Origin: Argopecten irradians
Taxonomy: Eukaryota; Mollusca; Bivalvia; Pectinida; Pectinidae
NCBI RefSeq assembly: GCF_041381155.1
Contig: NC_091144.1
Coordinates: 17,059,544-17,123,543 of the forward strand
Length of the DNA stretch: 64,000 nucleotides
Direction: 5' to 3'
In this document: in pieces, positions 1 to 64,000 of the stretch
Numbering within the stretch: position 1 is the stretch's first letter
Layout of the letters: each line of letters starts with the position of its first letter
Position numbers and translations under genes: made by a program
The notes under the pieces: generated by a model
Told to the model about the DNA's origin: nothing
Databases searched by the model: none
The model's input: only the letters and a program-made list of their open reading frames with translations

Positions 1-588
1 GTCTCTGTGGATAAGTTTGAAATTATACATTGTACAAAACAGGAGGTAATGTTTTTCAGTAGTACAACACACGATGGAATACCAACCTTTTATTGCCTAG
101 ATTTCTATGTAAAATACTTGAGCTGTTTTAAATACAGCACTGTAAACCAACGAACTTCTTTTGTGGCTACTAAATTTCGCAATCTTAGACTTAAGTCACA
201 GAATGAAAATTTATTAAAATTTCACTTTAGTATACATTTTATTATTCATCCGATGAGATAAACTTTCCTAAATCCACTCGGGTCATAATTGAAAATTTGT
301 AAAATTAAACCACACACGAAAGTAAGTAATTTAAAGTACATGTACTGTGACCTTGAACCTCATAGTATTGCCTTATAATGGAAACAAACTTGGCATTGTC
401 TAATAATGGCAAACTCAAAAGCTTGAACTACATCCATCTCAAGAAAATAGCGAGAGATAATTATATCCCATAAACAAAGATCAAACCAGATCTTTACAGT
501 TTACCAAACACGATTAAACAATATTCTTTTTTCACGTAACAATGACTGGGCAAATGACTGAAGAAACAGCAGAATGAACACTGATTAC

Positions 589-3500
589 CTTCTCATTTTT
601 TATATCAGGGTTACCTAGGAGCTGACCCCGCTCATTCATGTGCTGGTCAATAGCTTTCTGTCGTACACTTACAGCAGGACTCCCTTGGTGATCCTCTGTC
701 TCGACAGACGTGACCTTTGCCGGCGACCTCTGTACAACACCATGCTCAGGTCCCCCATTTCCCCCTCGTGACATACTTTGGGGAGGCGTCGCCCCTACAG
801 GAACTTGAGAGGGCTTTAACTGTTTACTCTGTATGTTCACTGGTTTGCTAGAGGCCTTGGCCTTGGAAGGAGTTGGCTTTGATGCTGTCTTAGATACTGA
901 TTGGTCATTTTTCTTTGAATTATTATTTCCTGTGCTTCGATTGGTTGACTTTTTTCCAAGGAGAGGTGGTGCAGAAAAGTTGATTGGAAATCTTCGAGTT
1001 GTTTTTTGTTGTTTTTCTTGTTCAAAACTTTCGCTATAAAATAAAAGATATTGTGACTTTAAACCTATTTGTAATTACTTTATAAACCTTTTTGTAATTA
1101 CTTTATAAACCTATTTGTAATTACTTTATCTATGATTTCCCAACTAAACGTACTGAAGTGAAAACCATTATTTTTTAATATTTTGCATCTTCATTATTTC
1201 AAAAACATTCTCAAATACATATAATCATGATCAAGAGCTCTTTCTGATTATCATACAAAGCAATTAATACAATTGATATATCTAAAGTAAATTTGAATCT
1301 TGAATTCCTTCACAAGAAAAAAACAACATCTTAACTGATACAGAGGAAGAATTATGAGATATTGTTTTACATACTCTGCTAGTGCTGAAAAATCGTAGAT
1401 GAGATCCATAGAGTTAGCTCCCCTGCTGATGGGCTCAGTTGGCGGCTGATTTCTCGTCTGGCTTTCTGTATCTACTTTAGGAGTAGTTCCAAGGAGCTGG
1501 GTGATATATTGAAAATATTGATTATTAATATTCTGTGTAATAAATAAGGTGTTTCAGGTAAAAAGACATTTTTTGTTCTCAGAATTTTGATGGTTTTAGG
1601 ATTTAATCATCTTCCTAAATTACATATGTTAAAATAATTAAGTTTTGTATAAATGTTCAAAAATGATAAATTCCTCAAATAACCAGATGTACCTCAACTT
1701 CACATTTTCATATAAAACTGATAATGTTTTTCTTACCCTTTGCTTCATTATATCATTCTCCTCTTGTAGGTTTTTCATCCTTTTGTGTTCTATGTCGAAG
1801 TTTAGAAGAGTAGGAGCGGGTACGATAGGTTAAGGTCCAAATTGTGAAATCACTTTACATACTGGCAACGATGGGCTTGAGACTTACGATAACGAATGCA
1901 TTTAAATATTTATAAACAGGTAATTGTATTGAACAATATCAACAACACATTACTATAACAGATTCCAATTGGGCATTTAATCATTCTGCATGTGACGCAT
2001 AGTTTGAACCTCAACCAAAATGTATTCCATTGTCACATGTACTGTTAACTAGTGGTGTTCTGATTATTCAAGTTTGTTGAGTATCGTTGGTTTGAGGTGT
2101 TTGATCAATTAATCGAGTAAGAAATCTGTTATCGAGTTTGTCGGAATTTTCTGACATCATGATAAACGAAAGTATAGAGTTAGCTGATCACTAAAACATG
2201 CAAAAAAATCATAGTCATTCCCTTGTGTGTGGTTGTCACTCAAATCATTTCAAATTTTAAGCGTCTAAACGAATTGAAGAGCGCATAAGCGCTACGTTGT
2301 AAAGTAAACGTTCAGATGAACATGATTTGTGAAGAAAATAAGTGACATGAAAACATGAGAGCACCGAGAGGCCTCGCCATCGTAAGCCTTTGAAGGAAAA
2401 TTTTGTATGAGACTTGCTTATACATCAAGGAAAAAAATAATTGATTTTAATTGATCATTGATTGGTTAAAAGAAACTGATAATCGACCATGAAATGTCAA
2501 CCGATTCCCAACACTACTGTAAACAGACTTTCTTTCATGGCTATTAAATCTAGCGAATTTCATTTCAAAACAAGGTTGCGAAGGACATTAGGGGATTTGA
2601 AAATCAAATGTATTTTTTTTAATCAATAGATATGATGCAGATGTGAATTCACAAAGGTAAACTTTCACATATTTTCTTAAACTCGCAAAAGTGAATTGTA
2701 CACACAAAATAAAGTTGGTATACAATATTCTATATTTACAGGGTTAAGTTGCTGTAAACAGTCACTAACTTACACTATAGACAATATACTTGTTCACTAG
2801 AAACTAAACTACTACAATTCACTGCCCAAAAGGATATGCATGGCTTGTATGATGACACTGAGGAAGTTGTGAAGAGAAAGAAAGTAGGTATCCTGCCACT
2901 GCTTGGTAAAATACATCACAAATGTTGTGTTCTCTTCAGGTGACTTGATGAACGGGAAAGCTATATATAAAACCAGTAAATAAAAAAACAGAAAATGGTA
3001 CATTTAAAAGAAAATCAAGGGAAAATGATAGAAATCATGTTTAGCATGTCCCTCTTTAGTGTGTCAATGTTGTGTCTCCTTGTGATAGTGGAATTCTTTT
3101 TAACAGGAAAGCTACCACTAGATATAAATAACAATTCTACTTCACCAAAGCTGGAAATAACTGCATAAAATGACAACTTTCAACAGAATATCTATCAATA
3201 AAGAAGAAACTGATTAATTTATTATCAATCACTTTTACAGTAATAGCATTTAGTCTTCATCACATAAATGTCAAAGTAAAATCAGAGAAGAAAAATAAGA
3301 AAGTTTTACAATATATTTTTTCGTCTTCCAAATTAAAAACAAACTTGAAACATATAACATCACTTACAAAACCAATCTTTAAATTCTGACTGATTCTGAA
3401 TCTCTGGCGTCATCTTTTCAAAGAATTCCCTGACTTTGTCCTGGTGATTGTTTTGTGATGCGTACACAATGTAGAATTTCAGTAGTCCAACCTCCAGTTT

Positions 3501-5301
3501 ACGAACACTTGGCATGTAGCGTTGTTCAAGTCGCGAGAAAAGGCGATGGTTCAGGTTGTTCCAAAATTCTCGTAGTGATGCAAGGTCATAGGTTACTATG
3601 TAGTTATATAATTGTTCAACTAAGCGGTCAGCCTGAAAATACAAGTAACAATGCAATAATATTATTGATAATAAATCATTCAAGGTTGGTTGATTGATTG
3701 GCTCAAGAGTCCTAAGTATTACAGGGTCATTTAAGGACGACCTCCAATGTACATGTGTCAATAGTACTGTAGTGTGTCAATGTCTCTGAATACTTTGGGA
3801 GGCTAAAGTATATTTGTGTTGTCTCCATGTAATAGGAAGTTGGACTCTTACAGTTTTTATAGGCTAGTGCTATCTCAATGAAGCATGCCGCCAAAGGGAC
3901 CAAACAACTTTATTTTGTGCTGGCTGTTATGAGATCTTCTACTTGAGTTTAGACCACTCTGTCGTACCCGACGATTATGTGACTTTGGGTTTTGTGCAGA
4001 GGCGTGAGGAGGGAGTTAAGAACAGTGGATTTTTGTTTTTTTTTGTTTTTTAGTGCACTCTATAAGATAAAAACGATAAATACATTTGTTGTATTTAAAT
4101 GGATGTGAGGGCTTAAAAAACTGTGTATGGGATGTGTGCCTTGAAGTCCTCAAGTGTTGTGCTTTGCACTGCTGCTACTGGTAAGAGATTCCATTGTGTA
4201 ATTGTGTATGGGATGTGTGCCTTGAAGTTCTCAAGTGTTGTGCTTTGCACTGCTGCTACCGGTAAGAGATTCCATTGTGTAATTGTGTATGGGATGTGTG
4301 CCTTGAAGTTCTCAAGTGTTGTGCTTTGCACACCTGCTACCGGTAAGAGATTCCATTGTGTAATTGTATGTGGGAAGAAGGAGTATTTGTACGTGTCTTT
4401 GGTAGCAGAAATATGTGTAAATGTGAGTGGGTGCATGTGCCTGTTTCGTTCTGCTGTCTGTTTTGGTTAGTATTTGTGTGTTGACTGCGACTAGTTTGTG
4501 TGTGATTTTGTACAGAAGAATAAGTCTTGACTGTATTCTGCGTGTGTATAGTGATGGCAGTTTCAATTGGTGTATCATGTCTGTTACTGAACTTGTATTG
4601 TGATATCTGTTTTGTATGTAGCATGCTGCTCTTCGTTGTATTTTTTCTATTTGGGTGATCTGGGGTGTGTGGTAAGGGTCCCATACGGAAGAGTTTGAGT
4701 CTAGTGAGTGCCTTGTATGTATGAGATAGTCCAGAGGTGGATATAAGTCAGTGATAGTAACCCCTTGAGTATCGAGGATGTCAATTTCCCAAAACCCACA
4801 TATACTTGTCTCATAGATATGGTCTTTAAATTACCTTAGCTGTTAACTGGACGTGAAATGTAGTCAATCAACCAACTTTTCATTTCCTAATAAAATCGCG
4901 ATTTTTGTTTTAACTTTTAATTAGAAATGATTGCTCACGAGAATAAGACTTGACACCAAGTTGAAACCAAACGAAAATAAACTTTTGCGTGAGTTTAGAC
5001 AGATGTTCTAGTAAACCCAAAAGTGCAGTCAAGCAAAACAATATTGTCCATAATCACATGCCCGTTAGGCCTACATAAAACGTACTGCCAGATGAAAACA
5101 ATCGATTCATGAGCAACAGCTACCATTCAGTGCTAAAAGTGAATCTTGCCTTAGCTCAAAAGTTTGTCGTATAATTACCCTTAATCCTCTCTCCTTCTCA
5201 TTTTTCAGTTCGGCTTCAAAAGATCGGTGCGCGCTTGTAAAACCTCGATACAGCAAGTAGTCTTTGACCATTTCATCGACTCTGCCAGTAGCAGCCGCCA
5301 T
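589..5301 (-). CDS. WDR91: WDR91 (WD repeat protein 91), 5' six exons, partial
   Basis: Exons on the minus strand: 5301-5179, 3632-3368, 2960-2838, 1819-1737, 1496-1375, 1033-589; the phases join into 387 open codons and the gene runs off the left edge. The protein opens MAAATGRVDEMVKDYLLYRG, a LisH-like N-terminus, followed by the WDR91-type helical region (LFSRLEQRY, FYIVYASQNN, SLHNFLSVI) and, after exon 3, MPAPTLLNFD, which matches the vertebrate family in order. Exons 5-6 encode a low-complexity Ser/Pro/Lys linker. The C-terminal WD repeats should lie beyond base 1. In the known family, WDR91 is a Rab7 effector on endosomes that restrains the Beclin1-VPS34 PI3-kinase complex during early-to-late endosome conversion. 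All junctions are GT-AG except intron 3 (AT-AC). It is divergent from NIT2. Identification is confident from memory of the family; exon ends are read by eye. Confidence 0.9.
1065..1128. repeat. Short tandem repeat, about 26 bp x 3
   Basis: Three near-identical copies of a unit like TTGTAATTACTTTATAAACC lie in WDR91 intron 5. No function is suggested. Confidence 0.7.
1820..2837 (-). other. Candidate U12-type AT-AC intron (WDR91 intron 3)
   Basis: Read on the minus strand, the intron starts ATATCCTTTT at 2837 and ends AC at 1821-1820, with CCTTAAC about 10 bases before the end. These match the minor-spliceosome 5' site (ATATCCTTT) and branch site (TTCCTTAAC). No GT-AG pair near these exon ends keeps the family's MP-P-LNFD junction, while the AT-AC pair joins ATG C to CC GCT exactly in frame. 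Confidence 0.8.
2050..2516. mobile_element. hAT-like non-autonomous element
   Basis: The ends are short imperfect inverted repeats (TAGTGGTGTT / AACACTA) and are flanked by CTGTTAAC and CTGTAAAC, a 7-of-8 match expected of an 8 bp hAT target duplication. The right end carries the family-like string TGTTGGGAATCG in reverse. No coding sequence is seen. It sits inside the putative U12 intron of WDR91. Confidence 0.45.
3722..3840 (+). repeat. Dispersed repeat fragment (family with GGGTCATTTAAGGA)
   Basis: This fragment in WDR91 intron 1 shares the order GGGTCATTTAAGGA, TTTGGGAGGCT, GTGTTGTCTCC with the segments at 44030-44105, 48400-48660, 51362-51600, 56225-56485 and 56785-56960. It is a dispersed family with no visible coding content. 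Confidence 0.5.
4113..4770 (-). mobile_element. LINE (non-LTR retrotransposon) 3' end remnant
   Basis: Minus-strand frames give the typical C-terminal tail of CR1/jockey-like reverse transcriptases: VWDPYHTPQITQIEKIQRRA, then LPSLYTRRIQSRLILLYKI, then TYNYTMESLT and TITQWNLLPV. The match is spread over more than one frame, so the copy is decayed. The last 81 bp of coding (TITQWNLLPVAAVQSTTLEN and following) is present three times in tandem at 4125-4365. It lies in WDR91 intron 1, in the same orientation as the gene. Confidence 0.75.
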
Positions 5302-5406
5302 TTTCCTCCCCTTCTTTTCGTAGCTCTCGGACGCTACTTTTGATCTAAAGAAGAAACCCGAAAGTTTCCGTTGGTGTTGAACAAGGGAGGTTACTCTAAA
5401 GTCACA
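5302..5406. promoter_or_regulatory. Bidirectional promoter region, WDR91 / NIT2
   Basis: Only 105 bases separate the minus-strand WDR91 start codon from the plus-strand NIT2 start codon, so both 5' UTRs and core promoters must overlap here or reach into the other gene. No clear TATA box is seen. This is inferred from arrangement only. Confidence 0.6.
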
Positions 5407-7142
5407 ATGGCTACTTTCCGTTTAGCACTGGTGCAGTTAGCTGTCTCTGCAACTAAAGCAGACAACCTTGTCAAAGTTGCTAAACTAGTGAAGGAGGCAG
5501 CATCTAAAGGAGCCCAAGTTATTGCGCTACCAGAATGTTTCAATTCTCCTTATGGCACTTCATATTTCCCAGAATACGCCGAAAAAATTCCAGGCGATTC
5601 AACTCAAGTTTTGGCAAAGGCTGCAAAAGATAATGGAGTATTTTTGATAGGTGGATCCATACCGGAGAAAGACGGCGACAAGTTATTCAACACATGCACC
5701 GTGTACAACCCAGAGGGCACAATGATAGCCAAGCATAGGAAGATGCATTTGTTTGATATTGACATTCCTGGTAAAATTAGATTTCAGGAATCTGAAACGC
5801 TGAGCCCTGGCAGTGGGTTCACTACATTTGATACTCCATACTGCAAAATAGGAGTTGGAATATGTTATGATATCAGATTTGCTGAAATGGCCCAAATCTA
5901 CAGTAAACGAGGATGCAAACTTATTGTGTATCCAGGTACGGCTACCCTATGAAAATGATGTTAAAATGTACACTATACTAATGGGAATAATTCGCATACC
6001 ACATGTAATCCAATAATATTAGACGTTGGTATTAAGAAACTTTTGATGGGCACGACGTAATGATCAGATGTGTCTCGTCATACTATAGATCAAAGTTGTA
6101 ACAATATTGGAGTAATACCACGTGACACCCGATAACGTCGTTAGACTTAGTGTGGGACTATTGATGCTATTGGTGATGGAATGACGTCAAAAAGTGATAT
6201 CATGCGTTAAATTCATTTCAGGGGGAAGATTACAAATACTTACATTCCATCACCAATAGAGATACTAGTCCCACTAGTATCACGGGATACGTGAATTAGT
6301 CCCATTATACACACGATACATTATTGTAGACCTGTACAATTGTAATGATGTGTGTAGTGATAAGTGTGTACCATGTAAATTTAGGGGAAGAGTACCTTAG
6401 ACCCTCAGAAATTTGGAAAGACCTTGGCCCAAACGCCTTATTTCTATTGATTTTTGCTTTAAAACTCTAGTAATTTGTTAATGAAGGATCAGTCTCAAGG
6501 AAGAATTCCAATAGGAACTAATTAAGGCAAATATATATCAAGATGTATCATGCATATAAGTTTTCCTAATCGAGTATTCATGATCACCTTACCATGATTA
6601 CCGAAAACGGAATTTGTCAAAGTCACCAAAAGTCACATCATACTTTAAGAGAGGAAAAAGATAAATTTGAACTTTGAACCCTTCAAACTCAAGATATATA
6701 ACTCTAATTGATGAAGCAGATGATTCTAACTAGTTCCTCAGTCCTATATGATGAATAAGCCTCTCTTTATATTGTGATCATTATTCATTTGCAAAATAAA
6801 TGTTGAAAAAAATTTGATTTCAAATTTTCAGGGGCCTTCAATATGACCACCGGACCTGCCCACTGGGAATTGCTACAAAGGGGGCGTGCCCTGGACAACC
6901 AACTGTATGTTGCCACAGTATCACCTGCCAGAGACGAAAGTGCTACATACCATGCATGGGGTCACAGTTCATTGGTGAATCCTTGGGGGTCAGTCACTTC
7001 AACCATGGAGCATGAGGAAGGGGTCATATATGGTGACATTGATCCAAACTATGTGGATGAAGTGCGAGCACAAATTCCGATTGGATTTCAAAAGAGACAT
7101 GATATGTATAAGGTTGAAGAAGAAGAGAAAAAGGAAAATTAA
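5407..7142 (+). CDS. NIT2: Omega-amidase NIT2 (nitrilase superfamily), complete
   Basis: Two exons, 5407-5935 and 6832-7142, join across a GT-AG intron as Y-P-G-A-F-N to give 279 residues, close to the roughly 276 of mammalian NIT2. The nitrilase triad is at the positions known for the family: Glu43 in [11 protein letters not shown], Lys112 in KHRKMHLFD, Cys153 in GICYDIRF. The enzyme hydrolyses alpha-ketoglutaramate and alpha-ketosuccinamate to the keto acids plus ammonia, closing the glutamine transaminase pathway in cytosol and mitochondria. The start [10 protein letters not shown] was preferred to an in-frame ATG at 5371 because family proteins begin here and the catalytic numbering then matches. 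No breaks are seen. It shares its promoter interval with WDR91. Confidence 0.95.
6118..6306. repeat. Imperfect fold-back (MITE-like) in NIT2 intron
   Basis: GGGACTATTGATGCTATTGG at 6153 is mirrored by the strand-reversed CCAATAGAGATACTAGTCCC near 6270; the arms continue outward to CACGTG/CACG motifs. Arms are about 60 bp with mismatches. No coding content. Confidence 0.5.
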
Positions 7143-7758
7143 GCTCCATGTCAAATTATTGTTTTTCATTAAAAACTTTCTAACAAAAATTTAAAATCAC
7201 AGAAGGTCCACACAGTTGGAATTACTTCTTGGGCCCATATAAATGACATAATGTTAATACATTGATATGTAGTACATTAAAACCAATATGAATGGTAGTG
7301 ATCAATGGCAAGTTAGACCATTTCTTCTACAATCAAATCATTGTACAATTTTACCTATGCTAACAAAAATGATTTATTGAAATTTGCATTTAATTATTTT
7401 ATGTTATGATATTAACATGTATTATTTTTAGATTTTATGCAACCGTATATTTTAATGTACGGGTATCTGTATTTAAATCAGTCCCTAATAAGTTGGAAGT
7501 GGTTTGTATTTAACCATTTTGAAATTCATTTCAGATTTTGAAGTTTTGTTAAGTTTCATGATTCAATGAACATTATTATCAAGAGTGCTGTATGATCACC
7601 CATACTCTCCTCATAGTGAAATTATGGGGACACCACATCCCAGTTTCATCAACAAAAATTATTTAACCTAACTAAGTTTACAATGAAGTATTACAGTAAT
7701 GAATTCAAGAGACAATTTATGGATCTAAAATTTTGTGTTTTATAATATTCTTGTAGAA

Positions 7759-7764
7759 AATAAA
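7759..7764 (+). terminator. Poly(A) signal, NIT2
   Basis: AATAAA lies about 620 bases after the NIT2 stop codon, giving a plausible 3' UTR end near 7780. Other AT-rich hexamers nearby could also serve. Confidence 0.5.
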
Positions 7765-8000
7765 GATAAGAAACTTCATTTAATCCTGAATTGTTAGTTA
7801 AACTAGGGCCTGTGACTCAAAGGTTCATAACATGGCCATGTGAATATGTATGAAAGTGAAACTTCTGTTATGAGTTTTTGTTTTACACAAGAATGCTATA
7901 TCACATTGATCAATAAGATGAAGATCTAGGTCAGATAAGTTAAGATTTAGATTATCTTCTTTTGGTTTTGAGATCCATTAGACTAAGAGTCAGCTATGTA

Positions 8001-8188
8001 TTCCGTCTTTGCATATTACAGAGTTAGCTCCCTTGCGGGTAGGTATCCATTGTGAAGTCATTATTTTGTGTGTGCAATTCAAGTCGTTTTCTCTGAAAAC
8101 CATGATGTTATGCTCGCAGACACATGAGGTCACAATCAATACCTACCCGCAAGTGCAGATAACTCTGTAATATGCAAAAAATACGGAA
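8001..8188. mobile_element. TA-flanked MITE, family 1, copy 1
   Basis: 188 bp element with inverted ends TTCCGTCTTTGCATATTACA / TGTAATATGCAAAAAATACG GAA, flanked by TA on both sides, as for Tc1/mariner-type elements. Internal symmetric motifs are GGGTAGGTAT and ATACCTACCC, and CATGATGTTATG. Related copies lie at 12575-12738 and 60549-60733. Confidence 0.8.
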
Positions 8189-9320
8189 TATGTCCAATAG
8201 ATTGCTTGAATAACATTAAACAGACACACTTTATAGCTTAAATTATTTACAGGTAAGTTGTTAATATTAACAATCAAATATCCTCATATTTTTAACCCAA
8301 TTTTATATTAACCCTAGATATTTCATAATGAATAGCAATTTAGGTATATGAAGAGTTAATTCCTATGTTTTCAGTAGGGGTGATTTAAGGGTCCATGACA
8401 TCAGTGACTTTACTTGTATTCTGTATCTTTTCACTTATTTATAGACATTCAAGTATTAAGCTTATTTGGAAAATGAATTTTTGTGTTATACACAAACCTG
8501 AAACCGGCTGAAAGGACTTTTATCCTCTTCATAGATATAGATTGGAATACACGTACAAAATGTACTTCTGAAGTTCACCAAAAACGGCGTGGTTTTGCAT
8601 GTCCCACTTTGGAAGGTGTTAAATTTACTATAGTTATTGCGGATAATTGTTTTAAGAATAATCAAAGAATGAAATAAAACTATGCAAACATATATTAAGT
8701 CTTAGTTTCGTTTATAATTTTACATCCTTTCATTATGTTATGATGCCTGTTTTCTTGTCTTATTTCTTTCTTTCATCTCTGTGGCCTTGCACTGTCAGAG
8801 AATTATTCAAATAGAAACTACATGTACCTCCCGACAAATAGTTGCATTTAAAATTGTTCATCTCAAATGACCATTATGGTAACACAGCCTTTTGTCGAGC
8901 CAGAGTAGCAAATTAGGAGCCCTCCTTATGACATGTGTCCTTTATCATTAATCAGCTATCAATCACCTTATGTACATCGTGTACTGGAATCAAAGCTGTA
9001 GGAGTCAGATTGAGAATACGTCAAAATCTGTTTGTAGATCTTTTTTTTTTTTTTTTATGAAATTAGATCAAGTTACATGAACATCCAAGATGGCAAGGCA
9101 AATGCCATATTTTTGTGGCCAAAATGTTCCATTTAGCCACCTGCTTTCACCTACATTGTACATGTACATATGGGTTTCAAATTTGGATCCTACGAGGAGC
9201 AGTTTCCAGGTACTGACCGTAGGTTGATGTTTTTTCTCAAGATACTTGGACATTCCTCCACCTCTTAAACCTAGCGATCATTTTAGTGCGAAGCAGGATT
9301 GGACTGGGTCAATCATCGGT

Positions 9321-9450
9321 GACCTGGCTGGAAGCTCAGTCGGTAGAGCATTTGGTAAGTGGTCGGAGGTCTGGGTTCGAATCTCAGTCTGACAGCTACA
9401 TTCTTTAGTAAAATGGCCCTGACTGAATAGGACGTAAAACAAAAACAAAC
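9321..9450 (+). mobile_element. tRNA-derived SINE
   Basis: A box A (AGCTCAGTCGGTAGAGCA) and a box B (GGGTTCGAATCTC) lie at tRNA-like spacing, followed by a non-tRNA body and an A-rich tail with GGACGTAAAACAAAAACAAA. The body marks it as a SINE, not a functional tRNA gene. Confidence 0.7.
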
Positions 9451-9703
9451 ATGAATCATAATTTTTCCTGAGCTGTAGGCTAAATGTCGAGTTTCTAAAG
9501 CATGTAATTCAAGAAACATCTTAAATATACGTTTCTTGTATTACTCATTACACATCCCTCCCACACACTTTTATTTTTGTGAGTTGCCTTTATTAATTTA
9601 CAAATCCCTCAAAGCATATTTCCCGCCAATTTTTCTTTGAAATGCTACTTTCGTTTTCTATTTTTAGCTGAATACAAATCAATCAGACGCTTTAATAAAA
9701 TGC

Positions 9704-12700
9704 ATGCGTCCCAGCGTCATGAACAAGTGTGTGATTGAGCCAGAGTACTTTCGATTTCACATGATGGCGGGTGCCACATCAAATATCCCGACGAAGAAGC
9801 GCCGTCTTGGCGACAACGATTCGTTATTTACAGACTTTCCTCAAGCCACTAAAAGGCAGCTCGCAATAAAACTGCACGACCTATGCGATACGCATGGTCC
9901 AGTCTGGGAATCACTGAAATTCAACAATAGCAACGCAGCTGATGAAAATGGCGGAATTCCATTTTGTAAGGCATACTGCAGTGTTACAGCCAGCAAGAAA
10001 AAACTGTTCTTCGGTGCGATATTCGTTGATGGCTTGATCATGATGTCCAATTTTTTAGAACAAGGAATTATTCCCAGTAACAAACCAAAACGACTCGTTC
10101 TTGGTAATTTATTAGACTACATTGTTGACTTTGGTAAGCACATCCAACCCATTGTGAGCACCCCATTTGATTTTCATAGGACGAATAATCATATTTCATG
10201 TTCTGGTAGCCCGAGAGACTCTGGTCCCGACACCACACTTAGTCATTATTTCCTATATATTTCACAAGTTTAATTATACCTCAGTGTAGTTGTTATTAAA
10301 ATTAATTAGTAATAAGTCTGCATGAGTGTATTCAAGACACATTTTTATTGCTCCTTTACATTTATTTTCAGAAACACAAGCTGCTCTTCTGGAATTAGAG
10401 AGCTTTGGTGAGGCAGAGCTTGCAATTGTACTAGTAAACCATTTACTTGGAAAGTTAGCAAGCTCAACAAAATATATCATTAACAAACATCGTTCTGGGA
10501 AGAAACTAGAGAATTGTCCGTGTTCGCATGATTGTGATATGTCTGGTACTTACGGAGATACAAGCATAGGTAAATATTATATATCTATCATACAATTATG
10601 AACTTCACATAAGATCATCAGACATCGCAAAAATGTGCCAGTCTGATGGACATGTCCGGAAACATTTGATGCGGACCGCCTATTTTAAATCCGGTCTGGA
10701 TTAACCGTCGCTGGTAATAATTGAGTACCAGAAGTGGGTTGAAATGGCTTCTCTGAAATATTACACAGATGCTGAACCAGGCAAAAGGAATGTAGAATTA
10801 AAACTACATAAGATAATCAAGAAAGCAGCTGCCTGGATACTAATAGCAGGAAATTATGCTTACTTCAAAAATTCACATTAATGTTCGGTCCTGCGAAATC
10901 TTGTTTGGTCCGGCTTACTCACAGTCCTTGTCAGTCTGAATAAATGTCCGGCCATTTTTTCAACTTTCGCGATGTATGGATCATTCCCTGAGCATAAATT
11001 ATTAACTGATGTGAGATGCTCATTATTTTCTTTAAACCATCAGGTTTATCAGTATAAATTTAGATACAGTGTATATATTTTGACACAATTTACTGTGTAT
11101 TTTTGCCACAGACCAACTTAATAGGTCTTGTTTATTTCATAATGTTACAGTAGGTTGTTTAAAGTTTTTATCAACAATAGAATCATTTGATATTAATGCA
11201 ACAGTGTTTTGAGTCTGTGTAAAAACGTTTTGGATAAAGATTAAAGAATTAAAAGAATTTTGTAAATATCTTTTTTTTACAAAAGAGACTCAAAACACTT
11301 GTTGATCAAGGCCCAAACAAATGAAGGGGTAACCCATCCAAGAGTGAGCCGCGCTCACCGTTGGTTAACTACAATACACAAAACCAACACTCCTCCTCAC
11401 AGACACAAAAGCTAGCTGAATAGTGATGGACTATGCGACTGAGATGCCAATGTCCATGTATCATCACATTACCTTCCCCCCTCCCCTCGTCAACAAACTT
11501 CATCCCAAAGCTTTCCGGGGTTCAACCTGTCCCTGTTGTTTGTTATAGCTGTGCCGCCTCATGACTAGAACCTCACTAGTCACCAACCAGTACTAGGAAC
11601 ATTGGGCTTCCCATGCTGTCCCAAGGCATCCTACAGGAAGCCAGGCCCGTTCTCTGCCACCAAATGTAACATGCTGAGGCTGGTGCCCGAACAACTTACT
11701 GGTCACCCATCCATGTATCTTCACACAACTAATCATAAAATCAGCTGGCTTACAGTAGTGAGTTTGACACTGATCGATATTTTATTTACGGTACACAGCG
11801 GCAAAACAAGTTATAAAAAAATAGGGCATAAAGAAAAAAAAGAAAAAAAAAACAAAAAAATATTTTGTACAATGTCCAAGTGTTATGACATCTGACACTG
11901 CACATTCATCATCATTGCATTGGTTCTGGAAAATGTGGGTTGCCAGGGTGGGAAAACCTGAAAAATGTGCTTGCGCCATATGCTCCGGGACCAATGCACT
12001 AAACACTTTAAAACAATACATGTATACCCTGATTATCCGGAGGAATGATAATTAATTATACCTAACAACGACTCACACAGGATTCAAACTTTTGTTTTAT
12101 ACCTACGCATTGTGACAATACAAAAAAAATTATTAGATTAATTAAAATACACTATCTATCATGTATGTTTTGTAAATATGGAATATTAAAGATGCTCCAC
12201 CGCCGACAGAGCATAAATGATATTCATCATTTGAACAATAATTGTTGTTTAATCATGTATATTTATGTCCAATAAACACAAAAAATAATATAAAATGGTT
12301 TGTTTTGCCTTTGTTGCAAAGGCAATCAGTAGGTACTTTATTCCATTTAGGATATAGTGCCACAGAATTTTTCCGGGAAGCAATTAATTATTTTTTATAT
12401 TTTTAACTTAAAATAAAATTAGAAGTTCAAACATTTCAATGGTGGTAATGGTGTAAAGTTAGTAACTTTTGTAACTGAAGAAAAATACTAAATTGTCTGT
12501 TCCCCTTTTTAGTAGTGAAAAAATACCATTTGTCAGCGGTGGAGCATCTTTAATGATATTATATTATGTAATTATTCCGTCTTTGCATATCACAGTTACC
12601 AATCTTGTGGTTAGGTATCCAATGTGAGGTCATTATTTTGTGATTTGTTTCATTCACAAACACATAACATAACAATTAATACCTACTTGCAAGGGCAATC

Positions 12701-13455
12701 AACTCTGTAATATGCAAACACAAAATAGTCAAATACGGCTCTTTCAATCCTTTGGTTTTGTAAATTTGGAAATTTTAATATATTAATTTAAAAGTAAAAT
12801 ATAAATTAATCTATTTACAGGAAATGAACTGGTTTGGCACGGACATTTAGATATAATCATCAACCAGGATATAGGTGTTAGTATTGTTGAACGGGAGGAT
12901 ACTAACGAACAGAGCCATGAAGAGAAAAATCCTGTGGAAGTGTCAACTAGTCTGGAGAGAAATCAACAAATCATCGCTCAGTGTGTAGTTTTTTCATTTC
13001 TCCAGAGGCAGAATCGCCCACTCAGTAATCATTTCCTGTTTCCATATATTGGAGTAAAAGGAAGCAATTTGATAATTTACATCTATGATTCTGAACATGA
13101 TGTACTTCTTCAAAGCTCGACCATTCCTGTACTTGTGTCCAACGGCCGTAATTCTCGTCCAAAAGTCAATTTAACAGCAATATTAGTATCATGGTTGGCT
13201 GTTAACTGTCAGCATTTGTCAGATGGTTTACCAGAAACTCTAAAATCTAAAGACAAGGTTGCCGAGTTTTTGCTCCAAGTCAAAGACCGAATTGACATTT
13301 ATGAAGAGCTATTAAAATCAGGAGATGTTGGAGGATCCATACATTTAGGCCTATTTTCTAAGTCGGAGGAGTCATATGAAGTCTGTCCTTGTGGTCTGGA
13401 CGAGGCAAGACGAAAGCTTTATGAGGTTGTGTGGAGAAGAACGGAAGAGGGGTGA
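9704..13455 (+). CDS. Unrecognised 420-residue protein, possible PD-(D/E)XK-like fold
   Basis: Exons 9704-10133, 10372-10569 and 12821-13455 have compatible GT-AG junctions (DF-ETQAALL; TSIG-NELVW) and give 420 residues with no stops. I do not recognise a named gene. The N-terminus has a basic stretch PTKKRRLGDND that could be a nuclear signal. Residues near 210-230 read WHGHLDIIINQDIGVSIVER, and about 25 residues later comes NQQIIAQCVVFSFLQRQ. Asp, then Glu, then a Gln-rich amphipathic helix is the order seen in PD-(D/E)XK nucleases, but the lysine is not clear. There are CPCSHDC and CPCG cysteine clusters. ATGs at 9700, 9719 and 9761 make the exact start uncertain. Intron 2 holds two MITEs. 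Exon structure confident, function unknown. Confidence 0.75.
12186..12553. mobile_element. MITE, family 2, full-length copy
   Basis: Inverted ends TTAAAGATGCTCCACCGCCG / CGGTGGAGCATCTTTAA, each about 22 bp, bound a 368 bp AT-rich element with no coding content, in intron 2 of the 420-residue gene. Half-copies matching its right half lie at 40894-41065 and 53737-53912. Confidence 0.75.
12575..12738. mobile_element. TA-flanked MITE, family 1, copy 2 (diverged)
   Basis: It starts TTCCGTCTTTGCATATCACA after TA and ends with CTCTGTAATATGCAAA then a decayed terminus. The internal motifs GGTTAGGTATCC and AATACCTACTTGCA match copy 1. It lies 21 bases after the family 2 MITE, in the same intron. Confidence 0.7.
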
Positions 13456-13824
13456 CGAGATATGCAAAAGTTTTTATATGACAAGAAAAAAAATTCATGC
13501 AGTACCAGTGCTTTTTGAAATGTTGTTTTATTATTAAATGTTTGCCAGGCCCAACGTGTTTATGTGAATATGAATACAGTGAATCAACAAGCGTATTATC
13601 TTTATTGGAGAAGGGAAGTTTAAGAGGAAGTGGAATCATACTAAAATTTGACTTCTGTATAATGGGCTGATTATATCAAAAAGAATCAATCATATAAACA
13701 CCATGTAAAATAATCACTGTATATTAGATATGCTGTTTTGTAATTCTTCTGTTAGGTGTACAGTGTACATTTTTTTTATTATTTTTTTTTGATATTTTCA
13801 CTGCTATTTCGTACAAAATTCTAC

Positions 13825-13830
13825 AATAAA
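13825..13830 (+). terminator. Poly(A) signal, 420-residue gene
   Basis: AATAAA lies about 370 bases after the stop codon, in an otherwise gene-free 3' flank. Confidence 0.5.
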
Positions 13831-13937
13831 AATGCAATGAAGAGCAACAATCATCAACAGATTACTGCCCACAAAGGAAATGGTTTTTAACTAAAACATT
13901 GTTTTATTTCTAAGGATTGATAGAATATATCTCATAT

Positions 13938-14075
13938 GGGTTTGTCAAGTGGACTGGGAAATATCTCAACCCGAGTGAAAGATTTTGGCCGGTCAACTCG
14001 ATGTTTGCCAAGGGTTAACAGCCAAAATCTTTCCTGAGGGTTGAGATACCCATGTCCACCTGACAGAGTCATGTT
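13938..14075. repeat. Fold-back element
   Basis: AAGTGGACTGGGAAATATCT, CAACCCGAGTGAAAGATTTTGG and their mirror images (CCAAAATCTTTCCTGAGGGTTG, AGATACCCATGTCCACCT) form arms of about 50 bp around a short loop. No coding content. Confidence 0.65.
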
Positions 14076-14308
14076 TGATTCTTTTCTCCCATACTTTAAC
14101 AAAACATTATGAAAGAACAGTTACAGAAAAACATTTCCAAAGAGCCAACATCATAGGAACATCGCAATGCGTCAAAATTATATGTAATAATGACGTCACA
14201 TCATTGTCTAGCATGTGGTAGCTGTCTTTTCCTGCCTTGTTAAAAGACAGAGTTGTCTTTTCCCTAGCAACCTTGGGATAAACTTGTCAAGTATGGGAAG
14301 AGAGCTTT

Positions 14309-14445
14309 TCTATTTCTGTTATTTCATTCTCATAACTTTCAGACAGACTCTTGTAAAGAATACAGAGAATTTACTGATGTGTGAGTTAAACAATAACAAA
14401 CTAATTGAAACCAATTGTGTCAAAATCTATTGAGCTCACATCTTA
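14309..14445 (+). repeat. Left flanking direct repeat of the 145 bp array
   Basis: About 137 bases beginning TCTATTTCTGTTATTTCATT and ending near GCTCACATCTTA recur almost unchanged at 16942-17079, immediately to the right of the array. Only a handful of differences are seen. Confidence 0.85.
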
Positions 14446-16941
14446 GCCTGTAGGTTGCTGGGATGAAGGGCTACCAAGTTTGTTCAAATAAATGACCTTG
14501 ACCTTCATTCAAGGTCACAGGGGTCAAAAAGGCTAAAATCTTTAAACAACTTCTTCTCAAGAACCAGAAGGCCCAGGGTACTGATATTTGCCCTGTAGGA
14601 TGCTGGGATGAAGGGCTACCAAGTTTGTTCAAATAAATGACCTTGACCTTCATTCAAGGTCACAGGGGTCAAATAGGCTAAAATCCTTTAAACAACTTCT
14701 TGTGAATAATTAAGAGGCCTAGAGACCTGATATTAGGCCTGTGGCATGCTGGGATGAAGGGCTACCAAGTTTGTTCAAATAAATGACCTTGACCTTCATT
14801 CAAGGTCACGAGGGTCAAAAAGGCTAAAATCTTTTAAACAACTTCTTCTCAAGAACCAGAAGGCCCAGGGTACTGATATTTGGCCTGTAGGATGCTGGGA
14901 TGAAGGGCTGCCAAGTTTGTTCAAATAAATGACCTTGACCTTCATTCAAGGTCACAGGGGTCAAAAAGGCTAAAATCTTTAAACAACTTCTTCTCAAGAA
15001 CCAGAAGGCCCAGGGTACTGATATTTGGCCTGTAGGATGCTGGGATGAAGGGCTACCAAGTTTGTTCAAATAAATGACCTTGACCTTCATTCAAGGTCAC
15101 AGGGGTCAAATAGGCTAAAATCCTTTAAACAACTTCTTGTGAATAACTAAGAGGCCTAGAGACCTGATATTAGGCCTGTGGCATGCTGGGATGAAGGGCT
15201 ACCAAGTTTGTTCAAATAAATGACCTTGACCTTCATTCAAGGTCACGAGGGTCAAAAAGGCTAAAATCTTTAAACAACTTCTTCTCAAGAACCAGAAGGC
15301 CAGGGTACTGATATTTGGCCTGTAGGATGCTGGGATGAAGGGCTACCAAGTTTGTTCAAATAAATGACCTTGACCTTCATTCAAGGTCACAGGGGTCAAA
15401 ATAGGCTAAAATCCTTTAAACAACTTCTTGTGAATAACTAAGAGGCCTAGAGTACCTGATATTAGGCCTGTGGCATGCTGGGATGAAGGGCTACCAAGTT
15501 TGTTCAAATAAATGACCTTGACCTTCATTCAAGGTCACGAGGGTCAAAAAGGCTAAAATCTTTAAACAACTTCTTCTTAAGAACCAGAAGGCCCAGGGTA
15601 CTGATATTTGGCCTGTAGGATGCTGGGATGAAGAGCTACCAAGTTTGTTCAAATAAATGACCTTGACCTTCATTCAAGGTCACAGGGGTCAAATAGGCTA
15701 AAATCCTTTAAACAACTTCTTGTGAATAACTAAGAGGCCTAGAGACCTGATATTAGGCCTGTGGCATGCTGGGATGAAGGGCTACCAAGTTTGTTCAAAT
15801 AAATGACCTTGACCTTCATTCAAGGTCACGAGGGTCAAAAAGGCTAAAATCTTTAAACGACTTCTTCTCAAGAACCAGAAGGCCCAGGCTACTGATATTG
15901 GGCCTGTGACATGCTTGGATGAAGGGCTACCAAGTTTGTTCAAATGAATGACCTTAACCTTCATTCAAGGTCACGGGTGTCAAAAAGGCTAAAATATTTA
16001 AATGACTTCTTCTCAAGAACCAGAAGGCCCAGGGTACTGATATTTGGCCTGTAGGATGCTGGGATGAAGGGCTACCAAGTTTGTTCAAATAAATGACCTT
16101 GACCTTCATTCAAGGTCACAGGGGTCAAATAGGCTAAAATCTTTAAATGACTTCTTCTCAAGAACTAGAAGGCCAAGGGTACTGATATTGGGCATGTAGC
16201 ATGCTTGGATGAAGGGCTATCAAGTTTATTCAAATGAATGACCTTGATCTTCATTTAAGGTCACAGGGGTCAAATAGGCTAAAATCATTTAAACAAATTC
16301 TTGTGAATAACGAAGAGGCCTAGAGACCTGATATTAGGCCTGTGGCATGCTGGGATAAAGGGCTACCAAGTTTGTTCAAATGAATGACCTTGATCTTCAT
16401 TCAAGGTCACAGGGGTCAAATAGGCTAAAATCTTTAAATGACTTCTTCTTAAGAACCAGAAGGCCCAGGGTACTGATATTGGGCATGTAGCATGCTGGGA
16501 TGAAGGGCTACCAAGTTTGTTCAAATAAATGACCTTGACCTTCATTCAAGGTCACAGGGGTCAAATAGGCTAAAATCTTTAAATGACTTCTTCTCAAGAA
16601 CCAGAAGGCCAAGGGTACTGATATTGGGCATGTAGCATGCTTGGATGAAGGGCTATCAAGTTTATTCAAATGAATGACCTTGATCTTCATTTAAGGTCAC
16701 GGGCGGCAAATAGACTAAAATCTTTAAATGACGTCTTCTCAAGAACCAGAAGGCCCAGGGTACTGATATTGAGCATGTGGCATGCTGGTAGCATGCTGGG
16801 ATGAAGGGCTACCAAGTTTGTTCAAATGAATTACCTTGACCTTCAATCAAGGTCACAGAGGTCAAATAGGCTAAAATCTTTAAACGACTATGTTGTATTG
16901 TACTAATAGTCAGATGACCGTTAAGGCCCATGGGCCTCTTG
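14446..16941 (+). repeat. Tandem array, about 145 bp unit x 17
   Basis: The landmark GGGATGAAGGGCTACCAAG recurs 17 times at spacings of 144-147 bases between about 14460 and 16800 (one wider step of about 156 near the end). Two unit types alternate over much of the left half: one with CTTCTCAAGAACCAGAAGGC, the other with CTTGTGAATAACTAAGAGGC. The right end is a unique tail, GACCGTTAAGGCCCATGGGC then CTCTTGT. The arrangement resembles bivalve 'pearl'/Helitron-like elements with tandem cores. The short open frames here are periodic by-products, not genes. Confidence 0.9.
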
Positions 16942-17079
16942 TCTATTTCTGTTATTTCATTCTCATAACTTTCAGACAGAGTCTTGTAAAGAATACAGAG
17001 AATTTACTGATGTGTGAGTTAAACAATAACAAACTAATTGAAACAAATTGTGTCAAAATCTATTGAGCTAACATCTTAT
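16942..17079 (+). repeat. Right flanking direct repeat of the 145 bp array
   Basis: Second copy of the sequence at 14309-14445. It follows directly on the terminal CTCTTGT of the array. Confidence 0.85.
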
Positions 17080-20000
17080 CTTGTCCTGATATAAAACTTT
17101 GTCATATCTTAAACTAAACTGCTTTATATTTGTTAAAAAGGTCTTGGCAACAAACTTGCTTTCTAATTGCCTTTTGTCCGTCGTCATCGTCGTCCGTCGT
17201 GCGTCATGCGTCGTCTGTCGTATGTCCGTAAACAATTTACATTTTCGACTTCTTCTCCAAAACTGCTGAAGCAATTTCAATGAAATTTTGCACAAACCTT
17301 CTAAGGTATAAGGCCAATCAAATTTGTGAATTATATGGTCCCCACCCCCCAGGGAGCTATGGGAGGGGCCAAAAGGGGTAAAATTGACTAAAATTTCAAA
17401 AATCTTCTTCTCCACTCACAGATGTAATGGAATTAAATACTCTTCATAGATAGAAAGGTCCTAAGGTCCTTTACAAAAATTGTGAATTATCTGACCCTTG
17501 GGTCTCAGGTTTCCCCCTGGGGAGGGGGTTAAGTTTACTATAGTTTATATAGGGAAAACACATTTTTGAGTATTATTTGATCATTTGTAATAGGAAATGA
17601 GTCAAATATTGTCAGAATTATCAGTATGAGATGGCCATTGAATCCTTTTAACCAATTTTCCATGACTGACCCCCAGGGGCCTTAGGGGCGGGGTCAAAAG
17701 GGGTCAAATAGGCTTCAACAAGAGGCCCAAGGGCCTTAACGGTCATCTGACTATCTTGGCAATAGCTGTATAGGAAAATAATTAGATATGGTGTCATGGT
17801 AGCCATCTTCAATCTGGGATCAACAAGAGATATAACAATACTTTGACAAGATTATATCAGCCACATTTCATGTTTCAAGTTTCAGTTAAATTGCACTGGT
17901 AGAACTTGAGAAGAAGTTCAAAATGTGTTTTCAAGATGGCATCTGTAGCAGCCATCTTGTATCATCTGTGGCAGCCATCTTGGATTTTGGATCGACATAA
18001 AATATAACAACACTTGGTCGGGACCATGTCAGGATCATTTCATGCAGGTTTCAGCTTAATCACACTGGTAGAACTTGAGAAGAAGTTCAAAATTCTGGAT
18101 TCTGGTTCAAGATTTTGGAATATTTGACTCTCATGACCTTGAAAGTAGGTCAAGGTCATTCATTTCCACAACTTTGATAGCCCTTTATCTCAGCATGCTA
18201 CTGACTAAATATGAATACCCTGGACCTTTCAGCTAATTAAAAGGTGTAGTTGAAAGGTTTAAGCTTAATTGACCCCTGTGACCTAGAAAGAAGGTCAAGG
18301 TAATTCATTTTTATAACTATGGTAAACCTTCATCCCAGCGTGCCACCAGCAAAATATGAGTATCCTGGACTTTTGGGTTAGTTAACAAAAATTGTTCAAA
18401 GAATTTAGCCTATTTGACCCCTGTGACCATGAAAGAACGTCAAGGTCATTAATTTTCACACCTTTGGTAGCCCTTCATCCCAGCATGCTACAGGCCAAAT
18501 ATGAGTACCCTGGACCTTTTGGTTAGTTAGAAGAAGTCGTTCAAAAATTTTAGCCTATTTGACCCCTGTGACCATGAAAGAACGTAAAGGTCATTAATTT
18601 TCACACCTTTGGTAGCCCTTCATCCCAGCATGCTGCAGGCCAAATATGAGTACCCTGGACCTTTGGTTAGTTAGAAGAAGTTGTTCAAAGATTTTAGCCT
18701 ATTTGACCCCTGTGACCTTCAAAGTAAGTTAAGGTCATTAATTTTTACAACTTTAGTAGCCCTTCATCCCAGCATGCTACAGGCCAAATATGAGTACCCT
18801 GGACCTTTTGGTTAGTTAGAAGAAGTCGTTCAAAGATTTTAGCCTATTTGACCCCCGGTGACCTTGACAGTAGGTCAAGGTAATTAAATTTCACAACTTT
18901 TGTAGCCCTTCATCCCAGCATGCTACAGGCCAAATATGAGTACCCTGGACCTTTTGTTTAGTTAGAAGAAGTCGTTCAAAGATTTTAGCCTATTTGACCC
19001 CTGTGACCTTGAAAGTAGGTCAAGGTCATTTATTTTCACAACTTTGATAGCCCTTCATCCCAGTATGCTACAGGCCAAATATGAGTACTTAGGGCCTTAT
19101 GGTTATTGAGAAGAAGTTGTTTGAATGAAAAGTTTATGCACGGCGCAAGGCGGGCGACGGACGGTGCATGATGACTATAGGTCATCCTGACCCTTTGGGT
19201 CAGATGACCTAAAAATCTTCTTCTGAAATACTGGAAATGGTAGAATCATGTACTCTTCATAGATGGAAAGGTCTTGAGGTCCTTTACAAAAATTGTGAAT
19301 TATATGACCCTGGGGTGTCAAGTTTCCCCCTGGGGAGGGGGTCAAGTTTACTATAGTTTATATAGGAAAACACATTTATGAGCATTTTTTGCTCAATTTT
19401 CATAGGAAATGAGTCAAACTTGTTTAGAATTATTAGCCTGAGATAACATTTTAATATCATATCTATATTGGTCCTGGTCAACCCCCTCTGGGCAGAGGGG
19501 CGGGGCCAAAAGGGGCAAATAAGCTAAAACTTTAAAAATCTTCTTCTTAAATACTGGAAATGGTAGAATCAAATACTCTTCATAGATGGACAGGTCTTAA
19601 GGTTTTTTATGAAAGTTGTGAATTATATGACCCTGGGGTGTCACGTTTCCCCCTGGGGAGGGGGTCAAGTTCACTGTAGTTTATATAGGGAAAACACATT
19701 TTTGAGCATTATGTGATGGCCATTGAATCTTATTACCAAATTTTCCATGACTGATCCCCAGGGGCCTTAGGGGCGGGGCCAAAACAGGTCAAATAGGCTA
19801 AAACTTCAAAAATCTTCTGAAATTCTGGAACTGGTAGAATCAAATACTCTGCATAGATGGAAAGGTCTTAAAGTCCTTTACAAAAATTGTGAATAATATG
19901 GCCCTGGGGTCTCATGTTTCCCTCTGGGGAGGGGGTCAAGTTTATATAGGAAAACACATTTATGAACATTATTTGCCTATTTTTCATAGGAAATTAGTGA

Positions 20001-20636
20001 AACTGGGTTAGAATTATTAGTCTGAAATAGCATTTTAACATCATATCCATATTAGTCATGGCCGACCCCCAGGGACCAGAAGGGCGGAGCCAAAAGGGGT
20101 CAAAATGGTAATTTCAAAAATCTTTTTGAATTCACAGATTTGATAGAACCAGATACTCTTGATAGATTGGAAGGTCTTAAGGCCCTTTACAAAAATTTGT
20201 GAATTTCATGGCCCTGGGATCTCAGATTTTCCCCTGGGGAGGGGGTCAAATTTACTATAGTTTATATAGGAAAACACATTTAGGAACTTTATTTGCTTAG
20301 TTTTCATAGGAAATTAGTCAGTCTGGGTTAGAATTATTAGCCTGAGATAGCATTTTAACATCATATCCATATTGGTTCTGTCCAACCCCCAGGGGCCAGA
20401 GGGGTGGGGCCAAAAGGAGTCAAAATGGATAACATTTCAAAAATCTTTCTTCTGAATTCACAGATTTGATGGAACCAAATAATCTTCATAGATTAAAAAG
20501 TCATATTCATAAAATCACTGACTGACTTCAAGGGCCTGATGGGCAAATATACAGTGTTTATATGCATGTCTTTGTTTCATTCTGTATCTGAACACAGGTG
20601 ACCGTTAAGGTTCATGGGCCTCTTGTTATCTCTTAA
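17080..20636 (+). mobile_element. Tandem-core element with about 300 bp units, interrupted
   Basis: The left part has a GTCGTC/GTCCGTCGT tract (17173-17232) followed by GTAAACAATTTACATTTTCG; the right end is GACCGTTAAGGTTCATGGGC then CTCTTGT, the same terminus type as the neighbouring array. Between lie about five copies of a 270-340 bp unit starting AAAATCTTCTTCT (17398, 19211, 19535, 19807, 20118), each with CCCCCTGGGGAGGGGGTCAA and GGGGCGGGGCCAAAAGGGG. The first is split by the element at 17718-19210. The left boundary is uncertain. No coding. Confidence 0.7.
17718..19210 (-). mobile_element. Nested tandem-core element, minus orientation
   Basis: It begins ACAAGAGGCCCAAGGGCCTT, the reverse complement of the terminus ending the 145 bp array, and ends in a hairpin (AGGTCATCCTGACCC / GGGTCAGATGACCT). 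Inside are about seven units of about 147 bp carrying AGCCCTTCATCCCAGCATGC, the reverse complement of the 145 bp array unit. It interrupts a 300 bp unit between AAATAGGCTT and AAAAATCTTC. Both ends are palindromic and CTAA follows the right hairpin, hinting at Helitron-like mobility, but no replicase is present. Confidence 0.75.
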
Positions 20637-21856
20637 ACAGGTTTTGGCATCTCTTTGATTTTCATTTCTAACAACAAACTTTCTTTATATCTGTTACACA
20701 GGTTTATACATCTTATCGATTTTTTAATGAAGCAGTTTTACAAAAAGATTTAGCATACATGAATTCTGTGACCTTTAATGAGTATCACGGTCATTTTTTC
20801 GGTCAGACCTTTCATCCCGGCATGATACAAATTATCCACTGTCAGGCCCATGTTAGATGCAGGGTACCAGAATCGGCCGAGGCTTGCCAAATGTCTTACA
20901 CCTGTGACCTTAGTAAAGGTCAAGTTCATAATTTGCTCAATGCAGCCTCCAACAGTACTATGACTATCGTGTTTGTAGGTCTAAAATTAATTCAATTTTA
21001 TTGATAAGAAGCTGTGTGATAATTACCAGTATCTGAATTCCTTAAACATCGGTCATTTAAACATGTTAGTGCCCCTTTAAAACAACATTATATATATATA
21101 TATAGTCACAGTATACAGTTGTGGCTAACAAGTACGGAAATACAAGGAACTCTTAGTTGATAGTTTCTGAAATATTCATGCCACAGGCACAATATCAAGT
21201 CTCTAGGCCTTTAAGTTATTGACAAGATATTGTTTAAAAATTTTAGCCTTTCATTCGTTCATTCATTTGAACAAACTTGGTAGCCCTTCATTCCAGCAAT
21301 CTGTAGGAATTTTAGTTATGTACAAGAATTTGGATTTTAGTTTTAGCCTTTTTGACCCCTATGACCTTTTCATTCATTTAAACAAACTTAGTAGCCCATC
21401 ATCCCAGCATGCTGTAGGCCCAATATCAAGTCTCTAGGAATCTTAGTTATTTACAAGAAGATGCATTTAGTTTTAGCCATTTTGACCTCTATGACCTTAA
21501 GTGAAGACCATTCATTTGAACAAATTTGGTCGCCCATCATCCCAACACTGCTGACTCAATATCAAGCCTGTAAGCCTCTTATTTAATAAGTCTTTTAAAG
21601 GTCTTTTGAACAGACTTGGTTCATCACAACATGTCACAGGCTTAATGTTAAGTCTCTATGCTTCTTTGTTATTCGCAAGGAGTCGTTTAAATATTTTAGC
21701 CTTTTTAACCCCTGTGACATTGAATGCTATACAGTCCTTCATCCCAATACGATACAGGGCCAATATCAGTATCCTGTGCCTTTTGGTTATTATTGGGAAG
21801 AAGTCGCTTGAAAAAATTACAGACGGCGCACAACGACAGACGGAGCATAATGAGTT

Positions 21857-22062
21857 TGTTTAGTTTAATTTTATTAGTTTAACGTCCTAGTAACAGCCAG
21901 GGTCATGTAGGGAAGTGACAGGTTTGTTGGTGGAAGAAAAACCACAGACTAGCGGTCAGTAACTGGCAACTGCCCCACATGGTATTCAAAAGCGCACCCC
22001 AGAGGTGGAGAGCTTGTGGTAATATGTCGGGGACATTTAAACCACTCGGCCAATGCGGCCCC
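21857..22062 (-). mobile_element. tRNA-derived SINE, minus strand
   Basis: On the minus strand it begins GGGGCCGCATTGGCCGAGTG GTT, a leucine/serine-type tRNA head with box A, continues through a degenerate box B and GTGGGGCAGTTGCCAG, and ends in a tail with GGACGTTAAACTAATAAAAT. A second, 5'-truncated copy is at 53345-53501. Confidence 0.75.
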
Positions 22063-22095
22063 AAATGTATGATGACTACATGTCAAGGGTCAGAT

Positions 22096-22198
22096 TAGTC
22101 CGCTAAACCTGCCTATATTATTAGGTGTTTTTTTCTTAATGTGTATTAGACAAATCTTTTTTCAAAGCCTAATAATATAGACAGGTTTAGCAGACTAA
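22096..22198. mobile_element. Palindromic MITE, family 3, copy 1
   Basis: Inverted ends TAGTCCGCTAAACCTGCCTA and TAGACAGGTTTAGCAGACTA with TATTATTAGG inside give about 30 bp arms on a 103 bp element. GGTCAGAT flanks both sides, an 8 bp target duplication of hAT type. A second copy is at 39916-40047. Confidence 0.8.
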
Positions 22199-22253
22199 GG
22201 TCAGATGATCTAAAAACCAGGTGAGCGATACAGGCCTTCTGGGCCTCTTGTTG

Positions 22254-22379
22254 ATCACTGATAAAATATGGGCCTATTCAAAATGCGTTATATAAACAAT
22301 ACCTCACAGAGGGATCTTAGCGCCCACCAAAGAATGATCTATGTCTGACATTGGAAAGAGGGATCTTTTCTCTGCCTTT
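22254..22379. repeat. Dispersed repeat, left part, split by the 22.4-27.2 kb element
   Basis: CGCCCACCAAAGAATGATCT and TTTTCTCTGCC match CTCCACCAAAGAACGATCTT and TTTCTCTGC at 27890-27950. The right continuation of this copy is at 27231. Confidence 0.55.
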
Positions 22380-22384
22380 TAATC

Positions 22385-25300
22385 ACGGGGGTAACCGTGG
22401 TACATCGGTTTTTCAATTCCGTCAGAGTGGTACAACGGTATTTCAATTCCGTCAGAGCAAAATGTTGGCTACAAATTCCGTCAGAGGAAAAAAGTTACAC
22501 ATTGACACTTAGAAGCAAAAAAAAAAGAAAGTATATGTGATTGAAATCATCTTTTTACTTGCGTAATATGGATATAGATACATTTTTAATGTCTAGCTTA
22601 GGTAATACATATCTATTGATAGTTTTTATTGAATTATATCACGATTTCCTTGAAAGTTGGTAAAAAGTGCTTTCAATGTGTTTTTTAAATGTATCTCGTA
22701 TTTTCGATAGATCATAACTAGAGTAATTATCAAGATAATTATTATATTTGTGAAATAAGTGACCTTTTGGTAAGCAAAATCATGGTTTGTATATTTTTTC
22801 ACTGTACACAAAATTCAATGATACAATTTCCGTCAAGTTAAAAATGTAGGATGATACAAATTCCGTTGAAGTGTGATACAAATTCCGCCAGGTCTTCCAG
22901 ATATCCCATTTACATCAATGAAGACATTTGTAGCGTATATATCCGTATTTTAACAAAACTTATTATATTTGTTTAGTTCATTAGACGACCATTTCAAGTT
23001 CAGGTTTCTTATTTGGAAGGGGAAAAAAGACGAAATTCAAAACAACCACGATAATTAACCATTGCACTACAGTAGTGTTGTGGATGTCTTGATTGTAATT
23101 AATACACGTATACTCCTCTAAAACATCGCGACGATAGCCTTTGACTTATCAGAATGCAGTATTTACTGTGAAAATATTCAGAATTTGTATATCACGAATT
23201 AAACCATAGAAGACAGGCATTGATTGTTGGTGTGGGAAAATTATGTTACTTCCTAATCACTATCAGTTATTTTTCGGTCTCGCAATATTACAAACATAAG
23301 ACGTACTAACCGGTACCTACCCGCAAGGAATGATATCTCATTTAGGGATCGTAAGTTACTCTGGTAGATTGAGAGTTTTTATTGACGGAACCGGTGAAAG
23401 GAAGCAAGCAAAATGTTATTAATAGTAAATTGAATAAAATACGTTTTTTTGCAAGTCCACCTTACATGATTACGGAATAACCCTGTATATTAGAATGCAT
23501 TAAATTCACAATGACCGGTAACATCGTGCTGTAATTAAAACTAGAATACAAATATGGTTCATACTTTATTGGAATATTCCTTATTTTTTCCCATAATAAA
23601 ATACGATAACAATATTACCTAAGTCAAAATTCTGTCATCAGGTGGATCCTCCTTCCGCGATTGTTTCAGCACTGTCCACTACAATCTACAGAGGCACGGC
23701 GACTGGGATGATCAAGTCCCAGCCCGGGAACACCCAGCTATCCGCCAATCTAGAATGGTTGCAATCAGTTGGTATGTTCCCGATGAATGATCATACAAAA
23801 ATGTCTTACATGTGTAGCATTTTCCACAGCTCCTCTCGTTTCCTCCACAGCCACATTGAAGCCATTTCTATCTCCTCGCACACACATCTTGCCAACTTTT
23901 TCTTCTCTGCTCAGGTGGCACCAATAATTCGCAGGCCTTTGTAGACTGTCCTACAAAACCCTGGTATCCCACCTCCACTGGAAGGCATCATACATTCCAT
24001 TGTCCCTGCTAACAGTCTGCTACTAGATCCTGGTATTTGGCCTGCTTCCTTTTATACGCGGTTTTCCTACGGTACGGTCAACTCCACTACCTGTTTGGTA
24101 GACAAAGACCAAATAACAATACCTGGTCTTTGATTTGTAGATGTTATCTCTGGTGGAAACTGCATTCGGCATTCCAGATTTGCTCGCAACTGCCAATCCG
24201 CAGCCGTACAAAGTAGCCAACTTCCTTGCATACCACTTTTCGCAATCTGCACCCTTGTTCGGACAAATGTGACAAATTTCATACCCGTTTGTCCTTACTT
24301 GGCTTTTTCCTGTTCTTCTCTAATTCATCTGCAAGGACAGATACCTTAGTGTGACGCCATGTAGATCCGCCAACGCAACTGAGCATGAAGACAGGATGTG
24401 CTCTACATTTGCTGGTTTGCCACTGGGCTTGCAATTGGGTTCCTCTGATATCCCATGTTACGAAGTTTGTTAGTGATACTAGTACTAGTGATAGTTAGTA
24501 TACTGACTTCAGCTGGAAATGCAGTTTTCTTTGCGTCCATAGACCAGATATCGCTCCATGTCAACTTTTTTGACGAGTACTTTCCCAATTTAACCAAATG
24601 CCCTGCCTCTTCATGCTTGTTGCCCGGACCGTTCTTGTATGTTCCTCCATTTGACTGACGTCCTTCGATACAAGCTGTCTCTTCTCATCCGTAGCTGTTC
24701 CTCATCTTGCTCTAGTTGTTACACCGAGTCCTTGCCTGTCCACTGCCATACTTCACGCGATGTCACCATGCCTCAAACATGAATCTACTTCATTCACAGT
24801 CCTCTTTGCAAACCATTTTCGTCCAGTTGTGATGTCCACTTTCGCTCCTCTCACCTTAGCATATTTGCTGACAATTGCTGTCCCTTAACATCAGTAGCTG
24901 TCTAGCTTTGGGTGACCTTGTACTCCTCTGTTAGTGATATCAGGGAAGTTGTAGCACACCGTGTTGATAAATCTAGGCCTTGTATTTCGTCTATAGATGT
25001 TCATCATACTTCTCCAGCTGTTGGTGCATTTCACTCACATTCTTGGTGTCACTCAATGAGTCGTTTCAGTATTTATTTACCAAGGCATTTCACTGGTTTC
25101 TTGGACACGGTTGGAATCTTGTCTTCTCCTAATCTCAAATGTATGTTTGTAACCTTCCCATTCTTCGATACCAAGCTCCTGGACATTCGTGGGTTTGATC
25201 TTCATTCGAGTCCAGCTGATTATGTTCTCAATCTCCCTTAGATTCCACCTAGCTTCGACTACCGTCTTTGTGCTTATTGTCAACTCGTCCATGAAAGCTC

Positions 25301-27230
25301 TGACTGAAGGCTGTCGAATACCTGCTTTCATCCATGGCCCTCTACTAATTTTTTCCACATATTTAACCAGCAGATTCATAGCGTGTCAGAGAAAAAGAAC
25401 ACTGATAACAGTGTATCCGGTGAACTTTTCCAACTTCTGAGACGCTATCGACGCTACCAGGTGGTTGTGTAATCCTGCACCTGTAAAACTACATCTAAAG
25501 TCCTGTCAAAGTAATCCTTTAGTATATGGACTTTTCTTCCCTAGGCACATTGAACTTCTTCAGCGTGAACCCATGCTGCATTTGGCCAGGTTTCAACCAT
25601 AAAACGGATTGATCCTCATTTTTCTATCCTTGGCCTCGATATGATGAACTGGTATATCACTCCTTCCTCGCACAGCGATGTCTATTATACTCGTATGTCA
25701 AGCAAATATATTATACTTATTCAGTAACATTTTATTGAAAAGGGTATTAGACTATTTTAGTGAATTTTTCTGTAGTAAACATAATGTGGAATCATGAAAA
25801 CGATATACTTCACTCCAGTGAAAATATCAATTTTTATGTTTTCATTCGCGTTTTTGACCAATAAGAATGCAGCATTGACAGTGAAAATATCATTTTGATT
25901 GCTACGTCAATAGTTTATAGTTTGTGCCGTAACTGAAACGAATATTTTGGCATGTTAGTTTTTCTTCATTAATGTATCGAAAATCATAAGGTTTTATGAA
26001 TTAAGACGTGAAAATGTTTTAATTCAGATGCCTTATTAAAACTTTAGTTACAACACAGAAATTATGTACTGTAACATTGCTGTTTTCTATTCCTTATGCA
26101 TGTTCAGATGGAAACTTTCATGTAGAATTCACTTGACCAATACTAACAACAACTGTAAAAAATGTGAAATGAAATTGAAGACCACATTTTGGCTTCATTG
26201 CTCTGACCGGAATAAGATACTCATTTCACTTCACTATAGATGTACATTTAATGATTTTTGGCAGTAGTGCTAGAATCCAATTTTCTGTTATAATTTTGTA
26301 CATGTAAAAATAAAACCATTGCATTCAAAGTACTGTAATTTTCAAAATGTTAGCAAACTTTTGGTGATTAATGAAATATTAAAGGCTTATCTTGATTCGT
26401 GAGTATGAAAAATACAGCACATATAACACTTTAATAATCGAAAAGGCAAATAACTTTTAAAATACAATGACGGAATAACCTTTGACTGGAACTATTAGTG
26501 ATGGTCTTCTGTAGATGAGAGCGAGAAAAAATGTAATAAATAGAATATTCATTGTTTCTTGATGATACCAGTAATATTTTCATCTAGTGTTGTGCTTTCG
26601 CATTCGTAGTTTTATATACATTTTTTCAGTAATAAAACAGTAATAAAAACGCTTTTCTTGAACTTTTAAATATTTTATTTCTTAATTGAAGATGTACGGA
26701 AATTGTATCATGTCTCAATCAGTAGGTAACGGAAATTGTATCAGTAGTGAACGGAAAATGTATAATTGTTTCCAAATACTTTATTTCGATCAAAGCAAAC
26801 ATGCCATAAACTTGTCTATTTTCGCCGACTTTGATCTGTTATTATTGATCTAATGATAATAACCTTATTACTGTTTTGTTAACAAAATAACTTTTCTGAA
26901 CCACTTTTATGTATCTCAAAACTTAATTTCCAATTAATTGACATATTTTCTATACAAATATGCATTTTATTTCCCCCCCTGGAGTTATATATTCACACTC
27001 GCCAAAAATCAAATTATAAAGTGTTCGAAATAGTGATGTTGTGACATACCTCAAGAATCGAAGCCTATTACACAATAGTAATCTTTCTATATGGAATTAA
27101 AGTCGCTTATCTCTCACATTTCCCTCTGATGGAATTTGTAGCCAACATTTTGCTCTGACGGAACTGAAATACCGTTGTATACCACTCTGACGGAATTGAA
27201 AAAACCGATGTACCACGATTACCCCCCGTA
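22385..27230. mobile_element. 4.85 kb inverted-repeat element with subterminal motif arrays
   Basis: The first about 110 bases (CGGGGGTAACCGTGGTACAT, CAATTCCGTCAGAGTGGTAC, CAAAATGTTGGCTACAAATT) are mirrored at 27119-27228. Further in, GATACAAATTCCGTT at 22853 faces ACGGAAATTGTATCA at 26697 and 26738. TAATC flanks both ends (22380-22384, 27231-27235), a candidate 5 bp target duplication. The inside holds a decayed reverse-transcriptase fragment (23860-25640) but no transposase I can recognise, so it is probably non-autonomous. Open frames in the flanks are short and unremarkable. Confidence 0.75.
23860..25640 (-). mobile_element. Decayed non-LTR-type reverse transcriptase fragment
   Basis: Minus-strand frames contain, in order, PSVRAFMDELTISTKTVVEA, RWNLREIENIISWTRMKIKP, then KFVTFVR, SWLLCTAADWQLRANLECRM, NQRPGIVIWSLSTKQVVELT and VGQSTKACELL. 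I recall this order from a reverse-transcriptase family common in cnidarian and mollusc genomes (active-site region near AFMDD.T, then ADW...L and ELTVPWE). The fragments fall in several frames with stops between, so the copy is dead. It lies within the inverted-repeat element at 22385-27230. A host function is unlikely. Confidence 0.65.
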
Positions 27231-28230
27231 TAATCTCCAAACTAAGAAATCCAATACGGCGGCCTTATCGGCCATCTTGTTGATTGATTGGTCCCAAAAT
27301 GCAATATGCTTAACGAGGAACCTAGCTGAATCCATACAGATCCTTTCAATACTGTTGGAGAAATAACGGTAGCAAGCTTCAACTATCAAAATACAAGATG
27401 GCTGCCTGTCGGCCATCTTGTTGATCGATTATGTCCTTAATGAAGATGTTGCACATCTAGCGCCCCATATCCATATTGTGCTTACTGGGAAATAGAGGTA
27501 ACAAGGGCTGTTTAAAATTTTTTAAATAGCCCACATCCGATGTTAATGTAGCGCAAGGTGTGGGGGGTGGGTGGGCTTTATGTTATCTTACTAAATAAGA
27601 ATCACTTGCTAAGCCAAAAAACGAAAACGTGGGGACATAACAAGGAATCATCGGCAAGGAGACAGTAAAAAAAGGAGTATTTGTAAATATTGTATTAATC
27701 ACATGTATGTTCTAGGAAGAAGCTCTCACACAATTTCGTGTAAAAGGTTCATTTTACACAAAATCGTAGACCCCAAAACACTGTTTTTATGAAAATGCTA
27801 ATTATTCAAGACACCTTTGTATAATATTGATCCAATCTATATTTCTACAAGAGATCCCAACCCCCCAGGGTATCTTTTATAATCGAGAGCTCCACCAAAG
27901 AACGATCTTTGTTCTGGACAATTGAAAGGAGATGATTACTTATTTCTCTGCTATTTACAAACCTTATCACTATCAAAAACCCAAGATGGCAGCCATGTCG
28001 GTCCAATCTTGTTGATCAAGATCTGATCCCAATATGTAATTTATGATCAACTAAAGCCGTAATGGGAACCATTACGATATCAAGTGTTGAATAACAGATC
28101 CTTCTCACTATTTTTTCTTTCTACGAAATAGCGATGAAAAAAAACCTTTCATCTATCAAGAAATCAATGAAGACGGATCCGGACGAGATCGGCCAACTTT
28201 GATGACATATCTAATCCCAAGATCTATGTA
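27231..28230. repeat. Dispersed repeat with CAAGATGGC motifs
   Basis: The motif GGCCATCTTGTTGAT or its kin (CAAGATGGCTGCC, CAAGATGGCAGCC) recurs at 27270, 27400, 27985 and about 28195 with AT-rich spacers and ACCAAAGAACGATCTT between. No open frame of interest. It continues the copy split at 22379. Confidence 0.5.
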
Positions 28231-30279
28231 CTACCACTATATGATGATGGAGTGGATATGAAATATAAGCTCCTAAAGACCTGAGGCACACATGATTGAG
28301 TAACCAAACCGGCATATTATGATGTGGAAATCTTAAATTTAAACCCAAGGTGTTCCCTAAATAAGTCGTAAAGAGAGTCAGCACTGCCAGGGTGACATAG
28401 CGAAGCGCCAGGAAGCTTGACCTTTCTATCAGATATTATATAATATAACACATAAAAGAAAATAAAATTAAAAAAAATAACCCCTAATAGCCTGAAGGGT
28501 CTCCTTCCTCGGCAAAAGCAACAGTCAATCTAAGGCATTGTCCTAAGTCTTCACACCAAAAATAAACCTTGAAATTGTAAGAAACTAATCCATTTACAAG
28601 AAATCTCCCATATAGACTGTAGGATTGAAGAAATAGAGCCATGTTCCCTGTGCCTGTGGACATTCTTTGTGTCACGGATAGTTATTAATACATAAAAAAA
28701 CTAAAAAAGGATGAATGTCCCAATAGTAAGTAATAAGAACGACCTATTTAAAGCATCTTATAATATGTATGGGCTACGATATTCACCGGAACTGACGACA
28801 ACGGATAATTTTCGTGGTGTCATCGTTTAATGGATATCAAATTATCTTATCCGAAGACCATGAATCGGGGCGCATTGTTGCGCTTTTACGTCTACCCTGC
28901 TTACCCAACACCAAATACGTTATAGAACTAACTAAATATCGCCTATAAAAATTATTGTGATGTTTTGACTTGTCGAGTGAGGTTAGATCAAATATGGCAT
29001 ACGTGAGCGCTGAGGAAAGGAGCGCGCTGTCTCGTATCTGTAGCAGATGTGAGACGAGTGGAGAGTGGGAGGCAAACTGGAGGGGACTGTGTCATGAGTT
29101 CCACCATGTTGTTTATAAAGTAAAGGACCTGAAAAATTAGTACAAAATATGGGTTATATCTGCTGCTGGAATTATCAAGAAGGAGAGAAAGCCGAAGTCT
29201 CGCGCGCCGCATCATTATTGTTTTAACACACACTCTCACTCTACGTGGTCAACTCAATCCAGATCCTCTGTCCGACGTAAGGGGGCTCGGCGAGGGGTGT
29301 AAGGAGTTACCTCGAGCGAGAGACGCGCGCCAGCGCGCGAGAATCAACACATGCTCTGGGGGGGGTGAGGAGGGGAAAGACGGGGCAGGGGGGCTCTACG
29401 CGAAATGAGCCGGCGTAAAGGGATAAAAAGGGTTTTGCTCCACTAACACAGTTTGAACTTCTACGCTCTATACTGTATCGAAATAAACTACACCGGTCGA
29501 ACGAAATTAGGACCTCGCAAAAAGAAACATAAACAAAAAATCATGTACCCACCAAAGTGCTTAAGGCGCGCGCGTTTGAGACGTTCGCGTGAGTATAGAA
29601 CAAAAAATGATTTAAAATAATACTATACAACGGTACTGTAAGTATGAGCGCGCGCGAGATATTAAATTTATTTTGATTCACTTGATTGGATGGGACTATA
29701 ATCGATAGGCCCACGTACAAATTCAAGGTTATTGATCTTATATTTATATATATGATTATCTACATTGTAAGGAGACTTATTTAAGTAATTACTTTTCTGT
29801 CAGTAAATCATTGATAGGCAGTTTTACCCAGGTTGTCGGGACAGACAGTTTCACGAACATTACATAACTTTAAAATTACCTAGGAAAGCATAGAAGTTTA
29901 GAAAAAAACTTTATAAATACTGATTTTATACATGGCATTCTTGTAGATCGTTTTCAGTAAAAGACCAAATACATTCGATAAGGCAATCAATTAAAAAAAC
30001 ATAATTTATTAAACAATCAAAATAATTGTGATGTACATAAATAAATAAAGAAAGCACGTCATCTAAAATAGCACTATATAACAACATATAACAAAGAGAT
30101 ACTTAGTATTAATTGGTGTCACACACTCAGTCTTGTATCGTGTGCGCCCTTCTACTTGCATTGTGTCATTTCCGGCTTAAATGTCATTTTATAGTCTGTC
30201 ATTTAATCTAACACACACACATTTTCTTGTTCCATAGTAAGAAAGCCTTAAATGTTCTATATGCAGTTGAGATGGGTTT
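28231..30279. other. Intergenic; CpG-rich block inside
   Basis: No gene can be supported. The part from about 28980 to 29660 is markedly richer in GC and CpG than its surroundings (runs such as GACGCGCGCCAGCGCGCGAG and GGCGCGCGCG), which could be a promoter-associated island. The rest is AT-rich and featureless. Confidence 0.5.
28994..29140 (+). CDS. Possible small ORF or first exon (48 codons)
   Basis: ATG at 28994 opens a 48-codon frame, MAYVSAEERSALSRICSRCE followed by a Trp- and His-containing stretch, closed by TAG. It sits at the start of the CpG-rich block and contains AAA-GTAAAG, a possible splice donor, so it might be a first exon. No homology is recognised and no next exon is found. 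Chance is a fair alternative. Confidence 0.2.
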   Translation: MAYVSAEERSALSRICSRCETSGEWEANWRGLCHEFHHVVYKVKDLKN

Positions 30280-32612
30280 TTATGGACGACGAGACAATGC
30301 TCTTTTCCTTTCTCCTACAGCCCAGAAACTTGGATCTTGACGGAAGTGACGTAGATCACCGCAGTGACCCGGATGAATCATTGGCTTGTATTCCATAGGC
30401 TGGCACAGAGTCTTAAAAATAAAAGTTCTATATAGACAAAGATAGATAAAGAGATAGAATGAAAGATTTTAGAGCATACACAACTAAAAAATAATTAACC
30501 ATAACTTGATCAGTTCCACGTGTTGACGTGTTCTCTATTTTTTCTTAGCCGAGAGAAAAAGGTACGAGATAGATTGTGCATTTTCTTCACAATATAATGA
30601 AATCAAATTTCTGCATTACACTGTTAAATTGTTCATTACCTTGTCTGTGTGGTAGAACTTCTTATAGCCGCCGTCATCAAAGTAAGTAAATCTCGGGGAA
30701 GGTTCAATGGTCGGGTAGCTAGCCTCGTTTTGAGCACGGTCCTGGGTCCTTAAGAATCGCATCCTGTTGAAAATACAAGATTACATTATAAAGTGATATA
30801 ATATAAAGTCGGATTGATATTTGACACCAAATAAACTAAATGACAAAGTAATATAATTGGACACGAAAATTGCATTAAACAAATTTTAGTATAAATGGAA
30901 AAACGACATCTAGAAAATGGTTGAGTCTATTGTAGCATAATTTGATACATTATTCGGAAGAGTGGTTGGGAAAATATTCCAAAAATTGGATACTTTTCGA
31001 TAGGTTTTATTCAAACTTTTACATCAGTTCACTAACTTACATTCTAGGTCCTCTCTCAGATGAAAATTCACAGTGGAAAATAATAATGTCCCTCTTTCCG
31101 GTGACGTCACGACACATGCGTGTCGTGAAGCAGCTGCTTGACCTGGTCACGTGTGTATCTATTCTCTGCATCCTGATGGAAAAATAAACATTTATTTATT
31201 AGATTCATTTACACTAATTGTTGATTTTGATTATTTTTGCAAGGCTTGAACTGAAATTTTTAGAGACTGGGAATTCCTTGTGTCTATTTATAGCCAGATC
31301 ACCGGATTTGCAATGTCAACTCTGAACAGGTGTTCATCGGTTACATGTTGACATTGCAATTTGTCAAGACCTGTTCGAAGCGTTCTAGACCAATCAGAAA
31401 ACTGCAAATTCACAGTCATATAACAAAAAGCAATACGCCAAATTTAATTGAAATCGGACAATAAATAACAAAGTTATCGAGCGGAAAATCAATCCATATC
31501 TATCGGTTTTGACGTTTTTAAAGCTCCTGTATACACTTGGAATACTATTGATGCGATTTAGACTCATTATTGAAATGATCCCGAGATCACTTATTGATTA
31601 CAAAAAGCAATTTATAAATTTTGGGTTGGAAATTGTACAATAAAATATTTAAGTTTATTGAGCGGAAACCACGTATTTGTCTGGTTTTATCGATTTTAAA
31701 GTCCCATAACTCTTGCAATTATTGACGGATTTTGTCATTAATCGTACTCATTGATATAAAGAAACATCTCATGGTTGTAATCGGAATTAATATAATTAAG
31801 TTATACAGCACGGATACACGGTTTCCCGGAAGACGCCGGACAGACTGCTGACACCGGACACCGACATATGGTGGATTACTCTCCTAAATGTCGCCCTTGC
31901 GTTGCAGGCGGACACACACAATAACAACTGTTTTACCAATATTCTCTTTATAAGTAAACAAAAAATATAAAATATTTTTTATAAAAACTGGACAAAGTTT
32001 TGCTTTGACTTTATACACACCTTGATGTGACTCCTTCAGAAACTCGTAAGGGTATCGACAGTCGACGATCCTGTAAGAAACTGATGGCGTCTTCATAAGC
32101 TCCGGTCTCACAGTAAATCGGTCATCTGTATGAAAAGGAAATGAATATAATCGTTTACATGTATTTACTATTTAATCTTATAAATGACAAAATCAAATAC
32201 AGATATTTTGATTTATTTCTAATCAAAATGTTATTCTAAAATTTATCTAGTCTTAATAGATAGATAATATAGAAATCTAGAATCTAATGCAGGGGAACTC
32301 AAACATGGCAACACCTGATTTGAATACCAGATTTATAATTTTTATTCTTAATTTCTTTGATCTATTAAAGTACCGAAACTTTTTGGTAATAAAGAATAAT
32401 GTTTTTAATTTTTCCCCTTTTTTTGCGAGGGGGAGGGGAGGTCTGATAACAATCTTATCCTTACCGTATCAGCAGAAATAGATTTGAGGTCCTGTTGTTT
32501 GCCCCGGATGGTCGGCAGACAATAACGTTGTCTGTCCCGTCCCCAATCAAATCTCCTCCTCTACCAAACGGTTGACAGCATCCTTCACGTCAGCTGGTGA
32601 TACTTGACCTTC
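30280..32612 (-). pseudogene. CDC25 phosphatase gene fragment (catalytic end), probable pseudogene
   Basis: Exon-like blocks on the minus strand: 32612-32465 (VKDAVNRLVEEE; YCLPTIRGKQQDLKSISADT), 32125-32021 (YRIVDCRYPYEF), 31172-31041 (ENRYTRDQVKQLLHDTHVS; RDVTGKRDIIIFHCEFSSER), 30763-30640 (RFLRTQDRAQNE; FDDGGYKKFYHTDK) and 30411-30280 (TLCQPMEYKPMIHPGHCGDL to a stop). The HCEFSSER phosphatase loop and the GGYK and PMEYKPM motifs are those of CDC25, which activates cyclin-dependent kinases by removing inhibitory phosphates. The two last exons join in frame, but at least four frame disruptions or phase mismatches occur earlier (after VEEE; between LIGDGTD and YCLPT; at the 32465/32125 junction; after HVS), and no N-terminal exons are found. 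Introns are kept, so it is a duplicated rather than a processed copy. Base-level assembly errors are the alternative. Confidence 0.75.
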
Positions 32613-32726
32613 CTGTGAAATCAATACACGGGTAAGTTTGATAGAATTATTTTGGAATCTCAGTAGATTGTTTTGGACCCTTGGGTAGGAATTGCAATTT
32701 TAACATGTATTGAATATGATATATTA

Positions 32727-32751
32727 GGGGAGAGTGGGGGTAGTTGAGCCA
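32727..32751 (+). repeat. Left terminal inverted repeat of the pogo-type element
   Basis: 25 bases starting GGGGAGAGTGGGG, paired with 40264-40288 with one mismatch; TA precedes it. Confidence 0.9.
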
Positions 32752-33097
32752 CAGGGTTAGTTGAACAAGTGGCGGGAAATAGTTTTACGTCATGTTTATG
32801 ACGTCATAATCGATTTTTCTGAAGCCGCTGTTATTTGAAGTGGACGTCAGCAAAAGAGGTAAGTCGATATTCCCATAACATTTTTTTTTAATACAAGAAA
32901 ATTATTTTTCACACTCCAAAGTATTTTTTCGGGAATTATGTATTTTCCTATTACCGCTTTATTTCTTATTGTGATTTATATGAATTATGTGTACCGTCGA
33001 AATTTGTAGTTTCACGCGTATCATTTCGTATCAAAACTATTTGTCAGACCATTACCTAAATCGCATTACAGACCATTAAAAATTTATACTATTCGCG

Positions 33098-33182
33098 GGG
33101 CTAGTTGAGCCACCTACGATGGGGCAAGTTGAACCACTGGGTCAACGTGCCCTTAGACTGGTTCAACTAGCCCCAACTAAGT
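33098..33182. promoter_or_regulatory. Subterminal motif cluster, probable transposase binding sites
   Basis: GGGGCTAGTTGAGCCACC, GGGGCAAGTTGAACCACTGG and the inverted GGTTCAACTAGCCCC lie within 85 bases and repeat the core of the terminal repeat (TAGTTGAGCC). A mirrored cluster, CTCAACTTACCCC and GGGGTAAGTTGAGCC, is at 40050-40110. Repeated cores near both ends are typical of transposase binding sites; binding is inferred. Confidence 0.65.
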
Positions 33183-33261
33183 GCCCGCACCGCCTTTCAT
33201 AGTTACATAATGTTTAAAGAATGTTTCAGCAAATTTCAGTTTGTATTTTCAAAATTGTCCA

Positions 33262-33545
33262 GTGTAGATGTTCATAATGACATGTATAAAAATATCAAAG
33301 AAACACAATTTAACAAAGCATGACAATTTATTTAAGGAATGATTTTCATTTTTTGTTGTTTACTGGTGTGTTAAACTGCATTTTTGTACACGATATTTTA
33401 AATGGCGCAGTGGTAGAAGGCGCAGGTATGTTTGGATAGGCGATTGGGTGCCGTAGATCGTGAGTTCGAGGCCCAGATAGGGCACGAGTCAATAAATTGT
33501 CATGCTTTTTTAAATTATGTTTCTTTGATATTTAATGACATGTAT
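33262..33545. repeat. Hairpin enclosing a tRNA-like sequence
   Basis: ATGACATGTATAAAAATATC and AAGCATGACAATTTATT at 33268-33332 face AATAAATTGTCATGCTT and GATATTTAATGACATGTAT at 33492-33545. In the loop, TGGCGCAGTGGTAGAAGG (box A-like) and GTGAGTTCGAGGCCC (box B-like) lie at tRNA spacing. It may be a SINE inserted in, or captured by, a fold-back. Confidence 0.45.
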
Positions 33546-33845
33546 ATATATATAATATCATCAGTACCTTATACATGTAACGTTAAGAACATGTGTTGTG
33601 AACTCGTGTAAATATGTCCTCACCCACGATCAGCTGATTTGATCTTCTTTTGATTACCGCTCGCCGTTACATGGACGATTATGATTGGTAAGATCGTATA
33701 AGAGATATCATCGATTAAGGTTGAATTGACACAAAAAATATTTAAGTGAAGTGAGAAATTCATGAAAAGTATAGTAAAATGACCAAAGTTGACTCACATT
33801 ATGTATCATGCTGTATTCCCAAGGTCTGCCTTACAAACTTTCCCT

Positions 33846-35806
33846 GTCCTAAATCATGTACGAGCTGTATGTACCCTGTCCTTATATCATGTACGAGCTG
33901 TATGTACCCTGTCCTTATATCATGTACGAGCTGTATGTACCCTGTCCTTATATCATGTACGAGCTGTATGTAACCTGTCCTTATATCATGTACGAGCTGT
34001 ATGTACCCTGTCCTTATATCATGTACGAGCTGTATGATACCCTGTCCTTATATCATGTACGAGCTGTATGTACCCTGTCCTATATCATGTACGAGCTGTA
34101 TGTACCCCTGTCCTTATATCATGTACGAGCTGTATGTACCTCTGTCCTTATATTCATGTACGAGCTGTATGTACCCTGTCCTATATCATGTACGATCGAG
34201 TTGTATGTACCCTGTCCTATATCATGTACGAGCTGTATGTACCCTGTCCTTATATCATGTACGAGCTGTATGTACCCTGTCCTATATCATGTACGAGCTG
34301 TATGTACCCTGTCCTATATCATGTACGATCGAGTTGTATGTACCCTGTCCTATATCATGTACGAGCTGTATATACCCTGTCCTTATATCATACGAGCTGT
34401 ATTTACCCTGTCCTTATATCATGTACGAGCTGTATGTACCCTGTCCTTATATCATGTACGAGCTGTATGTACCCTGTCCTATATCATGTACGGAGCTGTA
34501 TGTACCCTGTCCTTATATCATGTACGAGCTGTATGTACCCTGTCCTTATATCATGTACGAGCTGTATGTACCCTGTCCTATATCATGTACGATCGAGTTG
34601 TATGTACGAGCTGTTAGTACCCTGTCCTATATCATGTACAGTATGTAGCTGTATGTATGTACCCTGTCCTTATATCATGTACGAGCTGTATGTACCCTGT
34701 CCTATATCATGTACGATCGAGTTGTATGTACCCTGTCCTATATCATGTACGAGCTGTATGTACACTGTCCTATATCATGTACGAGCTGTATGTACACTTT
34801 CCTATATCACGTACGAGCTGTATGTACACTGTTCTATATCACGTACGAGCTGTATGTACCCTGTCCTATATCATGTACGAGCTGTATGTACACTTTCCTA
34901 TATCACGTACAATGTACGAGCTGTATGTACACTGTCCTATATCACGTACGAGCTGTATGTACCCTGTCCTATATCATGTACGAGCTGTATGTACCCTGTC
35001 CTATATCATGTACGAGCTGTATGTACACTGTCCTATATCACGTACGAGCTGTATGTACCCTGTCCTATATCATGTACGAGCTGTATGTACCCTGTCCTAT
35101 ATCATGTACGATCGAGTTGTATGAACCCTGTCCTATATCATGTACGAGTTGTATGTATCCTGTCCTATATCATGTACGAGCTGTATGTACCCTGTCCTAT
35201 ATCTCGTACGAGCTGTATGTACCCTATCATATATCATGTACGAGCTATATGTACCCTATCCTATATCTCGTACGAGCTGTATGTATCCTGTCCAATATCC
35301 CGGGCTGTATATATCCTGTCCAATATCCCGAGCTGTATGTACCCTGTCCAATATCACGAGCTGTATGTATCCTGTCCAATATCACGAGCTGTATGTACCC
35401 TGTCCAATATCCCGAGCTGTATGTACCCTGTCCACTATCCCGAGCTGTATGTACCCTGTCCAATATCACGAGCTGTATGTACCCTGTCCAATATCACGAG
35501 CTGTATGTATCCTGTCCAATATCACGAGCTGTATGTACCCTGTCCAATATCACGAGCTGTATGTACCCTGTCCAATATCACGAGCTGTATGTATCCTGTC
35601 CAATATCCCGAGCTGTATGTACCCTGTCCAATATCCCGAGCTGTATGTACCCTGTCCAATATCACGAGCTGTATGTACCCTGTCCAATATCACGAGCTGT
35701 ATGTATCCTGTCCAATATCCCGAGCTGTATGTATCCTGTCCAATATCCCGAGCTGTATGTACCCTGTCCAATATCCCGAGCTGTATGTACCCTGTCCAAT
35801 ATCGCC
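33846..35806 (+). repeat. Minisatellite, 33 to 28 bp units, about 65 copies
   Basis: The core CGAGCTGTATGTACCCTGTC C repeats without a break. Unit length changes in blocks: 33 bp with TTATATCATGTA at the left, 32 bp with TATATCATGTA or TATATCACGTA in the middle, 28 bp with AATATCA or AATATCC from about 35290. The long open frames running through it (up to several hundred codons) are products of the periodicity and not genes. It ends 116 bases before the transposase start codon. Confidence 0.95.
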
Positions 35807-35922
35807 CAATTCATGCCATTTGCGTATCAATAATCCTATTTTACTATGCTAAATTTATTTTTACGCTTTTTATCTATGCTAAATTTATTTTTACGCTTTT
35901 TATCTGTTGTCAACAGATCAAT

Positions 35923-38259
35923 ATGACACGGACATATCACAGAAAAACCAACAGAGCCGACCGCACATCAACAACTGCATTGAAATGGGCAAGAGATCGT
36001 GTTCTGTTTAGCAATCTAAGTGTGAGAGCAGCAGCAGCGGAGTTCAACATTGACCGATCAACGTTGAAGCGTTTCATATTGAAGAAGAGCAGTAATCCTG
36101 ATGCCTCTATGGGATACCGGGGTCATCGACAAGTGCTTAGTGCCCAACAGGAGGACATTTTAGAGGACTATCTCCTGACGGCATCGAAGATATACTTCGG
36201 TATGTCTCCCAAGAGCACACGGGAACTAGCGTATCAATGTGCTATATCGTTTGGCATCAGCATTCCAGAATCTTGGGAAAGAGACAAGTGTGCTGGAACA
36301 GATTGGTTCCAAGGGTTTTTGAAGAGACACGGGAGCCTCTCCCTGAGAACACCTGAAGCAACTAGTCTAAGCCGAGCGACAAGTTTTAATAAACATAACA
36401 TCTCTACCTTCTTCTCCAACCTTGGACAGGTTTACGAGAGATATGGATTTGCGGCAAAAGATGTGTGGAATGTCGACGAAACTGGAATCACAACTGTACA
36501 GAAACCAAGAAGAATCGTGGCCGGTAAGGGAGTGAAGCAAGTAGGTGCCATAACATCGGCCGAAAGAGGTACACTAGTGACCGTATGCGGTGCAATCAAT
36601 GGTGCTGGTAACTCCATGCCACCTATGTTAATATTTCCAAGAAAAACCTTCAAACCCCATTATATCAGGGACGGGCCAAATGGGTGCACTGGCTCATCGC
36701 ACAAGTCTGGGTGGATGACATCTGAAAATTTCCTTAAATTCATACAACATTTTGTCGAGCATACAAAATCATCGGTAGAGAAACCTGTCCTTCTACTCCT
36801 TGACAATCACCATTCCCACATAAGCATTGACATTTTGACATTCGCAAAGACCCATGGTGTAGTAATGCTTTCCATTCCACCTCATTGCTCTCACAAACTT
36901 CAACCTCTTGATGTATCAGTCTATGGACCACTGAAACGACTTGTAGCAAGCGCTCAGGATGCATGGCTAAAGACTCATCCCGGAACTCCAATGACTATCT
37001 ACGACATTCCAGGAATCCTCCGTGAGGTGTGGCCTCTTGCTTTGACTCCAAAGAATGTCATCAGTGGCTTCCAAACGACTGGGATATTTCCTTTGAATAT
37101 AAATGTATTTAACGAGGACGACTTCGCACCCTCATACGTAACTGACAGATCAGCGCCATCATCAGAAACTGCAGCTGAGATATGTCAAGATAAATCTCCA
37201 GTTAATACAAGTCAACCTGTCGTCGGTATCCTCACAGACCCCGTACTTGTGTCTTCATGTCGCGCTGATGTGGATCCACCTGTTAACGACGCGATGGTCC
37301 CCAAAACGGGTGAAAGTGCTAGCACGGCACTCATAGATGTAAATACCTTCCTTCAAGTAAGAGGGAAATCTCAACTGCAAGTTTCAGGGGATGGGCATTG
37401 TTTGCTACATGCATTTGAACTGGCAATCCAGTCAGAACTAAACATACATGTCAACTCTTTCCAGCTATGTGGAGGACTTATTAAGGAGATTTCGGAAAAT
37501 GTGAACTTTTATAGTAACTTCATCATGAACAACAGCAACATTTTAGAAGAAATATACAGTTATATACAACGAAAGGCATACAACACGCAAACAGGAGACC
37601 TCGTACTGTCTGCTTTGTGTAACGCATTTAATGTTTCGGTAGTGGTGTACATAGTACGTCACGGTGGAATCGATGAAATTCACCAGGATCCCCGACCATC
37701 ACAGGACGGGGCGTCATTGGGAACTATCTTTCTGATTTTATCGGGAGAGGGGGGGGGGGGGGGGGGTAATGCACACTACAGCGTGGCTTCCCCTGCAACG
37801 AATGGCATTCAACCTAATGCAAATCTTCCTAATGTCGGTCCTCAAAATTTTGATCCGCAAGCAGTCCGTCCTTTCCCGAAAGCGACACCAAGAAAAGGTG
37901 TACACAAAGGCCGTAAAAAGAGGAGGAGTGCCATACTGACGGATACCCCAGAGCTGAAAATTATCGAGGAGGAATCGCTTAAAAAGAAACAGAAAGAAAA
38001 ACAGCAACCTGCACCAAGACGTAAAAGACAAAGAAACGAAGGAGGAAAGCAAAAGAGACGAAAGAAAACGAAGGCCATTGCCGTGATTGAAGAGGATAGT
38101 AGTGACGATGATTATTACTTCTGTTTAGTTTGTCTAGAGTCTTATGCTAACAGTAAGCCGAACGAGTCTTGGATTCAGTGCATCAATTGCAAGTTGTGGT
38201 CCCACGAGGAATGTACCGATGGGTCATCAGTATACATTTGCCAGAAACTGCGAATCTGA
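35923..38259 (+). CDS. Pogo/Tigger-type transposase fused to OTU-like protease and PHD-like finger
   Basis: One 778-residue exon from MTRTYHRKTN; the upstream open frame is minisatellite, so this ATG is chosen. Residues 16-56 form a psq-type helix-turn-helix (SVRAAAAEFNIDRSTLKRFI). About 115-145 is CENP-B-like (WFQGFLKRHG). The DDE_1 catalytic core has Asp185 (VWNVDETGI), Asp294 (LLLDNHHSH) and Asp330 (HKLQPLD), 35 residues apart for the last two. Residues about 484-625 look like an OTU cysteine protease: GDGHCLLHAF with Asp490 and Cys493, and NAHYSV with His618. A basic nuclear-signal-like stretch (655-720) leads to a PHD-like finger: C734xxC737, C753xxC756, H761, C764, C773; the expected last cysteine is replaced near the C-terminus. 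The transposase would cut and paste the element; the roles of OTU (ubiquitin cleavage) and PHD (chromatin binding) are inferred. No breaks. Confidence 0.9.
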   Translation: MTRTYHRKTNRADRTSTTALKWARDRVLFSNLSVRAAAAEFNIDRSTLKRFILKKSSNPDASMGYRGHRQVLSAQQEDILEDYLLTASKIYFGMSPKSTRELAYQCAISFGISIPESWERDKCAGTDWFQGFLKRHGSLSLRTPEATSLSRATSFNKHNISTFFSNLGQVYERYGFAAKDVWNVDETGITTVQKPRRIVAGKGVKQVGAITSAERGTLVTVCGAINGAGNSMPPMLIFPRKTFKPHYIRDGPNGCTGSSHKSGWMTSENFLKFIQHFVEHTKSSVEKPVLLLLDNHHSHISIDILTFAKTHGVVMLSIPPHCSHKLQPLDVSVYGPLKRLVASAQDAWLKTHPGTPMTIYDIPGILREVWPLALTPKNVISGFQTTGIFPLNINVFNEDDFAPSYVTDRSAPSSETAAEICQDKSPVNTSQPVVGILTDPVLVSSCRADVDPPVNDAMVPKTGESASTALIDVNTFLQVRGKSQLQVSGDGHCLLHAFELAIQSELNIHVNSFQLCGGLIKEISENVNFYSNFIMNNSNILEEIYSYIQRKAYNTQTGDLVLSALCNAFNVSVVVYIVRHGGIDEIHQDPRPSQDGASLGTIFLILSGEGGGGGGNAHYSVASPATNGIQPNANLPNVGPQNFDPQAVRPFPKATPRKGVHKGRKKRRSAILTDTPELKIIEEESLKKKQKEKQQPAPRRKRQRNEGGKQKRRKKTKAIAVIEEDSSDDDYYFCLVCLESYANSKPNESWIQCINCKLWSHEECTDGSSVYICQKLRI

Positions 38260-39915
38260 TGATGATTTATTTTGAGATGCGTGGTAATTTAAAGATAAAT
38301 TGAAACCTCTGAACTTGTCATACAAATGTACTAGTGTCTACTACTTTCACCTGTGCCGCTGCTATCCAATTACATATTACAAAATGTATTTGAATTATTT
38401 CGTTTTTCTTTTCTATTTAGTCTTATACAAATATATTCTGTATATTGATATTTTGCAAAGTATATAATGCAAGAATTGATTCTCTGATAATTTCACGAAT
38501 AATATACAGATATATGTGAACGTGTACGCTACGCTTTTACATACAATGACACTCTAGACACATGTATAAAATACATGATCAAGCAATTTGCCTCTGGCAA
38601 GTTAAGTTATTCAAGTTAACGTAGACCGTCCCTTCTGTGACGTCATACGTTTGTTATGTCGCTATCCGAATCCCGGCAAACGTATTTTATATTTCCGTAC
38701 CCATCTATTACAACTCGCTTCTGAAATCAGCATTCGAGCAAGTATTTCGTCTAGAACCTTTTCGAGTGTTTACTTGAAGTGTATCAATCTAAAGGTGTGT
38801 CAATCGGTAAAAACTAACAAGGGTAGATGAATAACATAAAACGTTGAAAAGTGCTACGGATTCGCCTATTTTTTAACATTTTCAGACCAAAATTTAAGGG
38901 GTATTAGGAAGCAAATCGGTCATAATTTGAAAAGTAATGCGGTGAGGTATACTTTTTATTGGCTTTTCTTATTACAAATAAGCCAATCTTCATGGAAATT
39001 CTGAAAAATCGATTTTTCTTGAGATCATTTTTTCAGAAAAAAGAAAACATTACTATTTTGATGCAATTTTTCACTAAAATTGGGCCCGGACTTAATTTTA
39101 AAATAACGATATTTCGTTTTATTGTGAAAACCCATCTTATTGGATATAGTAATGAATTCTATATCACCTACTGAAGGTATGAACATGTTACAGGTATATT
39201 TATTTATATGTTAAGGGATACTACAGGGAGGAAATATTATTTATTTAAAAATCCTTAAAATCCGGATTATAAGTCATTTGTACATATCTTTAAGCAACCC
39301 TGGAAGAAAAATTAACCCGGTGACATATGATTTTTATGCGGTTTTTGTGATCAGGGTATACCTAAAATCAAAATATCAAAAAATTAACGAAATCCATGAG
39401 AGGAAACCAGAAAGGACGGTCTACCTTAAGAATAAGTAATATGTAGTCTACGCTTATCAATGATTTGTTGCATTTTGGATTCGTGACTAAATCGGCCTAT
39501 GTCAAAACAGCACATGTTTGTAAACTGTACCTGTATTGTATTTGAACAATCGTACCACTCATTTGTAATACTTTGTAATTCAACCACTTTTGTAAACATT
39601 TTTCTTTGTTATATCATGACAAAGAAGAAAAAAAAAAAAAAAAAAAAAAAACAATGTTCAGACCATTTAAAAAAAACACACACATCCTTACACAAGGTAC
39701 ATGTATATGAAGTAAACTTAAGCTGGCAAAAAAATACTGGTTAATAATAAGCTAACGATTTATGAATACTATACATGTGCATCAATATATACATATTCAG
39801 ATATCATTAGAATACTTTTATTAATTTATTAGTAACGTCAACAATATTTGTATAGGTTCACGGCAAAGATTTATAAGTACTCGTCCTTGGTACGCGGAAA
39901 GTGTGTGACTCAACT
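38260..39915. other. 3' non-coding region of the pogo-type element
   Basis: AT-rich sequence after the transposase stop, with an A-run at 39629-39650. No second gene is visible. AATAAT and similar weak poly(A) signals occur, none clear. Confidence 0.5.
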
Positions 39916-40047
39916 TAGTCCGCTAAACCTGCCTATATTATTAGGCTTTTTTTAATTTTTTTTTGCCTAATATATAGTCTATATATTAGGCAAAAAAAAA
40001 AAAAAAAAAAAAAAAAACCTAATAATATAGGCAGGTTTAGCGGACTA
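39916..40047. mobile_element. Palindromic MITE, family 3, copy 2
   Basis: The same ends as 22096-22198 (TAGTCCGCTAAACCTGCCTA and its inverse) bound a longer A/T-run centre. CTCAACT stands on both sides, a 7-8 bp target duplication. It lies inside the right subterminal region of the pogo-type element, so it jumped in later. Confidence 0.8.
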
Positions 40048-40263
40048 GGCTCAACTTACCCCGGTTGGTTGTTCAAGTAGCCCCGGACACGGGGTAAGTT
40101 GAGCCATTTAACTGAGAACTTGTAATGATTATTATTGTAATATGGAGGCCAAAGAAAATACTTTTAACATACAAAATTAAAGAGACATATGTGCACTTTA
40201 CGATAGAATTAAATAAATATATTTCCCTAGCCAATTTTTCGAAGAGCTTTAATATGCATAAAA

Positions 40264-40288
40264 TGGCTCAACTATCCCCACTCTCCCC
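40264..40288 (-). repeat. Right terminal inverted repeat of the pogo-type element
   Basis: 25 bases, TGGCTCAACTATCCCCACTC TCCCC, the inverse of the left end; TA follows it. Confidence 0.9.
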
Positions 40289-40376
40289 TATATCGTTTTT
40301 ATATAAATAATTAATTCAGTTATCAAATGCAGAATATTCATGCATGTCTGGAGTAAACAAACAACAGAAAACGAAC

Positions 40377-40675
40377 TCTGACTAATCTGGTCCAGAAAGT
40401 TGGTCAGAAAGCGGAATTAAAATAAAAATTTTCAACGATGTACTCGACCTTTTTAGTTTACGATATTTGGCGTTTTCTTCCATCTGGAATTCGATATGTG
40501 AGCGCTTTATAAAAAAAAAAACGGAAAACACCTCTGACTATCTGGTCCAGAAAGTTGGTCAGAAGCGGTATTAAAATAAAAATTTTCAACGATGTACTCG
40601 ACCTTTTTAGTTTACGATATTTGGCGTTTCTTCCATCTGGAATTCGATATGTGAGCGCTTTTATAAAAAACCATG
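40377..40675. repeat. Tandem duplication, about 155 bp x 2
   Basis: CTGGTCCAGAAAGTTGGTCA through TGTGAGCGCTTTTATAAA occurs twice in a row with a few base differences, between the pogo-type element and the receptor gene's last exon. Confidence 0.85.
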
Positions 40676-40740
40676 ATATTGTGATATATCAATATTACAT
40701 TTTCTGTTACCAACTCGTATGAAAAAAATATAAATGACCA

Positions 40741-43700
40741 TCATTTTTGTTTCCGATTATGTTTATCCTTGGAAAGGCCGTAGTTAACATAGTCTCTGGA
40801 TTTACCTACACAATGGAAAAAAGTTTATTATTTTATATTATTCGATGACATTGAATTTCAATACAAATACTAGTATTTTTCACAAACTTTCATTTAAAGA
40901 TGCTACACCGCTGACGAATGGAATATTTTGCTCTATCAAAAGGAGGAGCAGACGAAATTGTATCTTTCTTCAGTTAGAAAAGTTACTTACTTTACACCAT
41001 CACCATCCTGGAAGAGTTTGAGTTTCTTTTCTCTTTATTTGAAATGCATTTTAATTAAATCTTTAAACTAGCTATCCATTATTTATGCAATGAATTTGCA
41101 CAACACAGGTCCATGCTTTCTTGAAATCAGAAAGCATATATCATACATATATTATGTCCCTAGGAAAAACAGATTAGTGGACGTATGCAAGGCATTCAAA
41201 TTGATAAAATTCAAATTGATAAAATTCACAAAGTACAGAAACGAAATTCACAAAGTAAAAAAAAAAACGAAATTTAAAAAATCACCAATGTAAAGAAACG
41301 AAATTCAAAAAGTAAACAAACGAAGTTTACAAAATTAACAAAGTAAAGAAACTAAATTCACAATTAAAGAAATATTTTTTATACAAAATTCCCAAAGTAA
41401 CGGAAACATATCCTCATTGTTAAGGAACTCTTACCGGCATTAACGTCAGACAGCTCTTGATAAACATTAGGTTCAGATCTCCCACTCAATACGTGATAGT
41501 CTCTGTAAGATATCGGTCCAGCATTATTAGGTTATTTTTGGGAATATTTTCGTCATGATTCACGGACCGCTATGATTTTTGTGAAAAATTCATGTATCAA
41601 CGTACATGTATATCGAAAAGCCAAACACAAATGAATTCGTGATATAAAACTCATTGTAGATCAAACTATGAATCGACTAACTGTACTTATCCTACCTTTC
41701 ATACATGTAATTTCGTAAATATCAATTTAATAATGTACCTGTCTGTAACATCTAATGTCCGTCCTAACGTCTGATACACCGACGGTCCAGCCACACTATT
41801 GATGTCTAGTTGTTGATACTGCGGTCTGTAAAACAGGTATGTAGAAATTGTGTAGCTTTCTTTTCACCCAGTTCATGGATAGTATGACAGTATTTACGTT
41901 TACATTTAAATAAATTTGTGTTTTGTCGTATTTAATATTTGCAACCAAAAACCCTAGTTATAATTTTAACACCTTAAATGATAGCATTTTAAAACAAATT
42001 GTTTATATTTTTTACCAAAACAATACGCCACTTCACCGTGAAAACACCTTATAGGTATTATAACTTTCTATTACCTTTCGGTTGCCGTTTCACTTCTATA
42101 ACCTAAAATAGGAAGTTTATTGAATAACGTAAGGGATTATTGAATTGACAAATATTAATATAGTGAATTAATCATATGTGCAAGGATTCAAAAAAATGTA
42201 AATACTATTGGTTATTGCAGAAAAAATATGGGTTTTACTCATATTTATTTTTCGAATTATGTACCAAGTTGCACGCATTCATTTCGATCTTAATGAATCC
42301 AGCTCTCTACTGTAGCTTTTGCAATGTTATTAACCTACTTCAATTTTACCTATTTACTTTCAAATGAAACGATAAATAATAAGACCAATGTGATAAATGT
42401 CAATAACATTGTAAGCATTTCTGTTTGGAATTCCACATTTATAATTTATTTACCTGGCATATATCGTACCGGTTGTTTCTGTTTACTCTCTGTACTGTGG
42501 AAGGGACTATTGAAAATAAATTATATATGGTATCGTCAATGAAATGGAAACAAATATAAATGTGAAGATATTTAACGAGATTTCAAAGCAAATGATACTA
42601 ATACATATATATAATAAATGCAGCGTCATAAATGAAATCTTCAGACTGATTAATACTATTAATTACCAACACGGAAGCCTTTTGTTACCTGCAAAGAGAA
42701 GAAACAACTATATCTCTAAACCTTACGTTCAATTATCAAAATAGATAAACAATAGCTTTAGCTTTTGTGCGACTAATACGTTGACACTTAATGCAATGGC
42801 ATTTTCAAATAAATATAAAAAACATTAACTTGAATAGGCCTTTTATGTAATCGAGATTGGAGTCATTACACAAAAATTGGAGTGTACCTTACTAAACAAC
42901 GAAACATTTTATGACGAGAGTACATTCTGATTTTTATTCTCCGTTACATAATATACTCAATTGAATCCTTAAAGTTCAATACACTATATATACTACAGAA
43001 AATCTCTTCAAAATAAAAAATTCATTTGAGGAACTTTTTTCTATGAAATCATCACGTCCTTATTTCAGCTAATCAGAAGCGACGTTACAAATAGCGACGT
43101 CCTTTTGTGCTTAACGGCTGATTAACTCAATTTTGAGCCAATGAAAATGCTCGTTTGAAGCACAATTGAATTTTCATTAAAGGAGCTGCTTTCAAATCTT
43201 CAAACAAAACTGACTTTGAGAGAAAGAAATTTACTAAAAATTTATTTTGTGTGTAACAAATTAATATGATATATGTACTTACGACCGATGAATATCCCAA
43301 GTCCTATGGTCGCCAGCATCAGTATCAAAGATACACAAACCATCACAAGTCCTGCGGTGTACATACGTGTAGCTTCTAAAAAGGAGGATATGCTCATGTG
43401 ATATGAAGGCACAGAATCAGTGTCGATATTTCGGAAGAGTAAGTCGTCTTTGATTTGTCCAAGACAGCATGAAACTCTCCGTGATATTATATTATATTAA
43501 TGGGTCGAGGTAGTCACATGATATATGTAAAATCCACATACATGTACAACATACAATGCTAGGTCAAATGAGAATATATCGATTTTAAATAGGAATCGGA
43601 GAATTGTTTTTTTTATTTTTCAAGTACAATGTAATGGATTTGTTTACCTATTTTATAACATATTTTGCCCTATGGTGATATTACAATGACGAAAGCCGCT

Positions 43701-46700
43701 CAGCCATTCATTAAAGACAAACAATTATGTTTTAGCAAATACCAAAATTAACTTTATAGTAAATAATCGGTAATGAAATAAAATTAGTATAATCATTCGT
43801 TTTTGTTTCTTCTTTGCATTATTACCTTCTATATTTAGCCCAGTAGATGCTGTTCGTGTTGTAGATATGTCTGCTTTTTGTGGTACAGATGTAGTGGCGA
43901 CTGTCGTTGTTGGAGGTGGCCTTTCTGTTGAGACGATAGGTAATAAATTGCCCATTAAGGCTATAGCAAAATACATAATATATATCTTTATTTTAAAAAA
44001 TTACTATTCCCCACTACAGTTTTCCGTGTATGTGGTATCTTGCGTGCGTGCATGAAGTGCAAAGGGCATGTTTTGGGAGACTGTGGTATGTTCGTGTTGT
44101 ATGGTCGCCGGTTAGTGTCATATAGTAATATGCCCTGTCAACTTACGTCGATAACGAGAGATCGCGACAACTTGACGAGCGTCGAGTAAATTCTGGACAT
44201 GGGTATTGTAGACTAGCATCAAACTGATCTAACTGGATATTTGATCAGAATGGCTTCCAGCACAAATTTGTTATATTTGACAAACAACTCTTTCAGTCAC
44301 TATCAGCACGCATTAAGAAATTTGTCTGCAAAGCTCTGACATCTATATAGACCATGTATAGTATAGCTAGTTAAGAAGAGTAAAGCTAAGATCCTAGATT
44401 TATCGTCAAGCAATTGGGGCAGCAAATACAATTCTAACGCCCTACCTGTAAATAAATGACAGTTATAGTTCCTTAATATCAAAACATGACCGGATTTCTT
44501 ACAGGGATTGAATTTATTTTTCAAATTTTCAAAGCGGCTATAAGTAACAGAAGTTTCCGAGGAGCGTGTTACATTCAATCCATATATTTAAATTAGAATA
44601 TTTTATGAAAATGAATATTACTGAAAGGTAATTATATTCTATTAAAAATTATGACACCCATATACGACGAGAAACGATATTAATGGAACAGCTGGATGAC
44701 AAAGTTCTTCCACAACGTCGCGTTTTCAAGCTTCTGCCTTCCGGTCGACTGGGGGACTATTTTTCAATGCTATGAAACTGGCGTGATGTTTGAAATCAGG
44801 TGATCGATGCACGAGAATGTATTAATAGGTAAATGTTGTTTTTGTCAGTTGGTTGATTCATATAGTGACGAAACAATCAGAATGTAAATATATTTCTTAT
44901 GGCATACGAGTAAAAGTAAAGGTAGAGTGTGGATTCTGTTATCTTTTCCAAAAATATACCAATAGCTGTTTAAAATTGACACAAGCTTATTTGATAAAGA
45001 CAACTAAAGTGAGAAGTTGTCCCTGAAACAAAAAAGACCAATACATGACAATATATATATAGACACATAAATGTACCTTTTATTCATTACGTAACATGCT
45101 AAACTACATATATCTATTTAGTTATGAACAAGATAATTTCCATTTCATTTCACAGACACATCTATACAGGTACAAATTATTTAAACTACATGGCCATGTG
45201 GAGGTTCTTGTTTAATATTCCAAAAATGACGGACAAATTATTTTCAAAGGTTATTTTCGAAAACTAAAAACTATCGTTTTATACTATTGCAAATTAAGTA
45301 AGTAATAAGAAGAATACTTCTATTTTCATAGTTTTAAGTCAAGGAAACTTACATATACACTTTTTTAACACACATAGGATCATTGCCCCATGTATAAACT
45401 GTGTGCCACGCTTGCAGGTACAGAGTTATACATGATCAGAGTGACACTCTCAACCAATACATTGGCTCGCTTCTCATAAGTCACTAACATAATTAAACAT
45501 TTGTATGTGCAGGAAAATAATGACAAAACAATACACAGCGCATGTCTGTAAACACCTCATATTATACATTATACAATATAGCAAATTGAAACTTCGCAAG
45601 ACTTAAAAATTGAAACATTTACGTCACACAGAAAACTATTCGCATGTTTTATTTTAATTTCGGATTTTGTAGTATACGATATTCCATGATTAAAACCAAT
45701 AGGTAACTTACCAATGGTAATGCTAATTGTGACACTCATGGTACATTTCGTTCTTTTTGTCTCCCTATCACTACTCTGTACACTTACCTATAGTGATGCT
45801 GATCATCTGAGACAGGTTGTACGTATTCCCAGTAAAATTGTTTTTCGCCTCACAGCTGTAGTCTCCTGATTGGTCAATCTGAATGTTGGACAGTGATAAC
45901 TGTGTCGCTGTGCCAACCTGTGTTCCATTTAGTTTCCATATATAGGTCGGTGCTGGATTGCCCTCTGCGGCACAGGTCAATATTAAATTATCGCCTTCAT
46001 AATAAACATCCTTCATAGGATTTCTTGTGATGGTAGGTTGTCTTGTTTCGTCTATCAAAAACAGGCATTGTTACTAAAACATGATATAGTTGTTGAAGCA
46101 TATCGAAAATAACCTGATGATAAACTCTTTTTGATTTAATTTTCAATAGGAATACTGTGTTGAATAAAAATGCAGAGTGATCTCGTTGGTCACATGGAAT
46201 TCATGACACAGGCATTCTAGGATACTTCTGTGATATAAGGAAAGTATTACGAAATAGAAGTCAGTAACATGAGTATGGACACTCACACTGTTCCAATCGA
46301 AATGGGACACATTTTCCTCCCAAAGAAAATCATGACAATTAACTACTATAAACGAGCTGGAGAGAACATCAATACAAATCTAAGAAATCAAAAGGCAAGG
46401 ATTTGTTTCAAGAATCCCGTTAGTCACTATGTTAAATGCGATCCATCTGAATTTTCAATAAGGTGAAAAATGAAACAAAAATAAAAAGTAATATTACGAA
46501 GGTAATTAACGTGAATAACAAACCGCCATTGTTGTCATTGATTTCGACTTTACAACGAAACCCTTGATTAAAGAACGTTACCTTCGAAACCACATTTTTA
46601 TGAAAACGTGTAACCCTTAGTTAAAGAACAGGGCCCAGTTTCACAAACATTCCTTAATCAAGGAATCCCTTAACTTACATAGGAAAGCATTACCGATTTT

Positions 46701-49127
46701 TAAAAAGGCGCATTAGCTTAAGAGTTTTTCCTAAACTTTTGAAATGCTTTTCTATGGAACATTTTAAGTAAAATAATTTCTTAAAAGTTAAGGAATGTTC
46801 ATGAAACTGGGCCCAGAACCTTCAAAACCACACCTTCACGAAAACGTGGAGCGAATGAGACTTACAATAAACTTTGATAGGATCCGTCTGTTTATAGAAC
46901 ATGTTGTTGGACGGGTCGCTGATCGTGTCCTGTTGTAGTGTACACCTGATGATGACCCCGTCATCGTCCTTGGTCATTGCAATGTTGATGGTACTACTTC
47001 CGGTGTAGGTACAGTCTGTACTCGGGGAGGTTTGGGTGGTAGAAGATACAGTACTACCCACATAATCTGATACCCCGCTGTACTTAGTCCACAGGAAAGT
47101 TCCGGCCGGCAGACCCACGTTACTGGTACAGGTGAACTGGACTGTCTGTCCCTCCACAATATTGGTGGCTGGGAATACTTCCACTTCCCCAAACGTTGTA
47201 ACGTTTGGCATAGCTTTTATATGAAAATCAATTAAATGTTAAGTTTTCTATATTTTTTTTACAGTAGTTGTAATTACACTACTTCAATAAACTGGATTGA
47301 CTCTCCATAACTTCAACTAACAAACATTGTTATAGTTGAAGTTGCTCTATCATATTTTTTTCAATCAAAAACAAATACAGAAGCTATTTGTTGAGATTAA
47401 GATAGACATTTTGAAAGTACTAATTTTATATGCATTCACTTTGTTTACCTTAATTGCATAAATCAAATAAAATGACCAACATGTTGCTGGGTATTGTATA
47501 TCCAAATAACCCATATTTGCTGATTATTATAGAGACAAAGGTTATTCCTTCCTTAATTACTTATAGACTACTTCCATAATTTTAAAGCTTGATTATGTTA
47601 TATAAACGTATTTATTATTGCGCAAGCAGAGTTAAGCGCGAAATAAATTTGGAGCAGTTTGCACAAACACAATAATTGGCGGATGACGTAAACTCAGAAA
47701 CTTCAAAAATATGAATACAGTTAAAATATCATTGTCTTCAGTAGCTCGAATACATTTATAATGTTTTAATATAAGGTCGACATTAGAATTTAATTATCTT
47801 TACAATGTCAGTAAACTTCAACAAAATACAGTTGTCTCTTCACACAATTATCTTTAATTATGACAAATATGATTACAACACTACCTGTGATTGTAAGACT
47901 TGTCTCACTAGATGGATTTGCCTGTATGTTGTTACTCAGACCAAGAACACTACATTGGTATTTACGTTCGTCCCCACACACGACACGTGTAAACTTTAGT
48001 TTAGCTGTGAGAGAGGATTCTGTGGGATTGGTCAGAGTTATACGTCCAAACACATCCGGGTTGGTCAGGTTCGTTAATGATGCTGGGCTCTGAGTTGGTC
48101 CTGGTGGATAAAATAATGCCAATTGTTCAAAGGTCCCGGAATCTTTAGATGTCTCCCTGTCCCAAGATATCGTAAACACAGTATCAGTTGATGATAGGGT
48201 GTACGTACAAGCAAGTTCCAATTCATTGTTACCTACCAGTCCAACAGGGTTAACTTTGGTTGTGGCGGAAATATCACATTGAACCCCTGCAATAAATTGA
48301 AAAAAGAAACAGGTGATATCAAATTAAAACCATTTTTATATAGTGGACCACAAAGGACATGCCGTTCATTTTAAATAACGCATTAAATCACGTGTGACGC
48401 CATATCAATGTTATACATGTGCGCCCGTTGTCAGTATAATGTGACCGCCTGATGGTATATGTTGCTTGGGGTCTTCAGCGGCATGTGTGAGTGATATAGA
48501 ACCATAAAAAGGCAACAGTTCCGCTATACAAGAAGACACAGCATGAACATACCACAGTCTCCAAAAAAACCGCATTTCGCACTTCACACACGCTATACAC
48601 CGCATATATGGGAGGCCGTCCTTACATGACCCTGGCTGTTAATTGGACGTTGATTAATCAATCAAAAAAAAAAAACCAACATAAGGATTGTATGACAAAG
48701 CGGATTAATTTCAATAAAATCCTTAGCAATGATAGGTAATAATATATAAAATTAATATATTTTACATCGATTATGAAACATGTTATGAAGCTTACACAAA
48801 TCACTTTCGACGACCCGGATATAAGTGTGCGAGAGGTCTTAGAGTGATCGGAAACCGTAGTACCCGAGAGAACCCCACGTGAACATGCAGGTTAACCCCC
48901 GACAGGTAAGTTGTTTACACATGTATATACACGTATTCACCATTCATTATGACATCTATATGTATGCAACGGAGACATTGACATTATTCAAGGTGCTATA
49001 ATAAAATACAATCAGAATCAAATGAAAACTCTCAAAACTTGGTGTAAAAAGAATTATATCGAACATAATCATGCTTACCCGCATACAGAAGTAACAGCAC
49101 GACGACCACAATCCGTACCGCCGCCAT
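40741..49127 (-). CDS. Ig-superfamily membrane receptor with ITAM-like tail, ten exons, complete
   Basis: Minus-strand exons: 49127-49079, 48286-47885, 47213-46866, 46051-45788, 43924-43826, 43375-43283, 42102-42075, 41825-41739, 41502-41435, 40805-40741. All are GT-AG, the phases agree, and the total is 1503 bases: 500 residues plus stop. It starts with a signal peptide (MAAVRIVVVVLLLLYAG). Three Ig-like domains follow: about 20-150 (ACTYTL..ISWDRE..YQCSV), 151-266 (FTCTSN..FLWTK..IRCTL) and 267-354, an I-set type (LTCAAEGNPAPTYIWKLNG..SGDYSCEAKN). Then come a Thr-rich stalk (355-388), a membrane helix (393-418) and an 82-residue cytoplasmic tail with YQQL 431, YQTL 445, YHVL 459, YQEL 471 and YVN 485. 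I cannot name an orthologue. By its layout it is an adhesion or immune-type receptor signalling through tyrosine phosphorylation; the ligand is unknown. Confidence 0.85.
40894..41065. mobile_element. Half of a family 2 MITE in receptor intron 9
   Basis: TTTAAAGATGCTACACCGCT and GTTACTTACTTTACACCATC match the right half of the element at 12186-12553 reversed. The other end is missing. The duplicate carries it too (53737-53912). Confidence 0.65.
41185..41370. repeat. Short A-rich tandem repeats, about 20 bp
   Basis: Imperfect copies of a unit like AAACGAAATTCACAAAGTAA. The matching array in the duplicate (53985-54260) is longer. Confidence 0.6.
44030..44105 (+). repeat. Dispersed repeat fragment in receptor intron 4
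   Basis: GGTATCTTGCGTGCGTGCAT and TTTTGGGAGACTGTGGTATG match the family at 51362-51600. Confidence 0.45.
46631..46814. mobile_element. MITE with GGGCCCAGTTTCAC ends in receptor intron 3
   Basis: The left end GGGCCCAGTTTCACAAACAT and the right end ATGTTCATGAAACTGGGCCC form about 25 bp inverted repeats on a 184 bp element; the arms continue with TTAAGGAATG-type matches. AGAAC borders both sides, a possible short target duplication. No coding. Confidence 0.75.
48400..48660 (-). repeat. Dispersed repeat, receptor intron 1
   Basis: Reverse orientation copy of the 51362-51600 family: GCCCGTTGTCAGTATAATGT at one end and TCCTTACATGACCCTGGCTG at the other. Confidence 0.6.
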
Positions 49128-50561
49128 ACTCAACCAGGAAGTGGTTTTGATAACGTTTATGGTGATTGTATAATTCGGTTGTATTTACGAACAATAGTGT
49201 GTTGTAAGCCTTATATGACTGGTTGCACATTTCAGGTAAAGAAAATGAGCTACGTTGATTATTTGACAAACTGCGGGATCAACTAAATAAAGTTTAAAAA
49301 AAACTGAATATGAAGTGAAAAGTTGTGTTCCATAACCAATATATGTTTAATTCAGTTGGAAGACGTTACACTTACTAGGTTTACAAGCTGTATGCTAACT
49401 ACTGTTTTACTACATCTGGCTTTACATTAAATTAGTTCAGACTAATGGTTACTAGACAAACATATTTATTATAACACTTACAAATTACAATATCAAAGTA
49501 AATTTGTAGTAGTCATCAATACCATACGTTCAATGCTCCTAAATAAGATATATAGCGGGAGGTAAATCACAATTATATACCTTATATAGCTTGCTTATTT
49601 CTTTAAATTTATAAAAGTACAAATATTACCATCTAATTTGACTTGCTCTTCTCCGAATCATGATATATGTTCACAGTTTCAAGTTGTAGGTATACAGTAT
49701 TATTTTGTGTATTGGGTTGAACATAAAAAAATATTTTTCTTGATAAATTTTACGAAGAAAAAGCAATTTAGCAATTTCCAGTATTCGTTGTCATTTATTT
49801 GCTTTACCTTCATATTTTTCACTACATTAACGTTGACTTTCCTGTCAAGGCCTTATGCAATCATAAATATTTATTATGTTTCAATTATAGACCTTTGTTG
49901 AGGTCCATTATGGAGGTGTGTTCTCCATTTGCCCACTTTTTAGAGAACAAAGAAAAGTGTTGGTATAGGAGAACAATGGAAAACCAATTATAGTCAGTTT
50001 CATAATAATTTTGTATCCGTGCTTGCCTGTATTCGTTTACCTGAGCTACCTATAGTTTGTCAAATGTGGGGAAATAGAGAGGTATCAATATATACAGTAC
50101 AGTGCTATATATATTTTATGCATTTTGACAGACATTTATGCATAATTTTATATGTTACATCTTTATAAATTTCAAAATTGAGATAAGAATAAAGAAAAAA
50201 AAATTGGATCTAAGTTTTAGGAGAAGTGTCACAGGAAGAGCAATTGTTTTTTACCAACTGTTTCAATTTCAAGAATTAGTTAAAATCATAAAAACGTCTA
50301 TATCTCTCGTTATTAGGAGAACCCAATTAAGACAATAATGCTTGTAATGTTGGCATGTGTACTTATGTAGCTATATAGAGAATATATCACAAGAAACTGT
50401 TCGATTCTATAGGATGATACATTTAACGTCCGAGTAGAATATATAATGACCGTTGGTGACCATGTAGCCTCAGGTCATTATTTTAAAGTCTACAAGGAAG
50501 GAACAATACCATATGGACCGAAACAAAGGTCCTGAATTTTTATATCAGATATGGCGGTTCT
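49128..50561. other. Upstream flank of the receptor gene
   Basis: AT-rich sequence with no gene or clear repeat. The receptor promoter should lie in the first few hundred bases; no TATA box is obvious at a standard distance. Open frames are short and unremarkable. Confidence 0.5.
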
Positions 50562-51139
50562 TTAAAGGCCCAATATACGTAACTTTTAATTACAAATATT
50601 TACAAGAAATTTACCACGTTTTTTTCTCCGTAAAACGTTGACTAAAGCCAGTTAAGTTGGTACAATGTTCGATCATTGTACATGTTTGTGATTAGAAAAA
50701 AAAGTTACGTATGAGACCAACTGTGAAGCTTCCAAAAACAAATTAACAAAACAAATAATAACAACACTCAATGTGACCCACAATAAAGACAAACCGAAAA
50801 CGGTATGTAAAAGTTGAAGGAAAGTCTCAATTTCCGGAAAACATCATGTGACTAGATCTACTTCGTACGGAAAAAAACAAAAACAAACATGTTATCGGCC
50901 GTAGAAAACTGTGAGGCCTATTTACGAAACGCTTCGGTAATTGTCGGTTTTGGAATGGCGACCGTTTCAAGATGGCAGGTATGTTTTCAGGACGATATTT
51001 GACCGTTCGATATCATAGGTTTATCTGCACGAAATACTGTCATACAAGTCTTTCATCTTTATTCTAGGTCATTGGTAGAATGTTCGATCAATGTATATGT
51101 TTGTGATTACAAAAAAGGTTACGTATATTGGGCTTTTAA
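50562..51139. mobile_element. Inverted-repeat element, 578 bp
   Basis: The left end TTAAAGGCCCAATATACGTA AC is mirrored by GTTACGTATATTGGGCTTTTAA at the right. Inside, GTTTGTGATTAGAAAAAAAA GTTACGTA near 50690 repeats the right-end sequence in direct orientation. A frame starting MLSAVENCEAYLRNASVIVG at 50890 is short and probably incidental. Confidence 0.6.
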
Positions 51140-51361
51140 CAAATGTCGAAACACTCTCTAATGTGCAGATTAACTAAACGTTGATCAAAGAATGCCACCA
51201 TGAAGAATGCAGTGATTCGGCAATGAAGTTCACAAATGAATATTAACTCGGTATTTCTAAAAATAGAGACACCGAGTCAATATGCTAGTTTTACCCCCTA
51301 ACTCACTAAGTACGGTGACTTTGTGAAGACCATGCATGTACCGACTGAGAACAAAACTTTT

Positions 51362-51600
51362 GTTTTGTTTGATTAATTTAACACCCAGGGTCATGTAAGG
51401 ATATGTATGCGAAGTGTTGCGTGTATGAAGTGCGGGTGTTTTTTGGGAGACTGCGGTATATTCGTGTTGTGTCTTCTTGTATAGTGGAACTGTATAGTGG
51501 AACTGTTATCCTTTTTATAGTGCTATATCACTGCCGCGTGCCACCGAAGACACCAAGCAACACACCCAACCCGGTCACACTATACTGACAACGGGCAAAC
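51362..51600 (+). repeat. Dispersed repeat, best copy
   Basis: It runs from CCAGGGTCATGTAAGGATAT through TTTTGGGAGACTGCGGTATA and GTGTTGTGTCTTCTTGTATA to CACTATACTGACAACGGGC. Partial copies occur at 3722, 44030, 48400, 56225 and 56785. No coding. Confidence 0.6.
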
Positions 51601-51699
51601 CATGACATTTCGTTTGTTTGCCACATTTAATTAAAACAAACATTGCCCAAGCATACATATGACTGTCCTGCAGATAGATCTTTTTTAATTTTCCCTACT

Positions 51700-51910
51700 G
51701 CCCCTGTTGCATGATCGTAAAAAGCGACTCAATTCGGGATATTATCTTTTTGTTTCTTTCTGACATACTTTCTTTTGCCTAACGTCTTCTTTGACACCAC
51801 CTCATTTTTGGCCTGAATTCTAGAGTAGAGCGCTCGCCCATGTGAGGAAGTTTGCGTTCTGTCCTCTGGCCGAAACATGCCATAGTCTATAAAAGTATGG
51901 CCGGGTAGGG
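51700..51910 (+). repeat. SINE-like dispersed repeat, copy 1
   Basis: CATGATCGTAAAAAGCGACT, ACACCACCTCATTTTTGGCC, GAGCGCTCGCCCATGTGAGG and a GTTC..TCC segment recur in the same order at 55205-55345, 55985-56230 and 59310-59580, and reversed at 57480-57620. The GAGCGCTCGCCC..GGTTCTGGGTTTGGTCCC part of the 56 kb copy is weakly tRNA-like. Confidence 0.5.
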
Positions 51911-52189
51911 CGTGACGTCAGTAGCGATTTGGTGCAGTGAGATAGTATTAAAATATCCTACTTCGAAGCTGATATATTTTCTGCAACAAAACTTCAAAAC
52001 AACAACTAATATTTATTGTTAATTTTTTGTTTTGACCATTAAATTGCCATAGACATTTCAGATTGTTTGGTTTAAGTGGTGAAGGAAAGTCAAAGCATTA
52101 GGAGAAAAAAACGACCATCCTTTTTGTACTGGCTAGTACATTGTTCAATCACATACCTGTATCTGAACAGCAAAGACTTTTAAAAACAT

Positions 52190-52265
52190 TTAGATCCAGT
52201 GTAAGGCTAGTGTTGGAATGTCAGACACCTTAACCACTGAGCTAACAGATAGTCAAAGAGACAAA
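52190..52265 (-). repeat. tRNA-like fragment, probable SINE relic
   Basis: On the minus strand GTTAGCTCAGTGGTTAAGGT is a good tRNA box A; the box B part is degenerate. Confidence 0.35.
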
Positions 52266-53344
52266 CAAACATAGTATTTACAGTAATGTAGACTAGGATG
52301 TATGTGTAATATTGATTTCATTTTGTTGTTTAATATCTACTCATATAGCAATAATTGTGATTAGGTCGAACCAATGAAATAATATTTTTATTTTTAAGCA
52401 GTTGCTGTTATTTTTACTAAGGATCAGCGATGGATCAGTCAGTAATATCTGAAGTTTTTCTTCACATTTTCTGATATTTTGATGAATACAAAAATACATA
52501 ATTTGTTGGCTTTTACATATAAATCGATTCCATTGTGATGTCACTTCTGAACCTTTTATAAAACATTAAACAAGAAAAAGATATATATCACTAATTATCA
52601 GTCATTTTGATTCAATTTTGTTGCAGTAGTTATGAAGATTCTCAAGTTAGAAGAATTGAAAATGTAGCATGATAAAGATCGAAGGTATGCTAAGGGAGGC
52701 AACTCCATATTGAAACCTTGATCTATGAGAAACGTTTTATGACAGCTATATGTTAGATTATCATAATTATCTTTTTTTTTAAATTTCAGATAATATTTTC
52801 ATTAGACGAATACTTCCCATTTTAAGAAACATGTATAAATACATGAAATGTGCTCATAAAATAATTGACATATTTGCTAACAAAAATAAAATTATTTCAA
52901 ACGGTATTCTACTTTTGTTGTTTATGTCATGGTTTGTTCTGTTTTTTGTTTTAGTATATCACAACTACATTATTGTGATTGAAAATGTTCCAGTAACTTG
53001 AGAAAGTAAGTGAAATTGACGACTGTAATTAATAACAACATCCGTTTATTTTTTTCAGAGGAGATTCCAGTGCATACACTGTACGATATATGAACAACAA
53101 AACAAATCATCAAAATGTCCAATGATATTGACAATGCATTATATGATTGTACAAAAAATATAAATATAAAAGAAATCATTTCAAGTGTATGGAACTTGGT
53201 TAAATAAATATTTCACGATAAATAAAATAAGCTGTACACTTTAGGACAGTTATGATGTTCTTACATACATATAAAATTTATACTATTCAAACAGACTTTC
53301 ATTCATAGTACAACATACTATACAAATGAAATAACTCAGCACAT
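52266..53344. other. Intergenic, nothing recognised
   Basis: AT-rich sequence without repeats or frames I can support. Confidence 0.5.
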
Positions 53345-53501
53345 ATTATACTTTGGTTTGATTAGTTTAACGTCCTATTAACAGCCAGGGTCATTTAAGG
53401 ATGTGCCAGGTTTGTTGGTGGAGGAAAGCCGGAGTACCCGTAGAAAAACCACCGACCAGCGGTCAGTACCTGGCAACTGCCCCACATGGGATTCGAACCC
53501 A
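53345..53501 (-). mobile_element. tRNA-derived SINE, 5'-truncated
   Basis: Reverse-strand CATGGGTTCGAATCCCATGT GGGGCAGTTGCCAGG (box B and body) and the tail GGACGTTAAACTAATCAAAC match the element at 21857-22062. The tRNA head is missing: the copy ends at box B, where the duplicated receptor segment starts. Confidence 0.75.
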
Positions 53502-54725
53502 TGTGAGCGCTTTTATAAAAACATGATATTGGGACCTATTAATATTACATTTTCCTGTTACGTATGGAAAAAATATAAATGAACTTCAATTAAGTTTCCG
53601 ATTATGTCTATCCTTGGAAAGGCCGTAGTTAACATAGTGTCTGGATTTACCTACAAAATGAAAACAAAACCTTATAATTTCATATATAATGACACGGAAT
53701 TTCAATACAAATACTAGTATTTTTCACAAACTTTCATTTAAAGATGCTACACCGCTGACAAATGGTATTTTTTCACTATCAAAAGCAGGAGCAGACGAAA
53801 GCGTATTTTTCTTCAGTTAGAAAAGTTACGTACTTTACACCATCACCACCATGGAAGAGTTTAGTTTCTTTACTCTTTATTTGAAATGCATTTTAATTAA
53901 ATCTTTTAACTAGATTTCCGTTATCCGTGCATTGAAATTGCACAACACCTTTCCCAGCTTTTTTTGCAATCAGAAAGGATATTTCATTCACATTGATAAA
54001 ATTCACAAAGTAAAGTAGCGAAATTCACAAGGTAATAAAGCAAAATTCACATGTACAGAAACGAAATTCACAAAATAAGAAACAAAATTCATAAGTACAG
54101 AAACGAAATTCACAAAGTAAAGAAACTTAATTCAGAATATAAAGAAACAAAATTCACAAAGTAAAAAAAAACGAAATTTAAAAAATCACCAATGTAAAGA
54201 AACGAAATTCACAAAGTGCAGAAACGAAAGTCACAAAGAACGAAAAGTCACAATTAAGGAAACAATTTTTTATACAAAAATACCAAAGTAACGGAAATAA
54301 ATCCTCATTGTTAAGGAAATCTTACCGGCATTAACGTCAGACAGCTCTTGATAAACATTAGGTTCAGATCTCCCACTCAATACGTGATAGTCTCTGTAAG
54401 ATATCGGTTCTAGCATTATCAGGTTATCTTTGGGAATATTTCGTCATGATTCACGGATCTGCTATGATTTTTGTGAAAATTGCATGTATCAACGTACATG
54501 TATATCGAAAAGCCAAACAAAAATGAATTCGTGATATAAAACTCATTGTTGATGAAACTATGAATCGACTAACTGTACTTATCTTTTCCATACATGTAAT
54601 TTCGTAAATATCAATTTAAGATGTACCTGTCTGTAACATCTGATGTCAGTCCTAACGTCTGATACACCGACGGTCCAGCCACACTATTGATGTCTAGTTG
54701 TTGATACTGCGGCCTGTAAAATTAG
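53502..54725. repeat. Segmental duplication, copy 2
   Basis: Second copy of 40650-41834. It is bounded on the left by a truncated SINE and on the right by a retroelement-type repeat (54726-54880). Confidence 0.9.
53586..54713 (-). CDS. Duplicated receptor tail exons 8'-10' (partial gene)
   Basis: Exons 54713-54627, 54393-54326 and 53650-53586 have the same lengths (87, 68, 65 bases), phases and splice sites as receptor exons 8-10 and stay open to a stop. They encode PQYQQLDINSVAGPSVYQTL, then RDYHVLSGRSEPNVYQEL and KSRHYVNYGLSKD, with only a few residue changes; all four YxxL motifs are kept. No Ig exons, and no exon 7, are found next to them. They are either the 3' end of a second receptor gene that continues to the right (see 61203-61250) or an orphan fragment. 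Confidence 0.6.
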
Positions 54726-54880
54726 TCTAGGTGCCAAATGGTGATTTTCCACCCAACCTAAAAAAATAGTTCGCATAAAATGTTTTTGCACAGAAATGTT
54801 CTTTAACATGTCCTCCATCAGAAATCGGATGATGCCACCGTGGCATCATTGGGGAAATTGAAATATTCAAGATGGCGGAC
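54726..54880 (-). repeat. Retroelement-type repeat, inverted relative to 59870-60010
   Basis: AGGTGCCAA, AGTTCGCATAAAATGTTTTT GC and GATGCCACCGTGGCATCATT recur reversed at 59870-60010, where they precede the gag-like fragment. It is a fossil piece of the same element family. Confidence 0.6.
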
Positions 54881-55204
54881 AAGATGTTGACAAACTGCAA
54901 CATTGATATATTTCAATCCTAATTTGATATTCTTGCTATAAAATCATCAATTCTTTATGCTCTTCGATAAAATTTTGTGTACATATTCGTCATACCGTCA
55001 TTGAACAGAATTCTTAATGTAATAAAGTTAACTCTTGTAATTAATGTTTAATTGATAAGTTAATTAACATAATTTTCAAATCGGTTATTGTATGATAAAA
55101 TTGCTTTGATTCATTAGTTATTACATGTAGATTAGTATTTTGTGTGGTTTTCATTGAGACAATATTTTACATTTCGCTGGTTTCTGTGTCTATAGCGTTT
55201 TAAT

Positions 55205-56230
55205 TCTACCTTTTTGCCCATTACATGATCATAAAAGGCGACCTGTGGGGCTTTATATATTCTTCTCTTTCTAACGTCTTCCTTGACACCACCTCACTTT
55301 TGTCCGCCTTGAGTTGACCGTTTAGAAAGGGTCACGGAACTATTACTTGCACGAGACACGTATCTTTACTGTAAACGTACTTATTTTAGCGGTATTGAAC
55401 CATCGCATACTTATTTTAGCGGTATTGAACCGCGTTATTTTATATCCGCGATGATAAATAATAATTTACAGATGTTCGCCTTGCGCTACAATAAGTATTT
55501 TTTTACAGAATATACATGTACACTGTACATTGTTTCTGCTCTTGCTTAGCATTCAACAGAAAGAGAGTGAGACGACTACTATACATCTAGCCGATGTCAG
55601 TATATATGACCGACTGGGATGTTCTCCCAGTGTATTTGGTAACATGTTTCAAAGAGAATGCATTGAAATGTTTCCACCATTAAAAAAGGCACTCTTGATC
55701 ATATCACAGCCACCCGAACCAAAGGCATCCAACAAAGCAACATATGTTAGGTAGACCGTTCTTAAAATGACATTTTCTGTGAAAAGGGCATTATACGTAA
55801 TCAACCAACCAACACTTTTAATATTTACAGATTTTCTTCTACCCAAAATGGAATTTCCCATTCAGCAGTCATTTTGAAAGATATAGGAATAACCTCATGT
55901 GATTTTTAGCAATATAACTAATCTTATTATAATTATTGGTAAGATGACATGTTCAGTCGTACCTTGTTAATTTGTTCTGCAGGTAGGGTGTTAGTATTTA
56001 GTATTGTACCTGCTGCACCTATTTCATGATCGTAAAAGGCGACTAAGTGTATGATCTTATCTTTTATCTTCTTCCTAACTGACGTCTGACTTCTAACGTC
56101 TCCCTTGACAACGCCTCACTTTGGGCTTTCGGTTGAGCACTCGTCCCTGTGAGAAAGGTTCTGGGTTTGGTCCCTTGGCGGAGACACACCAAAGTCTGTT
56201 AAAGTGGTAGTTTCTGCTCCTGCTTAGTGC
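55205..56230 (+). repeat. SINE-like dispersed repeats, two further copies
   Basis: Copies at 55205-55345 and 55985-56230 carry CATGATCGTAAAAGGCGACT and ACACCTCACTTT-type strings. Between them, 55380-55440 holds a short tandem duplication (CTTATTTTAGCGGTATTGAA twice), and 55530-55620 matches the end of the 56 kb copy. No gene is supported. Confidence 0.45.
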
Positions 56231-56485
56231 TCAGCATACCGGGAGTGGGACGACTGGTTCGTCCGTAGACAGTATAATTTGACTGGGAGGGTTGTATTGC
56301 TTGGTGTCTTGGTGGCATGCTTCAGTGATAGAACAAAGGGCAAGAGTTCCAAAATTTCCACTATACAAGAAGACACAACACAAATATACCAGTCTCCCAA
56401 AACACTCCCGCACTTCTTAACGCAATACAGCGCATACATGAGAGGCCATCTCATCATAACCCTGCCTGTTAACAGGACGCTACCT
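56225..56485 (-). repeat. Dispersed repeat, minus orientation
   Basis: Reverse copy of the 51362-51600 family (GGCATGCTTCAGTGATAGAA, ACCAGTCTCCCAAAACACTC, GCGCATACATGAGAGGCCAT). A further plus-strand piece is at 56785-56960. Confidence 0.5.
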
Positions 56486-57233
56486 TAATTATAATAAAAA
56501 AAACACGACAAACAAACTAGTTTATTATGCAATACATCTTTATCTTAAAATGAAAATACGCATTTCTTGAAATTGATTTTTTTTTTTATATAAAAAACAA
56601 GAATAACTTTTTTATTTAAATATAAACATAGTGTATTGCATAAATATTTGAAGATATAACATGTAATAACGATGTTTTGCATGCTTCAATATGTAGTTCA
56701 GAATCAAGCAAAAGTTACCATATACCATATTGATAGAGAAATTAAGCTGAATCGTTTACTGGACAAAAGTGATTAGAAAATTGAAAACGTCCTATTAACA
56801 GCTAAAGTCATTTGAGGACGGCCTCCACTATACGATGTGTTGCGTGTGCTCCGAATGCCTTGGGAGGCTGCTGTATATAATTGGTGTTGTGTCTCCTTAT
56901 ATATGTATTAGTGAATTACGTTTGCCCTTTTATAGCACTTCTGAAGAATGCCAAAAGATACCAAATTTCTCCCACAATTCACTGATTTGTCACCGGTTTT
57001 AGCCGTGGGAGATTTCTCATTCGACCCCTAGGGTATGACAAATTGCGCGCTAACCTTTTGAACCTGAAGCCAATTACGTTACGTCATGACTTCATGCGGT
57101 GTGTCTGTGGCTTGCATTGTCAACGACGTTATCAATATTGACGTGCAGACAACGGAACCATGTTCATATCACGGTGAAAATGCTTCTTTTTGGGATATTT
57201 TCTCTTCTTTTTCTTTTGTATGTGGGAGAAAAA

Positions 57234-57394
57234 AAGAATCTTTCCCTACCTATGAGGGTATGACAACGAAATCACAACCCTCGGGGCAATTCCTGAATGT
57301 CCAACCCTCGGCAAGCCTCGGGTTAGACGTTCATGAATTACCCCTCGGGTTGTGATTTCGTTGTCACACCCTCTAGGTAGGGAAAGATTCTATT
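57234..57394. repeat. Fold-back element, about 70 bp arms
   Basis: AATCTTTCCCTACCTATGAG, GACAACGAAATCACAACCCT and GGGGCAATTCCTGAATGTCC are mirrored by GGGTTAGACGTTCATGAATT, AGGGTTGTGATTTCGTTGTC-like and CTAGGTAGGGAAAGATT. It is nearly perfect, so young. The open frame across it is a by-product. Confidence 0.8.
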
Positions 57395-57479
57395 AATCAC
57401 AGCCCACGCGTTCACATTAAAATGACAACGGGCAAACAGTCGTCTCCATTCCCTTTGTACTGACCAGACACTGCGACAT

Positions 57480-57620
57480 TTTAGAATAATGTGAGGCTCG
57501 GCCAGGGGATGTATTCCCCAAATGGGCGAGAGTTCAACTCTGCCAATTTAGGCAGCGATGTTGGGAAGAAAAATAAAAGATACCAAAATTTAGTCGCCTT
57601 TTACGATAATGAAGGGACAG
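57480..57620 (-). repeat. SINE-like dispersed repeat, reversed copy
   Basis: TTTAGTCGCCTTTTACGATA and GGCGAGAGTTCAACTC are reverse matches to the 51700 and 59310 copies. Confidence 0.4.
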
Positions 57621-57699
57621 CAGGTACAATTATTATGCCCTACATACAGAGCAACTGGACAAACTTTCTAGACATATATTCAATTATTATTTAATATAG

Positions 57700-58689
57700 A
57701 ATGGATGCCTTTGTTTCGTAACCAGTTTGAATATAATTGATATGCACAAAAATGTTATGAGGCATTGAACCATCAAAATGTCAATAAAACATATGATTCA
57801 GTACTTGACAAAACCATTTCTTAACCCATTTTAATGTACAATATACTTGAAAACGATATCAGTTGAAAAATATACATGTAGCAACTGTAAAGGGTAATGC
57901 TTACTAATGATATATTCATTTCCAAAATAATTACCAGATAAAAATGTTATACTTATTATATGTTAATTTTGATATTTTTCGAAGGCCAAATTGAATTTTT
58001 GTTCTTAATGGTTTATGATATTTATATTTTTATTCTGGTTTTGTGTAATTTATTGGTTATACATGTTTTAACTAGCTTGAATGTAACAACCTTAGAAAAC
58101 AAGTTTTAGTTAATTTTGATATGGGAGTCCAAAATGACAACATTCCAATATAACGAACATGAAAAATCTTTCTGTGGGATGTTGATTGCATTACTATGGG
58201 TTTTTTTTTAACTTTTTAAAAAAATGTTTGATTTAATAAATGGAGTTGAACATCGTTTTGATAAAGGGAGTGAAAGCACTGGTTTGTCCATTGTTAGTAT
58301 AATGTGATACAGGGTGGGGGCGTTTTTGTTATCCCATGCAATTTAATAACATTTACCATATTGAGATGGGGGTATTAGTTTTATAACGTCCTATTAACAG
58401 TCAGGATCATGAAGATAGAAAACAGATCTTTATCTAGGTCAATACATAATACACACAAGTGTTATTGTATGTAAATGGATATGGGTATCAATTTATTCTT
58501 AAATAATTCAATTTTGCTTGTTACGAGCATTTTCATTGGACTACAGTTTACTTTATCAGCCCATAAATGAAAACAATGGCGTCGCCTTTTGTCACGTTGC
58601 TTCTGATTGGCTGAGATGACGAAGTAATGATTTCATAGCCAAAAGCCAAAATGAATTTTGAATATAGAAGAAAGTAAGTAAATTGAATT
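57700..58689. other. Intergenic, nothing recognised
   Basis: AT-rich sequence; no gene. A short match to the dispersed repeat start (ACGTCCTATTAACAG) is at 58385. Confidence 0.4.
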
Positions 58690-58842
58690 ATTAGGATTAA
58701 TTTGAATAGATTTGTTATATTATGGAGATATAACACAAAAGCCTGAGTGTCGTAAACGGCTTCGCGGTTATTTAAAGCACTCTCAGATTTTTGTGTTATA
58801 TCTTCATAACATAAAAATCTATTCAGGTTAATCCTTAATTAA
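58690..58842. repeat. Fold-back element
   Basis: TTAGGATTAATTTGAATAGA TTTGTTAT and GGAGATATAACACAAAAGCC TGAGTG are mirrored by CACTCTCAGATTTTTGTGTT ATATC and ATCTATTCAGGTTAATCCTT AA, giving about 60 bp arms and a 30 bp loop. Confidence 0.75.
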
Positions 58843-59309
58843 CATTAATCTAAATAAGTGTTTAAGATTGGGTTATAAGACAAGATAGTTGTCCTTATTT
58901 CTGTTATTCGGGATTATTAAAACGTTTTGCTACTACCAAAAGAGTATAAACTAGTGTTTAAAACAAAAGGGCTTAGTTTTATAAAATGTCGGTAAAATGA
59001 TCATATCAAATCTTTTTTTCTGAAAGTATAGTAAATTCATAAATGCATTATCAACGACTTCTCTTGGCTTTTAAATCATATTATAACAAGTTACTAGTCA
59101 CTTAGCATTGAAATTGGTATTAATTGTATGTCTAGCTGTTTGAGAAAGAAGTACGTAACTAATTTATTTCAAAATATAATACCTTATAGTGATTACATAG
59201 TGCAAAGAATATTGATATGATGCTTGTATGCTTCCTATATGCTAACATTAGTTTATATTGTTCGTTAATTTTGGCTGCTGTAATTTCCGCCGCCGCACTG
59301 TTGTTTTTT

Positions 59310-59580
59310 TGGCCTGTAGGTAGGGCAATATAATTGTACCACCTGCCTTCTATTGCATGATATCTTAAAATGCGACTAAATTTCGGATATTTTCTTTCCT
59401 CATGTTCCTAACTGCTTTTTTTCTTCTTTATGTCTCTCTTGACATCATATCACTTTGCGCCGTTGAGCGCTCGCCCTTGTGGGGAAGATCTGGCTACTAT
59501 TCTATAACCCAGGATAAAACAAAAAAAGATATCCTAAATTTAATCGCCTTTTACGATCATGCACAGGTACACTTCTGATG
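59310..59580 (+). repeat. SINE-like dispersed repeat, copy
   Basis: TGGCCTGTAGGTAGGGCAAT, GTTGAGCGCTCGCCCTTGTG and CGCCTTTTACGATCATGCAC place it in the 51700 family; its last part is a reversed piece of its own start. Confidence 0.45.
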
Positions 59581-59869
59581 TTCTACCTGCAGGGCATTCG
59601 TAAATAGTTTGTGTGATGTAGTAATTTTTTCCCGGATGGTCGTCCTTAAATATGCTATTATGTTTAAAGTTGCGCAATATAAGTAATATTGTTCATTTTT
59701 CGACAAAATAATGACGATAAAATAACTGATTCTGAAAATTAGTTTTTATCGGATTTTATTTTCTATAAAAGAATATGAATCTATCTTGCAAATTTAAGAA
59801 AGAAAACTTATCTTTTGCAATTACGTTACATTGAACTCTAATTTATTTGACTAATACCGTTTTTGAGAA

Positions 59870-60210
59870 CGTTCATGGCGGCCATCTTGAATATTTTCAA
59901 TTCCCCAAAGATGCCAAGGTGGCATCATTCGGATTCTGATTAAGCACATCCTACTGCAACATAACATACAGCAAAAACATTTTATGCGAACTATGGTTGG
60001 CACCTGGACTAAAGGATCCTCAAAATTTCGATGGAACAACTAGTTTTCAGGATTTCTCAGTACATTTTGAGCATATTTCGAATTGGAATAAGTGGACAGA
60101 TTTAGAGGAGGCTCAACAATTAGTTATGTATTTACGGGGATCAGCACCAAGGCTTCTATCAGAGTTAAACACTCAGAGATGGCTAATTTTGAAACAGTCA
60201 AATAACTGAT
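59870..60210 (+). mobile_element. Fossil LTR-retrotransposon gag-like fragment
   Basis: An open stretch from 59995 reads LKDPQNFDGTTSFQDF, FEHISNWNKWTDLEEAQQLV and YLRGSAPRLLSEL, typical of the N-terminal gag region of Gypsy-like retrotransposons. It is preceded by sequence repeated in reverse at 54726-54880. Only this fragment is present; there is no pol and no paired LTR. It is a broken relic of unknown age. Confidence 0.6.
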
Positions 60211-60548
60211 CGCCAGAGGTTCCTTTTCACTTCTGGGGTAAGTATGGATGTGACCTCTTCATCGTTAAAGCTGAAGGCTGCGACACGGGGTCAAGGTCAA
60301 TGTGGAAGTCATTACCTGATTAAATAAGAATCAGTTATTTTTTTATACACGTGTAAATACATTATCGATAACCATGGTATGGTATAAGTAGATTTCTTTC
60401 AGTAAGTTTTACACGCATGAATACATTCTTGGTAACCATGGTTGTATAAATAGAAACATAAGCCTAAAGATGAATTTTTGTAATGGAAAGCTCTTATAAA
60501 TCACAAACATTTTTATTTTTCATATTTATTATTTCCTCAGTTCCATTA

Positions 60549-60733
60549 TTCCGTCTTTGCATATTACAGAGTTAGCTTCCTTGTGGGTAGTTGTCGATTG
60601 TTACGTCATTATTTTGTGAGCACAATTCACGTCGTTTTCTCCGAAACGTATGACGTTAAGCTCGCAAACATATGACGTCACAATCAAAACCTACCCGCAA
60701 GTGAAGATAACTCTGTAATATGCAAATTCGGAA
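60549..60733. mobile_element. TA-flanked MITE, family 1, copy 3
   Basis: 185 bp, ends TTCCGTCTTTGCATATTACA / TGTAATATGCAAATTCGGAA, TA on both sides. Closely similar to 8001-8188 along its length, including the inner palindrome around TATGACGTTAAGCTCG and TACCCGCAAG. Confidence 0.85.
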
Positions 60734-61202
60734 TATTAAGTTATAAGCCTTTTTTTATTTTCTATTTTCATCATCACCTTTGTTATATTTATTTATAAAA
60801 AAATATTTACTTTTGTCATTTTCGGACATTGGAAAGGATTTGTATAGGCTGTGTCTGTTGTCTAATCCAATTGTTAATACATTTTACTTTATTATATTTA
60901 TGATCTACATTATAATTTTGTTTAAATCTATTGTATTACCAATAAAATATTTGGAAAATGAAATAAATCACAAACAAATAAATCTAATCTACTTTGCCAC
61001 AAAGACATAATGATTTTTTTAACTTAATTTAACACAAAACTTGTTTAATTCATTAAAAGGATTTAAAAGTTAGTATCCTTTTAATATATGTTGAATTAAG
61101 GCTTTTATTTAAACTAGTACCATTGACCAAGCAGGAATAAATATACCTAAAACATTTAAGACACGAAAATTTCATTGTTCAGTTATTATAAAATAAACTT
61201 AC

Positions 61203-61250
61203 GAATAAATCCGATGACTACTCCAATAACGCTGAAGACTGGAGAAGAAT
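61203..61250 (-). CDS. Candidate transmembrane exon of a second receptor gene
   Basis: On the minus strand TTTAG precedes ATTCTTCTCC and the 48-base block ends TTTATTC before GTAAGT. Read in the phase of receptor exon 6 (one base carried in, one out) it gives DSSPVFSVIGVVIGFIR, comparable to the end of exon 6, LATIGLGIFIGR. Orientation and phase suit the tail exons at 53.6-54.7 kb. The hydrophobic stretch is short and no Ig exon is seen upstream, so chance remains possible. Confidence 0.3.
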
Positions 61251-62219
61251 CTAAATTCCGCTTAAGGTAAATGGACGTCGATTACGATGATGAAGAGTTT
61301 CGATGAAAACTTTAATATAAGATACGTGTATTTATACGTCGGAAAGAAATCAACATCTGTCTACTTCAACTTGCTCAATGTGTCTGCTCAACTCGCGTAA
61401 GACACACAGACACGGGGCTTGGGGAGGATCTCCTCTCGATCATGGTATTTTGATGTCTCTTAATTACATTGTTGTTACCAGTACCTGTAGATTATCTTGT
61501 TTTACTTCTATAAAAATTGTCCTGGACATCAAAAGGTGAATACTTATCACCTGCCAGCTGGCGTTTTCTAATAACGGCAAAGCAATAACGGGGAAATATG
61601 AAAATTATATAAAATTTCTTACGGAAACAGATTGTATCTATTTTTACATTATTCACAAATACCTATAGATATGTATGGTACTATAACAGATGATTTTATG
61701 TAACACATTGTAAATATACCCACAACAAGGCTATAAAGCAAGAATATTTTATATTATTTTTTTTGCACTACCGATAATGACGATAATGGGGTTGATGGAG
61801 CGTGTAAGAGAGAAATATAAGTATTATGAATGAATTAAAGACATGTGATAATCTTAGCAGAAATTGAAAAACTTATCTTTAAAGCATGTTTTTATTATCA
61901 TCACATAAATATTATGTACATTAAGTGATAGGGATATTTTTTCTGGTTGATTGATTTAACAGTTTGATCCTGTATTAACTTTTAGCACTATTTGAAATGT
62001 GTGAGTGATTGATATCAATTAAGCGGTAATCGATATCACAGGTCGATAATGAAATATCTAATTACTGTAGCGTTACCAGTAATCAATCGTTTAATCAAAT
62101 AGTTAATTTGATGTCATTTTTAGACAAAGGTGCTAATGAACTAACATCGGGGTTTAAACAGTGGTCATTTTAATGGGCACCGGACTTCAGTTTCTTATAA
62201 TTTACATGTAATTTTTCGG
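61251..62219. other. Intergenic, nothing recognised
   Basis: AT-rich sequence with no gene, repeat or structure that I can support. Confidence 0.4.
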
Positions 62220-64000
62220 TGAAACTTATCTCCGATTATTGAAATTGCATACATACACGCCCGTGATTGGTATTTCCAGGCACCAACTCGAATTACAAAA
62301 TACCTCTGCCACAGAAATTGATATAATTCTTACAAACAATTCCGATCTTATAAACCATAATGAAGTGTTATCTCCCGTATGCAGTAATCACTGTCCAATT
62401 ATAATACATGTTTCTTTCAAAAGCAGAATGGAATAAAATTAATAATTAATAATATAATTAATATTAATAGATTGGGACTCCATATTTACAAATTATAATA
62501 ATATAAATGATGCCTACTCTAAAACTTATTAACATATTTAATGAAATACCAAACAAGTATATTCCTCATAAAATCTATTACTATTTGACCCAATGACAAA
62601 TCATGGATCACTTCGGAAATAAAATTCAGCTAAGACAAAAAAATAGGATACATATAAAAAAGCTAAAACTACCAATAGAGACAACAAGATTGGGTGAATT
62701 TTAAATCATTTCGCAATGAAACCATCAGTCTGATTAAAAGAAGCTAAAGAAAACTATATCAAAAAATTACAAAATGAACTGTCTGATAACTCAACCTCTC
62801 TCCTAAGAAGTGGTGGAAATATAGCCAAGTCAATAATCAAAATAAATAACCCTAGCACGATCTCTATCCCTCTGAAAGTTAACGGTAAAATACTTACTCA
62901 TCCTCTTGATAAAGCTGAAGCGTTTAACAATTTTTTTACCAATATCTCCTCAAATATTATTGATACTAATCTTCCAGAATTACCTCCCTTGTGTCCATAT
63001 GAACTAACTGAAAAAAACTGTTATTGAACAAGATATATAAGATCAATTTAACATTTTAAAAACCAATAAACCTGCTGGACCTGATCCTCATCGTTAATAT
63101 ACCCATTAAAATTAATTTTTAATATGACACTATCATTGGAGAAATTTTCAAAACGGCAAATGTTAATGCACTTTACAAAGGTAAATGTGACAAAATGACT
63201 TAAATAATTATATGACCAAATGCAATTACATTTCTATTTGGTAAAATGTTAGAAAAATTACTTTTAAATATACTTATAATTATATCACAAGATATAACAT
63301 GATGTACGCTTTGTTTTCTGTGATATAAGTAAGGCATTTGATAGAGTTTGGCATTCAGGTCTTTTATATAAATTGCAGAAATATGGTATAAAGGGTAAAT
63401 TACTAGATTGGTTCAAGGTCTACTTATCTGACAGAAAACGAAGAGTAAATGTTGATGAATATAAATCCAACTTTAAGTCAATAAATGCGGGAGTACCCCA
63501 AGGATCGGTTCTTGGCCGCTTTCTATTTTTATTATATATAAATGATATATTGCTGATAATATTGCATCTAATATAAAATTATTTGTAATCTCAACATGAC
63601 TTTCATAAACATAAAATTATTTAGGACTAACATTTAACAGAAAGGGACATGGTCAGAACATATATCAAATATTTATGAAAAGGCATCATCCAGATTCAAT
63701 ATATTAAGAATTCTGAAACATAAACTTGATAGAAAAACTTCAAAAACTTTATATATATCACACATCAGGCCAGTTTTAGAATATGCAGATACGGTTTGGG
63801 ACAATTGTACAAAAAATGAGTCTGATCTGTTAGAATCTATTAAATCAGAAGCAATGAGAATTATAACTGGTCTAAGAAGAGGTACTTTTCATCATGTCCT
63901 TGACTCTGAAACACAATTAGAAACATTACAGAATAGACGTCATCAACACAAATTAACACTACTATATAGCATCCTAAACAACTATACACCAGCTTACTTA
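62220..64000 (+). mobile_element. Decayed LINE (CR1/jockey-like), runs off the right edge
   Basis: In order: the end of an endonuclease domain (EIDIILTNNSDL, VCSNHCPIIIHV at 62315-62415), a linker (LTHPLDKAEAFNNFFTNISS near 62900), reverse-transcriptase motifs (KAFDRVWHSGL at 63330; GVPQGSVLGRFLFLLYINDI at 63490, normally GPF) and the C-terminal region (HIRPVLEYADTVWDNC, SIKSEAMRIITGLRRGT, LQNRRHQHKLTLLYSIL at 63750-63980). The catalytic YADD segment is missing, and several frame changes and stops separate the parts, so it is dead. Length and order fit one element of at least 1.8 kb. Confidence 0.85.

What the first reader, a model, noticed from the sequence alone, without database searches (positions are those of the whole stretch)
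35923..38259. Pogo-type transposase fused to an OTU-like protease and a PHD-like finger
A single intact 778-codon frame holds an HTH/CENP-B-like N-terminus, a DDD catalytic core (Asp185, Asp294, Asp330), then GDGHCLLHAF and NAHYSV, which are the Asp-Cys and His parts of an OTU deubiquitinase, and finally a C4HC-type zinc finger. Pogo/Tigger and PHD-tailed transposases are known; I do not know of one carrying a complete OTU triad. A transposon that brings its own deubiquitinase could protect its transposase from turnover or act on ubiquitinated histones at targets.
Basis: partly seen in the sequence, partly recalled or inferred. Interest (0 to 1): 0.9.

Follow-up and report, generated by a model that had tools for sequence, protein, structure and literature searches.

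The report
Jumping gene with built-in deubiquitinase-like domain
This is a complete-looking cut-and-paste transposon of the pogo kind whose transposase also carries a domain resembling a ubiquitin-removing enzyme and a zinc finger; such ubiquitin-cutting tails are known on unrelated transposons, but in the papers searched we saw none on a pogo element.

Summary
Window 35923-38259 is one open frame of 778 codons with a pogo-type catalytic domain (DDE_1, E 5e-17; Asp185/294/330, DD35D), then an OTU-like domain (Asp490, Cys493, His618) and a PHD-like finger. The OTU match is weak: 22.3 bits in the whole protein (cut-off 23.3), 26.2 bits as a fragment; a second profile (otubain, below its cut-off) reaches the His box only when a Gly-rich loop is left out. 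I also found the element's ends: a 25-bp inverted repeat (24 of 25 identical) flanked by TA, so a 7,562-bp pogo-type transposon, most like Passer. A 16-bp motif, probably the transposase-binding site, recurs at both ends. Caveats: Ser stands two after the His; the finger's eighth zinc ligand is missing in frame; both structure predictions failed; no animal genomes were searchable, so whether the OTU belongs to the family or only to this copy is open. OTU tails are known on Ginger1 transposases and Helitrons, so this is a new variant of a known kind. The role of the OTU in transposition is inference.

The parts
32727..40288 (+). Whole pogo-type DNA transposon, 7,562 bp, including nested repeats and a minisatellite
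   Evidence: TIR pair and flanking TA
32725..32726 (.). TA target-site duplication, 5' side
   Evidence: a 2-bp duplication is weak on its own
40289..40290 (.). TA target-site duplication, 3' side
32727..32751 (+). 5' terminal inverted repeat, 25 bp
   Evidence: 24 of 25 identical to the reverse complement of 40264-40288; blastn pair E 1.4e-5
40264..40288 (-). 3' terminal inverted repeat, 25 bp
32753..33174 (.). 5' subterminal copies of the 16-bp motif GGGGYWAGTTGARCMA at 32753(+), 33097(+), 33121(+), 33138(-, 3 mismatches), 33159(-); probable transposase-binding sites
   Evidence: function inferred
39906..40106 (.). 3' subterminal copies of the same motif at 39906(-, 3 mismatches), 40047(-), 40069(-), 40091(+)
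   Evidence: function inferred
33842..35803 (+). Minisatellite, about 62 units, mostly of 28 to 36 bp, between the 5' end and the gene
35923..38259 (+). Transposase-OTU-PHD gene, 778 codons plus stop, one uninterrupted frame
36010..36333 (+). N-terminal HTH / CENP-B-like DNA-binding region (residues 30-137)
   Evidence: HTH_28 0.0033 (residues 30-52), HTH_Tnp_Tc5 0.0065 (residues 75-137), fragment scan, both below cut-off
36475..36912 (+). DD35D catalytic core, Asp185 to Asp330
   Evidence: DDE_1 5e-17 over residues 218-343; positions
37387..37785 (+). OTU-like cysteine protease domain, residues 489-621 (Asp490, Cys493, His618)
38077..38112 (+). IAVIEEDSSDDD, resembles a SUMO-interacting motif (residues 719-730)
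   Evidence: sequence; the motif is recalled, no call tested it
38122..38256 (+). PHD-like zinc finger, residues 734-778, seven of eight ligands in frame
   Evidence: PHD 4.3e-4 on a fragment, below cut-off; PDB sequence match to the Bye1 PHD region 6.8e-4; missing ligand

Best explanation
It is an autonomous-looking cut-and-paste transposon of the pogo superfamily (Passer-like by DD35D, TA target and short TIR) whose transposase has gained an OTU-type deubiquitinase-like domain between the catalytic core and a C-terminal PHD-like finger. Proposed working: the N-terminal HTH region binds the repeated 16-bp motif in the TIRs and subterminal clusters; the DD35D core cuts at the TIRs and inserts at TA; the OTU domain, held in the same polypeptide, removes ubiquitin from the transposase itself or from proteins at the transposition site (repair factors or histones), keeping the complex stable or steering repair; the PHD-like finger and the strongly basic tail hold it on chromatin. 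Shown here: frame, DDE_1 match, OTU profile matches, ends, TA flanks, repeated motif. Inferred: DNA binding by these sites, that the OTU is an active deubiquitinase, and every role of the OTU and finger.
For: Catalytic domain and residues. OTU profile: whole protein 22.3 bits, 165-residue fragment 26.2, 138-residue fragment 26.9, cut-off 23.3. With the Gly-rich loop left out of the query, a second profile, Peptidase_C65 (otubain), matches positions 147-240 of 243, through the His box, E 1.5e-4, 21.8 bits (cut-off 24.3); with the Cys box also replaced by alanines that match remains at 7e-4, 19.6 bits. Controls 0 of 5. Open frame against 0 of 2000 shuffles. TIR 24 of 25, TA flanks. Motif: 8 matches at <=3 mismatches in the window against 0.35 expected (0 of 100 shuffles reach 8), 8 of 8 inside the element. 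Published pogo features met: TA target, TIR <=40 bp, DD35D as in Passer (PMC7386202 section 8; PMC9976928 passages). OTU on other transposons.
Against: The whole-protein OTU score is one bit under the Pfam cut-off. Both otubain matches are below that family's cut-off; with the loop kept, otubain reaches only position 201 and not the His box (E 0.0043); with the Cys box replaced by alanines the OTU profile itself no longer matches at E<=10; the last 73 residues alone match no OTU family. No OTU chain was found in the PDB by sequence: searches list 37 and 41 rows, nearly all OXA-48-type beta-lactamases at E 0.086 and worse, taken as chance. AlphaFold without an alignment failed: pLDDT 34.4 whole, 39.4 OTU fragment; Foldseek had 88 matches at E<=10, none at E<=0.001, and no OTU among the 50 rows shown. 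Ser620 at His+2 may weaken catalysis. The missing zinc ligand and nested insertions suggest that this copy may be starting to decay. One copy only: no test of selection on the OTU. The 7,562-bp length exceeds the 1.2-5.2 kb published for pogo, which the nested repeats and minisatellite may explain.
Confidence: 0.6

Rival explanations
1. Chance capture in this copy: the OTU segment was picked up once by this element or its recent parent and is passenger sequence with no role in transposition.
For: Only one copy could be seen; no relative in the collections searched, which are viral, prokaryotic, phage and plasmid collections. The minisatellite and nested repeats show that the element accumulates foreign sequence.
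Against: The OTU lies in frame between the catalytic core and the finger with the Asp, Cys and His boxes kept in order; 0 of 2000 shuffles are stop-free. A recent capture from a host gene should also resemble known OTUs more closely than 22-27 bits (inference).
Confidence: 0.2
2. The OTU domain is present in the family but is catalytically dead and serves as a ubiquitin-binding or structural module.
For: Ser620 at His+2 and a Gly-rich insertion just before the His box; the profile score is weak.
Against: Asp490, Cys493 and His618 are all kept; some active OTUs of the A20/Cezanne type have no Asp/Asn at His+2 (recalled, no call).
Confidence: 0.25
3. A domesticated host gene derived from a pogo-OTU element, no longer mobile.
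For: A long intact frame in a locus with nested insertions.
Against: TIRs 24 of 25 identical, TA flanks and repeated terminal motif are all still in place, which a domesticated gene does not need.
Confidence: 0.07
4. Not an OTU at all: a tail with chance motif matches.
For: PDB sequence searches and both structure predictions gave no OTU; the whole-protein OTU score is just below cut-off.
Against: Two related OTU profiles match, the otubain one even with the Cys box replaced by alanines, though below its cut-off and with the Gly-rich loop left out; 0 of 5 shuffle or reverse controls match.
Confidence: 0.1

Closest known systems
Passer family of pogo transposons (DD35D)
   Same: DD35D core with DDE_1, weak HTH_Tnp_Tc5 at the N-terminus, TA target site, short TIR (here 25 bp; most Passer <30 bp, PMC9976928 passages)
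   Different: The words OTU and PHD occur 0 times in the main text of PMC7386202 and of PMC9976928; longer element; family placement not tested by a tree
Fot/Fot-like pogo elements, with six oyster (Crassostrea gigas) sequences in the Fot1 subfamily (PMC7325037 section 10)
   Same: DD35D; molluscan members exist; a weak HTH_psq hit here (0.031) is of the type listed for Fot
   Different: Most Fot elements have TAA targets; no OTU mentioned in the passages read; relation not tested by a tree
Ginger1 DNA transposons (PMC2836005, passages)
   Same: Single transposase with a C-terminal OTU domain (pfam02338), including one family from Aplysia; a PHD occurs in one family, there with Ulp1
   Different: Gypsy-integrase-type catalytic domain with H2C2 finger and GPY/F, GC-rich 4-bp targets; no family in its Table 1 has OTU together with PHD; independent gain is implied
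OTU- and VTD-bearing Helitrons/Helentrons (passages of PMC9741609 and PMC6431247)
   Same: Mobile elements that encode an OTU-like cysteine protease within their transposition protein
   Different: Rolling-circle Rep-helicase protein, no DDE transposase
POGK and POGZ, Passer-derived host genes (PMC7386202 passages)
   Same: Passer-type transposase fused to additional domains (KRAB, zinc fingers)
   Different: Domesticated host genes; the added domains are near the N-terminus and not a protease

Membership tests
pogo superfamily | DDE_1 catalytic domain with DDxD triad | tested here: met
   62.5 bits, cut-off 22; Asp185/294/330
pogo superfamily | N-terminal HTH / CENP-B-like (HTH_Tnp_Tc5) DNA-binding domain | tested here: inconclusive
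   Fragment E 0.0065, 16.9 bits, below cut-off 22.2
pogo superfamily | TA target duplication and TIRs | tested here: met
   TA on both sides, 25-bp TIR with 24 of 25 identical
pogo superfamily | Published length 1.2-5.2 kb, transposase 300-977 aa | tested here: not met
   Protein 778 aa fits; element 7,562 bp does not. It falls to about 4.4 kb by arithmetic if three nested repeats and the minisatellite are discounted. A published range, not a defining feature
Passer family | DD35D, TIR mostly <30 bp, TA target | tested here: met
Passer family | Position in the transposase tree | not testable with these tools
   No pogo sequences were found to build a tree; Fot-like, also DD35D, is not excluded
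OTU cysteine protease family | Profile match above Pfam cut-off | tested here: inconclusive
   22.3 bits whole protein (cut-off 23.3, not met); 26.2 and 26.9 as fragments (met)
OTU cysteine protease family | Asp-x-x-Cys box and His box in order | tested here: met
   Asp490, Cys493, His618
OTU cysteine protease family | Asp/Asn two after the catalytic His (recalled) | tested here: not met
   Ser620; not universal among active OTUs (recalled)
OTU cysteine protease family | Papain-like OTU fold | tested here: inconclusive
   pLDDT 39.4; Foldseek nothing at E<=0.001
OTU cysteine protease family | Deubiquitinase activity | not testable with these tools
   needs an assay
PHD finger | C4HC3, eight ligands | tested here: not met
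   Seven in frame; the eighth position is Leu777; Pfam 20.7 bits, cut-off 24
Ginger1 | Gypsy-type integrase core with H2C2 finger and GPY/F | tested here: not met
   The core matches DDE_1/DDE_3; no integrase family among the 9 listed at E<=1
Helitron | Rep/helicase protein | tested here: not met
   No Rep or helicase family among the 9 listed; TIRs present

The most novel reading that the evidence does not exclude
A whole lineage of animal pogo transposons carries an active OTU deubiquitinase between the DD35D core and a PHD finger, gained independently of Ginger1 and Helitrons. Three unrelated transposition machineries (DD35D transposase, integrase-type transposase, rolling-circle Rep-helicase) would then each have recruited a deubiquitinase, which would make control of ubiquitin at the transposition site a general need of animal DNA transposons.
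Probability: 0.4. Interest if true: 0.7.

Novelty: new variant of a known kind. Interest (0 to 1): 0.52.

Why it matters
If the OTU is conserved in the family and active, a single-gene cut-and-paste element offers a direct test of why transposons encode deubiquitinases: mutate one cysteine and measure excision, integration and transposase stability. PMC9741609 (2022; passages read) states that transposon OTU domains had not been tested for catalytic activity. It would also add a third, unrelated transposition machinery to those that recruited such a domain.

Tried and rejected
Relatives: none in viral contigs (by protein or fragment; 25 by TIR pattern), genome contigs (35, 72), phages or plasmids. 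These are viral, prokaryotic, phage and plasmid collections, so the misses say little about animals. No own genome is held. Fetching OTU sequences for an alignment: pattern scans of viral contigs gave 0 and 4 loci (L001-L004). My regular expression found the motif in 2 of the 4, in frames of 114 and 99 residues with no OTU-like continuation by eye; the other 2 were not examined further. I did not use bacterial OTUs as a yardstick, since many are injected effectors (recalled).

Structure: whole protein pLDDT 34.4, OTU fragment 39.4; the Foldseek run on the latter is meaningless at that confidence. The order of predicted helices and strands looks OTU-like by eye, but I give it no weight.

Considered and rejected: that the upstream minisatellite is part of the protein (the frame is open through part of it, but the N-terminus that looks like pogo by recall begins at 35923); that the PDB beta-lactamase rows mean anything (E 0.086 to 1.6; the alignments shown begin just after the Cys and end before the His; IL-7 receptor rows and one plant-protein row also appear); that the element is a Ginger1 or a Helitron (membership table). 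NCBIfam gave one sub-cut-off IS630 match (53.2 bits, cut-off 100), PHROGs only rows at E 0.096 or worse, PADLOC nothing for the OTU fragment. Rfam and tRNA scans of the window were empty.

Full report
What is there. The frame 35923-38259 is exactly as reported: 778 codons, ATG to TGA, uninterrupted. The catalytic part matches DDE_1 at 5e-17 and DDE_3 at 1.3e-7. The triad is Asp185, Asp294, Asp330, with 35 residues between the last two. The N-terminus matches helix-turn-helix families only weakly: HTH_28 0.0033 and HTH_Tnp_Tc5 0.0065 on a fragment, both below cut-off.

The OTU part. In the whole protein the OTU profile scores 22.3 bits, one below its cut-off of 23.3. On a 165-residue fragment it scores 26.2 and on a 138-residue fragment 26.9, both above. 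These matches stop before the His box. With the natural sequence the otubain profile, Peptidase_C65, reaches only position 201 of 243 (E 0.0043). When the Gly-rich loop (GEGGGGGG) before the box is left out of the query, otubain matches through the His box to position 240 (E 1.5e-4, 21.8 bits, cut-off 24.3); with the Cys box and its neighbours also replaced by alanines it still matches at 7e-4 (19.6 bits), while the OTU profile is then lost. The first 68 residues alone match OTU at 0.023; the last 73 residues alone match no OTU family (all). Of 5 controls (4 shuffles, 1 reversed) none matched any family at E<=1. I take the OTU as real with odds of about 0.85. Asp490, Cys493 and His618 are present. 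Ser620 is at His+2, where Asp or Asn is common (recalled), so activity is uncertain (about 0.5). Against: no OTU chain in the PDB by sequence, and two failed structure predictions.

The finger. Residues 734-774 supply C734, C737, C753, C756, H761, C764 and C774. The eighth ligand of a C4HC3 PHD is missing, Leu777 standing in its place. A neighbouring frame reads a cysteine and a short acidic tail there, so this copy, or its assembly, may carry a small frameshift at the very end of the gene. PHD scores 4.3e-4 on a fragment, 20.7 bits against a cut-off of 24. A PDB sequence search of the whole protein finds the Bye1 PHD region at 6.8e-4, with the basic stretch included in the match.

The element. 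Comparing the two flanks gave a 25-bp inverted repeat, 24 of 25 identical, at 32727-32751 and 40264-40288, with TA on both outer sides. The element is 7,562 bp. A 16-bp motif that ends the TIR recurs in subterminal clusters: searched at <=3 mismatches it has 8 matches in the window against 0.35 expected, with 0 of 100 shuffles reaching 8, and all 8 lie towards the element's two ends. With a looser consensus written after seeing these sites, 35 rows are listed at <=4 mismatches: 9 have <=1 mismatch and all 9 lie in the two ends; of the 6 rows with 3 mismatches, 2 lie in the ends and 4 elsewhere; the 20 with 4 mismatches lie elsewhere. The 5' cluster folds back as a hairpin (z -5.7 on single-stranded DNA). 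I infer that the motif is the transposase-binding site. Between the 5' end and the gene lies a minisatellite of about 62 units (33842-35803). Three nested repeats sit in non-coding parts: about 33274-33549, 38616-39429 (TTAA at both ends) and 39916-40047, the last with related arms at 22095-22199. Without them and the minisatellite the element would be about 4.4 kb.

What it belongs to. [quoted passage not shown] PMC9976928 (passages) gives Passer as DD35D, most with TIRs under 30 bp. PMC7325037 (section 10 and passages) places six oyster sequences in the Fot1 subfamily. The element meets the pogo features except the published length range, and the N-terminal domain test is inconclusive. Passer is my best guess among families; without a tree Fot-like is not excluded.

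What is known. Ginger1 transposases carry OTU or Ulp1 tails, one of the Ulp1 families also a PHD; the OTU list includes an Aplysia family (PMC2836005, passages). Animal and some fungal Helentrons carry OTU-like proteases (PMC6431247, one passage), and 121 Helitrons with a VTD deubiquitinase also carry OTU; that 2022 paper says transposon OTU domains had not been tested for activity (PMC9741609, passages). The CACTA paper PMC2613891 lists otubain-like genes on a soybean BAC (one passage). In nine searches of the paper library I saw no title, abstract start or passage that reports a pogo transposase with an OTU domain; papers not named here were seen as listings only, and two lists were cut (20 of 21, 12 of 369). 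The library misses most subscription papers, and Repbase reports were not searched, so prior description there is possible.

How it works. Binding at terminal motifs and insertion at TA follow from the pogo family. For the OTU, the Ginger paper suggests that such proteases may activate repair factors during transposition, and the VTD paper suggests protection of transposition proteins from the proteasome for Helitron VTDs (passages read). I favour a cis role, since the domain is covalently held at the transposition complex: removing ubiquitin from the transposase or from repair and chromatin proteins next to it.

Limits. No animal genome was searchable, so copy number, other copies, species and selection are unknown. 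Host: an animal is likely from a split carbon-nitrogen hydrolase gene at 5344-7142 and immunoglobulin-like exons at 46822-48323; a mollusc was not tested.

Noticed in passing
33842-35803: Minisatellite of about 62 units, mostly of 28 to 36 bp, inside the element just upstream of the gene, open over long stretches in several + frames.
   Followed up: partly
38616-39429: 814-bp nested repeat with 22-nt inverted ends (91% complementary) and TTAA at both ends; looks like a piggyBac-type non-autonomous element (type recalled).
   Followed up: partly
39916-40047 and 22095-22199: Fold-back element with related copies at two places in the window; one is inserted in the 3' subterminal region of the transposon.
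   Followed up: partly
33274-33549: Inverted-repeat insertion whose middle (about 33405-33480) resembles a tRNA-like promoter of a SINE by eye; ARAGORN found no tRNA.
   Followed up: partly
38077-38112: IAVIEEDSSDDD before the finger resembles a SUMO-interacting motif (recalled).
   Followed up: no
14446-16889 and 18105-19121: Two arrays of a satellite of 145-bp period, apparently in opposite orientation by eye.
   Followed up: no
5344-7142: Split carbon-nitrogen hydrolase gene (Pfam CN_hydrolase in two frames), probably NIT2-like (name recalled).
   Followed up: partly
46822-48323, minus strand: Frames with immunoglobulin V-set and C2-set domains.
   Followed up: no
4312-4830, minus strand: Frame that looks like the tail of a LINE reverse transcriptase by eye (recalled motif).
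   Followed up: no
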